From the NCBI GenBank assembly GCA_032139905.1, contig JAQJDB010000004.1, forward strand, positions 62,001-126,000: 64,000 bases of DNA, in the 5' to 3' direction. Shown piece after piece: positions 1-64,000 of this stretch. This stretch comes from Nitrospira sp. MA-1 (GTDB taxonomy: Bacteria; Nitrospirota; Nitrospiria; Nitrospirales; UBA8639). The notes below the pieces were generated by a model. That model saw only the letters and a list, made by a program, of their open reading frames with translations. It made no database searches and had not been told where the DNA came from. The position numbers and the translations under genes are program-made. How positions within the stretch are numbered: the first letter of the stretch is position 1; every line of letters begins with the position of its first letter.

Positions 1-390
1 TTGGTTTCGTCTTTCAGAGGAATGATTCCATTGGAATGCATTCTCTGGTGATAAGAGTTCGGTCATGCCATATTTCCTCACATGGGAAGCCATCTCAGAA
101 TAATTGGCATCTCTTTTTCGAGGAAAACCACACCACATTCACGCAGGAAAAAATCAACTCAAATGCTATTGTGCGTTTCGTTAATTTTGTAATCAGATAT
201 TTCTTGCTAATTCCTAAAACGATCAGTTTGACCACCTTCCAAGTCCATTTTTTCTTGATACAAACTGTACTTCCTGAATCCTAGAAAAGTTCATTAGGGA
301 ATATTGCCAATGTGGTGGCTTTTAGTGTAAGATGGCGCCTGCAGTGGAATGTCAGAAGGTTGGATATCGGGATAAGGAAAGGAGTTGAGC
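1..390. other. non-coding stretch, no convincing gene
   Basis: Only low-quality open frames are seen here. The last part (about 375-384) is the purine-rich ribosome-binding region of the next gene. I see no tRNA, terminator or repeat. Confidence 0.5.
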
Positions 391-876
391 ATGGAACGGC
401 GAGTCACTTCCCATACGGAAGAAGAAGAAATGAATCAACGCCGTCGCCTTCTCACGCTTGCACGGAAAGGGGATCAAAAGGCGGTTGAATCGTTATTCGA
501 ATTATATCAAGTTCGGGTTTTTTCAGGGGACGCTCTGAAAAAAAAGAAGTTGCCAACGTTTCCCTTGCCCACGCCAACAGGATCTTCGGGGAAAGGCTCG
601 GGGAAGGGGATAAAGAAATTAGGTAAAATATCCAAATCTTCTCCATCAGAGAGGAATTCTCTTCCATTAACCGCCAAGGTACCGCAAGAGTCAAAAATGA
701 TGTCGGGATTGCCCACCAAGAAAATTGGAAAAATTAAAGTGGCAAAGCCATCTGCAGGAAAATCCGTACAAACTGCTCCCAAGCTTGGAAAAAGTAAAAA
801 AGGTGTTCCTGTTGCCAAAGCCAAGACTCAGAAATCCACCTTGTCTGTGAGACCGGCCAGGGCAAAGAAAAAGTAA
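391..876 (+). CDS. lysine-rich basic protein with sigma-factor-like N-terminal stretch
   Basis: I do not recognise a named family. The ATG at 391 is chosen because AGGAAAGGAG at 375-384 lies 6 bases upstream; an in-frame TTG at 385 has no such spacing. The 161-aa product starts with a charged helix (RRRLLTLARKGDQKAVESLF, residues about 17-36) that resembles the opening helix of region 2 of ECF-type sigma factors. The remaining two thirds are low-complexity and rich in Lys, Gly, Ser and Pro, with repeated K-x-G-K patterns and a KKK end. Such tails often bind nucleic acid or acidic surfaces, but that is inference. No core sigma regions follow, so it is not a functional sigma factor. It could be a remnant of one with a replaced tail, or a histone-H1-like protein. 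Confidence 0.65.
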   Translation: MERRVTSHTEEEEMNQRRRLLTLARKGDQKAVESLFELYQVRVFSGDALKKKKLPTFPLPTPTGSSGKGSGKGIKKLGKISKSSPSERNSLPLTAKVPQESKMMSGLPTKKIGKIKVAKPSAGKSVQTAPKLGKSKKGVPVAKAKTQKSTLSVRPARAKKK

Positions 877-913
877 TAATAGATAGGGCAACTCTGTCGT
901 GTGGTGTCAGAAT

Positions 914-1219
914 TCAATAGCGGACTTCAACTCTCAAACCACCTGCTGCCAACTGCTTCCCAATTATATCAGCGTCTTTAATGTCTCCTTGATAGACGAT
1001 TGCACTTCCGTGGTGATCAATCTGCCAGGCTAATTCAAAGGCTTTTTTCGGGGTCATCCTGGGAATCACCTGACAAAAAAGACTGACGACTTGTTGGTAG
1101 GTATGACAATCGCAATTGTAGACGACGACTTCAGCCTCAAAATCTTTTCCGGTTCCTGTGTCAATGGTTTCTAGGGTTTCCGGGTCTTTTACGATTCCAT
1201 AGGTAATAGGGTAGAGCAT
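914..1219 (-). CDS. ClpS-like Clp protease adaptor
   Basis: The product (101 aa from the ATG at 1219; a TTG at 1234 would add five residues) matches the ClpS core in order and length. A strand-turn segment VVVYNCD aligns with the NDD segment of ClpS, a long helix follows (VVSLFCQVIPRMTPKKAFEL), then a WQIDHHGSAIVYQG segment where ClpS has its conserved His-rich turn, and a closing strand near GLRVEV. ClpS binds the N-domain of ClpA/ClpC and delivers N-degron substrates. Here the usual NDD is NCD and the following TP is missing, so substrate choice may differ. No clp gene lies nearby. The gene is convergent with the lysine-rich gene upstream and stands alone. Confidence 0.65.
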   Translation of the reverse strand: MLYPITYGIVKDPETLETIDTGTGKDFEAEVVVYNCDCHTYQQVVSLFCQVIPRMTPKKAFELAWQIDHHGSAIVYQGDIKDADIIGKQLAAGGLRVEVRY

Positions 1220-1472
1220 TCTGCATTGTAGCAATGGAGCTGAGGTCCCTCAAGTGAATGCCTAGGGACCCGTTATTTTGAAGAAGCCCCGATTACAGAA
1301 CAATCAGGAAATTGATCGTCAGAGATACTTGACCTATGATTGTCCTTCCTGAATCAAGCATGGCAGAATTGTTGCCGAAGAAAACTAATGCAGGGGTGTG
1401 CCAAATTCGACAGCTAGCGTGAAAAAATGATGTGCCAAATAGGAACCCTCTAAGTAACATAAAGGAGTGTTT

Positions 1473-2495
1473 GTGGGTAAAACGATACTGGTAACTGGAG
1501 CTGCGGGGTTTATTGGAAGCCATGCGGTGGAAGCATTGATCAGGCGTGGAGATCAAGTGATTGGAATCGATAATCTCAATGATTACTATGATCCTGCGCG
1601 TAAAGAGAAAAATCTTCGAGAAGTGACCGAACATGCCAAAACGGAGAAATGGCCCGGCACATTTCAGTTTCTCAAAGGAGATATTCGCGATCGAGAGTTG
1701 GTTGCAAATCTTTTTTCTGATCATCGTTTTGACGCTGTTATCCATTTAGCAGCGATGGCGGGAGTTCGGGTATCCATTGATGACCCTGGACTATATTACG
1801 ATGTCAATGTGATGGGGACGATGGCCTTATTGGATGCGTGTGTGGGGCGGATTGGTTCACAGGGTAAACGTTCACCTTCTCCGATATTTGTGTTTGCATC
1901 AACTTCCTCTGTGTATGGCAATACCAAGACGATTCCCTTTGTTCCGGAGGATTCGTGTGATAAGCCGCTTGCCCCGTATGCGGCAAGTAAGCGAGCAAGT
2001 GAATTGCTAGGGTATACCTATCATCACTTGTATGGGTTGGATTGCACCGTATTTCGATTTTTTACCGTGTATGGCCCACGTGGTCGTCCCGATATGATGG
2101 CCTATAAAGTATTGGATAATATATTTACTGGCTGTGAAGTCCCTCTCTATAACAATGGGAACATGCATCGAGATTGGACGTATGTCGAAGATATTGTCAG
2201 TGGTCTTACCGCGGCGGTGGATCGTCCTATGGGTTATGAAATCCTGAATCTTGGACGAGGTGAACCTGTCCACCTTGTCGACTTTGTGAAAGGCATTGAG
2301 CAATTAGCAGGACGTGCGGCGCACCTAGTTCCCGCGCCCATGTTGGATGCCGATATAGCCTACACCTTTGCCGACATTTCCAAGACCCGCAAGCTATTGG
2401 GGTATAATCCTCAAACATCTGTGCCCGAAGGAGTCGCGAAATTTTGGGCATGGTATCAATCGGAGATATTGCCGGCTTCAGCCTCAAAGCCCTAA
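1473..2495 (+). CDS. NAD-dependent nucleotide-sugar epimerase (UDP-glucuronate 4-epimerase-like)
   Basis: This extended short-chain dehydrogenase interconverts sugar nucleotides for surface polysaccharide synthesis. The GTG at 1473 is preferred because AAGGAG (1462-1467) lies 5 bases before it; the GTG at 1467 overlaps that site. The 340-aa product opens with the NAD-binding Rossmann motif GAAGFIGSH (about residues 10-18), has GDIRD and HLAAMAGVRVS, the active-site Tyr-Lys pair in YAASK, and the substrate-side motifs YGPRGRPDM and HRDWTYVEDI. N-terminal IDNLNDYYDPARK is characteristic of the CapI/UDP-glucuronate epimerase branch. It is monocistronic here, with no glycosyltransferases next to it. 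The exact substrate is not provable from sequence. Confidence 0.88.
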   Translation: MGKTILVTGAAGFIGSHAVEALIRRGDQVIGIDNLNDYYDPARKEKNLREVTEHAKTEKWPGTFQFLKGDIRDRELVANLFSDHRFDAVIHLAAMAGVRVSIDDPGLYYDVNVMGTMALLDACVGRIGSQGKRSPSPIFVFASTSSVYGNTKTIPFVPEDSCDKPLAPYAASKRASELLGYTYHHLYGLDCTVFRFFTVYGPRGRPDMMAYKVLDNIFTGCEVPLYNNGNMHRDWTYVEDIVSGLTAAVDRPMGYEILNLGRGEPVHLVDFVKGIEQLAGRAAHLVPAPMLDADIAYTFADISKTRKLLGYNPQTSVPEGVAKFWAWYQSEILPASASKP

Positions 2496-2551
2496 CCCCG
2501 AATTTCTCAATTCCGCCGTTTTGCCCTCTCATTCTTTCAGAGTCTGTTCCT

Positions 2552-2579
2552 ATTCCCCGGTTCAACTGGACCGGGGAAT
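2552..2579 (+). terminator. strong stem-loop after the epimerase gene, no T-tract
   Basis: ATTCCCCGGT (2552-2561) pairs perfectly with ACCGGGGAAT (2570-2579) across an 8-base loop, 56 bases after the epimerase stop. There is no following T-run, so it is either a weak terminator or an mRNA-end stabiliser. The rest of 2496-2883 shows only weak open frames. Confidence 0.4.
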
Positions 2580-2883
2580 CTATGCCTCTATTCCTGCTTG
2601 AAAACGAGCGACAGAAGGTTTCCTCCCATTTCGTGCCTGTTGTTGACGTTGAATAATGATATCTGGTCCTTCGGGTATGATGCTCAAGGGGACATTTTTT
2701 CGCATGTTGCGGGAAGCCTTAACTTTTCTACGGAACTGCCGAAAAGGATTTACACGTGTCCATCTTAGAAGAATAAAGATAATTTTGGCAGTCTTTCAGA
2801 GGCCATTCAGTATTCGAGATGAAGGAGAAATATTCTTCTTTCTCTCATGATACGAATAGTCACCATTGCACCAGGAGGATCTC

Positions 2884-3960
2884 ATGTGGGTTTGTCCAAA
2901 ACGTAGCGCTTTAATTGTCGTTGTCACGTTGGGAGTCCTTATGGCTTCGGGGTGTAGTAGCCATTCGGTCCGAACTGGGGCCAACTCGGAAGGGGATGGG
3001 ATGGCCTCAAGTGAAGATGCAGTTGACACCAATAGGATTATGGGTCAGGCAAATGGATCAGGTGAGGGAAGAGGAATAAATGGCGGGTTGGTTAATGGAG
3101 TCAAACCTTCTCAGCATTCGAATGGTTCGAATTCCCAAGATATGGATATGGTTAATGGGGCAGATCCAAATTCGAATCCTGAAGGGATGCAGGGAACGCA
3201 ACGAGCATTTGGCCTAGGTGGCTCAAACTATAAGCATCAATACCCCGGTGTAGATGGATCTGACCCTAATCATGGACCTGTTTCTGGATTTGAAAATGGA
3301 ATGGCGTCGAGTCAGAATCCTGATCCAGAAGCTTGGGCAAATGCCTATTTGGGAGATGGCAAGAATCGCCGTGAGTTTTATGGAGATCCGTCAAAGTCCG
3401 GGATTCCCATGGACGGCTCTTCACAAGGAGGAGTGAATCCTGCGAACTGGGGCGAAGCGTATAGGAAGGAACATGGCGGTCCTTCTCCTGAGTATGTCGA
3501 TCCCGATTCGAGCATTGCTATTGGCCCTGGCCAGCAAGGGCGGGTCTCAGTGGGAATTGGGAGAACCGATAAGAATGGCTCGATATTTGAGTCAAATTTT
3601 AGTGGGTCCATGGGGATCCAACGGGGTCAGGTTCAGGACATTTACTTTGCCTTTGATAGTTGGAATATTTCTGGCGACGCCGCCAAGTTTCTTGAGGAAG
3701 GGGCCCAATGGTTGCAGGCGAATCCTGGAAAGGCTTTGACGATTGAGGGGCACTGCGACCAAAGAGGGACTCAGGATTATAATTTGGTATTAGGTCAAAA
3801 ACGGGCCGATGCAGCACGAACATATTTAGTGAATCTCGGTGTGCAACCGGACCGGATTAAAATTGTCTCCTACGGCAAAGAGCGACCATTTTGTCAACAC
3901 GACAATGAAGATTGTTTCCAGGAAAATCGACGAAATCATATGGTTGTTCGGGTCAATTGA
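2884..3960 (+). CDS. OmpA/Pal-domain outer-membrane lipoprotein with long Gly/Asn/Ser-rich linker
   Basis: This is a peptidoglycan-associated lipoprotein. ATG 2884 follows AGGAGG (2873-2878) at normal spacing. Residues 1-24 are a lipoprotein signal ending in the lipobox ASGC. About 220 residues of low-complexity Gly, Asn, Ser and Asp follow with no recognisable domain. The C-terminal ~115 residues are an OmpA-like domain: VQDIYFAFDS, the peptidoglycan-binding segment IEGHCDQRGTQDYN, RADAARTYL, and SYGKERPFC near the end. Pal-type proteins anchor the outer membrane to the cell wall. The linker is far longer than in ordinary Pal (typically about 170 aa in total; this is 358), and no tolB or ybgF is adjacent, so it is better called a Pal-like lipoprotein than Pal itself. 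Confidence 0.88.
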   Translation: MWVCPKRSALIVVVTLGVLMASGCSSHSVRTGANSEGDGMASSEDAVDTNRIMGQANGSGEGRGINGGLVNGVKPSQHSNGSNSQDMDMVNGADPNSNPEGMQGTQRAFGLGGSNYKHQYPGVDGSDPNHGPVSGFENGMASSQNPDPEAWANAYLGDGKNRREFYGDPSKSGIPMDGSSQGGVNPANWGEAYRKEHGGPSPEYVDPDSSIAIGPGQQGRVSVGIGRTDKNGSIFESNFSGSMGIQRGQVQDIYFAFDSWNISGDAAKFLEEGAQWLQANPGKALTIEGHCDQRGTQDYNLVLGQKRADAARTYLVNLGVQPDRIKIVSYGKERPFCQHDNEDCFQENRRNHMVVRVN

Positions 3961-3998
3961 AAGTAGGGCTCTCATAGGACCCTCTGTGGTCTTCGAAT

Positions 3999-4034
3999 AA
4001 GAGGATGCGAAGCACTCGCATCCTCTTCATTTTT
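3999..4034 (+). terminator. intrinsic terminator after Pal-like gene
   Basis: A perfect 12-bp stem, AAGAGGATGCGA (3999-4010) with TCGCATCCTCTT (4016-4027), closes a 5-base loop and is followed by CATTTTTC. It sits 38 bases after the lipoprotein stop. Confidence 0.8.
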
Positions 4035-4167
4035 CTTGTACATCCGTTTTTCAACCAAAAAGACAAAAAGGCTGGAATAGTTAGGTTATCCTCTCCTAAT
4101 CTTTCTGTCTGAAAATCTTGCACCGGTTTTTAATGAGTGGTAGAGTCTCCACCCCAATCTGTGCGAT

Positions 4168-4256
4168 GCCGGAGTGGCGGAATAGGCAGACGCAAGGGAC
4201 TTAAAATCCCTCGGGCTTACCAGCTCGTACCGGTTCGACCCCGGTCTCCGGCACCA
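4168..4256 (+). tRNA. tRNA-Leu(UAA)
   Basis: The acceptor stem GCCGGAG (4168-4174) pairs with CTCCGGC (4246-4252), followed by discriminator A and an encoded CCA (4254-4256). The anticodon stem AGGGA/TCCCT encloses loop CTTAAAA (4200-4206), giving anticodon TAA at 4202-4204. There is a long variable arm, as in class II tRNAs, and a GGTTCGACCCC T-arm. The gene appears intact. The sequence just 3' of it carries a decayed integrase, so the 3' end of this tRNA was probably used as an attachment site. Confidence 0.95.
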
Positions 4257-4663
4257 ACCAAATCAATCGCTTGAAGCGACGAACCTCTAAATGTTTCTCG
4301 ATCTTGTCTTCAGTAATCTTGTCTAGAAGAGTAGAGCCGCCCAAAACCGGAAGAAACCGCCTGGAAAACCAATTGGACTTTTTTTGAAAAATCCGTTGGC
4401 GTTGAAATTCGGGGTCTGTCAGATAAGTGTCTGTGAGGGCCTTAAACGTCATTGGCCCTTTGGCTTGATCGCTCACAATTTTTCCCATCATTAAGTCCGT
4501 TATATTTGGCCATTTGTTTCTTAGACAAAGTCACGTTGAGAGTTGAGGTTTTCCACCGCTTTAGCTTGACTCCCAGTGTCTCTCCTGCTACCTGAAGTAT
4601 CTTCCCGTCATCCACGACACGAAACTTCACGTACCTTTCTTCCTTTATTTTGATCAGTCCCAT
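4257..4663 (-). pseudogene. decayed tyrosine recombinase (integrase) next to tRNA-Leu
   Basis: The N-terminal part begins at 4663 (MGLIKIKEERYVKFRV, then GKILQVAGETLG), which resembles the arm-binding domain of phage-type integrases. The reading frame then shifts near 4490, and the SAM-like core-binding domain continues in another frame (MTFKALTDTYLTDPEF, then KKSNWFSRRFLPVLGG) until about 4270. The frame then runs antisense into the tRNA. The whole catalytic domain with the R-H-R-Y residues is missing. Integrases normally lie beside the tRNA they target, so the place fits, but this copy cannot be active. The mobile DNA it brought is otherwise gone or unrecognisable. Confidence 0.6.
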
Positions 4664-4810
4664 AAGACTTCTTATAGATTGAGGAAATGGGTGATTATCA
4701 ATGACTTGGGCCAGTGTGACATAATGCACCACGGCCCGCTCTTCCAATGCACGAATGGGAAGCCCTTGGGCTTGCCGAATTCGCTTTAATGCCATCTCCG
4801 GATTCTTCAT
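4664..4810 (-). pseudogene. XRE-type helix-turn-helix fragment
   Basis: The translation from ATG 4810 contains ALKRIRQAQGLPIRALEERA followed by VHYVTLAQ, which matches the HTH of Cro/C1-type regulators often found beside integrases. The second half of the domain is disturbed (VIDNHPFPQSIRSL), and the frame runs straight into the integrase remnant with no stop between them. It is probably the regulator of the lost element, now broken and fused by decay. Confidence 0.45.
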
Positions 4811-4984
4811 GTGAGTGTTTAGACTAAAAGTGGTTAGCTGAGTTTTCTCGGAAGCGGCATCACGATTTGCGTTTTGATATAACCATCCAATGCGGTGGGT
4901 TCAAATATGCCCGCACTTTCCGAGAGTTGTCTTTTACCCACAAAGCCTCTTCACTCTCTCCTCTGTCTTACCGATAAACCTCTT

Positions 4985-5344
4985 ATGCAGGACTTTGATA
5001 ACTCCAAGCATCCTACCACCAGAGTATTAACCCTTTCCGGACATCTGGATTCCCTTCAAACCCTGAGGCTTGAAAAATTTATTGAGGAGGCCCAGCAAGG
5101 AACCTGTCGTCACGTCATCCTCAATCTTTCCAAAGTGGCCACGATGGACCTGGGCGGAGTGGGCAACCTCTTCACGTGGTACCACGCTTTGCATATCAAT
5201 CAGGTGCGCCTCAGTATCGTGGCTCCGTCCCCCATGGTCCGCAATACGATGGAATCTCTCCATTTGACGGAACTCATTTCAATCCATTCGTCCATCCCTG
5301 AAGCGATCAGTCATCATCATGTCCCCAATTCCGTTTCTTCCTAG
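4985..5344 (+). CDS. single-domain STAS protein (anti-sigma-factor-antagonist type), copy 1
   Basis: The 119-aa product is one STAS domain, the fold of SpoIIAA/RsbV proteins that bind anti-sigma kinases or partner regulators. Visible elements are a first strand pair (TRVLTLSGHLDS), HVILNLSKVATMD, the loop MDLGGVGNL, a helix with WYHALH, and RLSIVAPSPMV. In SpoIIAA the loop reads DSSG and the second Ser is phosphorylated; here it is DLGG, so the phosphosite is absent. The start is uncertain. ATG 4985 fits the domain edge but lacks a clear Shine-Dalgarno; ATG 4907 or GTG 4895 would add an unstructured leader. It is the first of four related STAS genes within 3.6 kb, and no kinase or phosphatase lies among them. 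Confidence 0.78.
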   Translation: MQDFDNSKHPTTRVLTLSGHLDSLQTLRLEKFIEEAQQGTCRHVILNLSKVATMDLGGVGNLFTWYHALHINQVRLSIVAPSPMVRNTMESLHLTELISIHSSIPEAISHHHVPNSVSS

Positions 5345-5685
5345 ATACCTCCTGGTGTCATCGGCAGCACTGTCTATTTCTGAATCCATCGCTCTACCTG
5401 GTTCGTAGCAAGTTTAGAGTTTTAGCCTTTGCGCTTGGCTTTCGTTGCTCAGGTCGCAAACTGCAATATTCACCCATTATCACGGTGGGAAACTCCACGA
5501 ATGATCTCACCTTTTTTGGTAGTTCAACGACATCACTTTACTTTTTGAGTAGTTTGCTCATTAGGACCACCAGTACGTACCTCTAGTCTTAACGAGTAAT
5601 TGTTCGGCCTACCCGGAAAAGATTGAATATAGCCCTATGTATTAACATCCCATTTTTATTCTCTACAAATTAAGAGGTAGATTCG
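5345..5685. other. intergenic, nothing recognised
   Basis: No open frame with coding character, RNA gene or repeat is seen. The last 20 bases carry the ribosome-binding site (AGAGGT) of the next STAS gene. Confidence 0.5.
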
Positions 5686-6030
5686 ATGCTCCAAGTCCGC
5701 GAAAAACTAAATAACCAATCAACCGTCATCATCTTCACGGGACGGTTTGATCGACAATCAACCATTGGTATTGGGGATCTGATCCTTGGATCCAAGGACA
5801 TGAGGTGTCAGCACATCATTTTGGATTTTATGGGCATCACCGGGATTGATTCGGTGGGTCTCGGTCTCCTGTATCTTTGGTACCATAAACTACAACCTCA
5901 ACACATTGGGCTAAGTATTGTGGGGCCTTCTCCTAATGTTCAGGCTGCGCTGGAAGGCTGTCACCTTCCTGCCTGCGTTCCGGTCTATGCCACTGAGCAC
6001 GAGGCAATCAGACAGGAAGTTTACTGTTAG
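5686..6030 (+). CDS. single-domain STAS protein, copy 2
   Basis: This 114-aa STAS domain protein has an AGAGGT ribosome-binding site about 9 bases before ATG 5686. The elements run in order: STVIIFTGRFDR, HIILDFMGITGID, the loop IDSVGLGLL, LWYHKLQ, and GLSIVGPSPNV followed by ACVPVY. The loop keeps the first Ser but has Val where SpoIIAA has its phosphorylated Ser. It shares the YHKL...LSIV.PSP.V pattern with copy 1, so the two are paralogues. The role is probably protein-protein signalling in the cytoplasm; the partner is unknown. Confidence 0.85.
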   Translation: MLQVREKLNNQSTVIIFTGRFDRQSTIGIGDLILGSKDMRCQHIILDFMGITGIDSVGLGLLYLWYHKLQPQHIGLSIVGPSPNVQAALEGCHLPACVPVYATEHEAIRQEVYC

Positions 6031-6529
6031 AGGGCTTCATCGTTCGGACATCAGTATGGTCGTCTGTTCTTTGATCCACTAATCCCGGGTTGTAGGAACA
6101 CCAGTCATCAAACTCTCATTTTTTTGGGAATATGTCGCCTTCCTCCTACTTTAATTCACTGGGAGTCCTGGTATTGATCTGCAAAAATCCTAGTGAAAAG
6201 CTCCACAACTGACTCAAGAGGTGATTGAAACCGAAGGTAAATTTCTTCAGGTGGCGAGGAGATTTGAGTAAGGATTTGAGAATGCCAAAGTGGTATTTCT
6301 TTTTGAGTCGTAACCCTTAAAATTGAATCATTCGCGTATTACTTTCCCTGTGTGATTTCGTTGTGAGGTTTTTTTGTTTTCTTCCATCAAAATGTAGCTG
6401 GCCGGTTTTTCCCCTATCAAAAAACTATTGGACTGAATGGTTCTTAATTAGATGTTTCTATATTCCCCAAAATTTTTCCTACGAAAAAAAACTGATGAAG
6501 AGCTAGAAACTACTGTGAAGGGGCTCAAG
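6031..6529. other. AT-rich intergenic, nothing recognised
   Basis: About 500 bases with T- and A-runs but no supported gene, RNA or repeat on either strand. Confidence 0.5.
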
Positions 6530-6730
6530 TTAACTAATGGCCACGGCTAGGTCACGTCGACAGTCGGAACACTTGGCTCCTTCTTTCGAAACCGATACCA
6601 ATCGAATGTAATGTGCGCACCACATGCAGTAGAGATACCCTGGTCCATTGAATCGAAACGGATAGGTGGGGGAAAGCTTTCCCCAATTGACCGTTTCTAT
6701 GGGATACCAGGAGTGTGTGTGTGGCAGCAT
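6530..6730 (-). CDS. small zinc-ribbon-like protein
   Basis: This 66-aa frame has two CxxC pairs, CMWC (about residues 35-38) and CSDC (about 54-57), a spacing typical of small zinc ribbons. An AGGT lies just upstream of the ATG at 6730, and a purine-rich AGAAAGGA is further up. No enzyme motif is present. It is not co-directional with the flanking STAS genes. The function is unknown; the metal-site pattern is the main support. Confidence 0.5.
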   Translation of the reverse strand: MLPHTHSWYPIETVNWGKLSPTYPFRFNGPGYLYCMWCAHYIRLVSVSKEGAKCSDCRRDLAVAIS

Positions 6731-6795
6731 TACCTAAAAATCCTTTCTCAATAAAATGGTTGGTCCCGACCCCTATGCTGAAATGTGTGTTTTTG

Positions 6796-6927
6796 CTAAT
6801 TCCAGAACCAGTGAAGGGAAAAGACTCCCAAAAACGCTATCACCGTTTCAATCACCCATAAGGTCGTCCAGTCCATAAAGATGTCCCCCCTGGTTTCTTT
6901 CTTGTCCTTTTTCTCGTCTTTGCTCAT
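6796..6927 (-). CDS. 43-aa single-pass membrane protein
   Basis: A short frame from ATG 6927 gives a very charged N-terminus (MSKDEKKDKKETRGD) followed by one hydrophobic helix (WVIETVIAFLGVFSLHWFW) and a stop. The split into a Lys/Asp-rich cytoplasmic head and a Trp-edged transmembrane helix is typical of real small membrane proteins. AAGG lies about 10 bases upstream. It follows 65 bases upstream of the zinc-ribbon frame on the same strand and may be co-transcribed with it. The function is unknown. Confidence 0.5.
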   Translation of the reverse strand: MSKDEKKDKKETRGDIFMDWTTLWVIETVIAFLGVFSLHWFWN

Positions 6928-7735
6928 AAAATAGCAACCTTAATGCCATATAATCCGGCGCATCGGACCGACCGGCTGCCCTCCTACCAACTAATTGATT
7001 ATTAAAAGAAACAGGAAAAGTAGAGGAAGGAAAGTTGCGATCTAACCATGGAGGCCGAAGTATCGGAATAGATACAGATCGTATCTCATTCGCTGAGGAA
7101 ATCTGGCTTTTTGACGAGCACGTCATTCAGGATGTTTGGAAGGACCGTATTATTGGCCTACATAATAGCCTCTGACTCCTTGTGGGGTCGGACTTTTGAG
7201 TTTTATTCGTCTTAGGGATTCACAAAGGATATGTGTTTGATCCTCCTCCGAACCGGTAGACATTCCTATACTTAAAGTAAGGTAGGGGATGGAACGTCAT
7301 GACCAGGAACCTATTGACGGATGAGTTCAAAGAAGAAGAGGTCATGCAGGTATTTTCAGGCTTTTAATCTCCTCCCAGCTTGACCCTGGTCTCAGCATCA
7401 CGTTTCTTTTCTGTGTTGTCTTCGCCTTTTTCCCACTGTGTTGTAGCGTGTGGGTGATCAGTGAATTGCCCTGGTCGTTAAAATTTTCATAGAACATTTT
7501 TACCCATTGGGTAAGGTCTGCTTGGTGTTTTATATGAGGCCAAGCGCCTCGTCCCATTCCCTGTTCTATACACACATGTTTTTTGAGGAAATTTTTAATA
7601 TAAAAAAGTGGATATCGAAATATTTCAAAATGGGAGCATGGCACATCTGTTGCTGATATATGGGATCTGAAGGATAGCGGAGCAGAGGCTATTCCAGTCA
7701 TATTATGTGTCAGATCATAAAGGAGGGACAGGTGC
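6928..7735. other. intergenic, nothing recognised
   Basis: About 800 bases with only weak or antisense frames. The last bases carry AGGAGG (7721-7726), the ribosome-binding site of the next STAS gene. Confidence 0.45.
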
Positions 7736-8068
7736 ATGTTGGTACGAGCACGGTGGGAGAAGGAAACGAGGGTCTTGCTGCTTTCTGGTCGGTTCGATAA
7801 ATTTGGACGAGTACCAATTGAAACGGCCTTGGCGGCGGGAGAGGGACGAGCTTGCAACCACGTTGTGATGGATTTTTCACGAGTGTCGTCAATGGATAGT
7901 GCAGGCATTGGAAGATTGTTGTTGCTCTATCATTCGCTTCGAAGGAAAGGCATGGGATTGACGGTGATCAATCCAAAACCCTCGGTTGAGACACTTTTGG
8001 ATCTGGCGGATCTAACCACCATTATTCCCATTATCCCGGAAAAGTCTGAAATCCGATCGGTTGCCTGA
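7736..8068 (+). CDS. single-domain STAS protein, copy 3
   Basis: This 110-aa STAS protein has a strong AGGAGG 9 bases before ATG 7736. The order is RVLLLSGRFDKFG, HVVMDFSRVSSMD, the loop MDSAGIGRLL, LLYHSLRRK, and LTVINPKPSVETLL, then TTIIPIIPE. The loop has DSAG, with Ala at the usual phospho-Ser position. It is closest in pattern to copy 4 (both have NPKP). The two lie 71 bases apart on the same strand and are likely one transcript. Confidence 0.87.
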   Translation: MLVRARWEKETRVLLLSGRFDKFGRVPIETALAAGEGRACNHVVMDFSRVSSMDSAGIGRLLLLYHSLRRKGMGLTVINPKPSVETLLDLADLTTIIPIIPEKSEIRSVA

Positions 8069-8139
8069 TCCCCAGAGAAAGAGAATCGAGTTTTTCTTAA
8101 GTTGTGGAATCGCAAAACCGAAATGGAAATTATTGACCT

Positions 8140-8517
8140 ATGATGTCTATGATCCATACCCAACCGACTTCAATTGACGATATGCATGTTATTACATTCG
8201 GGACCTGCTTTGATGGGTCTGCCGAACCTGCTTTAGAGGCGGCTGTTTTACAGGTGCAGGAAATTCAGGGCAAACATATCATTCTGAATATGGAAACCCT
8301 GACCACACTTAATAGTCGTGCCTTAGGGAAATTATTCCTCACCTACCATCATCTCAATCGGAAGCAAATCCGGCTCAGTATGGTCAATCCAAAGCCGGCA
8401 GTCCGTGAAATGTTAGCATTTGTCAATTTTCCGAAGATCGTCCCCATCTATGATTCGGTTGATGACGTAGTGGCTTTCGAGCAACGTCAGATGGAATCTT
8501 CAGGCATCCCAGAGTAA
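8140..8517 (+). CDS. single-domain STAS protein, copy 4
   Basis: This 125-aa STAS protein starts at ATG 8140 or 8143; the ribosome-binding site is weak. The order is DDMHVITFGTCFDG, HIILNMETLTTLN, the loop LNSRALGKL, LTYHHLNRK, and RLSMVNPKPAVREML, then KIVPIYDS. The usual Asp before the loop Ser is Asn and the phospho-Ser position is Arg, the most divergent loop of the four copies. It follows copy 3 on the same strand. Confidence 0.83.
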   Translation: MMSMIHTQPTSIDDMHVITFGTCFDGSAEPALEAAVLQVQEIQGKHIILNMETLTTLNSRALGKLFLTYHHLNRKQIRLSMVNPKPAVREMLAFVNFPKIVPIYDSVDDVVAFEQRQMESSGIPE

Positions 8518-8656
8518 CCGACGTCACAAAAGGCGTATTGAGGCCAGGGGCATTTCGGATAAAAATGCGGCTTGGGAAAATGGGTAAGATTAATGAATGA
8601 GGTTCTCGTATATGAGTTGACTAAAAGGAGCGCTTCCCTCTGAAAGGAGATGCAGC

Positions 8657-8850
8657 ATGTCGATTAAAACCGGTCAACATATCGTCGAAGGATCCATGTC
8701 CAATCTCCTCCTTCATTAAGATCCAGGCACTTTCCTGGAGGCCGCCCTCTATTTCGGAAGACAAGCAAATTGAATATCTGCCCAACGTCTGATTCCTAAG
8801 GCATTAACCCAGGCACTCCGGGATCTCGCCCCGACGGTTCAGAGGCGGAC
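8657..8850 (+). pseudogene. possible degraded ORF behind a good ribosome-binding site
   Basis: AAAGGAGA (8643-8650) is followed 6 bases later by ATG 8657. The frame reads MSIKTGQHIVEGSMSN, stops after 20 codons, and then continues in the same frame with protein-like stretches (DPGTFLEAALYFGRQ, then KALTQALRDLAPTVQ) broken by two more stops. A dead gene explains a good start with a broken body, but chance is not excluded. The rest of 8518-9059 shows nothing else. Confidence 0.22.
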
Positions 8851-9059
8851 TTGCAGTTTTTGATGCCTATGGGTGCCTGCAAGGCCTGAACCGGTTCTCC
8901 GACCATTCGCCATAGCCTTCTTGTTTGCACCCCTCGCCTTCGTCGGTTTGCCTTTGGCATACTGATGCCGGTATCCCTTCATTGACTTCCATTTTCCTCC
9001 CTTCCTAGAATCGTCACCTTGGCGGCTTATCCAATTCTCCCGGAAGGGATCTCTGGCTC

Positions 9060-10160
9060 GTGAATGAAAGCGTCGTCCTCGATAAGGTTATCAAAACTCA
9101 TGGTCTCGTGAGGGCGGTGGATCATGTGTCCTTGGCGATTCAGAACGGGGAATTTTTTTCCATATTGGGACCGAGTGGGTCGGGGAAAACCACAATCCTT
9201 CGGTTAATTGCTGGATTAGATCGGCCGGATCAAGGGGACATTATAATTCAGCAACGTGCTGTCACCTTGGATCCCCCTCATAAGCGACCCGTGAATATGG
9301 TGTTTCAGCATTATGCGCTCTTCCCGCATCTGTCCGTGTTTGAAAATGTGGCCTTTGGATTAAAAATGAAAGGAGATGGCCGGGCCAATATTCAAAAGGC
9401 GGTGAGTCACATGTTGGCTCTGGTTCGTTTGCAAGGAAAGGAGAAGCGACTCCCCGGGCAACTGTCCGGAGGGGAGCAACAACGGGTGGCGCTTGCACGA
9501 GCCCTAGTGAATCGTCCGGTCGTCCTGCTGTTGGATGAGCCCTTGGCTGCTTTGGATCAGCAGCTACGCCAGGAGATGCAGGGAGAATTGAAGCGATTGC
9601 AGCGTGAGGTGAAGGCGACATTTATTTGCGTGACCCATCAGCAGGATGAAGCCCTCATGCTCTCGGATCGGATTGCGGTCATGCATGGGGGGAAGTTGTT
9701 GCAGGTGGGAACGCCTCAGGAGATTTATGATCACCCCGTATCTTCGGTTGTGGCCAAGTTTATCGGGCTTTCCAATGTGTTGTCGGGCACCATTGCCAGT
9801 TGTGACGGTGGGTTGTGTCGGGTTGAATCGAATGGCTTGTCACCCGTCATGGTCTCGTGTTCCCCACATGATTTTCCGCAGGGGGCCGTCACGGTCATAG
9901 TTCGCCCCGAACGCGTGCATGTGTCCTCTAACATGTCTGCCAATCGATATGACAATGGTCTTCAGGCGATGATGCACCACGTGGCATTTTCCGGGAATGA
10001 AGTGGTGTACCATGTTCGGCTTCAGGACGGGGCGATCTGGATGGCTCGCGTGCCAATTGCCGAAGCACAGGCCTGTCCCTTGACAGTTGGTCAACAGGTG
10101 TACGTGCAATGGTGGGCACACGATGGGTTGGTTTTGCCCTCCCAATCTCCTCCATGCTGA
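9060..10160 (+). CDS. potA: spermidine/putrescine-type ABC transporter ATP-binding protein
   Basis: This is the cytoplasmic ATPase that powers uptake by the PotBC channel. The 366-aa product starts at GTG 9060 behind GGAAGGGA. Walker A GPSGSGKT is at residues 37-44, the Q-loop in FQHYALFP, the signature LSGGEQ at about 135-140, and Walker B VVLLLDE at 154-160, with the switch His in CVTHQQDEA. The last 120 residues form a TOBE-type regulatory domain. It is the first gene of a four-gene operon whose members overlap or nearly touch, ending with the binding protein. The polyamine assignment comes from this gene set and from family similarity; another small cation substrate is possible. Confidence 0.9.
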   Translation: MNESVVLDKVIKTHGLVRAVDHVSLAIQNGEFFSILGPSGSGKTTILRLIAGLDRPDQGDIIIQQRAVTLDPPHKRPVNMVFQHYALFPHLSVFENVAFGLKMKGDGRANIQKAVSHMLALVRLQGKEKRLPGQLSGGEQQRVALARALVNRPVVLLLDEPLAALDQQLRQEMQGELKRLQREVKATFICVTHQQDEALMLSDRIAVMHGGKLLQVGTPQEIYDHPVSSVVAKFIGLSNVLSGTIASCDGGLCRVESNGLSPVMVSCSPHDFPQGAVTVIVRPERVHVSSNMSANRYDNGLQAMMHHVAFSGNEVVYHVRLQDGAIWMARVPIAEAQACPLTVGQQVYVQWWAHDGLVLPSQSPPC

Positions 10161-11017
10161 CCAATCGTTTTGCCACATCTTCCGCATTTCCTGTCAGGCT
10201 GTCCCTCGTATCGGCAGGCCTCTTCTTGGGCCTGTTCTTTTTTCTCCCGCTGGTATTGGTCTTTGGAGTGAGTCTGGCAAGCCGGGGATTGTATGGGGGA
10301 ATTTCCTGGATCGCGACCTGGGAAAATTATCAACGTGTCTTCGATCCGCTCGTGGGAGTCATATTTTTTCGGTCGCTTCTCCTGGCTGGATTAACGACTC
10401 TAGTTTGTGCAGTGGTGGCGTTTCCCTTAGCCTATTGTCTGGCCAGGGCTTCCCGGCCCTGGCAACTCATATTATTGACCCTTGTGATGATTCCATTTTG
10501 GACGAATTTTTTGGTTCGCACCTATGCGTGGGTGTTGATTTTTCGGGCGGACGGTATTCTGAATAGTCTGTTGATCAGAGTGGGGTTTCTGGAGGAGCCG
10601 CTTTCCTTATTGTTCACGGATGTGTCGGTATTTGTGGGACTGGTCTATGGCTATCTGCCCTTTATGGTGCTTCCTCTGGTGGCGGCCATAGAACGCATCT
10701 CTCCCCAATTAGAAGACGCGGCGTTTGATTTATATGCGTCTATGGGCGCGATGTTCCGACATGTGCTGCTCCCGCTCAGTGCCCCAGGTTTTCTGGCCGG
10801 GGGAGTGTTGGTCTTTATTCCTTCCCTCGGTGCCTTTATTACGCCGTATTTATTGGGTGGAGGACAAAACATGATGGTGGGGACCTTCATCCAGCAGGAA
10901 TTTTTGGTCGCCCGGGACTGGCCGTTTGGATCAGCCATCTCATTCGGGCTGATGGGAAGCGTTCTTCTTATTTGGTTTTTGCTAGCTCGGACGTCAGTGG
11001 GAAAGGATCCGTCATGA
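10154..11017 (+). CDS. potB: polyamine-type ABC transporter permease
   Basis: This inner-membrane permease forms one half of the channel. ATG 10154 overlaps the end of potA by 7 bases, so translation is coupled; in-frame upstream starts lie inside potA. The first membrane segment is LVSAGLFLGLFFFLPLVLVFGV. The usual periplasmic segment follows, then further helices with the ABC-permease coupling (EAA-type) loop near DAAFDLYASMGAMFRHVLLP. The length of 287 aa is normal for PotB. It overlaps the next gene by 4 bases (ATGA). Confidence 0.9.
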   Translation: MLTNRFATSSAFPVRLSLVSAGLFLGLFFFLPLVLVFGVSLASRGLYGGISWIATWENYQRVFDPLVGVIFFRSLLLAGLTTLVCAVVAFPLAYCLARASRPWQLILLTLVMIPFWTNFLVRTYAWVLIFRADGILNSLLIRVGFLEEPLSLLFTDVSVFVGLVYGYLPFMVLPLVAAIERISPQLEDAAFDLYASMGAMFRHVLLPLSAPGFLAGGVLVFIPSLGAFITPYLLGGGQNMMVGTFIQQEFLVARDWPFGSAISFGLMGSVLLIWFLLARTSVGKDPS

Positions 11018-11814
11018 AGCGGATGCCGAGCAGTTTCATCCTCATGAGTGTGCTGGTCATGCTCTTTTTATATCTGCCGGTGGTCATCCTGATCGGCCTG
11101 TCATTTAATGCCTCCACAATGGGAGTGGCGTGGAAGGGGTTCACGTTTCAGTGGTACGAAAAGCTGGCCCTGGACCGGGCGATTCTCGAAGCGACGGTCA
11201 ATAGTGTGGTGATTGCAATAATATCAACCGGATTGGCCCTTTTTCTTGGAGTGGGGACCGCCATCGGTCTGGAAACCCGTCAAGGGGGGCAGAAGGCGTG
11301 GGTCAACATGATCCTGTTGCTGCCACTGGTCATCCCGGAAATATTATTGGGTGTGGCCTTATTGATGGTGTTTGTCTTATGTCAGGTCCATCTGGGGTTT
11401 GGGACCATCATTATCGGACATATGGTCTTCAATCTTCCGTTGACCATCGTCATGGTCAGAGCCCGTCTCCGTAAGCTGGATCCTGCCTGGGAAGACGCGG
11501 CGCGTGATTTGGGCGCCACTTCATGGGACGTGCTCACCCGCATCACACTTCCCTTGTTACGTCCGGCAATCTGGGGGGCAGGACTGTTAGGGTTTACCGT
11601 ATCGTTGGATGACTTTGTCGTGACATTTTTTGTCGCCGGCCCCGGTTCAACCACCCTCCCACTCAAAGTGTTTTCGATGATCAGAACAGGGATGACTCCC
11701 GAAGTGAATGCCTTGTCGGCGGTAATGGTCGTGGTCTCCATGCTGTGCGTGGGGTTGTCTTGGTTCCTCCAGGAGCGGTCGGCACCGGCTTCGTCTGAAT
11801 CTTCGTATTTATGA
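11014..11814 (+). CDS. potC: polyamine-type ABC transporter permease
   Basis: This is the second inner-membrane channel subunit. ATG 11014 overlaps the potB stop (ATGA), with GAAAGGAT upstream. The 266-aa product has the first membrane helix at FILMSVLVMLFLYLPVVILI and a coupling loop AWEDAARDLGATSWDVLTRI followed by TLPLLRP, the EAA-like motif that docks on PotA. SLDDFVVTFFVAGPG near the end is typical of PotC. It lies 13 bases upstream of the binding-protein gene. Confidence 0.92.
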   Translation: MKRMPSSFILMSVLVMLFLYLPVVILIGLSFNASTMGVAWKGFTFQWYEKLALDRAILEATVNSVVIAIISTGLALFLGVGTAIGLETRQGGQKAWVNMILLLPLVIPEILLGVALLMVFVLCQVHLGFGTIIIGHMVFNLPLTIVMVRARLRKLDPAWEDAARDLGATSWDVLTRITLPLLRPAIWGAGLLGFTVSLDDFVVTFFVAGPGSTTLPLKVFSMIRTGMTPEVNALSAVMVVVSMLCVGLSWFLQERSAPASSESSYL

Positions 11815-11827
11815 AGGGCGGCAACTC

Positions 11828-12886
11828 ATGAACATGTTGTGTCAGTGGGCGGGGATCTTGATTCTCCTGGTGGCGGCGGGATGTTCGGAATCTGGCACAT
11901 CCTCGGAATCACCATCCTCTCAACGCCCTACTCTTTATTATTTTACGTGGTCTGACTATGTGGATGCGGGGGTGGTGGCCAAATTCGAAGCGACCCGGGG
12001 GGTGCGGGTGGTCGTGGACACTTTTAGTAGCAATGAAGAGTTATTAGCCAAAGTGCAGACCGGCATGACCGGGTATGATGTGGTGGTGCCTTCTGATTTT
12101 ATGGCAGGCATTATGGGCCGATTGGGGTTGCTGGCGGAGTTGGATCTGGAAAAAATTCCTCATGTGCAAGATCTGGAGCTCCACCTCCAGCAGCTCTCGT
12201 TTGATCCCACCAACCGGTTTGCCATTCCCTATTTATGGGGCACGGTTGGAATGGGGTATAATTCTGAGGTGGTGACGGAACCGCCAACCAGTTGGGAAGC
12301 CTTATGGGATCCGAAATTTTCCGGTCGTATCAGTATGCTGAACGATGAACGGGAAGTCTTCGGGTTGGCACTCCAGTCCTTAGGCTACTCGCTGAATAGT
12401 GTCGATCCCCAGGCCATTCAACTAGCCAAGCATAAGTTGATGAAGCAAAAGCCCTTGATCAAAGCGTATACGAGTGAACAGTTTGACCAACTACTTGTGG
12501 CCGGGGAGGTCGTATTAGCGCATGCCTGGGGAGGGCCGATCGCCAGGGCGATGCGTGAGCACCCGTCAATCCGGTATGCGCTCCCCCAGGAAGGTGGGAT
12601 GATGTGGACGGATTGTCTGGCGGTCCTGGCCAGTTCTACTCAACAAGCGCTCGCGATGGATTTTATCAATTTTCTTTTAGATGAAGAGGTGGCGCTTGCC
12701 ACATCGCAGCGACTATTATTTGCTTCAGCCAACCGACATGTTCGGAATCGTCTGCCGGAAGAGATTCGCACGAACACGGCGGTGTACCCGCCAAGTGAGA
12801 TGCTTGCCCGGATGGAGTGGTTGGAAGATGTTCAGGAGGCCATTCGTTATTATGATCGAGCATGGACAGAGCTGAAAGTGCACTAG
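11828..12886 (+). CDS. potD: polyamine-type ABC transporter substrate-binding lipoprotein
   Basis: This periplasmic solute-binding protein hands substrate to PotBC. Residues 1-19 are a lipoprotein signal with the lipobox VAAGC, so it is probably membrane-tethered rather than free. The mature part starts like PotD/PotF (LYYFTWSDYVDAGVVAKFE), with VVVPSDF and AIPYLWGTVGMGYN (hinge and pocket region), then SWEALWDPKF and VLAHAWGGPIARAM. The length of 352 aa is typical. It is the last gene of the potABCD operon. Confidence 0.9.
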   Translation: MNMLCQWAGILILLVAAGCSESGTSSESPSSQRPTLYYFTWSDYVDAGVVAKFEATRGVRVVVDTFSSNEELLAKVQTGMTGYDVVVPSDFMAGIMGRLGLLAELDLEKIPHVQDLELHLQQLSFDPTNRFAIPYLWGTVGMGYNSEVVTEPPTSWEALWDPKFSGRISMLNDEREVFGLALQSLGYSLNSVDPQAIQLAKHKLMKQKPLIKAYTSEQFDQLLVAGEVVLAHAWGGPIARAMREHPSIRYALPQEGGMMWTDCLAVLASSTQQALAMDFINFLLDEEVALATSQRLLFASANRHVRNRLPEEIRTNTAVYPPSEMLARMEWLEDVQEAIRYYDRAWTELKVH

Positions 12887-12970
12887 GCTTGGCTTGACCC
12901 TTTTAGCCATCTGCTACTAAACTGCATGATTGCTAAGTTTTATATACGAGGATTCACGAAAGGGAAGTCC

Positions 12971-13798
12971 ATGATGCAGCGAATGATAATTTCGTCACAG
13001 ACAATATGTTGGGTGGTCGTGGCCTTTTTCCTGGCCGGCGCTCCGCTGTGGGCGGAAGAACCAGGAACAAGTCGTTCCCCTCTCTACCTGACGCAAGTGC
13101 CCTATGAGCCTCCTCCTCCGTCAGAATCAAGAGGGGTCGAGGCCACGCCACCTCCTGAAAGCTTAACGACCGAGGATGAGGAGCGTCTGGAAGCACTTAT
13201 TCCGCTGCTTGAGGGAAAACAGGAATTTTGGGCCATCGGAGAGTTTGTCTATTTTGGGAAACACTCGATCCCGTATTTAGTAAAAGCCCTCAAGTCGCCG
13301 GTGTCCAGAGTCCGGTTCAATGCGGTGGAAACGCTGTCGATGATCAATGATTCCTCCGCAGTCCCGGGCTTACTGGAGGTCGCAATCAATTCGGAGGAAG
13401 ACTCCCGGATCCGGTCCCATGCATTGCGTGTGGCGACACGATTGGATCCCAACCAGGTCGTTCCGGCCATAGAGGTAATGGTGAAGGACCCCAATTCTAC
13501 GATTCGGAATACGGCGGTGTTTGAATCACGGAGGGTCCATCGGAAGGAAGTGCTGCCTTTCATTATCAGTGCCATTTCAGATCCAGAGCAATACGTGTCA
13601 ATCACGGCGCGGGATTCTTTCTGGATTCTCACCAGATTCAGCGGTTCAATCCATGATTGGGAAGCCTCCACCCCTGAAGACAGGAAGGAATGGATGAAGG
13701 AATGGTGGTCCTGGTTGGAAGAGAATCAGGAACGATTCGGCGAGACCCCGTCATCCACAAAACCTCTTCGATCACCGGCAGACCTGAATGTCAGTTGA
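12971..13798 (+). CDS. exported HEAT-repeat protein
   Basis: ATG 12971 follows AGGG at a 6-base gap; an upstream ATG at 12926 would place extra residues before the signal. Residues 1-25 form a signal peptide ending near APLWAEE. After a Pro-rich linker (YEPPPPSES), residues about 75-230 contain four to five HEAT/PBS-like helical repeats (YLVKALKSPVSRVRFNAVET, AVPGLLEVAINSEEDSRIRS, VVPAIEVMVKDPNSTIRNTA). Such repeats are protein-binding scaffolds. There is no enzymatic motif, and partners are unknown. It follows the pot operon by 84 bases and may or may not be co-transcribed. Confidence 0.8.
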   Translation: MMQRMIISSQTICWVVVAFFLAGAPLWAEEPGTSRSPLYLTQVPYEPPPPSESRGVEATPPPESLTTEDEERLEALIPLLEGKQEFWAIGEFVYFGKHSIPYLVKALKSPVSRVRFNAVETLSMINDSSAVPGLLEVAINSEEDSRIRSHALRVATRLDPNQVVPAIEVMVKDPNSTIRNTAVFESRRVHRKEVLPFIISAISDPEQYVSITARDSFWILTRFSGSIHDWEASTPEDRKEWMKEWWSWLEENQERFGETPSSTKPLRSPADLNVS

Positions 13799-13910
13799 CA
13801 GTGGTCCCTGAATAACCAAACGAGAGGCCAGGGCCTTCCCGGACGGTGGTCGGAAGCGTGTGATTTCATGAGACGAAAGACGTAGAAGATTCAGAAAAGG
13901 AGTCAGGTTG

Positions 13911-14441
13911 ATGGCAGTATTACCTATAGCAAAAATCGGCAACCCCGTTCTCCGGCAACAGGCCAAGCCGGTCGATCCCGCATCAATCGGGAGTCGACGA
14001 ATCCAGGAGTTCCTTGATGATATGTTTGAAACGATGGTGCATTATGAGGGAATTGGATTAGCCGCCCCGCAGGTCGCACATTCGGAACAGATTGTCGTGA
14101 TGGAATGTGAGGGGAAGGATGGCATTCCGAAGACCGTCCTCATTAATCCTAAAATTGTGTTTTATAGCCCCTCCCAAACTGAAATGTGGGAAGGTTGTCT
14201 CAGTATTGATCTCATGCGAGGTAAGGTGGTCCGGCCGTCCATGATCCGCGTGCAGGCCTATGATCGGCAGGGTGTACTCCAGGATTTTGAAGCGAACGGA
14301 CTCTATGCGGTGTGCATCCAGCATGAAATGGACCACCTCATCGGAAAATTGTTCATTGATCGGATGGCCGACATGTCGACCCTGACCCAGTTGGAAGAGT
14401 TTGATGCCTATTGGCGCGAAGAATCCGCCCCGGTGATTTAA
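13911..14441 (+). CDS. def: peptide deformylase
   Basis: This enzyme removes the formyl group from the N-terminal Met of new proteins using a metal ion. The 176-aa product has all three family motifs: GIGLAAPQ (47-54), EGCLS (94-98, metal-binding Cys) and QHEMDH (137-142, two metal His and catalytic Glu). ATG 13911 has an AGGAG about 9 bases upstream; a TTG directly before it is less likely. It is not followed by fmt, its usual partner elsewhere. Confidence 0.95.
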   Translation: MAVLPIAKIGNPVLRQQAKPVDPASIGSRRIQEFLDDMFETMVHYEGIGLAAPQVAHSEQIVVMECEGKDGIPKTVLINPKIVFYSPSQTEMWEGCLSIDLMRGKVVRPSMIRVQAYDRQGVLQDFEANGLYAVCIQHEMDHLIGKLFIDRMADMSTLTQLEEFDAYWREESAPVI

Positions 14442-14567
14442 TTCCTGCTTGAAAGAGCTGACCGTCGAGCGTTTTCTGCTCATCCATTCCACGCGTGTGT
14501 TTCCGTGATTCCATGATTCCCATGAGAATCACGCCATCTGGCGACAAAAAAGGTTTCGAAACTTCCT

Positions 14568-16292
14568 GTGAAATCGCTCCTGAGAGTCCTGTCCTACCTG
14601 GCCCCGTATCGCGGGCTCGTGTGTGTCACCTTCTTCTTTGCCGGTGTAACGACGGCCCTGGAGCTGCTCCCCCCCTGGCTCATCAAAGTGGTGATTGATG
14701 ACGTAATCCCGGCAAAAAATACGGACATGCTGACCTGGGTGCTCATTGGACTACTCCTGGCCTATGGACTGAAGAATCTCTGTAATTCCCTCCGCATCCG
14801 CTTTAATAACACGCTAGAGCAACGGGTGGTGCATCGACTCCGACAACAAGTGTTTGCCGCTCTGCAACGGTTATCGTTGACGTATTATGAAAATCGATCG
14901 ACGGGTGAAATCATGTCGCGTGTCGTGAATGATACGGAACACGTGCAACGAATTTTCATTGATGGGCTTGAGGGCATGTTGACGGCCACTTTGACCCTGG
15001 TCGGCATTACCACTATTTTATTTATGCTGAACTGGAAAATGGCCCTTCTCGTTCTACTGCCGATTCCGATACTCACCATCGGAGGCGTGGCGTTTACCCG
15101 CCGGGTCCACCGGTATTATCACGATATTCGTCAGCAGGCCGCTGAACTCAATGGCTATCTGCAGGATTCCTTGTCGGGGATCCGGGAAACGATGGGATTC
15201 AATCGACAGCCCTACGAGCAGACTCGTTTTCAGGACATGAGTCATCACTACAGCCAAGCAAATCTGAAAGCGATGTATTTATGGTCGATTTATTCTCCTG
15301 GAATGATTTTCATCGGAAGCCTGGGAACCATTTTGATTGTGTGGTATGGCGCAGGTGAAGTGATAGCCGGTCATCTTTCCACTGGTGAGTTGGTCATGTT
15401 TTTATCATACCTCGTCTTGTTTTATACCCCGGTCAATCAAATTCATTCCGTGAATCATTTGTTGCAACATGCCCTGGCTGCCAGTGAACGGGTGTTTGAC
15501 ATCTTGGATGCGGAGCCTGCCGTTCCCGACCACGGGCATCTTCGTCCGGCTCAGCCCCGGTTGTCGGGGAAAGTCGAATGGAAGGATATGGCCTTTTCTT
15601 ATCGGCCCGGGAAACCGGTCTATCAACATCTTTCCCTGGTGGTGGAACCGGGGGAGCATGTGGCGTTAGTCGGGCCAAGCGGTGTGGGAAAAAGCACGCT
15701 CATGAAACTTCTCTTCCGGTATTACGATGTGGGGGAGGGTGCGATTGAGTTGGATGGATACGATATTCGTCATCTCCCGTTATTCTATCTTCGTGAACAA
15801 ATCGGCTTTGTCCAACAGGAACCCTTTTTGTTTAATGGCACGGTGCGAAGCAATCTAGCGTATGGAGACTTGGCGGCATCGCAGGGTCAAATAGAAGCGG
15901 TGGCGCGGGCTGCGCAAGCGCATGAATTTATTCAAGCGCTACCTGATGGATATGACACCTGGATCGGGGAACGCGGAGTGAAATTGTCGGTTGGGCAAAA
16001 ACAGCGTATCGCCATTGCCCGGGTATTGCTCAAAGATCCACCCATTGTGGTCATGGATGAAGCCACGTCGAATATTGACACGGAAACGGAAGTCGAGATT
16101 CGGATTGCCATGGATGAACTCATGCGTGGCCGGACGACGTTTATCGTGGCCCATCGGTTGTCAACTCTGCAAGCCGTGGATCGAATTGTCGTGTTTGAAT
16201 ATGGACAGATTGTTGAGGAAGGCGATCATGCGACCCTACTGGCAAGAGGGGGCTTGTATGCCGGGTTGTATGAAGCCCAATTTCATGTTTAA
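14568..16292 (+). CDS. MsbA-like ABC exporter (membrane domain fused to ATPase)
   Basis: This is a half-transporter of 574 aa. An N-terminal six-helix membrane domain starts with VLSYLAPYRGLVCVTFFFAG, and a cytoplasmic ATPase domain follows from about residue 335. The ATPase has Walker A GPSGVGKST, a Q-loop in GFVQQEPFLF, signature LSVGQKQRIAIAR, Walker B PPIVVMDEATSN and the switch His in IVAHRLST. The signature reads LSVGQ instead of LSGGQ. Likely cargo is lipid A or another lipid or peptide; the sequence does not decide. The start is GTG 14568 with a poor ribosome-binding site. Confidence 0.88.
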   Translation: MKSLLRVLSYLAPYRGLVCVTFFFAGVTTALELLPPWLIKVVIDDVIPAKNTDMLTWVLIGLLLAYGLKNLCNSLRIRFNNTLEQRVVHRLRQQVFAALQRLSLTYYENRSTGEIMSRVVNDTEHVQRIFIDGLEGMLTATLTLVGITTILFMLNWKMALLVLLPIPILTIGGVAFTRRVHRYYHDIRQQAAELNGYLQDSLSGIRETMGFNRQPYEQTRFQDMSHHYSQANLKAMYLWSIYSPGMIFIGSLGTILIVWYGAGEVIAGHLSTGELVMFLSYLVLFYTPVNQIHSVNHLLQHALAASERVFDILDAEPAVPDHGHLRPAQPRLSGKVEWKDMAFSYRPGKPVYQHLSLVVEPGEHVALVGPSGVGKSTLMKLLFRYYDVGEGAIELDGYDIRHLPLFYLREQIGFVQQEPFLFNGTVRSNLAYGDLAASQGQIEAVARAAQAHEFIQALPDGYDTWIGERGVKLSVGQKQRIAIARVLLKDPPIVVMDEATSNIDTETEVEIRIAMDELMRGRTTFIVAHRLSTLQAVDRIVVFEYGQIVEEGDHATLLARGGLYAGLYEAQFHV

Positions 16293-16385
16293 CATGGTAT
16301 CGCATACATCCGCTGCTATACGCGTAATCGAGCGCTGGTGGGTGGGGGCCGGAACTAAAGACCCGAGTCTATCGTGAGAAACGAA

Positions 16386-16577
16386 ATGACCGTGAAATGT
16401 CCGATATGCGGCAACGTGGAACAATGGGAAGGCAATGTCTTTCGACCCTTTTGTTCCAAGCGATGCCAATTGTTGGATTTGGATGGATGGTTGAGTGAAC
16501 GCTATCGTATTCCCGATGCGGAAGAAGATGGGTTGGATGAGGCGGTTGGTGAGTCCGGACCCACATCTGCTGATTAG
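16386..16577 (+). CDS. yacG: YacG-like zinc protein (DNA gyrase inhibitor family)
   Basis: This small zinc finger protein, of a family known in E. coli to bind and inhibit gyrase, has 63 aa from ATG 16386; a GTG at 16374 could add four. It has the two Cys pairs of the family, CPIC and CSKRC, in the order [20 protein letters not shown], then WLSERYRIP, exactly the YacG layout. The tail is acidic. It follows the exporter by about 90 bases. Confidence 0.85.
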
Positions 16578-16771
16578 GAGAGGGTTAGACTGAGGAGAAA
16601 TGCGTTGCCAATATGGCTTCCTGCTCTCAAGTTCACCGCTTTTCTGAGTCAGAGGCCAACGATGGGCAATTCGCCAAAATAGGGTTTCGCTCAGCCACAT
16701 TGACCTTTTCGCCCTCGCTCCATCCAGTCCGAGATGCTCCTGGTAAATGAAATTATAATGGAGACAAACCT

Positions 16772-17311
16772 ATGCCAAAAATGATCACGGCGAAACGTCA
16801 TGAGGACGAAACAGATAAGGCCCAGGAGTTTGTCCGGACCAATATCCTACTTCCTGCCAGTTTGTTGGGGTTGATTTCGATCGTCGTCGGAGTCATCGCC
16901 TTAGGCTTTCAATTCTGGGCAGGAACGTATGGATGGGAAACCTTTACCTACAGTTCGGCGCTCATCATAGCCGGAGTTCTTGTGGGAATCGTTCAAACGA
17001 AATACCAACAGTATCTATTGCGAGAGTTTCCGGGACATTTTGCTAATCGCATGAGAGCCTATAGCCAACGGTCGGTCCGGAAGGCCAAGAAGGCCATCAC
17101 CGAGCATGATATTGAGCATCGCGGTCGCGGATTCGTTCCGCTCTGGTATCTTCTGGGGATCGTGATGTTTTTTGCGCTTTCCGGATTAGCTGTGGCTACC
17201 GGTTTTATGGAGCCGGTTGCCGCGTTTGCCTTGCCCTGGGCAGGCTATTTCTGGGCAAAGTTATTTTTTTGGAAGGGGGTAGTGTTGCTGCCGGACCGCA
17301 AAAAGAAATGA
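16772..17311 (+). CDS. four-helix membrane protein of unknown function
   Basis: The 179-aa product begins with a charged cytoplasmic stretch. It has two hydrophobic helices (LLGLISIVVGVIALGFQFW and SSALIIAGVLVGIVQ), a basic loop of about 50 residues (YSQRSVRKAKKAITEHD), then two more helices (WYLLGIVMFFALSGLAVATG and AAFALPWAGYFWAKLFFWKG) and a basic end (PDRKKK). GGAGA lies about 8 bases before ATG 16772. I do not recognise the family. It is convergent with lpxD. Confidence 0.75.
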   Translation: MPKMITAKRHEDETDKAQEFVRTNILLPASLLGLISIVVGVIALGFQFWAGTYGWETFTYSSALIIAGVLVGIVQTKYQQYLLREFPGHFANRMRAYSQRSVRKAKKAITEHDIEHRGRGFVPLWYLLGIVMFFALSGLAVATGFMEPVAAFALPWAGYFWAKLFFWKGVVLLPDRKKK

Positions 17312-17352
17312 GGCCTTTTCTGCTGTTGAGTCCTGGATCGGCTATGGCCGGA

Positions 17353-18462
17353 TTAGCGCTTGGAGGGTGAAGGCTTCTTGAACCGTTCTGGCTTGGGAGC
17401 CGGTTGGGCCGGAAGAAGCGATTCAAGATGTTTGACCTGTTTTTGAAGAGCCCGAAGTTCCTTGCGCAATTCGGGGAGTTGGTATTGAATGACCTGTGAC
17501 CTTCGCCAGATACCATGTTCGACCGCCGGTCGCCCACCTACAATCTGACCGGATTTCACATCATTGGTGACCCCCGAGCCCGCCGCAATTTTCACCTGAT
17601 CACCGATCGTGACATGATCCACCAGGCCGGCCTGGCCCCCAACCATGACGTGGCGGCCTAACACCGTACTGCCTGCAATCCCCACCTGGGCGACGAGAAT
17701 ACAGTCTTCCCCGATTACCACGTTATGGGCGATCTGCACCTGGTTGTCGATCTTTGTGCCGCGCTTAATGACGGTGCTGCCAAATGTTGCCCGATCCACG
17801 GTCACATTGGCCCCGAGTTCAACGTCATCTTCAATGATCACATGGCCCAATTGCGGAATTTTATGGTGGCGGCCTTCATGTTGCACATAGCCGAAGCCGT
17901 CGCTCCCGATGACGGCGCCGCTGTGCACAATGACTCGATTGCCGAGGACACACTTGGTCAGTAATGAGACATGGGGGTAGAGGATGCACTCATCCCCGAT
18001 ACTGGCATCGTCGCCAATATGTACCCCGGCATGAATGGTGACCCCGGAGCCGATGAGCACGCGGTCCCCAATAGTGACGAGAGCGCCAATTGAGACATCC
18101 GGACCAATCCGCACATCGAGTCCTGACACAGCCGTGGGGTGAATGCCACGTGGTGGAAGAGGAGGAAGGAAAAATTTCTGCGCCAAGGTGGTGACGGCGA
18201 CCAGCGGATTCGGAACAATTAATTGCGGTCGAGGATCGTCGGGAATAGGCTCTGTCACAATGAAGGCTGCCGCCTGTGACTGACGTGCCGCTTTCTGAAA
18301 CGAAGGCTTCAGGAGAAAGGAGATATCTCCCGAGGAGGCTCCTTCAAGATGAGAGAGCCCGGATATCTGAATGTCAGAGGATCCGTGAATGGTGGCGTGA
18401 ATGGCTTGGGCTAATTCCTGAAGAGGAATATTCATGATTCCTGGGGAAGACGATATCGTCAT
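17353..18462 (-). CDS. lpxD: UDP-3-O-acylglucosamine N-acyltransferase
   Basis: LpxD adds the second acyl chain in lipid A synthesis, using acyl-ACP. The 369-aa product has the N-terminal uridine-binding domain ([18 protein letters not shown]). A long left-handed beta-helix of hexapeptide repeats follows ([20 protein letters not shown], then [17 protein letters not shown]), with the catalytic-site region [14 protein letters not shown]-terminal helix ends in a basic, Pro-rich tail. ATG 18462 overlaps the acp stop (ATGA), which supports this start over the Met nine residues later. It is the third gene of the operon fabF-acp-lpxD. Confidence 0.93.
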
Positions 18463-18830
18463 GTGCGCGATTTTTTTGAAGTGGGACGGGTTTTGGCTTT
18501 TTTGACAACTGGAGCAGGGCGCGAATTCTTTGCCGGTGGTGTGGGGTGCGGGTCGGAGAGGGCGTTCCCTTGAGCATGTGTCCGTTCATCCAGATAAAGG
18601 ATGACCGCCCCGATGGTTGTTAATCGCCCAAAATCCTCATCCGGTATTTGAAGGTCAAACGCCGATTCGACTTCATAGACTAATTCAATGGTTTGCAGCG
18701 AGTCCAATCCCAAATCATCACGGAGCGAATCCTCAGGATGCAGATTTTTCGGATCGCGCTGAAGGTATTTACCGAGGGTGTGGTACACCTGCTGACTGAG
18801 TTGAGAGGATTTGTTTACGGAAGATTTCAT
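18459..18830 (-). CDS. acyl carrier protein with basic C-terminal extension
   Basis: This ACP carries acyl chains on a phosphopantetheine arm attached to the Ser of the DSL motif, here [11 protein letters not shown] (Ser about residue 44). The ACP fold occupies residues about 10-83. It is followed by some 40 extra residues rich in Pro, Lys, Arg, Ser and Thr ([16 protein letters not shown]), which standard 78-aa AcpP lacks. Its ATG overlaps the fabF stop and its stop overlaps the lpxD start, so the three are translationally coupled. It may be a dedicated ACP feeding LpxD rather than the housekeeping one; that is inference. Confidence 0.88.
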
Positions 18831-20080
18831 GTAAACTTTTTTAAGACGAGAACCGCATTGTTACTTCCAAATCCGAAGGCATTCACCAAGCCCACCCGAA
18901 CGGATTTTTTTTGTACCTTAGTAGAAAGTCCCGGCAAGGCACAATGGGGGTCCGGATTATCATAGTTCACCGTGGGGTGGATGACACCGGTTTGAATGGA
19001 TAAGGCCGAGACAATTGTGCCGATTGCTCCTGCTGCTCCCAAGGTATGGCCAATGAGCGATTTGGTGGCATTAACCTTGATGGCATTCAGGCGTTTGTCG
19101 AACACCGCCCGTAACCCCTTGACCTCCACATCGTCACCGACCACAGTGGATGTCGCATGGGCATTGACGTAGTCCACCTGGGATGGCGAAACCCCTGCAT
19201 CTTTTAACGCCAGGCTGACGGTTCTCGCAATATCCGAGCCATCCTCTCTGGGAATCACCATATGATACGCCTCGTTGGTGGCGGCATACCCCGCCAGTTC
19301 GGCATATATTTTCGCTTTACGACGGGTGGCATGGCGAAGCGATTCCAGAATCAGGGTGCCGGCCCCTTCCCCCATCACAAAACCGTCCCGTCCTTGATCG
19401 AATGGTCTCGAAGCCTGATCGGGGTGGTCATTATACCGGGTGGATAAGGCGCGTAATGAGCAAAAGCCGGCAAAGACCAACGGGGTAATGCTGGCGTCCG
19501 CTCCTGAGGCAATGACAACATCCGCCTGGTTCAAGCGAATGGCCTGCAGGGCTTGTCCGATAGAATGAATGCTGGAGGAACAGGCGGTGGAAATGGTGAG
19601 ATTCGGTCCCTTTGCCCCAAAGGCTAATGCCAGAATGCCTGAGGCGGAATTCAGCGTAATGGTCGGAATAAAGTTCGGATGGACCCGATGGGGCTTCCGG
19701 GACTGATAGAGGGTGGTGAGTTCACGCTCCCCCATCATCATGCCACCCATGCCCACACCGGCCATGACCCCCATCCGTTCGGCCGGCTCCTTCTCAAGGT
19801 CCAGCCCACTATCCTGAATGGCTTCCCGTGTGGCAGCAAGGGCAAATTGCGCATAGCGGTCCACACGCGATGAGAATTTATCTTCTGAAGGATCCGGGAG
19901 ACGAAAGTCGGAAACCTGCCCTGCAATCCTGGAGCGATAGGATTCCATGGGGAAATCCCCAAAAGATGAGATCGCCGTAATCCCTGATTTGCCATGAAGG
20001 GCGGACTTCCAAAAAGTAGGAACCCCGACACCAATGGGGGACACGATGCCGAGTCCGGTAATGACCACGCGCACTGCCAT
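18827..20080 (-). CDS. fabF: beta-ketoacyl-ACP synthase II
   Basis: This condensing enzyme elongates acyl-ACP with malonyl-ACP. ATG 20080 is chosen because GGAG lies 8 bases before it and because MAVRVVITGLG is the standard family start; longer frames upstream look non-coding. The 417-aa product has the nucleophile in TACSSS (Cys 167), VNAHATST and LIGHTLGAAG carrying the two catalytic His, and the conserved Lys in NATKSLIGH. It heads the operon fabF-acp-lpxD. Confidence 0.93.
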   Translation of the reverse strand: MAVRVVITGLGIVSPIGVGVPTFWKSALHGKSGITAISSFGDFPMESYRSRIAGQVSDFRLPDPSEDKFSSRVDRYAQFALAATREAIQDSGLDLEKEPAERMGVMAGVGMGGMMMGERELTTLYQSRKPHRVHPNFIPTITLNSASGILALAFGAKGPNLTISTACSSSIHSIGQALQAIRLNQADVVIASGADASITPLVFAGFCSLRALSTRYNDHPDQASRPFDQGRDGFVMGEGAGTLILESLRHATRRKAKIYAELAGYAATNEAYHMVIPREDGSDIARTVSLALKDAGVSPSQVDYVNAHATSTVVGDDVEVKGLRAVFDKRLNAIKVNATKSLIGHTLGAAGAIGTIVSALSIQTGVIHPTVNYDNPDPHCALPGLSTKVQKKSVRVGLVNAFGFGSNNAVLVLKKFT

Positions 20081-20543
20081 AGTTTTCTCCAAAAAAGAAG
20101 GTTCTAACCTACCAGAACCTTTGGTCAAATAGGGAGGGGGCATGGTGCGATAAATTCTGTTTTTATGCTCTTTTTTCTTCATATCGAGCATTTCAGTTTA
20201 GGATTTGGTGCCTGGAAGGGTCGCGCGGTAAAGGGGAATTTGAGTTGAATAAATTCACGATTTGCCTAAAACGTAAGCAGAATGTCGGAGTCATGAAAAA
20301 TGGCTGGCGGAAATTACTTGAGTCCCCGCTTGAGAACTTCCCCTTTCGGGGGAAGTCTGGCAAGGCATCAAGGACTCTCCAACACGTACTGGAAGCCGTT
20401 TCAGGTGGGGGAATATTGGATTGACACGTCCATGCTCACCGCCTACCGTATTGTCAGCCGTGAGGCAGAGAAGAACGTCTCAGCTCCAGGGGCACCATGG
20501 GAATATCAATCATTTGGAGACTTTAAAGGAGGAGAGGGTGAAA

Positions 20544-20996
20544 ATGAATAAAAAGGAACTTGTCAGTCAGTTGCTTGCAGCGAAAAAAGCCTCAGGAAAG
20601 ACGTACGACGAGCTGGCAGCAGCCCTCGGCCTGTGTAACGTCTATGTGGCCCAATTATTCCGATTGCAGGCGCAACTCAAGAAGGAAACGGAGGTCTTGC
20701 TCGTCAAGCTGGTACCGGGACTCACGGGGAATTTGCTTGATGCCATGCGGGAGTTTCCCCTGCGATCCTATGATCCGGCGGTCCTGCAGGAGCCACATGT
20801 TTATCGCATGACCGAGGTTTGTGCCCATTATGGGGAGTCCATTCTGGACATCATGCACGAGCAGTTCGGTGATGGGATTATGTCGGCGATTGATTTTAAG
20901 CTCACCGTCGAGAAGGTAAAGGGTGACAAAGGAGAGGACCGTGTCGTCATGACATGGAATGGAAAGTTTCTGCCACATATCGAACAGACCGCATAG
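20544..20996 (+). CDS. cynS: cyanate hydratase (cyanase)
   Basis: Cyanase turns cyanate plus bicarbonate into ammonia and CO2 and forms a decamer in the cytoplasm. The ATG at 20544 has a strong AAAGGAGGAGAG upstream. The 150-aa product has an N-terminal helical domain ([20 protein letters not shown]) and a C-terminal catalytic domain. The three catalytic residues of E. coli cyanase (Arg96, Glu99, Ser122) fall at Arg88, Glu91 and Ser114 here, all offset by eight, in YRMTEV and [12 protein letters not shown]. Cyanate use is known in Nitrospira, where it supplies ammonia. No cynR or cynT neighbour is present; a SulP anion transporter lies 2.7 kb downstream. Confidence 0.95.
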
Positions 20997-21388
20997 CTGG
21001 GCGGGGAGTGATGCCATGGAAGCAATGGGCCAGAGGGCAGGAGATTATTGTTGATTCTAGTTCCATTAAATGTAATGCAACAGTTTAGTTTTTACTTTAA
21101 GTTATTTGTTTTAGGCTCTCTGAAATGAAAGTGAATGTTGGTGGATCATTAGGATTAGGCAGTCCATGAAATGCATAATTTTGTTTTATTGTGAATGCAT
21201 ATATTAACCTTTGTGGAGCGGTTAATTTCATTTGTCTGTAGCATGAAGCTCAAGCTAAAAGTAAAGTGTAACTTTAAGTTTAATGCTAATGAAAACGAGT
21301 TGGAGATAGACCGTGTAGACGAAGAAAAATATGACGGTGGAATGGGGGGAATGGTTTAACGAAAAATCGGAGGGTTAACTGAGGTAGG
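20997..21388. other. AT-rich intergenic, nothing recognised
   Basis: About 390 bases, AT-rich from 21060 on, with short TTTAAG/CTTTAAG palindromic patches but no gene, RNA or clear terminator. Confidence 0.5.
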
Positions 21389-21757
21389 TTAGATACCTGA
21401 GGCTTTCCTCCACCATACAAACCCATAGGTCACAACCATAAAAAGCAGGACGATGAACCCCAAGATTATTTGAATCTCCGGGGTGAGGCCTTGGGGATAA
21501 ATGATGGGCAGGGCATAATGCTCAAGGAATCCACCCGCATATCCAGCGTCACCGCCGGCCTGAAGAAGCCAGTTTTCTAATGGAGTGAGAGGGCAGATCC
21601 ACCCGCCAAATTCCAAGGCTACCGCCCAAAGTGCGGCAGGAAGATGAACCCAGGGGATCCAGCGCCACCACATCGTAAGGATTCCCCCGACCAATACAAA
21701 GACAATGAAGGCTAAGTGGATCAGAAGGACAAGGTCAGCAAGGATTTGCCAATGCAT
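21389..21757 (-). CDS. DUF2784 membrane protein
   Basis: This 122-aa inner-membrane protein has helices LVLLIHLAFIVFVLVGGIL, WVHLPAALWAVALEF and IILGFIVLLFMVVTYGFVWW. The segment GGWICPLTPLENWLLQAGG, then GYAGGFLEHYALPIIYP, is the hallmark of DUF2784. The function of the family is unknown. It stands alone on the minus strand between cyanase and the next plus-strand gene. Confidence 0.85.
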   Translation of the reverse strand: MHWQILADLVLLIHLAFIVFVLVGGILTMWWRWIPWVHLPAALWAVALEFGGWICPLTPLENWLLQAGGDAGYAGGFLEHYALPIIYPQGLTPEIQIILGFIVLLFMVVTYGFVWWRKASGI

Positions 21758-22034
21758 GAGGACTATCCCGATTGTGATGGTTTCCGGTCAATTCCAGACC
21801 CAAAATGGATCGAGAGGAAATAGTACAGACGTCCCCTCTGTTCCGTCCGGGATGGTACCATCCTGGATTCCTCCCGACGGAATGGGTCTTCCATCCTGCT
21901 AAATCCAAATACGTAATGGTTTCTTGCGCTTTGTGGAGCGACGGAAATTCGTATGCCGATCATGCGGGTGTAAAGTACCAATTGAATGTCGGTCTGTCAT
22001 TCCAATAAAGGCATAACAGAGGGAGGAGGAGGCA

Positions 22035-23333
22035 GTGAATTACGATAGTGTATCTCCCGGAGCTCCCCTCGATTTACACTCACATCGGATGGCAAACGTG
22101 GGACAAAGGTTCTTACATGGCTTACCACCGGTTCACCTGATCGGATCCCAGGCCAGGGGGCTATCACGGGGAAGTAAACTGGTGGGTTTCATCCTGGGGG
22201 TGGTGTGGATTGGAACGGTCGTTCCCTTGGCTATGGGCAGCCATAAAGGTTCCGAAGGGCATCATGTGGCTTCCGAGTCCGGAACCCAAAATGCTGTAGG
22301 GCATACCATTGAAGGTGCGCCGTTTCAGGTTTATCTTTCCAAGGGAGTCGGGACAGACCAAGAAGGTAGCCAGGTCCAAGCCGGAGGCAATGCCGCACTC
22401 CAGACGGTTATTGGGGTTTTCAATCACATGATGGAACATCGGACTGAATACGCCAGATTTCAAGAGGCCCTGACCAAAGATGCCCTACAAAAAGTCATCA
22501 TTGAACCAAAGGTCGTGAATCGGGAGGGTAAAGAATTTTTATTGTTGGTGGCCCAAACCGCACAACCCAACCAGGTCAATCTGCTTATCAGCGCATCCGC
22601 ACTCGAGAAACAGGGCTATCTCAATCATCCGGATCAACTGGTGCCGGTATTTGCGAGAGAATTTCAATGGGTGGTGAGCAAAAGCGACACGACCTCGAAA
22701 CGTCAAACAAATATGCCCCCCGGAAACTTCAAGCAAGTTCCGATCAAGACCAATCAAGAAATTGCGGAAATGTCAGGAGAGGACCGCGATCATCTGCTTC
22801 AGCTTTTGTTTCGCACCTATTTAACTACCACCGACAGGCATAACAGTTTGGATGGACAATCCTATTACGAAACCGGTTCCACCACACGGATCCCCCCGGC
22901 ACAACCTGATTCCACGACCAAATTGTATGACATTCGGGTGCGTGAGGCGCTGCAAAAAATTGTGAGAGAACCATACTTTCAGGAACAGACTCCGAAGGCG
23001 ATCAGGAGTCTGCTCAATGGCAAAGTTTGGAACGTCACATTCGCGGACATTCAGAATCGGGATTGGGCCACGCGGACCCGGGTGGTCCCCAAAGAGCAAT
23101 CGATCACGGTTGGCGAACAAGAGAGAACCATTCAACCCGCCATGATCTTGATAAATACGTATCGGGCCGCCTCGCCGGACGATCCTTTCTATGCGGAAAC
23201 CAATGGTCTTCCGATGGGTGCGCTTCCCGTCGGCAAGTTGGCACGGGTCATCGCTCGGGAGATTCAAGACAATATCACGGAGAAGTCGATGCGGGGCCAT
23301 GTGGCCCAGGATGAACTCTCCGCTCCGCAGTGA
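22035..23333 (+). CDS. exported or membrane-anchored protein of unknown function
   Basis: The GTG at 22035 has GGAGGAGG just upstream. Of 432 aa, residues about 1-46 are a hydrophilic leader, followed by one hydrophobic segment (LVGFILGVVWIGTVVPLAMG, about 49-68) and a long, mostly hydrophilic periplasmic part. Repeated use of VARE/IARE (PVFAREFQWVV, ARVIAREIQDN) suggests helices, but there is no catalytic motif that I recognise. The long leader before the hydrophobic segment could mean a later true start. It ends 338 bases before sulP, just upstream of leader copy A. Confidence 0.7.
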   Translation: MNYDSVSPGAPLDLHSHRMANVGQRFLHGLPPVHLIGSQARGLSRGSKLVGFILGVVWIGTVVPLAMGSHKGSEGHHVASESGTQNAVGHTIEGAPFQVYLSKGVGTDQEGSQVQAGGNAALQTVIGVFNHMMEHRTEYARFQEALTKDALQKVIIEPKVVNREGKEFLLLVAQTAQPNQVNLLISASALEKQGYLNHPDQLVPVFAREFQWVVSKSDTTSKRQTNMPPGNFKQVPIKTNQEIAEMSGEDRDHLLQLLFRTYLTTTDRHNSLDGQSYYETGSTTRIPPAQPDSTTKLYDIRVREALQKIVREPYFQEQTPKAIRSLLNGKVWNVTFADIQNRDWATRTRVVPKEQSITVGEQERTIQPAMILINTYRAASPDDPFYAETNGLPMGALPVGKLARVIAREIQDNITEKSMRGHVAQDELSAPQ

Positions 23334-23399
23334 TCAGTGCGGTGCCCACAATCTTCATTTTCTCACTCAACAATGTCGCTTGTGCGTGTGAATAGTCTG

Positions 23400-23670
23400 T
23401 GATACTGTCAAGCGTAGCGTGTAAGACCTCTCGTAGCGTGTAAGACCTCTTCTTCCCGGGGCAACAGACCTCTTGAAAGCGAAGTAAGGCCTTACACGAT
23501 TTTTTTGTTCGAACCCTCCTTGGTCTCCTGAAAACAGGAACATTCCAGCAAGCATCCAGGAGTTGTGTGATGGGACAGAAAGGGTGGTCGGGCGGAGCCC
23601 GCACCCCCAATGGTCTCTTGGCGTGTGTTTTTTGTGCAGAAGGTCTGTCTAAATTGAAAGAAGGAAGATG
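23400..23670 (+). promoter_or_regulatory. structured leader, copy A, upstream of sulP
   Basis: This region is closely similar to 26268-26516 and ends at the sulP ribosome-binding site. It contains a long terminator-like hairpin with T7 (23437-23506), then a small hairpin TCCTG/CAGGA (23526-23539), an AAGCATCCAGGAGTTGTGTG-type segment, and a shared end GAAAGAAGGA. A 19-nt unit (CGTAGCGTGTAAGACCTCT) is repeated in tandem at 23413-23431 and 23432-23450, so the 5' arm of the large hairpin is present twice. It could be an attenuator or riboswitch-like leader, or a dispersed repeat element that lies upstream of two genes. Confidence 0.5.
23437..23506 (+). terminator. terminator-like hairpin in leader A
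   Basis: CGTGTAAG (23437-23444) pairs with CTTACACG (23491-23498), followed at once by A and seven T (23500-23506). An inner CTTC/GAAG and a GGGG/CCTC pairing shorten the loop. It lies about 165 bases before sulP, so it could end the upstream gene's transcript or attenuate sulP. Confidence 0.6.
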
Positions 23671-23671
23671 A

Positions 23672-25156
23672 ATGATACAGGAGATCGTTGGCAAAATCCG
23701 TGGAGGTATGAATATCAGAAACGATCTGCTTGCAGGTCTCGTGGTCGCGCTGGCATTGATCCCTGAAGCAATTGCCTTTTCGGTCATCGCCGGCGTAGAC
23801 CCCAAGGTGGGTCTGTACGCCTCGTTCTGTATGGCCACCGTCATCGCCTTTGCCGGCGGTCGGCCGGGCATGATCTCGGCTGCCACGGGTGCGATGGCGC
23901 TGTTAATGGTCACCCTGGTCAAAGACCATGGGTTGCAATACCTGCTGGCCGCTACGGTGCTGACGGGTGTGCTGCAAGTCGTTGCCGGCTGGCTCCGACT
24001 TGGTTCCCTGATGCGCTTTGTGTCGCGCTCCGTGATCACCGGCTTCGTCAATGCGTTGGCTATCCTCATCTTCATGGCGCAACTGCCTGAGCTGACCGGT
24101 GTGAGCTGGGAGGCCTATGCGATGGTGGGCGCTGGCCTGGCCATCATCTACCTCTTCCCGTACCTCACCAAGAGTGTGCCGTCTCCGCTGGTAGCCATTA
24201 CGGTGTTGACCGGTGTGTCCATTGGTCTTGGCTTGAATATCCGCACCGTGGGCGACATGGGCCAACTCCCTGACACCCTTCCGATGTTCCTGCTGCCGGA
24301 TGTGCCGCTGCATTGGGACACCCTCCGAATTATCTTCCCGGTGTCGGCCACATTAGCCGTGGTGGGGCTGCTGGAATCCATGATGACCGCATCCATCGTC
24401 GATGACCTGACGGATTCCTCAAGCAACAAAAATCGCGAATGTGTCGGACAGGGCATCGCCAATATTACCTCGGGCTTCATCGGCGGCATGGCCGGATGCG
24501 CCATGATTGGGCAGTCGGTCATTAACGTGAAATCGGGAGGCCGTGGGCGGCTCTCGACCCTGGTTGCAGGCGTGTTTCTGCTGCTGATGGTGGTGTACAT
24601 CGGTGACTGGGTGGCCCGAATCCCGATGGTCGCACTGGTTGCCGTGATGATCATGGTCGCGATCGGCACCTTCAACTGGGCCTCAATCCGCAATCTGCGG
24701 GAGCATCCCAAAAGCTCCAACGTGGTGATGATCGCCACCGTGGTGGTGGTCGTGGCCACTCATGACCTGGCGAAGGGCGTGCTCGTTGGCGTGCTGTTGT
24801 CCGGGTTCTTTTTCGCTCACCAGGTCGGACAGATTTTGCATATTGGCTGGAAGTCGGAGAATCAGGGCCGTCTGCGCACCTATATCATCACCGGGCAGGT
24901 GTTCTTTGCCTCGGCTGAGCGGTTTGTCAATTCTTTTGATTTCAAGGAAGTGATCGAAAAGGTTCAAATTGACGTGAGCCGTGCCCACTTCTGGGATCTG
25001 ACTGCTGTCAGCGCGTTGGATAAAGTCATCCTCAAGTTTCGCCGCGAGGGAACGGAAGTCGAGATCATCGGCTTGAATGAAGCCAGCGCCACGATGGTGG
25101 ATCGCTTCGCCGTCCACGACAAACCCGATGCCGTGGAACAGGTGATGGGCCACTGA
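23672..25156 (+). CDS. SulP-family anion transporter with C-terminal STAS domain
   Basis: This inner-membrane secondary transporter of the SLC26/SulP family (substrates in the family: sulfate, bicarbonate and others) has 494 aa. It starts [20 protein letters not shown], followed by [20 protein letters not shown], the family signature. About ten or more hydrophobic helices run to residue 390. Residues about 405-490 are the STAS domain ([15 protein letters not shown], then ARAHFWDLT-type loop read as [15 protein letters not shown]). GGAAG lies upstream of ATG 23672. The gene is more GC-rich than its neighbours. Pairing with a universal stress protein gene 14 bases downstream resembles bicarbonate/sulfate transporter operons; the substrate is not decided by sequence. 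Confidence 0.9.
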
Positions 25157-25170
25157 GAGGAACACATCTG

Positions 25171-26061
25171 GTGAAAAATGTGAAAAAGTGGCGGGTCATC
25201 AAGAATGAGAATAAGGTGCTGGCCTGCGTCGATCAATCGCATTTCGCCGATTACGTGGCCGACTATGCGGCCTGGGCGGCATGCCGCATGGCGGCACCGC
25301 TGGAATTTCTCCATGTGATCGATCGGCATCCCGAGATTGCGACCGGCCACGATCACAGCGGTGCCATAGGGATCGATGCGCAGGAAGTGCTGTTGAACGA
25401 ACTGTCCAATGAGGATGAGTCCCGCAGCAAGGCGGCCCGTGAGCGGGGCCGGATCTTCTTGAACGAATTACGGGAGCGGGCCATGGTCTCGGGAGTCGAA
25501 TCTCCCGATGTTCGCCAGCGCTACGGGCTGTTGGAAGAGACCTTGGTGGAGCAGGAAGAATCCGTGCGTCTGTTTGTGTTGGGGCGCCGGGGTGTCTCGG
25601 CTGAGGCCACCCAGCGTGATTTGGGGCGCAATGTTGAGCGGGTGGTGCGCGCCCTGCACAAACCGATACTCGCGGTCACTGATAGCTTCAGCGAGCCTCG
25701 CCGGATCATGATTGCCTTCGATGGTGGAATCGTCACCCGACGAGGTGTGGAAATGGTGGCGGCCAGCCCGCTCTTCCGTGGCCTGCCGGTGTACCTTCTG
25801 ATGTCCGGCAAAGAAAGTCAGAGTGCCCCCAAACAGCTTGAATGGGCCAAGACCACATTGGAGGCCGCAAGCTTTGATGTTTCGCCTTCACTCATTCCCG
25901 GCGACGCGGAACGCGTCATTGCCAAGGCGGTCCAGGAGCAGGGCATCGATATGCTGATCATGGGCGCGTACAGCCATTCTCCGCTTCGCAGCCTGGTATT
26001 CGGCAGCAAAACCTCCGACTTGTTGCGTTCCGCTAAAGTTCCGACGCTATTGCTCCGATAA
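25171..26061 (+). CDS. tandem universal stress protein
   Basis: The 296-aa product holds two Usp domains. The first (residues about 10-170) starts NKVLACVDQSHFADYVADYA; the second (about 172-296) starts RRIMIAFDGGIVTRRGVEMV and ends with the nucleotide-loop region MGAYSHSPLRSLVFGSKT, a variant of the GxxG-9x-GS ATP-binding pattern. Such proteins modulate partners in response to stress or energy state. The GTG at 25171 follows GAGAGGAAC. It lies 14 bases after sulP, clearly in the same operon and of the same GC-rich composition, so it may regulate the transporter. Confidence 0.88.
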   Translation: MKNVKKWRVIKNENKVLACVDQSHFADYVADYAAWAACRMAAPLEFLHVIDRHPEIATGHDHSGAIGIDAQEVLLNELSNEDESRSKAARERGRIFLNELRERAMVSGVESPDVRQRYGLLEETLVEQEESVRLFVLGRRGVSAEATQRDLGRNVERVVRALHKPILAVTDSFSEPRRIMIAFDGGIVTRRGVEMVAASPLFRGLPVYLLMSGKESQSAPKQLEWAKTTLEAASFDVSPSLIPGDAERVIAKAVQEQGIDMLIMGAYSHSPLRSLVFGSKTSDLLRSAKVPTLLLR

Positions 26062-26267
26062 ATCATCTGCCGTTGCTTCGTTTCAATCTGATACCACCAA
26101 ATAAAAATGGTGAATGCGGAGAGGCGGTCACTGGTGACAGACACGGCGCAGCCACGGAATGGAGGACGGGAAACCTCGGTGATGTTCATCATGACGAAAG
26201 GGTGGACGTAGAAGAAAAAAGAAGCCGGGCTGTCATAGGTCCAGCTTGTCAGAATACAAACCCTATG

Positions 26268-26516
26268 ATACCGTCAAACGTATCGTGTAAGACCTCTTCT
26301 TTCCGGGGCGACAGACCCCCCGAGAATGAAACAGGGACTTACACGATTTTTTTGTGCAAACCCTCCGTGGTCTCCTGAAAGCAGGAACAATCCCACAAGG
26401 ATCCAGGAGTTGTGTGATAGGGCAGCAACGGTGGCCGAAGTGGGCTGACACCTGAATATGTTGAATCGTGTGTGTAAATTTTTGTAGTTTTTTGTGAAAA
26501 GAAAGAAGGATACGTG
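26268..26516 (+). promoter_or_regulatory. structured leader, copy B
   Basis: This is the second copy of the leader at 23400-23670. TCGTGTAAG (26283-26291) pairs with CTTACACGA (26338-26346), followed by T7 (26347-26353). Inside, GGGG (26305-26308) pairs with CCCC (26316-26319). Downstream, TCCTG/CAGGA (26373-26386) and CACAA/TTGTG (26394-26398 with 26410-26414) can form further stems, and the copy ends in the shared GAAAGAAGGA ribosome-binding site. Base changes between copies often keep pairing (GGGG/CCCC here against GGGG/CCTC in copy A; CACAA here against GCAA with a G-U in copy A). There is only one 5' arm, unlike copy A. Confidence 0.5.
26283..26353 (+). terminator. terminator-like hairpin in leader B
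   Basis: A 9-bp outer stem, an inner GGGG/CCCC stem and a T7 tail. It lies 222 bases after the usp stop and 164 bases before the next start, so it could serve either as a terminator of sulP-usp or as an attenuator of the next gene. Confidence 0.65.
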
Positions 26517-27524
26517 ATGGTAAAAAAGATTGTGGCCAAAATGGGTGAGGGTATCAAGAATGCCTCCGAGATTGGCTATCATATTGTAATTTTGTGTCTG
26601 AGTGCGGGGATTGCGATGTCGCTCCCGACCGCGGCCAGAAGTTTTCTGACCTATTGGACAAGAGTAGAAACAGAAAAAATGTCGATCGTGGCCTTGGAAA
26701 TAGGCGTCGCGGCGTTACTGATTGTGGTGATGACCTATCTCCGACGGAGTTGGCAGGATCGGAAGCTGGCCAAAATGGCGATCGATGCCGGCTTCGTGTC
26801 ATTTTTCCCCAAACGGGCGCGACGGGCTGAGGATGGGATTCGCAAACTTCGGCAGACCCAGGGGCGTGGCCGAACGGTCCTGGTCATCGGGTCAAGCGGG
26901 TATGACACGTTGCGTGACCAGGTGGGGGACTTATCGACCATTCTGGATAAATGTCTGGGAGCCAACATCATGCTGGTAAACCCCTTTAGCCAGGGTGCCA
27001 GTGCACGCATCCGGGCCATTGCCGATCCGTTAATGTCGATTGAGAAATATCGAGCGGGCGTCAGGCAAAGTATTGAGTTGCTCAAAAGGCTTCAGGGAGT
27101 CGGAAAATCCGTCAAACTGAAACTCTATTCGGATCCTCCGCTTCTGAAATTGGTTATTCTTGGAGATTATCTTTGGATGCAGCATTACCATACCGATCTG
27201 GATATTCAGGAGATGCCGGAATACGTGCTGCGACACAATGCGAACGACCACGGGCTGTACACCTTGTGTTATCAATACTTTGTGCAGCGTTGGGAGCAGA
27301 CCGACATACCGGAATACGATCTGGTTACCGATGAGCTGGTCTATCGGGATAAAAATGGCCGGGAAATCAGAAGGGACCAATTCTGGCCGGATGACATCCC
27401 GCAAAACCTAGAGCAGGGGAGAGAGATCCCCGTGTTGTCAACGCCACAGATGACCAGGGAACAGCCCGCTCTGGAGCATGCCATGTGTCGAACAGCAACT
27501 GAAATTGTACGACCGCATTTCTGA
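26517..27524 (+). CDS. two-helix membrane protein with cytoplasmic PLD-like/unknown domain
   Basis: ATG 26517 follows AGAAGGA by 6 bases (a GTG directly before it is also possible). Of 335 aa, two membrane helices lie at the start (IVILCLSAGIAMSLPTAARS and IVALEIGVAALLIVVMTYL), followed by a basic segment (FFPKRARRAEDGIRKLRQ). The soluble domain from about residue 115 reads TVLVIGSSGYDTL, then ANIMLVNPFSQGASARI, KLYSDPPLLKLVILGDYLWM and QHYHTDLDIQEMPEY. The alternation of strands and helices, with NPFSQ and a late strand GDYLWMQHY, recalls phospholipase-D-like sensor domains, but I see no HKD catalytic motif. The function is unknown. It is preceded by leader copy B. Confidence 0.72.
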   Translation: MVKKIVAKMGEGIKNASEIGYHIVILCLSAGIAMSLPTAARSFLTYWTRVETEKMSIVALEIGVAALLIVVMTYLRRSWQDRKLAKMAIDAGFVSFFPKRARRAEDGIRKLRQTQGRGRTVLVIGSSGYDTLRDQVGDLSTILDKCLGANIMLVNPFSQGASARIRAIADPLMSIEKYRAGVRQSIELLKRLQGVGKSVKLKLYSDPPLLKLVILGDYLWMQHYHTDLDIQEMPEYVLRHNANDHGLYTLCYQYFVQRWEQTDIPEYDLVTDELVYRDKNGREIRRDQFWPDDIPQNLEQGREIPVLSTPQMTREQPALEHAMCRTATEIVRPHF

Positions 27525-27592
27525 CCCTCTGAATAGGATATCTCCCAACTACTCCCCACCAAGGCTCGGACAAAAAGACTCGTATCCTTTCG

Positions 27593-27810
27593 TCCGACGC
27601 CTGCCGGCTGGCCCAAGTAGGGACGCTCTCATCCGCTGGCGGGCCCTGTTTGAGCCCGGCGAGTTGATCCGCCCTCCTGCGTCCCTACATTTCAATAAAG
27701 CCAGACGGGGCGTCACTGGTTTTGGGCCCTTTTGCCGAAACAAAAGGGCCTCGCCTGCCGGGGGCGAAACCCGGCATTACGGAACATCACGTTGACACGA
27801 ATGTTCAGTG
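27593..27810. repeat. compound repeat, copy R1
   Basis: GC-rich repeat beginning CCGACGCCTGCCGGCTGGCC and containing a near-perfect hairpin (GGGCCCTTTTG and CAAAAGGGCC around 27724-27750), ending near ACATCACGTTGACAC. Close copies lie at 29501-29742 (partial), 35935-36270 and 37305-37683 plus 39488-39535. Open frames across it are artefacts of the repeat. Confidence 0.85.
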
Positions 27811-27827
27811 CAAAATTTTGAACTCCA

Positions 27828-27990
27828 AAGACCCGCAGCATTGCACCCAGGCTTCCTAAAAAGTCGGTCATGATCGTCATAGGGTCTAGGTGCGGTGAGT
27901 GGTCTGGTATGGTTCCGGCTAGAGTTGGTCATGATCGCGGAGAACTCGTGGTCACACTTCTTACACTTTTCACGGGCGTTCATGTGTAAC
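27828..27990 (-). pseudogene. decayed nnrS fragment fused to small CxxC peptide, copy 1
   Basis: On the minus strand a short start (MNAREKCKKCDHEF) leads into sequence that matches an internal part of the intact nnrS at about 39690-39800. In one frame both read SYDGHD/PYDDHD followed by PGCNSAG/PGCNAAG. Stops and shifts make it non-functional. Related fragments lie at 28436-28552 and 36340-36436. Confidence 0.55.
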
Positions 27991-28125
27991 CCAATGGCTG
28001 TCGGTTGAGCGCCTGTTTATCGGAGGCCAGGAAAGAGACCGGACGTGCGGGGAATTTTCGGCTATGTATGTTCGGATGGCTTCCATATCACGGAGTGCTT
28101 GGGGAGACCAAATGATTTGAGTCAC
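27970..28125 (-). pseudogene. truncated ParE-type toxin
   Basis: The frame starts at GTG 28125, which overlaps the antitoxin stop, and reads VTQIIWSPQALRDMEAIRTY, then IAENSPHV, the exact opening of RelE/ParE-family toxins. After about 28 codons the similarity stops, and the remaining 23 codons are unrelated. The region that holds the catalytic or gyrase-binding part of ParE is therefore lost. The break coincides with the edge of the repeated nnrS-derived sequence. It is almost certainly inactive. Confidence 0.65.
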
Positions 28126-28304
28126 AATCCGAGCCGACGCTTGACTTGGTCATGCGGAATGCCTTCTCCCGCATCAAGTTCAGCCAAGCCTGCATCAATC
28201 TTGGCGAGAAATACAAGCCGCTCAATGGCGTCGTCATATGTCGCATCAGATGGCAAATTCTGCAAGGACTCCAGAATGCGGTCTCGTATGGTTTCAGATG
28301 ACAT
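28122..28304 (-). CDS. antitoxin of a ParDE/RelBE-like pair
   Basis: This 60-aa acidic, helical protein (SSETIRDRILESLQNLPSDA, then ERLVFLAKIDAGLAELDAGE and VKRRL at the end) is typical of antitoxins partnered with ParE/RelE toxins. The toxin start overlaps its stop by 3 bases, the usual coupling. A TATAAT-like box lies just before its ATG. With the toxin truncated, it now stands as an orphan antitoxin, which could still neutralise related toxins. Confidence 0.75.
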   Translation of the reverse strand: MSSETIRDRILESLQNLPSDATYDDAIERLVFLAKIDAGLAELDAGEGIPHDQVKRRLGL

Positions 28305-28308
28305 ATTC

Positions 28309-28343
28309 CGATTATACCTTTCCCCTACGGGGATTAAAACTGT
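28309..28343 (-). promoter_or_regulatory. candidate promoter/operator of the antitoxin gene
   Basis: On the minus strand TATAAT (28311-28316) lies 6 bases before the antitoxin ATG, which would give a nearly leaderless mRNA. A perfect palindrome TCCCC-GTA-GGGGA (28321-28333) sits just upstream, in the position of an autoregulatory operator. The -35 match is weak. Confidence 0.35.
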
Positions 28344-28354
28344 CAGAAGCGTCC

Positions 28355-28378
28355 GCCTAACAGCTCGGTGTTAACGGC
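28355..28378 (-). repeat. attC-like half site (L'-R') before the antitoxin cassette
   Basis: The minus strand reads CGCCGTTAACACCGAGCT followed by GTTAGGC, which fits the right half of an integron attC site (core GTTRRRY at 28355-28361). The matching left core was not found within about 80 bases, so only half is visible. The antitoxin gene starts about 50 bases beyond the core. Confidence 0.4.
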
Positions 28379-28435
28379 GTGGTAGTCCAAACCCAAAAAA
28401 TCTGTTTGTCCCCCATAGACCCATAGCATCATCCT

Positions 28436-28552
28436 GGTTCACCAGAAAGTACCTCACGATCGCCACGGGGTTTGCATGGCCATGGCTGGGGCGGATCATG
28501 ATCGCAGAAAAACTCGTAACCATTCTGCGAAATACTCGTCAAGAAAATCCAT
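28436..28552 (-). pseudogene. decayed nnrS-derived fragment, copy 2
   Basis: The minus strand begins just inside an R'-like site (GTTAAATTGCACATGGA) and shares GCGATCATGA and the following GGC-rich segment with copies 1 and 3. It has several stops. It lies between the antitoxin cassette and the 293-aa gene. Confidence 0.4.
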
Positions 28553-28557
28553 GTGCA

Positions 28558-28647
28558 ATTTAACGATTCACTTGAGCTGCCACCGAGCGTACCGAGTCAA
28601 CTGACCTGCGGGCGGGTCAGCAGTCCACCTCCAATTACTCGTTAGAT
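28558..28647 (-). repeat. attC-like recombination site
   Basis: The minus strand starts with ATCTAAC (28641-28647), which overlaps the last codons of the 293-aa gene, and ends with GTTAAAT (28558-28564), fitting the RYYYAAC and GTTRRRY cores. The right half reads GGTGGCAGCTCAAGTGAATC, much like known attC right halves, and the left half has TTGGAG against CTCAA, which leaves one unpaired G as attC sites do. An inner hairpin CTGACC/GGTCAG (28601-28620) gives a variable loop. Total length is 90 bases. Confidence 0.42.
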
Positions 28648-29516
28648 GCCCACTCCTGAGTAAGGAGTGTTGTGGCGGCGTGTATGTACTTCCGGCAATC
28701 GAACTCGTACCTCTTCAAGAAGATCCCAGAATCGCATCTTTGCAAAGCCCAAAGCAGGATCCCGAGCCTTTCGTTGACGAGATTCCGCTCAAGGTATTTC
28801 CGAGCGATGGACTTGTGTATCCGCCGCCCGAGTTTCGCTGAAACATAGCAATAGGTTATCGCGTCCCAATCACGTAGGTTCTGAGTAACGTCAGGTGACT
28901 CTTGGCCAATTCGTATATAGAGTCTTGCCACTTCCGAGGGGTGAGTCAACACTTCGGAAATTCCTACCCGATTCTCTTCGAGGAATGTGGGTGAGAAGTG
29001 TTGTATGAGCAGGTCCGCAGATGCCGGATCTCGGCATGAATTCCAGGATCGCAGTACGAGATGTTTAGGAATCCGTCGACCTTCAGCGGATAGACTCTTA
29101 TATCCGCGCTGACGCATTCGAGTGTACGGCGAGGCAAGGAAGTATCGTTGAATTCTTCGGCGAGTGCGAGTATCACAAACCTCCCCTATTTTACTCAAGC
29201 AAAGCCCGTAACTTTCTCGTTCTCGGTACTTCGCTTTCGGTACCAGCCGAAGTAGCCGGCTAATAATTCGCCGTCCAAAAGAGCGATTCCCATCAGCAAG
29301 ATTTTCGCAAATAACCTGGAGAGAGATGTCCCGTAGTAATAGGTCTGAGTCCAGATTAGAGAATAACAGTCGTTCAATTTCGTCGCCGTCAAGGCAACGG
29401 CAGAGGTTGCGGAGGAGCTTACGTTCATCTGTTCCAGGTTCGCCGGGCGGTATACTTCTGATGTGGGCGACGCGATCCACTTTCTGGTATCTACCGATTT
29501 TTATGCTGATCGGCAT
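28635..29516 (-). CDS. hypothetical protein, cassette-borne
   Basis: I do not recognise this family. The 293-aa product (from ATG 29516; frames up to 29540 start inside repeat sequence) is rich in Arg and Leu and mostly helical, with repeat-like helices (ERLLFSNLDSDLLLRDISLQ, SFGRRIISRLLRLV, HLVLRSWNSCRDPASADLLI) that recall HEAT-type scaffolds. No catalytic motif is visible. It ends WASNE, the stop lying inside the attC-like site, and its start adjoins the edge of repeat copy R2. Both are what one expects of an integron cassette. Confidence 0.6.
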   Translation of the reverse strand: MPISIKIGRYQKVDRVAHIRSIPPGEPGTDERKLLRNLCRCLDGDEIERLLFSNLDSDLLLRDISLQVICENLADGNRSFGRRIISRLLRLVPKAKYRERESYGLCLSKIGEVCDTRTRRRIQRYFLASPYTRMRQRGYKSLSAEGRRIPKHLVLRSWNSCRDPASADLLIQHFSPTFLEENRVGISEVLTHPSEVARLYIRIGQESPDVTQNLRDWDAITYCYVSAKLGRRIHKSIARKYLERNLVNERLGILLWALQRCDSGIFLKRYEFDCRKYIHAATTLLTQEWASNE

Positions 29517-29742
29517 AGCAACCCTCTTGACTAGCATCAAAGCTCATGGATCGGCCTGGTATGGACAGGCGGATTCTTGGTTAATTATGGAATTAAGTCA
29601 AGTTGGATGACACAAAAAAGGTACCTGACGGAGTTGGTCGTGTTGCTGCCCGGGCCTTTTCCATGAGAGGAGATCTGGTGAACATTTTTCTTCCTTGATC
29701 CGACACCTGCCGGCTGGTCCAAGAGAGGGACGCTCTCATCTG
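29501..29742. repeat. compound repeat, copy R2 (truncated)
   Basis: It matches copy R4 from GATCGGCATAGCAACC onward, through ATTCTTGGTTAATT and AGTCAAGTTGGAT, to CGACACCTGCCGGCTGG and GGGACGCTCTCATCTG. It then breaks off where an IS3-type sequence begins at about 29746, so the IS insertion or a later deletion removed the rest. Confidence 0.75.
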
Positions 29743-29745
29743 AAG

Positions 29746-30575
29746 GGTAAATGACCGACCGAGCAGCAACGGATCCCTGAACTCGAATCGGAAAATCGCC
29801 GTTTACGGATGGAGCGTGAAACCAAAAAAAAGCCACGGCCTTTTTTTGCCAAGGAACACACATGAGGTCTCGATTCATCGAGCAGCAGCAGAAGACCTGG
29901 CCGATCACCCTCACGTGTGGTGTGTTGGGCGTCTCCCGAAGTGGCTATTATGATTGGACAGCGCGTGATCTGAGGCAGGGCATTCGTTCGAATATCGCGC
30001 TAGAGAGATGAATGTAGGAGATCGTTACTGAACACCGCCAACGCTATGGCGCGCCACGGATTACCGAGGCGTGACAGGATGAAGGCCTGAGCTGTCGTGA
30101 GAACCGTGTGGCTCGACGCATGCGTGCTTTGGGACTGAAAGCGATTCAGGCCAAGAAATTTACAGTCACCACTGACTCGACTCACGCAAAGCCGGTGGCA
30201 CCCGGTCTGATCGAGCAGGACTTCCGTGCGGCGGCGCCCAATCAGAAATGAACCAGTGACAGTACCTCTGTCTGGACTGAGGAGGGATGGCGGTATCTCG
30301 CCGTCGTGATGGACTTGTACTCACGGGCGATGGTCGGATGGTCGATGAATCGACGGATGACACAACAGCCGGTGTGTGACGCGCTGACCATGGCCGTGTT
30401 GCGTCGCGGCTTCCCCAAGGGCACGATTATCCACTCTAATCGTGGCAATCAGTATGGTTCTCCGCGCTATCGGCCATTGATTAGGAACCATGGTCTGTGC
30501 GAAAGCAGGGGGGCAGGGCCGCCTGAATGGTACATTTCAAATTTGCTACAAGAATGTCTGATGGGGAAGGATTGA
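29746..30575 (+). pseudogene. IS3-family transposase remnant
   Basis: The region reads as an OrfA end (RMERETKKKATAFFAKE) followed by OrfB (WPITLTCGVLGVSRSGYYDW, RYGAPRIT, RRMRALGLKAIQAKKF, YLAVVMDLYSRAMVGWSMNR), but with at least four in-frame stops and a frame change. The second catalytic Asp in the usual HSDRG motif is Asn here (IIHSNRGNQYGS), and the C-terminal part with the catalytic Glu is missing. It is dead. It lies inside the cassette region and truncates repeat R2. Confidence 0.8.
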
Positions 30576-30627
30576 GAAGATGAGGTAACTAATCTTCACA
30601 TTTAAGCAGCATACAACAAGCGTCAGT

Positions 30628-31317
30628 TTACGGGTTGCTGGATTCCGCCAGCGTAAACTTTATGTTTACCGGTTCCATTCCAAGCATTGGCCAGATCGTT
30701 AAAATGATATCTTGCCCACTTTTGGAGGCAATGGACTCATCAAGCCAGCGCGCATCAGGGATTATTTGGTCATCCAGAGCCAGCAATAAATCACCGGGCA
30801 TTAGCTTCGCCGCGTGAGCGGGGCTGCCGTCAACAACATCTTGAACAATGACTGCGACATCACCCCCAATGCGTTGGTGTGCGCTGACTGGCGCGTCCTC
30901 ATAGTACGCCCCAAAACTAAATTTTCTGACAGCCCGCCAGTACGTTGCCAAGTACAAACTTCCATTCCGCCACTGAAGCACCTGAGCCGCATCGAGACTA
31001 CCACCAAAGTTCATGGCCGAGATAGGTGCAACTATCGGCAAATGCCCGCCGACTAAATACGAGTAGCCAACCATGGCGTAACCCTGCCGGTACATCTTCA
31101 CAGACTCTTGGTCCATGTGTGTGACCCAATGATGGTCGATGGATTTCGCCTTAATTAGTCGGTAGTCCTCAGGATCGAGCAACGGATGATAACTCATGCT
31201 GTAAGGGTAGGCACAGCCGCCCAAGCCAGAGGCCAGTATCGACACGAGGAGAACGTAAGCAAATTGTTGACCTGTAGAGCCGTTCAATTTCTTGAGTATG
31301 AGTATAACCAAATCCAC
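30628..31317 (-). CDS. lipoprotein with C-terminal PDZ domain
   Basis: Residues up to about 35 form a lipoprotein signal (VLLVSILASGLGGC, lipobox LGGC). The middle (about 36-150) is rich in Tyr and His with no recognised fold. Residues about 150-225 form a PDZ domain (VAVIVQDVVDGSPAHAAKLM, then PGDLLLALDDQII). PDZ domains bind peptide C-termini; there is no protease domain. It lies 15 bases downstream of another lipoprotein gene on the same strand, probably one transcript. Confidence 0.75.
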   Translation of the reverse strand: MDLVILILKKLNGSTGQQFAYVLLVSILASGLGGCAYPYSMSYHPLLDPEDYRLIKAKSIDHHWVTHMDQESVKMYRQGYAMVGYSYLVGGHLPIVAPISAMNFGGSLDAAQVLQWRNGSLYLATYWRAVRKFSFGAYYEDAPVSAHQRIGGDVAVIVQDVVDGSPAHAAKLMPGDLLLALDDQIIPDARWLDESIASKSGQDIILTIWPMLGMEPVNIKFTLAESSNP

Positions 31318-31332
31318 ACCGGTCCTGGGCGC

Positions 31333-31920
31333 TTAGCGTCGCCCTGGAAATGCGCGCGGTAAAGCGCGCCCCATTCGGCCATTGGCTTGAACTAACCCAC
31401 CAACGGCGGTGGCGAATTCCGCCAGTTCCAGTTCGGTGAACAGGGGGCCTCGCGCCTGGGTCCAGCCCAGGCTTGAAACATCACTTAGAGTTTCTGCACG
31501 GCGTGGGGCTTGGTTGACGTATTGCTCTCGATAGTTGGTCAAACCAATTTTTTCGCAAGTCATTCCGCCTTGCATTCCTCCGCCCACATTGATGCACTCC
31601 CTGATTTCAGCCGATCGAGATTGGTATGCCGGCGGATTATGTAAGAGTTGCTGCTGAGCCAAACCATTAATTTGAAGTTGCGTCGAATACGCAGCACTGA
31701 TATCGGCCAAGCCTTGTGTCGTGTTGACCAGGGCATCTCCCATGGCTTTGATGTTGGTCGGTTTGGCATTGACCCAGGGGGACTCACGGTAGAACGATTC
31801 CACGCTGGTACGGACTATGGTGCCGTCCTTACTGGTCGGTGCAGTGGTGGTACAGCCGCTGGTCGCAATCACCCCAGTTACCATGACTATTAAGAGATAA
31901 TCGGATCGAATGCGTGCCAT
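31333..31920 (-). CDS. lipoprotein of unknown function
   Basis: The 195-aa product has a clear lipoprotein signal (SDYLLIVMVTGVIATSGC, lipobox ATSGC). The rest is hydrophilic and helical with Gln- and Ala-rich stretches (TTQGLADISAAYSTQLQING, LAEFATAVGGLVQANGRMG) and a basic C-terminus. I do not recognise the family. It precedes the PDZ lipoprotein gene with a 15-base gap, so the two probably work in one envelope process. Confidence 0.7.
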   Translation of the reverse strand: MARIRSDYLLIVMVTGVIATSGCTTTAPTSKDGTIVRTSVESFYRESPWVNAKPTNIKAMGDALVNTTQGLADISAAYSTQLQINGLAQQQLLHNPPAYQSRSAEIRECINVGGGMQGGMTCEKIGLTNYREQYVNQAPRRAETLSDVSSLGWTQARGPLFTELELAEFATAVGGLVQANGRMGRALPRAFPGRR

Positions 31921-32523
31921 AATCCTTTCACCTTAGAGTATGTGAATTTGCGCAGTTTGTGTTGTTCCAAAGCGTGCCGCTTCGAAATAACTACAGAGGG
32001 CGCATTTTCTTTTCTATTGTTGTCCATGTCAATAGTGAGAAACATAAAATAAGGATAGCTTTGATGTGAAGAGCAGTTATTAGAATACTTGGATCATCAT
32101 TATGCATAATCGAATCATTGTGCAGGATAGTTTGTGCTTTTAAGATTTTTTCTAGTTCGTGAGAATCCCGAGTTTCACTCAAAATTAATCGGTGGCGAAT
32201 CAAACCCGTATTTATTTGCAGATCTCAACAATAATGCTCAGCTGGACTTCATGCATGGAGAATACTGCCAGATCTTATTTTGGAGTTAAGGCTCCGCAAT
32301 GGGATTCTGGTGTATAAAGTGGTCTATGCATGAGATATGATACACAGTTTCAAATAAGGATGACTCTGCCGAGAAAAAACACTGATTTTTGGTTAGGGTA
32401 GTACAAGGTATGAGTCGTACTTTTGGCTGAAGTTAAATCTTTATTACTTGTGTTAATTCGTGCGTCATGACACTTTGTATTGATGGTACAGGAAGTAAAA
32501 TGAGGCAGGTGCTGGAGAAGATA
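31921..32523. other. AT-rich divergent intergenic region
   Basis: About 600 bases between the minus-strand lipoprotein pair and the plus-strand collagen-like lipoprotein gene. Promoters for both probably lie here, but none is distinct enough to mark. Frames inside look non-coding. Confidence 0.45.
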
Positions 32524-34722
32524 ATGAGGATTTCAATAAATTTCAGAGTGCGAGCTCAACGGGTAAGGAAAGGTGCCTTGTCTTATGTAGGAGTTTCTCT
32601 CATCATAATTTTTCTGGGGGGCTGTAGTACCACAGAACGTTCCGAAACCAAACAAGAGACTGCGAGAAAAGCCACTATTGAAGAACTTCATTTTTTACCG
32701 ATGGCTACCTCCTATAGCTGTTGGCCGTGTGCTCTCAGTTCCATGGGTCGCTCTAATCTACCCAATGAAGATCAGCAAGCTAACTACTTCGAGGCTGGTG
32801 CGGATATCCCCATTGTTGCAGAATTGGAAAATGACAAAAATCAGCGGTTTTATATGAAGCCGTCCAGCGTGCGCTCCCAAAAGGATTTGGCCTTGCCTGC
32901 GACGCGGGTCTTGTCTCCTAGTGATTTCACTATCACTTTATCGGGCTCAGAGTGGGAGAAAAAAGGCACACTCTTCATGATTGAAGGTTATCTCCATTTT
33001 CGCTGGGGTGACAAGCTAAATCCTGAAGTCATTATAGAGGGACTGGATGATGTCGAAATCATTTTGAGAATTCAATATAAAAACGGGCCTATACTGACGA
33101 GGACATTGCGCCCTAATACGATAAATACCTGGGGATTGCCGCCAAAGCTTGCCCACACACAGCCTCTTCAGCTAGACACGAGTTTAGCATATGTCGTTAA
33201 TGACGATGGCATGCCTGCTGTCATCGAAGGGAGAGAGGTCCCCAGTACGAGTAAATGGGGTTGGTATTCGCAACGTGAGAAACCCAATGGATACCAAGAA
33301 AAGCTATTAGGGATAAAGGCCGATGCATGGAACGTTATTGAATTTGATTTCACACAAGGAATAAATCACTTCTCCGGGAAACAGTGTACAGGAATCCACC
33401 CTTCTCGCCTGATCGTGACAGGACAAAACCTTGATGTCCGTAAGCAGGGTTGCCAGTTGCAAATAAGGGCGCAGCAAATCACAGGCCCCCATTCCTTAAC
33501 GGTGGCAATGGTTGGCGCGCCCGAAGTAAATATTACCATTCCGGTTGGGATAAAACCCATGCGGGCGAACCTACCGCTTTCAGAAAAAATTACCAAGGTC
33601 TCCTGGGGGCACATTAACAACGCGAGAGGCTACCAAGATCGCACAAAAGTCCTTCCTGGAGATCGGCTCGAATATTCGGTGAAATTTCATGACCAATGGT
33701 ACGAGTGGTATGGCCATGAAGACGGTGTTTGGCAGAAATTGAAATTTGAAACGAGTGAAGGTATTACCATTGAGCCCGGCCCGACAATACGACAATGGGA
33801 TGATCCTGAGTTTTACGTCGTCATTGATAGAGACCTCGCCAACGCGCTAACCGGTGCGTTGACTATGGAAGTCTGGTACGAAGGACGGCGTGATCTTGCC
33901 AAAAGTCTTGAATACACGCTCGATAGCACAAGCCTCTATAGTCCTTATTTGTTTAAAGCAAACCAAGGCACCCTGGAAAAGAGAACTGGTCGTGATGGGC
34001 GTCAGGGTCGTGATGGGCGTAAGGGGATAGACGGCCGGAGTGCACAGATCCAGAGCAGAGCCAATGGTGAACATGCTGGTGATGGCGAAGCTGGCGGGGA
34101 TGGTCACAACGGCAATCCCGGCGTAAAACCCGATCCATTAAATCTTACGGCTATGCAAGTCAAAGGCATAGATGGGCAGGACTATGTCCTGTTTGGTTTT
34201 CAACGGGGTGCAGAAACAGAAGAAATATCTTTGCTGATACTGGGCGAACCGTGGAAGGTTGAATTGATCGGTGGTCCTGGGGGCAAGGGAGGACGAGGCG
34301 GTCATGGGGGAGCAGGTGGCGATGGTGGAACTGGTGATATGAATCTGCGTGGCGGCAATGGGGGGCAAGGGGCCGATGCTGGCAATGGTGGAGATGGCGG
34401 AGATGGTGCTGATGGCGGCGATATTCGATTAGAGATCGCTGACCGGAAGCTGGAAACGATGTTTCAGTTAATCACCGCAGGTGGCCACGGTGGTGCTCCG
34501 GGTGAAGGTGGGACGGGTGGTAGAGCAGGAAGGGGTGGTCCTGCGCTTATGAATGGACGAAATGGGAAGGATGGTCGCGCGGGCCGTGATGGTTCCGCTG
34601 GTTACCCTGGACGGAGCGGACAACCGGGCCGTGTTGAGGTGAACATCGCTAATACTGCTAGCAAGCTTTGGTCGCGAGCCTCGGCCGAAATGCGTGCGCT
34701 ATTGGTAAAGCCGGCCCTCTGA
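32524..34722 (+). CDS. large lipoprotein with collagen-like Gly-rich C-terminal region
   Basis: ATG 32524 follows GGAG by 6 bases; the earlier ATGs lack this. The 732-aa product has a basic N-terminus and signal helix ending in the lipobox FLGGC. Residues about 50-480 are a beta-rich region with no recognised domain. From about 490 there are collagen-type Gly-x-y runs (GRDGRQGRDGRKGIDGRS), then a globular insert (about 545-580), then a long Gly-rich stretch (GGPGGKGGRGGHGGAGGDGG, GEGGTGGRAGRGG, GRAGRDGSAGYPGRSGQPGR). A short non-repeat end follows. Such regions can form triple helices and act as surface stalks or adhesins. It is the only large plus-strand gene among minus-strand cargo. Confidence 0.75.
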   Translation: MRISINFRVRAQRVRKGALSYVGVSLIIIFLGGCSTTERSETKQETARKATIEELHFLPMATSYSCWPCALSSMGRSNLPNEDQQANYFEAGADIPIVAELENDKNQRFYMKPSSVRSQKDLALPATRVLSPSDFTITLSGSEWEKKGTLFMIEGYLHFRWGDKLNPEVIIEGLDDVEIILRIQYKNGPILTRTLRPNTINTWGLPPKLAHTQPLQLDTSLAYVVNDDGMPAVIEGREVPSTSKWGWYSQREKPNGYQEKLLGIKADAWNVIEFDFTQGINHFSGKQCTGIHPSRLIVTGQNLDVRKQGCQLQIRAQQITGPHSLTVAMVGAPEVNITIPVGIKPMRANLPLSEKITKVSWGHINNARGYQDRTKVLPGDRLEYSVKFHDQWYEWYGHEDGVWQKLKFETSEGITIEPGPTIRQWDDPEFYVVIDRDLANALTGALTMEVWYEGRRDLAKSLEYTLDSTSLYSPYLFKANQGTLEKRTGRDGRQGRDGRKGIDGRSAQIQSRANGEHAGDGEAGGDGHNGNPGVKPDPLNLTAMQVKGIDGQDYVLFGFQRGAETEEISLLILGEPWKVELIGGPGGKGGRGGHGGAGGDGGTGDMNLRGGNGGQGADAGNGGDGGDGADGGDIRLEIADRKLETMFQLITAGGHGGAPGEGGTGGRAGRGGPALMNGRNGKDGRAGRDGSAGYPGRSGQPGRVEVNIANTASKLWSRASAEMRALLVKPAL

Positions 34723-34811
34723 TAAAAACTATTTTTAGCAGGTACTAACCTTCCTCAACCTCATCTGGATTTCGAGCGAGAAGAAATTCGACTTACGTTC
34801 ACCAATGTTCA

Positions 34812-34845
34812 ATCTAACGGATCGGAACTCAACTGCGAGCCACGA
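34812..34845 (-). repeat. attC-like right half after the DUF5677-like gene
   Basis: The minus strand reads GTGGCTCGCAGTTGAGTTCC, then GATCC, then GTTAGAT (core at 34812-34818), directly after the gene stop. The right-half layout resembles the site at 28558-28647. The base run after the core (TGAACATTGG) also resembles the run after the cores at 28558 and 36436. Confidence 0.38.
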
Positions 34846-34849
34846 CAAC

Positions 34850-35713
34850 CTATTGCGCCTGGACCTCCTTCCGCATCGCCTCGATTCGCTCATCGAAGTC
34901 CGAACAGTCGAGGATTCGCGTATAGGTGGCGAGTAAATCTGCGATAAGGGCAGCAGCGAGCAAACTGGAGTTGATTTCTTGTTCTTTCGACATGAGCCGT
35001 GGGTGAATCACTTCGTCGCCGTCCGCAGCGATGAGGGAGTCCATGAGCGACCGCATACCCGAGTGTACATATGGGTTCGTTTCCTGGTAGAGAGCCACAA
35101 TGCGCAATGGTCGAGTGGGATCCGCTTCTTGCTCACGCGTAACTTTCTCATAGGCTTCAACCCGTGCCACCAAGTCCAACCCTTCCCAGTCCCAGTAATC
35201 GGAGCCATCGCTCCTTTTATGAGAGAAGCGGTCTCGATGGACATCGAGTTCGGTTTTGAGTTCCGCGTCGGTCCTGCCAGCTTGCCGCAATATGTGGGGG
35301 AACCGTCTGCCTATTTCTAGTAGAAGTCGCCAGCGATTCACGTCACTGAAATCGTGGAAGTTCTTTGCACGGTCGATCCGTTTCTCCGGTTCACACTCAA
35401 TGAACTGGAGGTTGATGAATGTCTCACAAAGAACCCTCATGAGAACATTCTGAACTGGGCTTTCTCGAAGATCCAGAACTCCTCGGCAGAGCTCTATTAT
35501 ACGGACGAGATGTGCGTACGCGACATAGCTCAGGAGTTCACGATCTCCAGGGCGCTCGACACGGCGAGGTCGATAGGTTGCTTCGAAGTCTTGGGCGAGC
35601 CGAATAGCCTTCGTGAGTACTTGTCGGTGCTGCTCCTGCCGCGCTGAGAGGGCTGGTGCAAGCCACGGGTCGCTTTCGGGTTCAGTCAAATCGGACCCCT
35701 CGCCGCCTAACAA
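34850..35713 (-). CDS. DUF5677-like helical protein, cassette-borne
   Basis: The product (up to 287 aa; TTG 35713 lies in the core site, so a start further in is possible) is helical with the pattern of DUF5677 proteins: an early helix with ARQEQHRQVLTKAI, RVLCETFINLQFIE, a charged RDRFSHKRSDGSDYWDW segment, and YQETNPYVHSGMRSLMDSL with the conserved His. The family's role is unknown; members occur in accessory regions. It is bracketed by GTTRRRY core sites at 35705-35711 and 34812-34818, a cassette-like arrangement. Confidence 0.65.
   Translation of the reverse strand: MLGGEGSDLTEPESDPWLAPALSARQEQHRQVLTKAIRLAQDFEATYRPRRVERPGDRELLSYVAYAHLVRIIELCRGVLDLRESPVQNVLMRVLCETFINLQFIECEPEKRIDRAKNFHDFSDVNRWRLLLEIGRRFPHILRQAGRTDAELKTELDVHRDRFSHKRSDGSDYWDWEGLDLVARVEAYEKVTREQEADPTRPLRIVALYQETNPYVHSGMRSLMDSLIAADGDEVIHPRLMSKEQEINSSLLAAALIADLLATYTRILDCSDFDERIEAMRKEVQAQ
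35705..35711 (-). repeat. attC core-like site GTTAGGC before the DUF5677-like gene
   Basis: GTTAGGC on the minus strand lies within the first codons of the gene, as the first bases of integron cassettes do. The preceding bases (CGCTTAAACGTTATTATT) are compatible with an attC left arm but are not convincing alone. Confidence 0.35.
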
Positions 35714-35934
35714 TAATAACGTTTAAGCGAATCCGCATAAAGCTCCGATCCGCCAAATTCTGTCCGTATAACACGCCATTAAATTTTCTAAACCCAACAC
35801 CATTTTCGTCGCCGTCTCAATGTGGGGCGCCTAAGAAGCTAAATTGCAGCATCTAATGCGAAACGGCAAAACATTTTCTTTCATAGCCCTCTAATCCCAT
35901 ATACCCAACTGGAATGACCGAGAATGATTCTTGG

Positions 35935-36270
35935 TTAATTGACGGAATTAGTCAAGCTGGATAGCTCCGAGTAGGTACTTTAATGTGTCGAGAGTGGGGA
36001 TGACCTGGCCTTATTGCTAGAGCAAAAACTGGTGAACATTCTTCCTTTTTGATCTGACGCCTGCCGGTTGGCCAACGGAGGGCCGCTCACATCTGCTGGC
36101 GGGCCTTGTTTGAGCCCGGCGAGTTGGTCCGCCCTCCTGCGTCCCAACATGTTAATAAAGCCAGACGGGGCGTCACTGATTTTGGGTCCTTTTTCTGAAA
36201 GAAAAGGACCTCGCCAGCCGGAGCGAAACCCGGCATCACAGATCATCACGATGTCACGAAAGTTCGGTGC
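35935..36270. repeat. compound repeat, copy R3
   Basis: It matches R4 from GATTCTTGGTTAATT through the CTGCCGGTTGGCC segment, the TTTGAGCCCGGCGAGTTGGT segment and a hairpin (GGTCCTTTTTCTG with AAAGAAAAGGACC), to GCGAAACCCGGCATC and beyond. It shows moderate divergence from R1 and R4. Confidence 0.8.
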
Positions 36271-36339
36271 ACAAGTGCGCTGTCCAAACTGCCCGTACAT
36301 TTTTTTTGGCCAAGGCCAAGATGGATTTCTGATTCATCT

Positions 36340-36442
36340 TGTAAAGGTGCCCGGTGTGGCCCAGCCTGGCGCCAGGTATGATTGCTGAAGGATCACATCC
36401 ACACCGTGAACACTTGTCACGGATGTCCATGTGTATTCTAAC
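36340..36442 (-). pseudogene. decayed nnrS-derived fragment with CxxC start, copy 3
   Basis: The minus strand starts at a GTTAGAA core-like site (36436-36442), then reads MDIRDKCSRCGCDPSA, followed by ARLGHTG, which matches the TRASLGHTG segment of intact NnrS. It decays afterward. The CxxC start is shared with copy 1. Confidence 0.45.
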
Positions 36443-36443
36443 G

Positions 36444-37280
36444 TCACCCTTCACCCCGTAGCTCTCCCGCGTCGGAATGCAAGGACGTGTCAGGTTCACT
36501 TTGACCAGGGATTGGAAAATCCTGAAATTCAAATCCATCAGGTCCAAGGGAAGTGAACAGAATGCCGAAGGGTGATTTAATTGGAATAATTGTTTTATTG
36601 ATAGGCGGGGCGTATTTTTCGAAATAGTAACGTTGAAGAATATCTCTTACATTGACAAGCAATTGCTTAATGGTTTGGTGCGTTGAAACGAATGTATTAG
36701 CTAGGTCTATCGACTCTCCTTGCTCATCAACGTAAATATTCGGGATTGTGACTACATACTTAGTATCTACCTGTTTTACCCAAGCATGGTATCCTGCATC
36801 TCGGAATTGGGAATTGACGTGATACGAGTGATTTCGTATTTTGTTCGCAGCGCAATGGAATATACCTTTGCTCACTTCAAATTGCGCACTTAGTTCTTCC
36901 CCTATATCTTGTTCTTCGACAAAACATTTCCCGAGTAGATTTTTCTTATGGTTTATACCGATTAGGTTGACCTCGAAAAGTGCCTTTGCCGCGCCAAGAT
37001 ATGCTTCTATTTCATATTTCGAGGTCACATCGCTCGTTAGAATTTCAGCTCCCTTAGGGGTGAGTTGCAAGATTTCAGCTGGTATTTGCAAATCACGCTC
37101 GAAGTGCTCCCATACGTTTGTTGCATGATATAAAACCCTATCGGCTAAACGGATAAAAATGAACGAAAAATTCACTAACCCCGTGTCAGATACAGTCTTT
37201 GCTATATGAAGCATCATTAATTCTAAGGAGGACCTTAGTTGCCGATCAGCCTTGTACTCTATTATATAATTCTGGCGCAT
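36444..37280 (-). CDS. hypothetical protein, cassette-borne
   Basis: I do not recognise this 278-aa protein. It begins MRQNYIIEYKADRQLRSSLE and looks like a helical, soluble protein. There is one Cys-containing segment (NLLGKCFVEEQDIGEEL) and GIFHCAANKIRNHSYHVNSQ with clustered His. The stop is immediately followed by a GTTAGAA core-like site, and its start adjoins the edge of repeat R4, so it is placed like the other cassette genes. AT-rich codon use differs from the core genes nearby, which fits transfer. Confidence 0.65.
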   Translation of the reverse strand: MRQNYIIEYKADRQLRSSLELMMLHIAKTVSDTGLVNFSFIFIRLADRVLYHATNVWEHFERDLQIPAEILQLTPKGAEILTSDVTSKYEIEAYLGAAKALFEVNLIGINHKKNLLGKCFVEEQDIGEELSAQFEVSKGIFHCAANKIRNHSYHVNSQFRDAGYHAWVKQVDTKYVVTIPNIYVDEQGESIDLANTFVSTHQTIKQLLVNVRDILQRYYFEKYAPPINKTIIPIKSPFGILFTSLGPDGFEFQDFPIPGQSEPDTSLHSDAGELRGEG

Positions 37281-37304
37281 TTAGCCTTCCATGAACCTAA
37301 TGAT

Positions 37305-37683
37305 TTTTAGGTGGATCGGCTTAGCAACCTTCATAGTTAGCCTCACCGCCCATCAACCGGACTGGAATAGCACAGGCGAATTCTTCGTTAATTTAAGAAT
37401 GGAGTCAAGTTGGATAACTCCGAAAAGACTCCTGAGTTTGTCGATTGTGTTGTTGACCCGGCCTTTTCGCGAGACCAAATCTGGTGGACATTCATCTCCC
37501 CTGTTCCGACGCCTGCCGGCTGGCCCAAGTAGGGACGCTCTCATCTGCCGGCGGGCCTTGTTTGAGCCTGGCGAGTTGGTCCGCCCTCCTGCGTCCCTTC
37601 ATTTCAATAAGGCCAGACGGGGCGCCAATGGTTTTGGGTCCTTTTGCCGAAACAAAAGGACCTCGCCTGCCGGGGCGAAACCC
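37305..37683. repeat. compound repeat, copy R4 (interrupted by an IS)
   Basis: It starts near GATCGGCTTAGCAACC, includes ATTCTTCGTTAATTT, CCGACGCCTGCCGGCTGGCC and a perfect 10-bp hairpin GGTCCTTTTG/CAAAAGGACC (about 37637-37662), and stops at GGGGCGAAACCC, where the IS4-family element is inserted. It resumes after the element at 39488. Confidence 0.88.
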
Positions 37684-37720
37684 ATAGCTGTTAAGCTAAG
37701 GGGACAGAAAACTTTCAACT

Positions 37721-37743
37721 AGCGCTGGCCTGGCGCTTTTTTT
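37721..37743 (+). terminator. terminator at the IS entry
   Basis: AGCGC (37721-37725) and GCGCT (37733-37737) form a short GC stem, followed by T7. It stands between the left IS end and its genes, where it would block transcription from outside, a known protection device of ISs. Confidence 0.55.
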
Positions 37744-37754
37744 GTGCTATATTA

Positions 37755-37779
37755 CCGATAGCATTATATAGGCTATCGG
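37755..37779 (+). promoter_or_regulatory. inverted repeat before the IS genes
   Basis: CCGATAGC (37755-37762) and GCTATCGG (37772-37779) form an 8-bp inverted repeat 18 bases before the first IS gene. It could be an operator or an RNA hairpin that hides the AGGAGG ribosome-binding site at 37787-37792. Confidence 0.4.
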
Positions 37780-37797
37780 TTTAACCAGGAGGTCCTC

Positions 37798-38130
37798 ATG
37801 ACGCGAGAAGAACGCACCCTGCAACGCATTAAGACTCAGCTGATTGACCTCGGCCCCGTCCTGCCGGGGAGCCTGAGCACCCAATGGAATGTCTGCGGCA
37901 CGACCGGGTGTCAGTGTAAAGACCCTCAGGAGCCGAAGAAGCATGGGCCTTACCATCAATTGAGCTTCACCTTGGCCGGCAAGAGTTCCACCCTGTTTAT
38001 TCCCAAGAAGGATCTGGCGGAGGTCCGGCGGCGGCTCAAACGGTATCAGCGTTTGAAAACGTTGACGACCGACTGGGTCCAGGCTGAGGTCGCGCTGGCT
38101 CGCTGCCAGGGCTTCGGGAGCCGAGCATGA
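37798..38130 (+). CDS. DUF6788-type IS accessory protein
   Basis: This 110-aa product has AGGAGG 5-6 bases before ATG 37798. It has QWNVCGTTGCQCKDPQEPKK, then HGPYHQLSF, the Cys-containing pattern of the DUF6788 family that often precedes transposase genes. The C-terminal half is a basic helix (LAEVRRRLKRYQRLKTL). Its stop overlaps an ATG at 38127 from which the transposase is read. The role is unknown, perhaps DNA binding or control of transposition. Confidence 0.8.
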   Translation: MTREERTLQRIKTQLIDLGPVLPGSLSTQWNVCGTTGCQCKDPQEPKKHGPYHQLSFTLAGKSSTLFIPKKDLAEVRRRLKRYQRLKTLTTDWVQAEVALARCQGFGSRA

Positions 38131-39475
38131 GGGCCGCCCTGTTCGGGGTTTTGGAGGGGTTTAAAAAAAACGCCTCAATAGGCTGGCTAAGGAAACGGGG
38201 TTCGCTCAACGCCAAGGCGTGCTGCAGCCGTATGACTTCCTGGTGCTGATGACCCTAGGACAATTCGGGATGAAGCATCCCTCGCTGGGGGGGATGGTGG
38301 GGGCTCTGAAAGCCCGCATGAGTCGGGAAGCCCTGCATCAGCGGTTTACGGCCTCTGCCGCTCAGTTTCTCAAGCGCTGCTTGCACACGATCTTGCACCA
38401 GAAGTTCCAGGGGGCGGGTATACGCACGATGTTGCTGCGGCCTTTCGGCCGCGTGTTGTTGGTTGATAGTTCGAGTTGGGATGTCAGCCCAAAGCTGCAG
38501 AAGGTCTGGCCTGGGGCTGGCGGTAATGCCTCCCCAGCTAATTGCAAGATCCAAGTAGCCTATGACTACAAGCAGGGAGAACTGATCTTCCTGGAGACCA
38601 CCGCTGGGACGGTGCCGGATAATCGCTACACGGATCGGCTGCCCGCTCTCCTCAACCGGCAGGATCTCGTGCTTATGGACCAAGGCTATTTCAAGCTGCG
38701 CACCCTGAACGCCATCATGACCCGCGACGCGTATTTTTTAACCCGGTTCATGGTGGGCACCACGGTCGAAGTGGCCCAGACCGGCGCGCGCCTCGAGCTT
38801 GACCGCTTCTTGACCCAGGGGCCCGTCCTGACCCGGGAGATCCAGGTGCGCCTGGGCCAGGGGCCTCAGCAAACCCCTGCCTGCCGCCTCGTGTGCTTGC
38901 GCGTGAGTCCCCAGATAGCCCGGCAACGGCGGCGGCGCGTCAAGGCTCACGCCCAGCAACAAGGCCGGACCGCTCGGACCTCGACTCTGACGTGGTGTGA
39001 CTGGACGCTTTTCATCACGAATGTGCCTGAAGCCTGGTTGCCCCTCGATCTAGTGCGAGCCTTGTATAGCCTGCGCTGGCAGATCGAGTTGGTGTTCAAA
39101 CAATTCAAATCGATTCTTCAGGTGCACCACTCGACGACCGGCAATGAACATCGAGTGCGCTGTGAACTCTATGGCAAATGGATTGCGGCGGTATTGGTCC
39201 ATCGTATTCATACGTGGGCCAACCAAGCGCGGTGGCTGACCGCGGGACAAGAGATCAGCCTCGAGAAGTTGTACAAGCGACTCCAGGAGCGAGCCTTTCA
39301 GCTCGCACAGCAGTTGATCATCTCGTTCAGCCAAGGGAGGACCCACCTCATTCGTGAACTCGAGCCGTTACTCCGGCACTGTACCAAACAGTCCCAACGA
39401 TCCCGAATGACGACCTTAGAGATGCTGGAAGCCCGAGTCGACCCCAAATTGTCTCCCAGCAAGGGCCCGGCTTAG
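38127..39475 (+). CDS. IS4-family DDE transposase, read through a -1 frameshift
   Basis: The zero frame starts at ATG 38127 (overlapping the upstream stop: ATGA) and reads MRAALFGVLEGFKK. At A8-C (38163-38171), containing the slippery heptamer A AAA AAC, a -1 step joins it to RLNRLAKETGFAQRQ, then GVLQPYDFLVLMTLGQFG, the regular IS4 N-terminus. Without the shift the frame ends early and the domain start is missing. Catalytic residues are Asp in LLVDSSSWDVSP, Asp in LVLMDQGYF, and Glu in the YREK signature YSLRWQIELVFKQFK (Y-2-R-3-E-6-K). Loss of one A from an A9 run by mutation or sequencing error would give the same picture. Confidence 0.85.
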
Positions 39476-39487
39476 CTTAACAGCTAT

Positions 39488-39535
39488 GGGGCGAAACCCG
39501 GCAACACCGAACATCACGTTGACACCAAAGTAAGG
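39488..39535. repeat. compound repeat R4, distal part
   Basis: It continues R4 after the IS: GGGGCGAAACCCGGCAACAC, then ACATCACGTTGACACC, as in R1 (27768-27800). It ends just before the 3' end of nnrS. Confidence 0.75.
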
Positions 39536-39552
39536 TTTTGCGAAGTGTGTCT

Positions 39553-40707
39553 TTACTCCTCGTCGAGGCTGGGGCGCAAAAGAAATGGTCCATACACAAC
39601 AGCGAACAGCAGATAGCCACTGCTCCAGACTATTGCCGACAGGCCCAGCACAAGAGAGGTTGAAAAGTCCGTGGTCGGACCAAGTACCCGCAGAATTGCA
39701 CCCAGGTTCACGAGACTGTAGATCATGACCGTCATAGGACCTGCATGCCGTGCCCGTCCCGTATGACCCAGGCTGGCGCGGGTCATGATGGCCAGGGTCA
39801 TCGAACCCACGGCACCGGTCGTGAGCACGTGGACCGCATTCTCCTGGCGCAACCCTAACCCTAGAATCGCCGCACCCAGGATAAGCAGCGACATCGCCAA
39901 CCACCCATAACCCACGTGCAGGATGAGCACCAACGGTTCACGCCAGGTGATCCAGCCGTACCAGCGCAACAGACGAATGAGATTCACCAATCCCGCTGCC
40001 ATCAAAAGCCAGCCGGTCACCAGGCCCTCTGGCTGAACCGTCCAGGCGAGAGCGGCAATCGCTGCAAGAAGGATCGACACGCCGTCGAAACGGGAAAAAG
40101 ACGCAGGTTGTTGGGGCATGCCGCGCTCGCTCAGATAATCAAGGGTAAAACTGGGAATGACGCGCCCACCGATCAGCGCCAACAGCAGGATGATGACCGA
40201 GAGCGCCATGCGCCCGGGAAGTTCCGTTGCGGAGTCGTTCAGAGCCGACATGTGGAAGAGCAGATTGGCAATTGCATAGAGACTGATCAACAGGCCGATC
40301 GGCGAACGATCCCATGCTTTTCCTATCGCGATTTCCCGCCAGACAATGATGGCCAGCGCAACAAGAAAGGCGCCGTCAATGATGGCGCAGACCAAAGCTG
40401 GAGGCCAGGGGATGGCGATGACCAGGCGTCCTGTCAGCCACAATGCCCACAGGATCATCAAGGGCATCTCTTTAATCGGAGGGCGGTCCGTCCAGTTCGG
40501 CATGGCGGTGAAGAGAAACCCTGCGATCACGGCAGGCAGGAAGCCGAAGATCATTTCATGCACATGCCATTCTCGCGGGACATACAGGAAATGGGTGTTG
40601 TCGGCTCCGGAAAGAATCAGGGCCCAGATCGGGAGTGCTATGCCCGCAAAGACGGCGGCGCTCAGGAAGAACGGTCGAAATCCGAAGGAAAAGAATGCAG
40701 GGGTCAT
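39553..40707 (-). CDS. nnrS: NnrS family membrane protein
   Basis: NnrS is a multi-pass heme- and copper-containing inner-membrane protein tied to nitric-oxide stress in denitrifiers. The product starts MTPAFFSFGFRPFFLSAAVF and has the family motif VPREWHVHEMIFGF (His residues likely metal or heme ligands) and about twelve hydrophobic helices, with LHVGYGWLAMSLLILGAAIL and IMTRASLGHTGR near the end. The start at 40707 is chosen because everything upstream of it is dispersed repeat sequence; an ATG at 40752 would translate the repeat. Degenerate pieces of this gene recur in the accessory island to the left. Confidence 0.9.
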   Translation of the reverse strand: MTPAFFSFGFRPFFLSAAVFAGIALPIWALILSGADNTHFLYVPREWHVHEMIFGFLPAVIAGFLFTAMPNWTDRPPIKEMPLMILWALWLTGRLVIAIPWPPALVCAIIDGAFLVALAIIVWREIAIGKAWDRSPIGLLISLYAIANLLFHMSALNDSATELPGRMALSVIILLLALIGGRVIPSFTLDYLSERGMPQQPASFSRFDGVSILLAAIAALAWTVQPEGLVTGWLLMAAGLVNLIRLLRWYGWITWREPLVLILHVGYGWLAMSLLILGAAILGLGLRQENAVHVLTTGAVGSMTLAIMTRASLGHTGRARHAGPMTVMIYSLVNLGAILRVLGPTTDFSTSLVLGLSAIVWSSGYLLFAVVYGPFLLRPSLDEE

Positions 40708-40785
40708 CCTGAGCCCACGGCGAAGGATCTGTGACCAGTGTAACGAGGGCATGGATCAGCCAGATTTTTCGGTTCCCTCAGGATG
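40703..40785. repeat. dispersed hairpin repeat (family 2), copy 1
   Basis: GTCATCCTGAGCCCACGGCG and the distal CCCTCAGGATGAC form inverted ends around GAAGGATCTGTG. It overlaps the nnrS start codon region. Confidence 0.7.
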
Positions 40786-40874
40786 ACATCGATTGGGTTG
40801 CAACTTTTTCGCATGGTACTACCGTGGATCGTGAGAGGCAGAGGGATATTCACTTTTCAATAATTGAAAACTAG

Positions 40875-41345
40875 GGTTCATCTTGAGCCAACAGCGAAGG
40901 ATCTGTGCCCGGGTTGAGGATGCTACGGCTTAGCCAGATTCTTCGTTGCACTCAGAATGACAAAATCCCCCGAGACGTTGGTGTTTCATTGCTCGGTCAT
41001 CACCCAGACATCGGACGAACACGTCATACCTTTGTGCGGCCCATATCAGGTGGTCATCGTGAGCGCTTCGGCGAAGGATCTGTGCCTATGTTGATGGTGA
41101 CATGGCTTAGCGAGATTCTTCGTTGCACCCTGCCCTGAGCCTTGCCGAATGGGTCAGAATAACAAGGTTTTCCAGGATGTGTGCGTGCCTTCGAGTGATT
41201 CCCTGCCGACATTAATCAAATCCGTCGAGAGGCTCAGGGCTTTCCTCACCAGATCGTCAGCCTGAGCTCCTTGCGAAGGATCTGTGGCCGGGTTGACGGT
41301 GACACGGCTTGGCCAGATTCTTCGTTTCACTCAGAATGACAACGC
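40875..41345. repeat. dispersed hairpin repeats (family 2), three further copies
   Basis: Copies at about 40875-40963, 41051-41163 and 41258-41342 each contain GCGAAGGATCTGTG..., a GGTTGA(C/G)G(A/G)TG segment, GGCTTAGCC or GGCTTGGCC, and end GATTCTTCGTTKCACTCAGA followed by ATGAC. Each can fold on itself because the two ends are near-complementary. No gene lies between nnrS and pgm. Confidence 0.7.
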
Positions 41346-41400
41346 CTGAAGCCTGGGAATCTGTACCAAACTGTAGTTCCTGTGCGCGACTCTGCGTTAA

Positions 41401-43050
41401 CTAAGAGGCCGTTCCCAGGACCTTGGTAATCAGGGCTTGCGCCTCTTCCTGGATTTGTTTGAGATGTGTGTCGCCTCGGAAGCTCTCGGCATAAATTTTA
41501 TAGACATCTTCTGTTCCAGACGGGCGGGCGGCAAACCATCCGTTCTCCGTCATAACTTTTAGTCCCCCAATGGCATTGTCGGTTCCCGGCGCCGAGGTCA
41601 GAATGCCGGTAATCTTTTCCCCGGCAAGTTCCGTTGCCTGTATCTGTTGGGGTGCGAGTTTTTTCAGAATGGCCTTCTGCGCGGGTGTGGCCGGGGCATC
41701 GATCCGCTGGTAGACGGGGACGCCCAGCTCCTTGGTGAGGTCCAGGTAGAGTTGGCTTGGGTCGCGTCCTGTTTTGGCCAACATTTCTGCCGCTAACAGA
41801 TCTAGAATGATGCCGTCTTTATCGGTCGTCCACACGGTTCCGTCATGACGCAAAAAGGATGCGCCGGCACTTTCTTCTCCCCCAAACCCGACGGACCCGT
41901 CAAGCAGCCCGTCCACAAACCATTTGAAGCCTACCGGGACTTCCACGAGACGCCGTCCCAATTTGGCGGCCACCCGATCGATCATGCTGCTACTCACGAC
42001 CGTCTTCCCGACGGCGGCATCTTTCCGCCAGCCGGAGCGTTGCGTAAACAGATAGGAAATAGCGACTGCGAGATAATGGTTGGGATTCATCAGGCCCGCC
42101 GTACGCGTGACGATTCCATGACGATCATGGTCGGTATCGTTGGCGAAGGCGATATCGAAACGATCTTTTAAGGCAATCAGTCCGGCCATGGCATAGGGCG
42201 AGGAACAGTCCATGCGAATCTTCCCATCCCAGTCCAGATTCATGAAGCGAAAGGTCGGATCCACGCCTTCATGTACGACGGTAACCGGGAAACCGTACCG
42301 CTCGGTAATAGGTCCCCAATAGTCCACGCCTGCGCCGCCAAGTGGATCTACTCCAATAGATAGCTTGGCGTCGCGAATGGTCTCCATGTCGATCACGGCT
42401 CCAAGATCTCCAACATACGAGCCGACATAATCATGCTTGTGCGTGGTCGAGGCCCGGCGCGCTTTCTCATACGAGACGCGTTGGACCCCGCGCAGGTCAT
42501 CGGCCAGTAACGCGTTCGCCTGTTTCTCAATCCACGTGGTGACGTCGCCATCAGCCGGCCCCCCATGGGGCGGGTTATATTTGAAGCCACCGTCTTCCGG
42601 CGGATTGTGCGAAGGCGTGATCACAATGCCATCGGCCAATCCCGTTTTTCGATCACGGTTGTAGGTCAAGATGGCATGGGAAATGACCGGGGTCGGGGTG
42701 TACCCGTTGTCGCGGTCTACCATCACGACCACACCATTAGCGGCGAGCACTTCGAGCGTGCTTGCCAGGGCCGGCTCGGAGAGCGCGTGCGTATCCATGC
42801 CTAAAAAGAGAGGCCCGTCAATATGCTGTTGCTGTCGATAGAGGCAGATGGCCTGGGTGGTCGCCAGGATATGCGCTTCATTAAACGAATTCTTTAATGA
42901 AGAGCCGCGGTGTCCCGATGTGCCAAAGGCCACGCGTTGTTCCGGCACAGCCGGGTCGGGTTGACCGGTGTAATAGGCGGTGACCAGCCGGGGGATGTTA
43001 GCGAGCATGGATGGTTGGGTGGGCTCTCCTGCAAGGGCACTGACCTTCAT
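41401..43050 (-). CDS. pgm: alpha-D-glucose phosphoglucomutase
   Basis: This enzyme interconverts glucose-1-phosphate and glucose-6-phosphate for glycogen and nucleotide-sugar synthesis. The 549-aa product from ATG 43050 (GGAG 8 bases upstream) aligns over its length with the E. coli Pgm type: [12 protein letters not shown], the phospho-Ser loop [20 protein letters not shown], the metal loop DTDHDRHG, the sugar-binding loop [12 protein letters not shown], and the phosphate-binding [12 protein letters not shown] at the end. It stands alone on the minus strand between repeat-filled gaps. Confidence 0.96.
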
Positions 43051-44113
43051 GTTGATCGCTCCGCGTCCAGAGATGAATGAATGTGACATCTCCTGATTTT
43101 CAGGAGGAGGGGGCATACCTTACCGATATTTATCAAAGGATTCAAAGCCTTCATTCTTTCTCATGCCGACCTGGTCGTGTCAAAGAATCGGGTGCGGCCT
43201 TCTACTCTGTTTGGGACCTGTTCGGCATGGCAGGAATCTCAACGAAGGCTCCATGATCTCAGCTCTTATTTGAGTCTTATCAACACTTTTTTAGAAATTC
43301 TGTGGATAAGAAAATCATTGACATCGGCATCTTTTCCACGGACATCAATGGGCATCGGTGTGGAGACACATGTCAAGAAAAAAATACGATTTCTACCTTT
43401 ACGCCTACGCCAAAAAACCCACACCACTCCCTGTAGTGGTATAAATTTTTTTTTATACAATGCCTAAAACAGTGGCAATCTGCTGGTTTCCTTTTTAATC
43501 CTTAGAAAAACATGCGGCTCACGCCTGCTTTCACCAGGTTATACACAAAATTTGGGGATGAGTGTTTTTGGCCATGGTCTGAATTTTGCCGACCTCAAAA
43601 ATCAAGGCTTTTTATGTGATGGCTGCCAATCACGAGGAGTCAAAGGGGTGATGGTGCTCAATCATCTCAAAACTATTCCCATTCTTGTTCGTTTCCAACC
43701 TTTTCGCCAGCCCTTAATGAATTCGACGGGAGAAAATTGTTGATGTGCCAGTTCTGACCATACCTTACATCCCGATATCCTATGAACGTTGTTACCCTGA
43801 CCCATTCGGCAAAACACAGGTCAGGGTGCACCGAAGGATCTCGCCGAGCTTCCGCATCGTCAACCTGGGCACAGATGCTTTGCCATGGGCTCAGCATGAC
43901 AAGTTGGAAAGGGTCTTGCCTGGTTAGGGCGTTCGTTGTAGGTCCGATTGATGAAGTGAGATTTTCACTTTGAATGACTGACGCTCCTTTTCTTGAAGAG
44001 CCGTTGCAGAACCAATCACATCATATTTGTTTACACAATGCACCTCATTGGTAAAATAAGCGGTGCTATACCGTCACCCTCCTGCTTTTTCTTCTACCGG
44101 GAAATAATGCCGT
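43051..44113. other. 1.06-kb intergenic region with terminator-like hairpin and repeat
   Basis: It holds a hairpin ACCACT/AGTGGT (43423-43440) followed by ATAAA and nine T (43446-43454), and a degenerate family-2 repeat at about 43797-43905 (GCACCGAAGGATCTCGCCGA to GGGCTCAGCATGAC). Open frames inside look non-coding. Confidence 0.5.
43423..43454 (+). terminator. hairpin plus T9
   Basis: The 6-bp stem with 6-base loop is separated from the T9 run by five bases, so it is weaker than a textbook terminator. No plus-strand gene ends just before it. Confidence 0.35.
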
Positions 44114-45481
44114 ATGGACTCCCTTGAATCCTTCGTGTCGACCGTAGCCGGTTGGGTGTGGGGTCCGCCCATGTTGATCCTGTTGGTCGGCACCGGGTTG
44201 TATCTGACCATTCTGCTAAAAGGCCTGCAGTTTCGTGTCCTGCCGCATGCGCTGAAGTTAGTGTTTCACAAAGAGCCGAGTGCCAATGGCGACATCAGCC
44301 ATTTTGCCGCGCTCATGACCGCCTTATCAGCCACCGTGGGTATCGGAAATATTGTCGGCGTGGCAGCCGCCATCACGCTCGGGGGGCCCGGAGCTGTCTT
44401 TTGGATGTGGATGACCGGTCTGGTGGGCATGGCGACCAAATATGGCGAAGCCGTGCTGGCGGTGAAATATCGTGAGCAGGGCCAATACGGGATGCGTGGC
44501 GGGCCCATGTATTACCTGGCCAAGGGTGCCGGGCTGCCATGGTTAGGGTGGCTCTTCGCTGTATTCACAGCCTGTGCGGCATTTGGCATCGGCAATATGA
44601 CACAGGCCAATGCCGTGGCCGGGATTGTTGAGTCGACCTTTCAGATCCCGCCCTGGATTACCGGGGTGGTATTAATGAGCCTGACCGGCCTTGTGATATT
44701 GGGCGGCATCACATCCATTGGCCGGTTTACCTCCGTATTGGTGCCATTCATGATTGTGGGGTATGTGTCATCAGCCCTGGTTGTCCTGGTCCTGCATGTG
44801 ACGGAAATCCCGCAGGCCTTGGCTAGTATTGTTTATCACGCGTGGAACCCGATTGCGGCCGGAGGCGGGTTTGCCGGCGCCACGATGGCTGCCGCCATGC
44901 GCTACGGGTTGGCAAGAGGCGTATTTTCGAATGAATCGGGCCTGGGGTCTGCGCCTATTGCCGCTGCCGCCGCACGCACCGACGATCCGGTCAGACAGGC
45001 CCTCGTCAGCATGACCCAGACCTTTATCGATACGCTGGTGGTCTGCAGTATGACGGCGTTGGTCATCCTGACCGCGACTCCATGGACTCAAGGTATCGAT
45101 CCGGCTCAACTCACCAGCGCCAGCTTCGGGGAAACCCTTGGTCACACGGGAGAACTCATTGTCACGTGTTCCATCACGCTGTTTGCCTATTCGACCTTGA
45201 TCGGCTGGAATTATTATGGTGAGAAAGCCATTGAGTATCTGATGGGGACGAGGGCAATCGTGTATTACCGCGTGATCTTTGTCGGGGTCGTCCTGCTCGG
45301 CGCCACATCCAGGTTGGAACTGGTGTGGAATGTGTCCGATATCATGAACGGCTTGATGGCCATTCCGAATCTCATCGGGTTGCTGCTCCTGGCAAAGATT
45401 ATTAAACAGGAAACAGTACGCTATTTTAACCTGCAAAAGTTGGGGGCTGATTCTTCGCGTTCTACTCCTCCTCCCGTGTAA
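44114..45481 (+). CDS. sodium:alanine/glycine symporter (AGCS family)
   Basis: This inner-membrane secondary transporter takes up small neutral amino acids with sodium. The 455-aa product has the AGCS layout: [20 protein letters not shown], then [53 protein letters not shown], then [20 protein letters not shown]; and [16 protein letters not shown]. The substrate (alanine or glycine) is inferred from the family. The ribosome-binding site before ATG 44114 is weak. No amino-acid metabolism genes are adjacent. Confidence 0.93.
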
Positions 45482-45631
45482 TGCGGGGAAGGAAAAGTGA
45501 ATACCCCCATCAAGCCGGCCGATCGACAATCCGTGTGCGGATCCTTCCCGCCACCGACTCTTCTGAATTTTGTCTGTAGGGTTGAGGGTTGGTACCTGTG
45601 TTCACCACAGGCTGCCAGGGTAGATCGGGTC

Positions 45632-45874
45632 TCAGGAATGGACAAACCAGTGCCCCAATTTCAATAGGGCGTAGGGTGCCAGGTAAAAAGACAATACGGA
45701 AATCACGACCCCTGAGATGGCTCCGGACAGTCCGCTCATGAACACCCCGATCAGGGGAAGCAAAAACACGATCAAAATCATGGCCAGGGCGATACGCTTG
45801 TGTTGTTCGTAGAAAGCCTGGCGTCGGTCACTCTTGAGCGAATCGGAAAATGATAAATCGGAAGGAAGTGCCAT
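45632..45874 (-). CDS. small two-helix membrane protein
   Basis: This 80-aa product has a charged start (DLSFSDSLKSDRRQAFYEQH) and then two hydrophobic helices (IALAMILIVFLLPLIGVFMS and AISGVVISVLSFYLAPYALL). The pattern is that of a real small membrane protein. The function is unknown. It is convergent with the AGCS gene. Confidence 0.6.
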   Translation of the reverse strand: MALPSDLSFSDSLKSDRRQAFYEQHKRIALAMILIVFLLPLIGVFMSGLSGAISGVVISVLSFYLAPYALLKLGHWFVHS

Positions 45875-46193
45875 CCGTACAGTATAGACAAACAGGGTGT
45901 TGATTGTGAATGTATTCTCAATCCTGACATGGAAATTTTATGGAGCCTGAAAGGAGATGGAAAAACGCGATTCTCCCCAATAAACCACTCCATGCAGACA
46001 AAAGAGTCCCGCGCCTCCCAAACACACATGCTCTCTGGGGTTCAGATATCCCACAGGCTCTTGAACAAAAGGTCGTCAACCTCATCCGTTTTATACATTG
46101 GGCGAATGACATTCTCCTGATATAGATCAATAAGAAAGATTGGGCGAAAGATGTATTCATAATATTCCTAATAAGGATAAGGAGAAATTGTTT

Positions 46194-46709
46194 ATGGTCA
46201 CAAAAACTCAGAAAGCTCAGGCAGCACAAGTCACCGACATGCTTCGCAAAGACCACAAAAAAGTCAAAGGGCTTTTTAGGAAATTTGAAAAGACGGATAA
46301 TGCCCGGGAGAAGCAAGAGATCGTCGACATGGTGGTAACGGAGCTTGAAATTCATGCGGAGTTGGAGGAAAAGATTATCTATCCGGCCGTTCGCTCGAAA
46401 ATGAATGACGAAGACCTGATGGATGAGGCCATCGAAGAGCACCATGTTGTGCATGGCGTCATCGGGGAACTGAAAAAAATGAAGCCGGGTGACCAACGCT
46501 ATGATGCGAAAGTGACGGTGCTCGGCGAACTCTGCAAACATCATATTCAAGAAGAAGAGGAAGAGATGCTGCCCAAGGCAGAAAAGCGGGATATCGACTG
46601 GGACGGTCTCCACCAGCAGGTGATGAAACGGAAAAACCAACTCATGGAGAAGGCGGGGTTGTCTTCCAATGGCGCAAGCACGAACTCGAAAGCGCGGAAA
46701 AAGAAATAG
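46194..46709 (+). CDS. hemerythrin-like (HHE) domain protein
   Basis: ATG 46194 follows TAAGGAG at 9 bases; a frame from 46140 lacks this. The 171-aa product is a four-helix HHE cation-binding domain with His in RKDHKKVKGLFR, ELEIHAELEEKIIYP, EEHHVVHGVI and LCKHHIQEEEEEMLPKAE, the set expected for a di-iron site. Such proteins sense or bind oxygen, NO or iron. The C-terminus is a basic tail (NSKARKKK). DUF1499 follows 11 bases downstream and is probably co-transcribed. Confidence 0.88.
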   Translation: MVTKTQKAQAAQVTDMLRKDHKKVKGLFRKFEKTDNAREKQEIVDMVVTELEIHAELEEKIIYPAVRSKMNDEDLMDEAIEEHHVVHGVIGELKKMKPGDQRYDAKVTVLGELCKHHIQEEEEEMLPKAEKRDIDWDGLHQQVMKRKNQLMEKAGLSSNGASTNSKARKKK

Positions 46710-46720
46710 GAAAAGCACAC

Positions 46721-47239
46721 ATGCGTGCGCTCAACCGCATGTCAAACAAAAACTTCAACAGTCCATTGATCGGGAGGCAATCATGCCGGGTGACGGCATG
46801 GTTGCCACTCAGAATAATGCTTCTGTGCCTGATTCCGGCGGTAGCCATTGCACAGGGAGCACTAGGGGAGGAGTTGATCGTGAGTGGGAGGACATTCTCA
46901 TGCCCGGACAGGCCCAACTGTGTTTCCACAATGGCTGTGGCGGAAAGCCATGCGATTGCACCCTATCGATATCAAGCATCATTGGAGGAAGCCAAAGCCG
47001 AGCTGAAGCACATTTTCGCTCAATTTCCTCGCACGGAATTGGTGAGGGAAGAGGAGGATTATCTTCAGTACGAAGTCAAAAGTTTTCTCTTTGGTTTTGT
47101 GGACGATGTCGAGTTGTGGCTGGATGAGGCCACAAAAACCATTCACTTCCGTTCAGCCGCTCGCAGCGGCTACTACGATTTCGGGGTCAACCGAAAGCGA
47201 ATGGAAGATGTGCGACAAATCCTGAATGGCAAGCTATAG
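46721..47239 (+). CDS. exported DUF1499 protein
   Basis: The 172-aa product has a signal-like segment (ITAW-type hydrophobic run LPLRIMLLCLIPAVAIAQGA, about residues 29-48). The DUF1499 domain follows: FSCPDRPNCVSTM, HAIAPYRYQASLEEAKAELK, YLQYEVKSFLFGFVDDVELW, FRSAARSGYYDFGVNRKRME. The family occurs widely, with no known function. It lies 11 bases downstream of the HHE gene. Confidence 0.85.
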   Translation: MRALNRMSNKNFNSPLIGRQSCRVTAWLPLRIMLLCLIPAVAIAQGALGEELIVSGRTFSCPDRPNCVSTMAVAESHAIAPYRYQASLEEAKAELKHIFAQFPRTELVREEEDYLQYEVKSFLFGFVDDVELWLDEATKTIHFRSAARSGYYDFGVNRKRMEDVRQILNGKL

Positions 47240-47772
47240 CAATAGCAATAAGTATGCAATATTCTGCAACCTCAGCATAAAGCCCGTATGGGTCCTCAAT
47301 GCCATATCTCCCAAACATGCATTAAGGGGCAGTTGAAAAAAGCCGCCAGCGCCGTTCTCGCCATTTTTCCGTGCTCACGTACTGGAAGTACGCTCTGCGC
47401 GCAAAAATGCCTCTGGCCTTCCCATCGGCATGACTCAGGGCAGGGCTGGACGAACTTTTTTGAACCGCCGCCGAGACCTCTGATAGACAATGTGCCTGGA
47501 GGTCAATTTGCCCTTGGAAATTATTATTATTCAGCACTCCCATTAAACAAATTCATTGTCATCTTGAGTGAAACGAAGGATCTAGCCAAGGCATAGCCGC
47601 ATCCATCTGTCGACCGGCTCTTTCTTTTGGCTCTCCCCTTCCCCATTTCCGCCGGCCATCACCGGACAACAGGTGTTGTCATCCCTCGGGAGCCGTTTCA
47701 GGCTGAGCCGGATCCTTCGGAGGTCTCAGGATGACAACATTTCGAAGTGCTTCTATCTTTTTGACCGTTTAT
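47240..47772. repeat. intergenic repeats: family 3 hairpin element and family 2 pieces
   Basis: 47328-47468 holds an element that begins GTTGAAAAAAGCCGCCAGC and ends GACGAACTTTTTTGAAC, with partly complementary ends. An inverted relative lies at 60192-60347. 47557-47592 and 47670-47735 are family-2 pieces (TCATCTTGAGTGAAACGAAG, GGATCCTTCGGAGGTCTCAG). No gene is supported. Confidence 0.6.
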
Positions 47773-50130
47773 TTAAGTATGGGAAGGAGGAGTGTACGTG
47801 GTGGGGTGGATGGTGACGACGATGGATTTTGAGGTGGGAGTGTTGCTCTTGTCGGCGACGCTGTCGATGGGGATGAGCACGTTGGCTTCGGGGAAATAGG
47901 TTGCCACACAGGTCCGGGGAATGGGGTAAGGGACCACGACAAAGTGTGAGGCTAATCGCGTTTGACCTTTGTGATGGCTGATGATGTCCACTGCGTCGCC
48001 TTTGGCAAATTTTCGTTCTTCCATATCCTGCTCATTCATGAACACCACCCGTCGGCCGGCTTTGATGCCACGGTACCGGTCATCCAATCCATAGATGGTG
48101 GTGTTGTATTGATCGTGGCTGCGGATGGTCATCATGAGCAATTGATCGGGTGCCAGGTGAATGCCCGGCATCGGGTGGACGGTGAACCGGGCTTTACCGG
48201 ATGGAGTGGGAAATTGCCGAGCATCACGGATCGGATTGGCGAGGTAGAACCCCCCTGGTTTGTTGACGCGTTCGGTATAGTGCTCATGTCCGGGGACGAC
48301 CTGGCTGATGAGATGGCGAATGGCATCGTAATCGTGGATGAGTTCGTCCCAGTTGATGTGGTTCCCTGGTCCTTCTTTGTTGGTGAAGGTGGCCTTCGCG
48401 AGGCTGGCGACGATATCGACTTCACTTTTGAGAAACTCGGATACCGGCTCAAGTCGGCCCTGTGAGGTCTGGACGATACCCATGGTGTTTTCCGTGGTGA
48501 CATATTGGGGGATGTCATCTTGAAGGTCCTTGTCGGTGCGTCCCAGGGCCGGAAGGATTAGAGCCTCGGTTCCGGTGACCAGATGAGCCCGATTGAGTTT
48601 GGTGGAGATGTGGACGGTGAGCCGGCAGCGGGAAAGCGCCTGCGCGGTATAGGCCGTATCCGGTGTGGCCGAAAGAAAGTTTCCGCCGAGAGCCATGAAG
48701 ACCTTGGCCTTTCCGGCATGCATGGCCTTGATGCCTCGCACCGCGTCATGGCCTCTTTTGGTGGGTGGCTGAAAGTGACAGGCCTTTTCGAGGCGATCCA
48801 GAAATTCCGGAGAGGGGTTCTCGGTGATGCCCATGGTGCGATCGCCTTGCACATTGCTATGCCCACGGACGGGGCAGGGGCCTGCACCTGGTTTGCCGAT
48901 GTTGCCACGCAGTAGGAGGAAGTTAATGATTTCCTGCATGTTGGCCACGGCGTTTTTATGTTGGGTCATGCCCATGGCCCAGGTGCAGATGATACTCTTG
49001 GCCTGTTCCGCAATATCGGCGGCCTTCTGAATGTCCTCTCTGGCAATGCCGCTGCCTTCCTCAATTTTCTCCCATGCGATGTTTCGTGTAATGGTGGCGA
49101 AGTTGTCAAAGCCTTCGGTGTATTCCTGTATGAACGAAAGGTCGAGAATGGAGCCAGGATTCTTTTCTTCCCTCATGAGCAGTTCCTTCATGATGCCTTT
49201 GAGCAGGGGGACGTCGCCGTTGATTTTGACGGGGAGAAAGAGCGTGGCGATCGGGGTTCCCTGGCCCAGCCAGCTAGTGACTTCCCGGGGATGAATGAAC
49301 CGGGTGGTGCCGGCTTCGGGAAGCGGGTTGATGCTGACAATCTGACAGCCTCGCCGGGCGGCCTGTTGAAGCGTGGCGAGCATACGCGGATGGTTGGTGC
49401 CGGGATTTTGTCCAAGAATGAAGATGGCGTCGGCCTTGTCGAAATCGTCGAGCGTGACGGTGGCTTTGCCGATGCCGATAACTTCTTTTAACGCCACGCT
49501 GCTGGATTCGTGGCACATGTTGGAGGAATCGGGCAGATTGTTGGTGCCATAGAGTCGCGCGAAAAGTTGATAGAGAAATGCGGCTTCGTTGCTGGTACGA
49601 CCCGATGTATAGAAGACGGCTTCGTTGGGATCGTCGAGGGCATTGAGGTGCCCGGCGATGGTGTCAAATGCCGTGGCCCAGGAGACGGGATGATAATGCG
49701 TATCTTCGCCCCGTTTGATCATCGGGCGGATGAGGCGTCCCTGCTGTCCAAGCCAGTGATCCGATTCCCTGCCCAGTTGCTCCAGGGAATATCGTTGGAA
49801 AAATTCTTTGGTGATGACGGTGTTGGTGGCTTCATGGGCGACGGCTTTGACGCCGTTTTCACAAAACTCGGTGATGGCCCGCGCACCATCAGGATCGGGC
49901 CAGCCACAACCCGGGCAATCAAATCCTTGCTTCTGATTGACCTTGAGGAGGGCCTGGCCACCGCGCATGAAACCCAGTTCGTGCGTGGTATGTTTGAGGG
50001 AAGTGAGAATGGCGGGGATGCCGCCGGCGCACGTGGAGGGCGCGTCAAGTTGAAGGCCGTGGCCATCTTCGATCGGGATGTTCCACGGCGGGGTTGACGG
50101 GGCTTCCGGTATGTCGCGTTGTTCGTCCAC
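47773..50130 (-). CDS. FdhF/YdeP-type molybdopterin oxidoreductase
   Basis: This protein of the formate-dehydrogenase-like family (DMSO reductase superfamily) has 785 aa. The GTG start at 50130 has GAGG 8-9 bases upstream. The N-terminus carries the YdeP-type motif FDCPGCGWPDPDG in place of an iron-sulfur cluster set. Molybdopterin regions follow: WATAFDTIAGHLNALDDPNE, YTSGRTSNEAAFLYQ, DSSNMCHESSS, FILGQNPGTNHPRML, and TIRSHDQYNTTIYGLDDRYR, then GIKAGRRVVFMNEQD near the end. The substrate is not proven; YdeP-type members are linked to acid or redox stress rather than to a known formate reaction. It overlaps the upstream fdhD by 86 bases. Confidence 0.9.
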   Translation of the reverse strand: MDEQRDIPEAPSTPPWNIPIEDGHGLQLDAPSTCAGGIPAILTSLKHTTHELGFMRGGQALLKVNQKQGFDCPGCGWPDPDGARAITEFCENGVKAVAHEATNTVITKEFFQRYSLEQLGRESDHWLGQQGRLIRPMIKRGEDTHYHPVSWATAFDTIAGHLNALDDPNEAVFYTSGRTSNEAAFLYQLFARLYGTNNLPDSSNMCHESSSVALKEVIGIGKATVTLDDFDKADAIFILGQNPGTNHPRMLATLQQAARRGCQIVSINPLPEAGTTRFIHPREVTSWLGQGTPIATLFLPVKINGDVPLLKGIMKELLMREEKNPGSILDLSFIQEYTEGFDNFATITRNIAWEKIEEGSGIAREDIQKAADIAEQAKSIICTWAMGMTQHKNAVANMQEIINFLLLRGNIGKPGAGPCPVRGHSNVQGDRTMGITENPSPEFLDRLEKACHFQPPTKRGHDAVRGIKAMHAGKAKVFMALGGNFLSATPDTAYTAQALSRCRLTVHISTKLNRAHLVTGTEALILPALGRTDKDLQDDIPQYVTTENTMGIVQTSQGRLEPVSEFLKSEVDIVASLAKATFTNKEGPGNHINWDELIHDYDAIRHLISQVVPGHEHYTERVNKPGGFYLANPIRDARQFPTPSGKARFTVHPMPGIHLAPDQLLMMTIRSHDQYNTTIYGLDDRYRGIKAGRRVVFMNEQDMEERKFAKGDAVDIISHHKGQTRLASHFVVVPYPIPRTCVATYFPEANVLIPIDSVADKSNTPTSKSIVVTIHPTTYTPPSHT

Positions 50131-51022
50131 CTTTGTCCTCTGGTTGTGGAGCCTGGTGGGCTTGAATTCGTCCGAAGTCGTGATAGACCGTCATGCGTTG
50201 ATGGTCTAAAAACCCCACCAGGGTCATGTTGAATTCTTCTGCCATCTGCACCGCCAGCGTGGAGGGTGCGCCCACGGCGGCGACAAACGGGATGCCGCCC
50301 ATAGAGGATTTCTGCATGAGTTCGAAGCTGGCCCGCCCGCTTACCAGCACCACATGGCGATGCAGGGGAAGACGGTTATTCATCAAGGCCCACCCTAGAA
50401 CTTTATCCAGGGCATTGTGCCGTCCGACATCTTCCCGCAGACAGAGCAACGTGCCCTGTTCATCGAACAAGGCTGAAGCATGACAGCCCCCCGTTTGCTT
50501 AAAGAGCTGTTGCTGCGCGGCCATGCGTTCCGGCAAACAGAATAGCATGTTTTGTGTGACGGAAGGGGAAGTCAGCATTTTAATGTTTTGGCCAAATGGA
50601 TTGTTGATTTTAAGGGCCTCGATGGAAGTTTTGCCGCAGATCCCGCAACTGGAAGTCGTATAAAAATTCCGGTCCATCGTCGCGGTTTTCACCGACACGC
50701 TGGAGTGCAGCTTTACCCGCACGATATTCTGAAAGTTCTGCCCCTCGACGATTGGTCCACATGGTCGAATCTGTTTGATGTCGTTCCATTCAGTAATGAT
50801 GCCTTCGGTGAACAGAAATCCTGCGGCCAGTTCCGAATCGTGGCCGGGAGTGCGCATGGTAATCGAGATACTTTTCCAATAAGCCTGGCCGTCGGCCCAA
50901 TACTCCAGCCGAATTTCAAGCGGTTCTTCAATTGCTAACTGGTCTGCTCTGGCGTGTGCAACCGGGCGGGAGGAATCGGCGAAAAAGGTCGTGCCCTGCG
51001 TCGGATAGAGTTTGGTTGCCAT
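50045..51022 (-). CDS. fdhD: FdhD sulfurtransferase
   Basis: FdhD passes sulfur to the molybdenum cofactor of formate-dehydrogenase-type enzymes, which activates them. The 325-aa product has RTPGHDSELAAGFLFTEGII, the Cys motif SSCGICGKTS (the sulfur-carrying Cys pair), GGCHASALFDEQG, and LREDVGRHNALDKVLGWAL, then VLVSGRASFELMQKS. The usual protein ends near MTVYHDFGRI; here about 40 residues more (Pro-, Gly- and Arg-rich) run into the start of the downstream molybdoenzyme gene. Activator and target are thus translationally linked. Confidence 0.93.
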   Translation of the reverse strand: MATKLYPTQGTTFFADSSRPVAHARADQLAIEEPLEIRLEYWADGQAYWKSISITMRTPGHDSELAAGFLFTEGIITEWNDIKQIRPCGPIVEGQNFQNIVRVKLHSSVSVKTATMDRNFYTTSSCGICGKTSIEALKINNPFGQNIKMLTSPSVTQNMLFCLPERMAAQQQLFKQTGGCHASALFDEQGTLLCLREDVGRHNALDKVLGWALMNNRLPLHRHVVLVSGRASFELMQKSSMGGIPFVAAVGAPSTLAVQMAEEFNMTLVGFLDHQRMTVYHDFGRIQAHQAPQPEDKGGRTTRHTGSPVNPAVEHPDRRWPRPST

Positions 51023-51363
51023 GCTCCCAACCTCTTTATCGTTGAATGGCTAGGCGCCATTGGTGTCACTGTAGATCTTGTTATTATAGCTCCCTTCATT
51101 ACTCTTATGCACGGCAGAATTTCTTCGTGGTCAAAGAAGACCTGATGCGGAGAATTCCAGGTCTCGATTGCATGGTCGTCCCTATCATCGACAATGGACC
51201 CTGAGAGAATGGACGGACCTCGTCAGGCCATGAATCATTTCGTCTTCGGTCACACTTACCCCGGTTTGAGGTTTTTGATGGCTATATTGTGCGGCTGCTG
51301 TACACTTCTTCTCTTGAGACGACAGATTTCCTGATACGATAGGGAATGCTCAAGAGGTGACAT
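51023..51363. other. divergent intergenic region
   Basis: It lies between fdhD and the plus-strand NAD(P)-binding gene. No repeats or RNA are seen, and no distinct promoter box is strong enough to mark. Confidence 0.45.
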
Positions 51364-52797
51364 ATGAAAATACTGCTGACGGGAGCGACAGGATATGTGG
51401 GCGGGAGACTGCTGCATCGGCTGGAGCAGCATGGCCGGCAGGTGCGGTGCCTTGCCCGGCGACCGGAGTTTTTGCAGTCCAGGGTTGGTCCCGGCACAGA
51501 GGTCGTCGCCGGTGATGTGCTTGATCCGGCCACCTTGGCGACCGCCATGTGTGGAGTGGAAGTGGCCTACTACCTGGTGCATTCCATGGGGGAGTCAGGA
51601 AGTTTCGAGGCTGCGGATCGTGAGGCTGCGGACAATTTCGGCCAGGCTGCGCGCGCGGCTGGTGTGGGACGCCTCATTTACCTTGGCGGTTTGGGCGATG
51701 ACCGGGAAACATTGTCTCCTCATCTGCGAAGCCGGCATGAGGTGGGAGAAATTCTTCGGCAATCCGGTGTGCCGGTCGTGGAATTTCGGGCCTCCATCGT
51801 TCTTGGCTCCGGCAGCTTGTCTTTTGAGATGATCCGGGCGTTGGTGGAACGGTTGCCGGTGATGTTGACGCCACGCTGGGTTCATGTCCCTGCCCAACCG
51901 ATCGCAATCGATGATGTGCTGGCCTATTTGACCGGAGCGCTTGACCTGCCGCTGACGAACAGCCTGGTTCTGGAGATTGGCGGTCTCGATGTGGTGTCGT
52001 ACGGGGATTTGATGCGGGAATATGCCCGGCAGCGACAACTGCGTCGGCTCATGGTGCCTGTGCCGGTTCTCACGCCACGATTATCCAGCCTGTGGCTTGG
52101 ACTCGTGACGCCGTTGTATGCGCGTGTTGGGCGCAAACTCATTCAAAGTATCCGGTATCCCACGGTGGTTCGCGATGACTCCGCGCGACGGGTGTTTGCG
52201 ATCGAGCCCATCAGTGTGCGCGATGCCATCGCGCAGGCGTTACGGAACGAAGAATCGAAATTGGCGGAGTCACGATGGTCGGATGCAAACTCTGTAGGCG
52301 GAGGAGCCCGTCAATATGGCGGTGTGCGATTTGGTAACCGGTTAGTGGATGTGCGCAGACGGCATGTGCCTGTTCCGCCGGCTGACGCGTTTCGCCCTAT
52401 TCAACGAATCGGCGGGAGTACCGGCTGGTATTACGGTAACTGGCTATGGACCCTTCGTGGGTGGTTGGATCTCTTGGTAGGGGGCGTGGGTCGTCGCCGT
52501 GGTCGGCGGGATCCGGAAGCCTTGCGGGTGGGGGACGTGGTGGATTGGTGGCGGGTGGAGGCCATCGAGCCGGGGAGGCGTCTCCGGCTCTTTGCCGAAA
52601 TGAAATTGCCCGGACGTGCCTGGCTTGAGTTTCTCGTGGAACCTGAAGGCGCCGGCTCGAAGATCACGCAAACAGCCAGTTTCGATCCGATTGGTCTAGG
52701 AGGTTTGGTGTATTGGTATGGGATGTGGCCTGTGCATGAACTGGTGTTTCGCGGAATGATAAGAGGGATCGCCCGCGAAGCGCAGCGACAGGACTGA
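51364..52797 (+). CDS. NAD(P)-binding SDR-like protein fused to DUF2867
   Basis: The 477-aa product has an atypical short-chain dehydrogenase domain (residues 1-300) with the Rossmann motif GATGYVGG (7-14), GDVLDPATL, YYLVHSMG and GVGRLIYLGGLGDD. The C-terminal DUF2867 domain (about 325-475) has RRHVPVPPADAFRPIQRIGG, STGWYYGNWLWTLRGW, VGDVVDWWRVEAIEPGRRLR and FDPIGLGGLVYWYG, then MWPVHELVF. The fusion is a common one in bacteria; the substrate is unknown. It is monocistronic. Confidence 0.88.
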   Translation: MKILLTGATGYVGGRLLHRLEQHGRQVRCLARRPEFLQSRVGPGTEVVAGDVLDPATLATAMCGVEVAYYLVHSMGESGSFEAADREAADNFGQAARAAGVGRLIYLGGLGDDRETLSPHLRSRHEVGEILRQSGVPVVEFRASIVLGSGSLSFEMIRALVERLPVMLTPRWVHVPAQPIAIDDVLAYLTGALDLPLTNSLVLEIGGLDVVSYGDLMREYARQRQLRRLMVPVPVLTPRLSSLWLGLVTPLYARVGRKLIQSIRYPTVVRDDSARRVFAIEPISVRDAIAQALRNEESKLAESRWSDANSVGGGARQYGGVRFGNRLVDVRRRHVPVPPADAFRPIQRIGGSTGWYYGNWLWTLRGWLDLLVGGVGRRRGRRDPEALRVGDVVDWWRVEAIEPGRRLRLFAEMKLPGRAWLEFLVEPEGAGSKITQTASFDPIGLGGLVYWYGMWPVHELVFRGMIRGIAREAQRQD

Positions 52798-53044
52798 AAG
52801 ATAAGACTGTTTACGAGGCCCTGGATCAGGGAAGGATTAGTGGACCCCTGAGTGGAATAGACCTGGCGAGCTTATGGTTCGCTTCAGTTAAAGAATAGCA
52901 GAAGCTGTACATCTCATCTTAAGGAAGGGCTGTGCGCTCACTTTCAAATTTCGTTCGACTTGACCGTGTTTGTTCTTGCTGTAAAGGCCTAGGTACAATA
53001 GATTTTCCCTTCCACTCAACATGTGAAGTCCACCACTTGAGGCC

Positions 53045-56000
53045 ATGAGCAATACTCCGCCGCTTCAATCGTTTCATCCGGTTGTTCAAGAATGGTTTAC
53101 GACCAGACTTGGTGCACCGACTGATGTGCAGCGAGCCAGTTGGCCAGCCATTCATTCCGGACAGCATGCGCTGATTTCTGCACCCACCGGCTCCGGGAAA
53201 ACGCTGGCAGCTTTTCTCACATGCATCGACCATTTATTGCGACAGGCGATTACCGGGGAGTTGGAGGATGGCATTCAGGTTATCTACGTGTCGCCGCTAC
53301 GGGCGTTGAGTCATGACATTCACAAAAATTTAGAACTCCCGTTAGCTGAGATTAGCGAGCTGGCTCTGTCTGCCGGATTTTTGGGACCGAGAATTCGGGT
53401 GGAGGTCCGAACCGGGGATACGCCCGCTGCGCAAAGGCAGCAACAGCTCAAGCATCCGCCCCATATTTTGGTGACGACGCCGGAATCGTTGTTTCTTCTG
53501 GTGACGGCCAAACGGAGCCGGGAACTCCTGACCGGTGTGCATACGGTGATTGTTGATGAAATTCATGCTCTCGCACCGAATAAACGTGGCGCCCATCTGG
53601 CGCTGTCTCTTGAGCGGTTGGATGCCGTGACCTCCCGGCGGTTGGTACGCATCGGTCTGTCCGCCACACAGCGACCATTGGAAAGGGTCGCGCAATTTCT
53701 CTTGGGTGAATCGGCTCATCGCGCGAAGGCGCAACAACCTTCCCTCTTTGATTCAACGCATTGTCACATCGTGGATGTCGGCCATCGCCGGCAGTTGGAT
53801 CTGCAGGTGGAAGTACCGAAAGATGAATTGGGCGCAATCGCCACGAATGCCATTTGGTCGGAGATTTATGATCGAATTGCCGACATCGCCGGGCCGCATC
53901 GTTCGACCCTGGTGTTTGTGAATACGCGCCGGATGGCCGAACGGGTAGCGCATCATCTGGAAGAACGCTTAGGCGAAAATCAGGTGGCGTCCCACCATGG
54001 CAGTTTGTCACGGAAACTCCGTTTGGATGCGGAAGAACGACTGAAGACGGGGCAGATTAAGGTGATGGTGGCGACCGCGTCATTGGAGTTGGGGATCGAT
54101 ATCGGGTGTATTGATGTGGTGTGCCAGATCGGATCACCTCGCGCGATTGCCACCTGTCTTCAGCGAGTGGGACGCGCAGGGCATCAGGTGGGAGCGGTTC
54201 CACAGGGACGACTGTTTTGTACGACCCGGGATGAATTAGTGGAATGCGCGGCGGTGGTCCGTGCGATTCGGCAGGGTCAATTGGAAACCATTGAGATTCC
54301 ATCTGCCCCGCTGGATATTCTGATTCAACAGATCATTGCCGAGGTCGCGGCGCAGGAATGGGATGCGCGGGATCTGTTTGCCTTGTGCCGGTCAGCCTAT
54401 CCGTACCGGGAGTTCACGTGGAAGAGCTTTGAGTCCTTGCTGCAATTGGTTGCCGAAGGATTTGTGCCGGGGCGCAGACGGTTGTATGCGTTGATCAGTT
54501 ATGACCGTTCTGAAGGCCGGCTTCGGCCAAAACGTGGAAGCCGGTTGGCTGCGTTGACTTCCGGGGGAGCGATTCCTGAAACGGCGACCTATCAGGTTGT
54601 GGCGGAACCGGATGGAACCGTGGTGGGAACGGTGGACGAAGATTTTGCGATTGAGAGTCTGGCTGGAGATATTATGTTGCTGGGCACGACCTCCTGGCGC
54701 ATTCGGGGAATTGAAACCGGAAAAGTCCGTGTGGAAGATGCGCATGGCGCCCCGCCCACCATTCCTTTTTGGCGGGGTGAAGCGCCTTCCCGATCGTTTG
54801 CCTTATCTCAGGCGGTGGCGGAGGTGCGAGAGCAGATCTTTCATTTGCTTGAACAGGGTTTTGTTCCCGGAGATGAAACCCCGCGGCATTGGTTATATGA
54901 AGAATGCGGAGTGGATGCGGCGGGTGCCGATCAATTGTTGGCCTATGTGGCCGGGGGCACACAGATTCTCGGAGGTGTGCCGACGCAGACCTGTGTGATT
55001 GCGGAACGGTTTTTTGATGAGGCCGGGGGGATGCAACTGGTGCTGCATGCGCCGTTTGGTGGCAGGCTCAACCGCGCATGGGGGCTGGCATTACGCAAAC
55101 GATTTTGCGTGAATTTTGATTTTGAATTGCAGGCGGCCGCGACCGATGACGGGTTGGTGCTGTCGCTTGGTGAGCAGCATAGTTTTCCACTGGAGGCCAT
55201 CTTTGGGTTTGTGCATCACAATACCGTGCGAGACGTGCTCATCCAAGCCACGTTGGCGACTCCGCTTTTTCTCACACGCTGGCGATGGAATGTGACCCGT
55301 GCGTTGGCGCTGTTACGGTTTCAACACGGTAAACGTGTGCCGGTGCATCTTCAACGCATGCGGGCGGAAGATTTATTGGCGGCGGCATTTCCGATGGCGG
55401 CGGCCTGTGGCGATAATCACGTTGGAGATATTCAGGTGCCGGATCACCAGTTGGTTCAGGAAACGCTGCACGACTGTTTGACGGAGGCCATGGACCTTGT
55501 GGGCCTGCGCCAGGTGCTTGAGCGGATCGAGAATCAGGAGATTCAGGTGCGGGTGGTGGAATCGCCGGTGCCCTCTCTCTTTGCGCATGAAATTTTGAAT
55601 GCCAACCCCTATGCATTTCTGGATGATGCGCCGCTCGAAGAACGACGCGCGCGCGCCGTGAATCTTCGACGAACGTCACCCGCCAGCTTCGATGGAAACA
55701 TTGGGACATTGGATGGTGCCGCGATTGAGGCGGTGATTGATGAAGCCTGGCCATTGGTTCGTGATGCTGATGAATTGTTCGATGTGCTTCAGGTTCTGGG
55801 ATGGTTGCCATTGGTGTTGGGTGAGCCGTGGCAGGAGTACGGCGATTCATTACTGTCGCATGGCCGCCTACTGGTGCTGAGGGTGCCCATTGAGGGATCT
55901 TCGGAAAGGGAGCCGGTTGAGGGTTGGACCACCAGAGTACATCTGACGCGTCTTCAGGCCTTGTTCCCGAGGGCACACGTGATTGCCGGTCTGCAGGATT

Positions 56001-57490
56001 CACTGTCCCTGTCTGTGGACAAAGAATCGGTCACGGCAGATTCTGCCGCGCGGGATGTGGTGCAAGGCTGGATGCCGCATATCGGTCCGGTGACCGCTGG
56101 CGAATTGGCGGGAAAATTGAGCATTCCTACAGCACTGGTGCAGCAGGCTCTCTTGCAGTTGGAAGGAGAAGGCCAGATTCTTCGAGGCCATTTCCGTCCC
56201 TCTTCCCGCCTTGAGGCATCGACTTGTTCTTCGACAGGAGAAGAACAGAGGAATCCCCAACAGGCCTTCGAAGAGGAATGGTGTGACCGCAGTCTTCTGG
56301 CGCGCATTCATCGGCGAACGGTGACGGCTTTACGCCGGGAAATTGAACCGGTCGCCGCGTCGGATTTTATGCGCTTTCTCTTTCGCTGGCAGCATTGCGC
56401 ACCCGGAACACAATTACACGGGGAAGCCGGGCTACGTGAAGTGATTCACCAGTTGGCAGGATTTGAAGCGCCGGCTTCGGCGTGGGAACATTCCCTCCTC
56501 AAAGCCCGCCTGGCTGATTACAAACCTGAATGGCTTGATAATTTGTGCCTGCGCGGGGAAGTAGTCTGGGGACGTCTGACCCCTCCGGAAAGTAAGGCCG
56601 CGCGCTTGTCTGTCGTAGCATCAGGACAGAGGACAGGAGACTTTGTACTGGACGCTGGAGTGTCGGTTGCGGCATTTCGGCCCCTGACTCCAACCAGGCT
56701 GGCTCCCATTAGTTTTTTGCGACGACAGGACGTGAGTTGGGTTTTGGCGGTGGCCAAACCTGAAGCATCTGCAGGACCGCTTGGCGTCCGCCTGAATTTG
56801 AGTGGGGTGGCACAAGCCGTCTTGGATTGTCTGGATCGTCGTGGCGCATGTTTTTTCACGGATCTGACCGGTCGAACGGGACATCTGGCCGCCGAAGTGG
56901 AACAGGCCTTATGGGAATTGGTGGCAGCAGGGTTGGTGACCGCTGACGGGTTTGATCCCCTGCGAGCCCTGCTTGATCCTCGGCGGCGGCGAGCCGAGGG
57001 CAGGGATCGCGCGCGCCGTCCGGGTCACAGCGTCGGGCGTTGGGATCTGTTCCAGGGTGATCATGTCGCCGATCATGAGGTCCAGTCGGTTTGTCTGCAC
57101 CCGCATGAGCAGTGGGCCAGGCAATTGGCGCATCGTTATGGCGTGGTCTTTCGCGATCTGCTCAAACGGGAATCGTTGCCGGTGACCTGGCGTGAACTGC
57201 TGGTGCAGTATCGAAAACTAGAATGGCGGGGTGAGATGCGGGGTGGCCGGTTTGTGACCGGTTTTACGGGAGAACAGTTCGCACTGCCGGAGGCAGTGGA
57301 ATCGTTACGGGCGGTTCGCCGTGATGTCCAAGTCGGAGCACAAGAGATTCGCCTGTCCGCCGCCGATCTGTTAAATCTGGTCGGCATCATCTTGCCGGGC
57401 GAACGGATCTCCGCTCACACATCCAAGCTGATTTTTTTCCGTAATGGTGTGACGGCTGTCGATACCGCCTCAGTCGTCAGTCTGGCTTGA
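53045..57490 (+). CDS. lhr: Lhr-type ATP-dependent DNA helicase
   Basis: This superfamily-2 helicase, of a family linked to DNA repair, has 1481 aa, the size of long bacterial Lhr. Motifs are Q-motif region PLQSFHPVVQEWF, motif I SAPTGSGKTLAAFL, Ia YVSPLRALSHDI, II VIVDEIHAL, III GLSATQRP, IV FVNTRRMAERVAHHL, V ATASLELGIDIG and VI QRVGRAGHQVG. A winged-helix and Lhr-specific C-terminal region of about 1000 residues follows. GAGG lies just before ATG 53045. Its stop overlaps the start of the VanZ-like gene. Confidence 0.94.
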   Translation: MSNTPPLQSFHPVVQEWFTTRLGAPTDVQRASWPAIHSGQHALISAPTGSGKTLAAFLTCIDHLLRQAITGELEDGIQVIYVSPLRALSHDIHKNLELPLAEISELALSAGFLGPRIRVEVRTGDTPAAQRQQQLKHPPHILVTTPESLFLLVTAKRSRELLTGVHTVIVDEIHALAPNKRGAHLALSLERLDAVTSRRLVRIGLSATQRPLERVAQFLLGESAHRAKAQQPSLFDSTHCHIVDVGHRRQLDLQVEVPKDELGAIATNAIWSEIYDRIADIAGPHRSTLVFVNTRRMAERVAHHLEERLGENQVASHHGSLSRKLRLDAEERLKTGQIKVMVATASLELGIDIGCIDVVCQIGSPRAIATCLQRVGRAGHQVGAVPQGRLFCTTRDELVECAAVVRAIRQGQLETIEIPSAPLDILIQQIIAEVAAQEWDARDLFALCRSAYPYREFTWKSFESLLQLVAEGFVPGRRRLYALISYDRSEGRLRPKRGSRLAALTSGGAIPETATYQVVAEPDGTVVGTVDEDFAIESLAGDIMLLGTTSWRIRGIETGKVRVEDAHGAPPTIPFWRGEAPSRSFALSQAVAEVREQIFHLLEQGFVPGDETPRHWLYEECGVDAAGADQLLAYVAGGTQILGGVPTQTCVIAERFFDEAGGMQLVLHAPFGGRLNRAWGLALRKRFCVNFDFELQAAATDDGLVLSLGEQHSFPLEAIFGFVHHNTVRDVLIQATLATPLFLTRWRWNVTRALALLRFQHGKRVPVHLQRMRAEDLLAAAFPMAAACGDNHVGDIQVPDHQLVQETLHDCLTEAMDLVGLRQVLERIENQEIQVRVVESPVPSLFAHEILNANPYAFLDDAPLEERRARAVNLRRTSPASFDGNIGTLDGAAIEAVIDEAWPLVRDADELFDVLQVLGWLPLVLGEPWQEYGDSLLSHGRLLVLRVPIEGSSEREPVEGWTTRVHLTRLQALFPRAHVIAGLQDSLSLSVDKESVTADSAARDVVQGWMPHIGPVTAGELAGKLSIPTALVQQALLQLEGEGQILRGHFRPSSRLEASTCSSTGEEQRNPQQAFEEEWCDRSLLARIHRRTVTALRREIEPVAASDFMRFLFRWQHCAPGTQLHGEAGLREVIHQLAGFEAPASAWEHSLLKARLADYKPEWLDNLCLRGEVVWGRLTPPESKAARLSVVASGQRTGDFVLDAGVSVAAFRPLTPTRLAPISFLRRQDVSWVLAVAKPEASAGPLGVRLNLSGVAQAVLDCLDRRGACFFTDLTGRTGHLAAEVEQALWELVAAGLVTADGFDPLRALLDPRRRRAEGRDRARRPGHSVGRWDLFQGDHVADHEVQSVCLHPHEQWARQLAHRYGVVFRDLLKRESLPVTWRELLVQYRKLEWRGEMRGGRFVTGFTGEQFALPEAVESLRAVRRDVQVGAQEIRLSAADLLNLVGIILPGERISAHTSKLIFFRNGVTAVDTASVVSLA

Positions 57491-58512
57491 TCGAACCTGT
57501 TGTGACAAACCGAACAGGTCAGAAATCCCATCAGCAATCCTTCGCATCCCGTTTTATGGTACCGGGTCTGGCATTGGCCCTTTTGGGATGTATGACCCTG
57601 CTTTGGATTCCGCTTCCCTCTCCTAACATTCTCCGGAAAGTCTTCTACGATTTTTGTCATGTTCCATTATTTGGTGTTGTGGCCATGATCCTTTTGTATC
57701 TGGCACGGCAACGAGGTGAGCCACGAGGGTGGTCTGTAGGTAGCCAATATGGTTTGGCGTTCATTGGGGCTGTGATTCTGGGTGCATTGGCGGAAGGCAT
57801 GCAATCGTTCAATTCGAGTCGTTTTGCCGAATGGTCGGACTTCCTTTTAGATGTGTTGGGAGCTGTGGGTGCCTTGGGGTTGTCTTTCACGTACGATCAA
57901 AGATTTACGGGACGTGTTGCAATATGGCGGGTGGCTCCTAGGAAACAACTGGTTCAGGCCGGGGTCGGATTACTTGTGGTGGTCGCCCTGAGTCCGGTGC
58001 TCGTCTGGTCCTATGTCTATTGGGACCGGGATGCCCGATTCCCTTCACTCGTTCAGTTTTCTGCCGCATGGGAAATGATGTTGATCAATGGGAGGGACGC
58101 TGCCGTTCAGATCGTTCCTCCGCCCTTAGGCTGGGGTAAACCACAGGTCGATACCGTGGGGCTCGTGCTGTTTTATCCGAAACCCTATCCAGGTATCCGC
58201 CTTAGGGAGCCCTATCCGGATTGGAAAGGATTTTCTCATTTCCATTTTGAGGTGTATTCCGAATTGCCGGAAGCCCAATCGCTGATCATCCGAATTGATG
58301 ATGCACAACATAATAACGACTATACGGACCGGTTTAATCAGGCCATCACCATTTCGCCGGGCCTCAATCACATTCACATTCCGTTAGATGACATTCGTCT
58401 CGCCCCCGTTGGTCGGGAAATGGATCTCAGCTCGATTAAGAATGTTCAACTCTTTGCCATAAACCCACCGGAAGAATTTTCCCTGTATCTCGATAATTTC
58501 CGTCTGGAATAG
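57487..58512 (+). CDS. VanZ-like membrane protein with periplasmic domain
   Basis: The product has up to 341 aa. TTG 57487 overlaps the lhr stop; ATG 57556 is an alternative. Four hydrophobic helices (PGLALALLGCMTLLWI, VPLFGVVAMILLYLA, GLAFIGAVILGALAEGMQSF, LLDVLGAVGALGLSF) make a VanZ-like domain with EGMQSFNSSRFAEWSDFLLD. A fifth helix near 160-180 follows, then about 160 periplasmic residues with beta-rich, carbohydrate-module-like segments (WKGFSHFHFEVYSELPEAQS, ISPGLNHIHIPLDDIRLAP). The function is unknown; VanZ domains are associated with envelope stress. Confidence 0.8.
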   Translation: MIEPVVTNRTGQKSHQQSFASRFMVPGLALALLGCMTLLWIPLPSPNILRKVFYDFCHVPLFGVVAMILLYLARQRGEPRGWSVGSQYGLAFIGAVILGALAEGMQSFNSSRFAEWSDFLLDVLGAVGALGLSFTYDQRFTGRVAIWRVAPRKQLVQAGVGLLVVVALSPVLVWSYVYWDRDARFPSLVQFSAAWEMMLINGRDAAVQIVPPPLGWGKPQVDTVGLVLFYPKPYPGIRLREPYPDWKGFSHFHFEVYSELPEAQSLIIRIDDAQHNNDYTDRFNQAITISPGLNHIHIPLDDIRLAPVGREMDLSSIKNVQLFAINPPEEFSLYLDNFRLE

Positions 58513-58835
58513 AGTTGTCAGGGTTCGTGGAGTGGAAGCCGGGCGAGCGAACATACAGAGTATCCCAATAATTGGCAGATGCATCTGTGAAGTCGGCGCT
58601 GGCACCTAAGTCAACAATCCCATGTAGCGGTTGCGAATATGAGGTTGGGGTAGGGTCGATTTTTTCATTGAATCCCGGTAGACAGATGCGCACAGGTGAG
58701 TAGAATATATTTTGATGAAGCTGTTTCATTTTTCAATATGGCGCGTCATTCGACTGGGAAGGAATGGGTTGCAAAACTATTCATATCCGGTGGCTCTCCC
58801 CACCATGGAATCTCAACAAAAAGGCGATTATCCCA
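58513..58835. other. intergenic, nothing recognised
   Basis: About 320 bases with no supported gene or repeat. Confidence 0.45.
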
Positions 58836-59312
58836 ATGGTACCTGACATCCTGACGTTTTCCTCCGCATTTCGTTTTCGATGTTTTCTATGGGTTCTGGC
58901 GTGTGTGCAACTGGGTCTGGTTGGTTGCCACGTCACGTTAATTTCTTCTTATGATCCGGAAATGGATCGGACGGCAACATCGCTCCAAAAAAAGATGGAC
59001 GCTTTTTTAACCCGACTCGAAACCCATGCCGGGGAATCACAGGCTCACTATTCGTGGGATCAGGTCTTTTATCAGGACTATCTGGTCCAGCTTCGCTCCC
59101 TGCGACTGCGCGCACAGAGCGATCCCACGAATGAGTTCACGGCCAAACAGTTGACGCTCATGATGGATAATTTTGAGCAACTCCGTTTGGCCCATGAAGG
59201 GGGGCCTCTTCCCATTCCCACGATACAGGCCACACGAGATTTATTTAATCAAGGCTGGCAGGCCATTATTGCGAAAGAAATCGCCAAGCGGCGGGGAGTG
59301 GATCCACAGTGA
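58836..59312 (+). CDS. lipoprotein of unknown function
   Basis: ATG 58836 gives 158 aa with a signal helix (FRFRCFLWVLACVQLGLVGC) ending in the lipobox GLVGC. The rest is helical (DRTATSLQKKMDAFLTRLET, EFTAKQLTLMMDNFEQLRLA) and ends with basic AKRRGVDPQ. It is likely an outer- or inner-membrane lipoprotein exposed in the periplasm. I do not recognise the family. The upstream ATG 58764 is touched by its purine run, so it is a less likely start. Confidence 0.7.
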   Translation: MVPDILTFSSAFRFRCFLWVLACVQLGLVGCHVTLISSYDPEMDRTATSLQKKMDAFLTRLETHAGESQAHYSWDQVFYQDYLVQLRSLRLRAQSDPTNEFTAKQLTLMMDNFEQLRLAHEGGPLPIPTIQATRDLFNQGWQAIIAKEIAKRRGVDPQ

Positions 59313-59454
59313 TCATATTCAGCAACAGGAAGCACGGGTGAGTGGTTGTCACGCGTGAGTGGTGTGACTTGAATGTTGGGTCATGTATCAATGGTCTTCC
59401 TCAATGATGCGAAGCGATCTTGACCGGACTAGGGCCCTTCGCTAAGATCTGCGT

Positions 59455-59730
59455 ATGCCTAGACCGCCATTTCCTACAGGTCCTCGACCCACGCCTCGGA
59501 TGGGTGGGGCTCGTCATCCGGCTCCTCCAGGCCAAGCTAAACAATTCGAATCGCTCCGGGCGTCGTTGCTGTTTTGTCCAAAATGTCAGACTGCGACTCC
59601 GGCTCGTGAGCGTCTTCTTTTAGTGCTCCCTACCGGGAGTCTCTACGAATACCTCTGTGCCCATTGCGGGACGTCCACCGGTTCTAAAACCGACCAGGCC
59701 CAAAGCGAAGTTCGTCTCATCACTCCCTAA
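59455..59730 (+). CDS. small zinc-ribbon protein
   Basis: The 91-aa product has a Pro/Arg-rich start (PRPPFPTGPRPTPRMGGARH) and a two-strand zinc ribbon with CPKC and CAHCG about 28 residues apart. The ribosome-binding site is weak (TAAGATC). The function is unknown; the Cys spacing is the support. Confidence 0.55.
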   Translation: MPRPPFPTGPRPTPRMGGARHPAPPGQAKQFESLRASLLFCPKCQTATPARERLLLVLPTGSLYEYLCAHCGTSTGSKTDQAQSEVRLITP

Positions 59731-60333
59731 ATTTCTCTAGCATCGTTTTTTGACGGAGGATTTTTTGTGCTATGGCTCCGTCCTTCCCGTCTTTCCATTT
59801 CGTCATTATCGCCTGTAGGTAGTGGGGAGTCATCTTCGTGAGGATATGCAACGAAAGAAAAAGGTATGCCATTTCAAGGAGGCAGAAGGATCTGGCTGGA
59901 CCTCAAGGTGTTTCGACCTGGGCACAGGTTCTTCGCCGTGGGCTCAGAATGACAATGTGCAATCAGGTGGCCCCGCAAGTACCAAAAGGAGAGCCAAATT
60001 CGACAGAATTACGCCAAGATTGATTCCCAATAAGGAATGTCGGGAATGACCAGGTGGGCGAATTTTTGGGCAGCTGGCGGCAGGCATGACGGGGAGTTGG
60101 CGCCTTCTATTATTCTGCTTGTAAGGCTGTTGAATATTTCAGATATGTGGCCTTTGCATGAACCGATGCGTGACCGAGGTCCACAAAAGAAAAATAGTGG
60201 AGTGTTCAAAAAGGCTCGTCCAGTCCTGTCCTGAGGCTTCTCGAAGGAAAGGCCGCAACCGCTTGGACGAGCGGAGCGTACGGATGAGTACGTGAGCACG
60301 GCCAAGGGGTGAGAACGCGGCTGGCGGCCTTTT
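59731..60333. repeat. intergenic region with family 2 and family 3 repeats
   Basis: 59886-59954 is a family-2 copy (AGGCAGAAGGATCTGGCTGG to GCCGTGGGCTCAGAATGAC). 60192-60347 is a family-3 element, GTTCAAAAAGGCTCGTCCAG to GGCGGCCTTTTTCAACA, in inverted orientation relative to the copy at 47328-47468. The ends are near-complementary, so long hairpins are possible. No gene is seen. Confidence 0.6.
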
Positions 60334-62226
60334 TCAACACTCCTTATGTGGATTCGAGGAGTGATCGGGTGGGACGGGAAGGCCTTCCTGGGCCATGATA
60401 CGGAGCGCATTGGTGGTGGGGCAGGGGCCCGGTCGTAGTTGATAATCGAAATGCAACGTGCCTGCTTCGACGGTTTCCTGAAAGTGGGCATTCCGGATAT
60501 GCCCGTTTCCATTCGCCAATCCTGTGAGTTCCAAATCGTGAGTTGAAATCATACCCAGTCCACGGCTTTGTTGAAGGGCCTGCACAAAGGCTTCGCTTCC
60601 GGCTAGCCGTTCACGATTATTGGTGCCCCGATAGATTTCATCAATGAGAAAGAGAACAGGATCAGGATTGGGGCTTTTCACGGCTTCCAGAATGACTTTC
60701 AAGCGTTTGACCTCCGCGTAAAAATACGACAACCCTTCGTCCAGGGCATCCGTGACTCGTATGCAACAATAAAGACGCAACCAGGTCCAGGAAAATATTC
60801 CGGCACATACCGGGGCTCCTGCCTGGGCCAGGCACAAGTTAATACCCACTGTTCGCAGAAACGTGCTTTTCCCTGACATGTTCGAACCGGTGATCAGAAG
60901 GAGATGGCCTTCCCCTCGTAACTCCAGATCATTGGTAATGCGATGAGCACGTGGAATAAGCGGATGGCCGAGGCCGCTTGTGGTGAGGCCTCGTGTGTCC
61001 GGAGTGACATTCGTTGCCTCAAGATGTGGCCAGAGATAATCCGGATTGAGATAGGCATACCGTGCAAGGGCGCTGGCGGCATCAAGTGTGCCAATGGTAT
61101 CCAGCCAGTCAGGAAGCGATGCGCGAAGGCGCGTGATGAGGCGATTGAGTTTTCCGACAAACAACAGGTCCCAGGGCATTAGGGCATTAAGGCCTAAATG
61201 GATCAGCGGGTGGGCTTTGACGCTCAGCCCCTGGCAGATGCGGCTGAGGTGTTTGAGGCTCTGGGTTGGACGATGCTGTTTGGTCAAAATGGACTGGCAG
61301 ACCTGTCGGATGGTCGGTTGACGGGAAAATGTTGATCGTTCAAGTGTGGAAAACACGCTGACAAGTTTTTCCAGCTCTTCATGGAGGGCGAGCACTCGGC
61401 CAAACAGCGGATGGATGGATCCCGAAAGGAGAAAATACGTCCCGATATAAAGGGTGAGGGGAAGCAACCAAAAATTTGGTGCTCCCGTGAGGAGCGTCCA
61501 GAGCCCTAAGGCAATGGTGAGACTCGTCAGGGCGCATGCGGCGATGATGATCAGAGATAGATGCCTGATGGCGATGGGCGCTTCAAGCAGGGAAATAATC
61601 CGGGTTCCATTCAACCGTACGGAGCTAATGAGCCTGGTGGCTAAGAGACAACGGTCCCTCAAACGGGAGAGCGGGGTGAGTTCTTTGACCAATGTCTGCC
61701 TGGTTGTCCATGATAGCCCGTTCGATTCGGGAAGATTGGATTGAAAGAGCCAGGTGGCGATGCGCTTTTGACCAATGGAGGAAAAGGTGGTGTCGATCAG
61801 GCCCAGCAGGGAATGTGGACCCGTGAGGTCGAGGTCTAAGGCGAACGGATGTCGCTCAGGGGCCTTGTGTTCGTCGGCCGATATATGAGGCCAATCAAGT
61901 TGCAAGCGAGCGAAGCTGTCTTGTTTGATTTCCAACCAGAGCCGTAATCGATGCAACCGGGATTTCAATCGCTGGTGAAACCAGGATATAGTGAGAAACC
62001 CGATGAGGAAGATAAGAAGTAGTCCATTCCCGGTATGAAACCAGGCCTGTTGATAGGCACCGATCGTGATCGCAGCGCCAGCAAGGAATATTCCCATTCT
62101 CCATCGGCTGAACTGTTGGCTGGCGGTGGCGCCTTTCGCCTGCATCCGCTCGGTGCGGTGAATGAGGCGAAGGATCGCTTGTTCTCGTCTATCGGTAGAG
62201 GTATGTTCCATAGGGCCTGCGGACAT
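60334..62226 (-). CDS. membrane-attached MutS-like ATPase
   Basis: The 630-aa product lacks the mismatch-recognition and connector domains of MutS. Residues about 40-90 hold two hydrophobic helices (MGIFLAGAAITIGAYQQAW, GLLLIFLIGFLTISWF), and another pair lies near 225-280. The MutS lever/core region and ATPase follow, with Walker A LLITGSNMSGKSTFLRTVGI, Walker B PVLFLIDEIYRGTNNRER and the switch segment GMISTHDLELTGLA. Members of this branch are not known to work in mismatch repair. Start 62226 or the Met five residues later is possible. Confidence 0.87.
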   Translation of the reverse strand: MSAGPMEHTSTDRREQAILRLIHRTERMQAKGATASQQFSRWRMGIFLAGAAITIGAYQQAWFHTGNGLLLIFLIGFLTISWFHQRLKSRLHRLRLWLEIKQDSFARLQLDWPHISADEHKAPERHPFALDLDLTGPHSLLGLIDTTFSSIGQKRIATWLFQSNLPESNGLSWTTRQTLVKELTPLSRLRDRCLLATRLISSVRLNGTRIISLLEAPIAIRHLSLIIIAACALTSLTIALGLWTLLTGAPNFWLLPLTLYIGTYFLLSGSIHPLFGRVLALHEELEKLVSVFSTLERSTFSRQPTIRQVCQSILTKQHRPTQSLKHLSRICQGLSVKAHPLIHLGLNALMPWDLLFVGKLNRLITRLRASLPDWLDTIGTLDAASALARYAYLNPDYLWPHLEATNVTPDTRGLTTSGLGHPLIPRAHRITNDLELRGEGHLLLITGSNMSGKSTFLRTVGINLCLAQAGAPVCAGIFSWTWLRLYCCIRVTDALDEGLSYFYAEVKRLKVILEAVKSPNPDPVLFLIDEIYRGTNNRERLAGSEAFVQALQQSRGLGMISTHDLELTGLANGNGHIRNAHFQETVEAGTLHFDYQLRPGPCPTTNALRIMAQEGLPVPPDHSSNPHKEC

Positions 62227-62441
62227 TAGCCGCTCTACATGATCCCGTCAATAGAAATTGGCGAAGATCTTGTTGAAGCATGCGGTCGGTCGGATTTTGA
62301 TGACACAGAGTCCTCAACGCACTCCTTGCTCTCCACGCAGTTTGCGCTTATTTGAAGAGGGCCTCCTGTTTTCTTCCCCTGAGAAATGAGTGGCAGCAGT
62401 AGCGTACAATTGAAAAACGTTTAAATAATGGAAAAGCTTGT

Positions 62442-63311
62442 ATGGATGCGACGGTCTTTGAAATGACGATTCCAGTTTCGGTGGATGCCACTGAGTTGGC
62501 GGGGATTCTGGATTGCCAGGAATTTCTGGGGGCATGGGAGGCGGAGGGTTCGGTCGTGCTCTATTGGAGTAAGAATGGAACAGCCATTCTTCAGCAGGTT
62601 CGGTCGGCGATCAGCGCATTGGGTGTTGTTCCCCCGGAAGGGTCACTGCAGTTTCAGCCCGTGAAAGCTCAGGATTGGAATGCCACCTGGGCGGCGTCCG
62701 TTCAGCCTATTCGTATCGGCCGTCGAATTGGGATCCGCCCGAGTTGGGCCACCATGGACATGCCCAAGGATGGAGTGGAATTGATCATTGATCCCAAGCA
62801 GGCGTTTGGAACCGGGCATCATGCTACCACCCAATTGATTCTCGAATGGTTGGAAGGGGTCACGTGGGTTCCAGGCATGCGGGTGCTGGATGTCGGGACC
62901 GGGAGTGGCATTCTCGCGATGGCGGCATTACGCCTGGGAGCGACCACGGCGCTGGGCATTGATGTGGATACCACGGCGCTGGACTGTGCCAGGGAATACG
63001 CAGCCGTGAATAATATTCAAGAAGAATTGACACTGTCCTCCTGCCAATTAGCCACGCTACCCGATCAATCATTTGATGTCATTCTGGCCAACCTGGATCG
63101 CAAAACTATACTTCAAGTAATGGGTCAATTTTCCAGGATGCGGGGTTTGCATACGCAATTGGTGTTGTCCGGGTTGCTGGAGGAAGATGAAGCTGAGATT
63201 GTCGGACAGTTGGAAGGGCAGGGATGGCTTCGACGCCATGTCAGGAGGTGGGATGGCTGGATAGCCATTCAGTTGGGAGTCGCTTCGCCCGACTCGTCTT
63301 CTTCGGGTTGA
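62442..63311 (+). CDS. prmA: ribosomal protein L11 methyltransferase
   Basis: This S-adenosylmethionine-dependent enzyme trimethylates ribosomal protein L11. The 289-aa product has an N-terminal substrate domain (EMTIPVSVDATELAGIL to QPVKAQDWNATWAASVQPI). The PrmA hallmark IDPKQAFGTGHHATTQL follows, then SAM motif I VLDVGTGSGILAMAALRLGA, GIDVDTTALDCAREYAAVN and the motif IV segment VILANLDRKTIL. The sizes match the family. Its 3' end overlaps the convergent 141-aa gene by 43 bases. Confidence 0.93.
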   Translation: MDATVFEMTIPVSVDATELAGILDCQEFLGAWEAEGSVVLYWSKNGTAILQQVRSAISALGVVPPEGSLQFQPVKAQDWNATWAASVQPIRIGRRIGIRPSWATMDMPKDGVELIIDPKQAFGTGHHATTQLILEWLEGVTWVPGMRVLDVGTGSGILAMAALRLGATTALGIDVDTTALDCAREYAAVNNIQEELTLSSCQLATLPDQSFDVILANLDRKTILQVMGQFSRMRGLHTQLVLSGLLEEDEAEIVGQLEGQGWLRRHVRRWDGWIAIQLGVASPDSSSSG

Positions 63312-63694
63312 GACTCCAGGAATGCAATGAGGGCTTGGTAGGTGAGTTGCCGGACTTCCGCTTTCGATCCAGTGCCCTGATCCAGGTTTTTCCTCAACCA
63401 GACGGTTTCCGAAATGTGAGTGGTGGCTTGGTTGCACAGGGTCCACATCTGGTGAAGAAATTCGATGGGAAGCCCAACCTGGACGCCTTCTGATTCAATC
63501 CGGTCATCCAAAATAGCCAGGAGATCAGAGATGGCCTCGTCTGCCCGATAGGGGTGGGAAGCGAAGCCGAAGCTGGCGTGGGCGGCTTCCTCCTGTTTTG
63601 CCTGCTCGACTAAGTCATGCATGTACTCCTTGAGCAAACCAATGATTCGTCCGGAAAATCGCATGGGGGTCGTGAGGGGCTCTCTCTGGAACAA
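63269..63694 (-). CDS. hypothetical helical protein
   Basis: The 141-aa product is acidic and helical (GRIIGLLKEYMHDLVEQAKQ, ISDLLAILDDRIESEGVQVG) with an acidic end (EEDESGEATPN). I do not recognise a family. It is convergent and overlapping with prmA; the amino-acid make-up looks coding in spite of the overlap. It is followed upstream by another small gene on the same strand. Confidence 0.65.
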   Translation of the reverse strand: MFQREPLTTPMRFSGRIIGLLKEYMHDLVEQAKQEEAAHASFGFASHPYRADEAISDLLAILDDRIESEGVQVGLPIEFLHQMWTLCNQATTHISETVWLRKNLDQGTGSKAEVRQLTYQALIAFLESQPEEDESGEATPN

Positions 63695-63762
63695 TTCGTG
63701 AGATGAAATGAATTTTTTTTGACGTTGTAATTTCCCATTTGAGATGAGGAAGACCCCACCAT

Positions 63763-63930
63763 CTAATCATCGAAGAGGGTGTCGACGTCCGGTTTTAGCA
63801 CGCCGGGAGGGAGCCCGGATTTCCAGTCTCCGTATTTTCCGTCCGGACGATGGAAATATTGATTATGTTGGCGCTTGATGATCCAATCCTCACCGTCGGC
63901 CCACAATTGTCGAATTTCTTCCTGCTCCAT
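63763..63930 (-). CDS. 55-aa acidic protein, probably real
   Basis: A short frame from ATG 63930 has AGGAG 10 bases upstream and a protein-like sequence: MEQEEIRQLWADGEDWIIKR, then QYFHRPDGKYGDWKSGLPPG and VLKPDVDTLFDD. Alternating Trp, Asp and aromatic residues suggest a compact domain. It lies upstream of the 141-aa gene on the same strand with a 68-base gap, perhaps as one transcript. The function is unknown. Confidence 0.65.
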   Translation of the reverse strand: MEQEEIRQLWADGEDWIIKRQHNQYFHRPDGKYGDWKSGLPPGVLKPDVDTLFDD

Positions 63931-64000
63931 TGAATTCAATTCTCCTGTCTTGTGAAGTCTACCAGGGGGAGATCTAATACGTGATGTATGGGCTTGAAGT

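What the first reader, a model, noticed from the sequence alone, without database searches (positions are those of the whole stretch)
27500..37300. Minus-strand cargo genes punctuated by GTTRRRY-like sites: a decayed integron cassette array without integrase (CALIN-like)
Seen: unrelated cargo genes (parD with cut parE, a 293-aa protein, a DUF5677-like protein, a 278-aa protein) all point the same way, and junctions next to them carry integron-core-like heptamers on the minus strand. These are GTTAGGC at 28355 and 35705 (before genes), GTTAAAT at 28558, GTTAGAT at 34812 and near-match GTTAGAA at 36436 (after genes), with weaker forms GGTAGAT and ATTAGGT at the start edges of the 293- and 278-aa genes. 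One site (28558-28647) has both cores, a right half close to known attC sites and an extra unpaired G in the left arm, and it overlaps a gene end reading WASNE. The bases after three of the cores are also alike (about ACATGG). Known: integron cassettes are single genes, same strand, each with an attC site at the 3' end, and often carry toxin-antitoxin or unknown genes. Inference: this is an old cassette array mixed with repeats and ISs. No intI gene is in the window.
Basis: partly seen in the sequence, partly recalled or inferred. Interest (0 to 1): 0.8.

Follow-up and report, generated by a model that had tools for sequence, protein, structure and literature searches.

The report
Decayed integron, one attI per cassette
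This stretch of a Nitrospira-type bacterium holds the worn remains of an integron, a gene-capturing device, that has lost its recombinase but still shows its landing sites; unusually, each captured gene sits behind its own copy of the landing site.

Summary
An attC covariance model built without any window sequence ranks two of the listed sites first and second in the whole 64 kb (28558-28647, 20.5 bits; 36436-36495, 16.0 bits). Both lie on the minus strand at 3' ends of cargo genes. Bare GTTRRRY heptamers alone are at chance density.
The more important finding is upstream of the cargo. The DUF5677 gene is preceded by an attI-type site homologous to attI sites that directly follow intact intI genes in other Nitrospirales; the 278- and 293-aa genes follow shortened copies. 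The family has 36 matches in 14 of 21 congeners, and 26 of 35 non-self alignments stop at GTT, the recombination point. Eleven of 11 copies checked with an attC downstream carry one ORF between attI and attC. No congener has an IntI over the curated cut-off; only 3'-end relics remain.
So this is an intI-less decayed chromosomal integron at an nnrS-adjacent hotspot, built as tandem units, each with its own attI and one cassette, with dispersed repeats and an IS added. Cargo differs between species. 'CALIN' is loosely right, but attI is retained and the two modelled attCs are 7.8 kb apart. New variant of a known kind.

The parts
39553..40752 (-). nnrS, left boundary of the hotspot; its 3' end is duplicated in the units
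   Evidence: Pfam NnrS 355 bits; orthologues flank the same hotspot in G011, G019, G017 and G020
37690..39487 (+). IS (DUF6788 ORF plus DDE_Tnp_1 transposase) inserted into the repeat between nnrS and the first unit
   Evidence: 33-nt terminal inverted repeats 37668-37700 / 39471-39503; Pfam
37505..37683 (-). copy of the genus-wide ~200-nt dispersed repeat (unit 1)
37380..37408 (-). promoter-like TTGACT-17-AAGAAT before cassette 1
   Evidence: same arrangement in most other units and species (alignment A2)
37289..37365 (-). relic of intI 3' end (SPVDGR*) plus shortened attI, ending in degenerate core ATTAGGT
   Evidence: E=1e-4 to the intI 3' end/attI of intact integron L124
36444..37280 (-). 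cassette 1: 278-aa protein of unknown function
   Evidence: no relative in 236 genomes of the order
36436..36495 (-). attC of cassette 1, R' GTTAGAA
   Evidence: 16.0 bits with R1, 18.9 bits with R2
36330..36442 (-). leader (GTTAGAATACACATGG...) joined to a decayed nnrS 3'-end fragment
36053..36231 (-). genus-wide repeat (unit 2)
35927..35955 (-). promoter-like TTGACT-17-AAGAAT before cassette 2
35705..35912 (-). decayed end of intI plus near full-length attI-type site ending in GTTAGGC
   Evidence: homology 35713-35874, best E=2.9e-28; 68% over 205 nt, E=2e-19, to the attI beside intact intI in L124
34850..35713 (-). cassette 2: DUF5677 protein
   Evidence: Pfam 46.4 bits; private in the order
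34812..34855 (-). eroded attC 3' half with R' GTTAGAT, then leader-like TTGAACATTGG
   Evidence: no model hit
29699..29742 (-). fragment of the genus-wide repeat (unit 3)
29573..29601 (-). promoter-like TTGACT-17-AAGAAT before cassette 3
29486..29559 (-). relic of intI 3' end plus shortened attI with degenerate core GGTAGAT
   Evidence: E=1e-5 to L124
28635..29540 (-). cassette 3: 293/301-aa protein of unknown function ending WASNE at the attC R'' box
28558..28647 (-). attC of cassette 3: R'' ATCTAAC, R' GTTAAAT, extrahelical G
   Evidence: 20.5 bits, E=0.0054, best of the window; 19.7 bits with R2
28405..28564 (-). leader (GTTAAATTGCACATGG...) joined to decayed nnrS 3'-end fragment
28019..28304 (-). 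cassette 4 (less certain): ParD-like antitoxin ORF and cut ParE-like remnant; GTTAGGC at 28355 upstream
   Evidence: no Pfam hit for the 60-aa ORF
27825..27991 (-). leader (GGTTACACATGAACG...) joined to decayed nnrS 3'-end fragment
   Evidence: 70% to nnrS over 114 nt
27593..27772 (-). genus-wide repeat closing the hotspot before the conserved convergent gene 26514-27524(+)

Best explanation
The region is a decayed chromosomal integron that has lost its integrase. In related Nitrospirales the intact layout is intI, then attI directly behind its stop, then co-oriented cassettes each ending in attC. In the window's genus intI is reduced to its last codons or gone, while attI is kept and exists in many copies. 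Here the platform lies beside nnrS as tandem units: nnrS 3'-end duplicate, a genus repeat, promoter-like site, intI relic plus attI, one cassette, attC, leader. Inferred history: when an IntI was available it inserted cassettes between the G and TT of GTTRRRY at the several attI copies; intI was then lost; homologous recombination or duplication of the nnrS-attI block multiplied the units; repeats and an IS followed. Today the cassettes are probably immobile but may each be transcribed from the conserved upstream promoter-like site. Shown: attC model hits, attI homology, breakpoints at GTT, absence of IntI, variable cargo. Inferred: order of events, past IntI action, present expression.
For: attC: two listed sites are ranks 1 and 2 of the window with two models. 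At the same locus in relatives, attC hits sit at cargo stops: G011 L064 8287-8391 and 13648-13705, G020 L096 1629-1695. attI: the segment before each cassette aligns across species up to GTT and then diverges. It has 36 matches in 14 of 21 congeners; 26 of 35 non-self alignments end at query 171-174, the letters GTT. It directly follows intact intI in G310 (82% over 202 nt, E=5e-46) and G378. Unit geometry: 11 of 11 attI copies checked with a same-strand downstream attC contain one ORF filling a 549-1338 bp span, stop within -6 to +43 nt of R''. IntI: 0 of 21 congeners over cut-off, only relics, against 91 of 396 in the phylum. Cargo differs between G000, G011, G019 and G020 at one conserved locus beside nnrS.
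Against: attC scores in the window are low (16-20 bits against 25-74 for intact sites), and single-strand folding energy is not better than shuffles (28558-28647 z=0.0; 36436-36495 z=-0.25). The 34812 and 28355 junctions have no full attC. No empty attI-leader site was found. The duplicated nnrS ends are not explained by integron recombination and need another process.
Confidence: 0.92

Rival explanations
1. The genes are an ordinary genomic island assembled by homologous recombination between dispersed repeats and by IS activity; the GTTRRRY heptamers are coincidental.
For: A genus-wide repeat flanks several cargo genes, an IS is present, and bare heptamers are at chance density.
Against: Model-supported attCs at cargo 3' ends in three species, homology breaks at GTT in most of 36 attI copies, the attI is attached to intact intI elsewhere, and G020 has the units without the repeat.
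Confidence: 0.05
2. The units are not dead: an IntI acting in trans, or another tyrosine recombinase such as XerCD, still moves cassettes at the attI copies.
For: The attI core is well conserved among dispersed copies although intI is gone; cargo is private to single genomes; some congener attCs still score 46-58 bits.
Against: No IntI over cut-off in 21 genomes; window attCs are eroded; two of three window attIs have lost most of their length.
Confidence: 0.1
3. The conserved attI segment is kept because it works as promoter and leader for the cassette; recombination is irrelevant now. (Compatible with the best explanation as a present-day role.)
For: Promoter-like TTGACT-17-AAGAAT before three cassettes, with the TTGACT hexamer and an A-rich second hexamer at the same place in most units of other species.
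Against: The number of promoter-like matches in the region equals that of shuffles (11 against 10.6); the conserved attI core ends at GTT, which fits recombination better than transcription.
Confidence: 0.3

Closest known systems
Chromosomal integron with intI transcribed toward attI (Treponema, PMC3607928; archaeal MAGs with attI immediately downstream of intI, PMC9668308)
   Same: intI, then attI, then co-oriented cassettes with attC; the same layout is seen here in intact Nitrospirales integrons
   Different: In the window intI is gone and attI is repeated once per cassette instead of once per array
CALIN (cluster of attC sites lacking integrase; IntegronFinder 2.0, PMC9024848, which reports two in Candidatus Nitrospira inopinata)
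   Same: attC-bearing cassettes, no intI
   Different: attI retained and multiplied; only two model-detectable attCs, 7.8 kb apart; units separated by nnrS 3'-end duplicates and repeats
Delta-attI-type gene cassettes of mobile integrons (PMC12901181)
   Same: Extra attI-derived sites occur next to cassettes
   Different: In the architectures named in that abstract a truncated attI lies downstream of the ORF; here attI lies upstream and attC downstream
Treponema phagedenis integron remnant (PMC3607928)
   Same: attC sites and cassettes remain after loss of intI
   Different: No repeated attI platform is described in the passages read

Membership tests
Integron | attC site at cassette 3' end (R''/L''/L'/R' imperfect palindrome) | tested here: met
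   28558-28647 and 36436-36495, ranks 1 and 2 of the window with R1 and R2; weak scores; third junction (34812) eroded
Integron | attI site where cassettes enter | tested here: met
   35705-35912 homologous to attI beside intact intI; homology breaks at GTT in most copies
Integron | integron integrase intI | tested here: not met
   no IntI over the TIGR02249 cut-off in the genome or in 20 congeners; only 3'-end relics
Integron | co-oriented single-gene cassettes | tested here: met
   window cargo all minus strand; 11 of 11 congener units checked hold one ORF between attI and attC
Integron | site-specific recombination at GTTRRRY by IntI | not testable with these tools
   would need a recombination assay
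CALIN | two or more attC without intI | tested here: met
   two model-supported attCs; no intI
CALIN | attCs close enough to be clustered (4 kb rule, own knowledge of IntegronFinder) | tested here: not met
   28558 and 36436 are 7.8 kb apart
Delta-attI-type cassette | attI remnant at the 3' side of the ORF in place of attC | tested here: not met
   attI lies 5', attC lies 3'

The most novel reading that the evidence does not exclude
In this Nitrospirales genus the integron has been reorganised into many independent single-cassette expression modules, each with its own promoter, attI, one gene and attC, spread in tandem and over the genome, and still loaded or swapped by an integrase acting in trans (from visiting elements): a multi-landing-pad integron rather than one array behind one attI.
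Probability: 0.12. Interest if true: 0.8.

Novelty: new variant of a known kind. Interest (0 to 1): 0.58.

Why it matters
Integrons are usually recognised by intI or by clusters of attC. Here both signals are weak or gone, but the attI site itself, conserved across a genus and still attached to intact integrases in sister lineages, reveals dozens of remnants that standard searches would probably miss. It shows that attI can be multiplied so that each cassette has its own, which raises testable questions on cassette expression after integrase loss and on how integrons die. It also adds Nitrospira-type bacteria, where the paper found here reports only two CALINs in one species, to the lineages with a rich integron history.

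Tried and rejected
1) Bare GTTRRRY counts: at chance. 2) Home-made arm-pairing scores were replaced by covariance models because background hits at the same score were common. 3) The first set of arrays was fetched from the wrong side of intI: Nitrospirota arrays lie downstream of intI, not divergent. 4) Rfam scan of the window: only a tRNA. 5) Folding energy of single sites: not unusual, so not used as support. 6) Search for an empty attI-leader site: none. 7) Search for the 278-aa and DUF5677 proteins in 236 genomes of the order, to test breakpoints with the same cargo in another place: none found. 8) Idea that the conserved segment before the cargo is part of the dispersed repeat: rejected, since G020 has attI without the repeat. 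10) Idea that the ACATGG leader is nnrS sequence: rejected, it resembles only the other leaders; the nnrS part starts at GCCATCATGACC.
Full report
Setting. The window is G000:C4:62001-126000 of a 4.76-Mb genome in 7 contigs. Congener contigs coincide in length and hit position with named records: G017:C126 with BQIW01000126.1 (Nitrospirales bacterium NPIRA03), G018:C574 with DOFS01000196.1 (UBA8639), G015:C98 with QIDY01000015.1 (SZUA-215). The organism is therefore a Nitrospira-type bacterium of the order Nitrospirales; its own name was not shown.

Observation. Every listed heptamer is present. GTTRRRY alone is not enriched: 9 on the minus strand of 27500-37300 against about 6.7 expected from the window density. 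The case must rest on whole sites and on relatives.

attC model. I collected attC sites from class 1 integrons on plasmids and from integrons of the same phylum. They were aligned (A1) and a covariance model R1 was built with the R and L box pairs and the extrahelical base. No window sequence was used. In an unfiltered scan of 64 kb on both strands the two best matches are 28558-28647(-) at 20.5 bits and 36436-36495(-) at 16.0 bits; the third has 10.8. A wider model R2 (56 sites, again without the window) gives 19.7 and 18.9 bits, next 10.5. Scores are well below most intact sites (25-74 bits) and the folding energy is ordinary, as expected of eroded sites.

Same locus in relatives. The cargo lies between nnrS (39553-40752) and a convergent 336-aa gene (26514-27524). 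The same two genes flank a variable stretch in G011 and G019, and nnrS borders one in G020 and G017. The contents differ: in G011 a DUF6348 protein, a methyltransferase, a 160-aa protein and a TPR-like protein; in G019 two methyltransferases; in G020 a 350-aa protein. R1 and R2 find attC at the ends of G011's DUF6348 gene (L064 8287-8391) and TPR gene (13648-13705), and of G020's gene (L096 1629-1695). G011's 160-aa gene ends in GTCTAAC, an R'' box, with the rest of attC missing.

attI. The segment before each cargo gene is conserved between units and species up to ...GGATCCGCCTAAACATTGTT and then diverges completely (A2). A genus-wide search finds 36 matches in 14 of 21 genomes; 26 of the 35 non-self alignments end at query positions 171-174, where position 173 closes the letters GTT. 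A degenerate 24-base pattern from it, scanned over 84,980 species, gives 13 stretches, all from records named Nitrospira, Nitrospirae, Nitrospirales or Nitrospiraceae. The same segment starts at the stop codon of intact intI genes in G310 (L124; 82% over 202 nt, E=5e-46) and G378 (L178). It also directly follows intI 3'-end relics in G017:C126 and G018:C574. So it is the attI of this lineage, downstream of a co-oriented intI, as described for Treponema (PMC3607928) and archaeal integrons (PMC9668308). In the window the DUF5677 attI (35705-35912) is near full length and matches L124 at E=2e-19, with a few extra bases before GTTAGGC. The 278- and 293-aa copies are shortened but still match the intI end and attI start of L124 (E=1e-4 and 1e-5). 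The former reads SPVDGR* where intact IntI ends SPLDGM*.

Unit geometry. For 11 attI copies in congeners with an attC hit on the same strand downstream, the span from attI GTT to attC is 549-1338 bp and is filled by one ORF starting 8-101 nt after GTT and ending -6 to +43 nt from R''. In tandem places each cassette has its own attI: G000:C7 (L048) attI 5516-5645, ParE cassette, weak attC 6171-6232, attI 7318-7430, DndB-like and further genes, attC 9945-10034; G017:C111 (L248) attI 5374-5547, attC 4517-4605, attI 4024-4193. attI-type copies also occur inside arrays of two genomes with intact intI (L166, L169).

No integrase. TIGR02249 finds no IntI over cut-off in this genome or 20 congeners but does in 91 of 396 genomes of the phylum, including other genera of the family. 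Loss in this genus is the simple reading.

The rest of the unit. After the attC R' core comes a leader of about 56 nt (GTTRRRTTGCACATG...) shared between units and species, joined to a copy of the nnrS 3' end starting at GCCATCATGACC. The G020 copy is 88% identical to its own nnrS and 76-80% to those of other species; the window copies are near 70% or less. This points to duplication of the nnrS-attI block with recombination between copies, not to integron recombination. A dispersed repeat of about 200 nt, found 56 times in the genome and in all congeners, sits between the nnrS copy and attI in G000, G011 and G019 but is absent in G020. An IS splits the first unit. Promoter-like TTGACT-17-AAGAAT lies before three cassettes and the arrangement recurs in most units of other species, so separate transcription of each cassette is plausible but untested; such matches are at chance frequency in the region as a whole.

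Verdict. A decayed, integrase-less chromosomal integron with one attI per cassette. It works like an integron remnant. It is not a complete integron (intI tested and absent), and CALIN fits only loosely because attI is kept and the two detectable attCs are far apart. IntegronFinder 2.0 reported two CALINs in Ca. Nitrospira inopinata (PMC9024848); I found no description of repeated attI platforms of this kind in the papers searched.

Noticed in passing
window 36053-36231 and copies genome-wide (e.g. G000:C3:234862-250207): A dispersed ~200-nt repeat with a 10-bp hairpin, 56 matches in this genome and present in all 20 congeners, in places as clusters about 300 bp apart; nature unknown.
   Followed up: partly
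G000:C7:113500-118100 (L048): A second decayed attI-cassette array in the same genome, with a ParE toxin cassette and a DndB/DpdB-like gene.
   Followed up: partly
L169 10209-10368 and L166 6630-6793 (G167, G317): Extra attI-type copies inside cassette arrays of genomes that still have an intact intI; the one in G317 keeps the last IntI codons (HRGPAGARRPLDSM*).
   Followed up: partly
window 32467-34722: A 751-aa lipoprotein-like ORF on the plus strand with a glycine-rich, collagen-like second half; no Pfam hit. It splits the array between units 2 and 3.
   Followed up: no
window 29750-30600: Remnant resembling an integrase-core (IS3-like) transposase with several stops, judged by eye from the sequence.
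   Followed up: no
G020:C93 (L096) 1341-1580: The duplicated nnrS 3' end is 88% identical to the functional nnrS of the same genome, suggesting recent duplication or gene conversion.
   Followed up: partly
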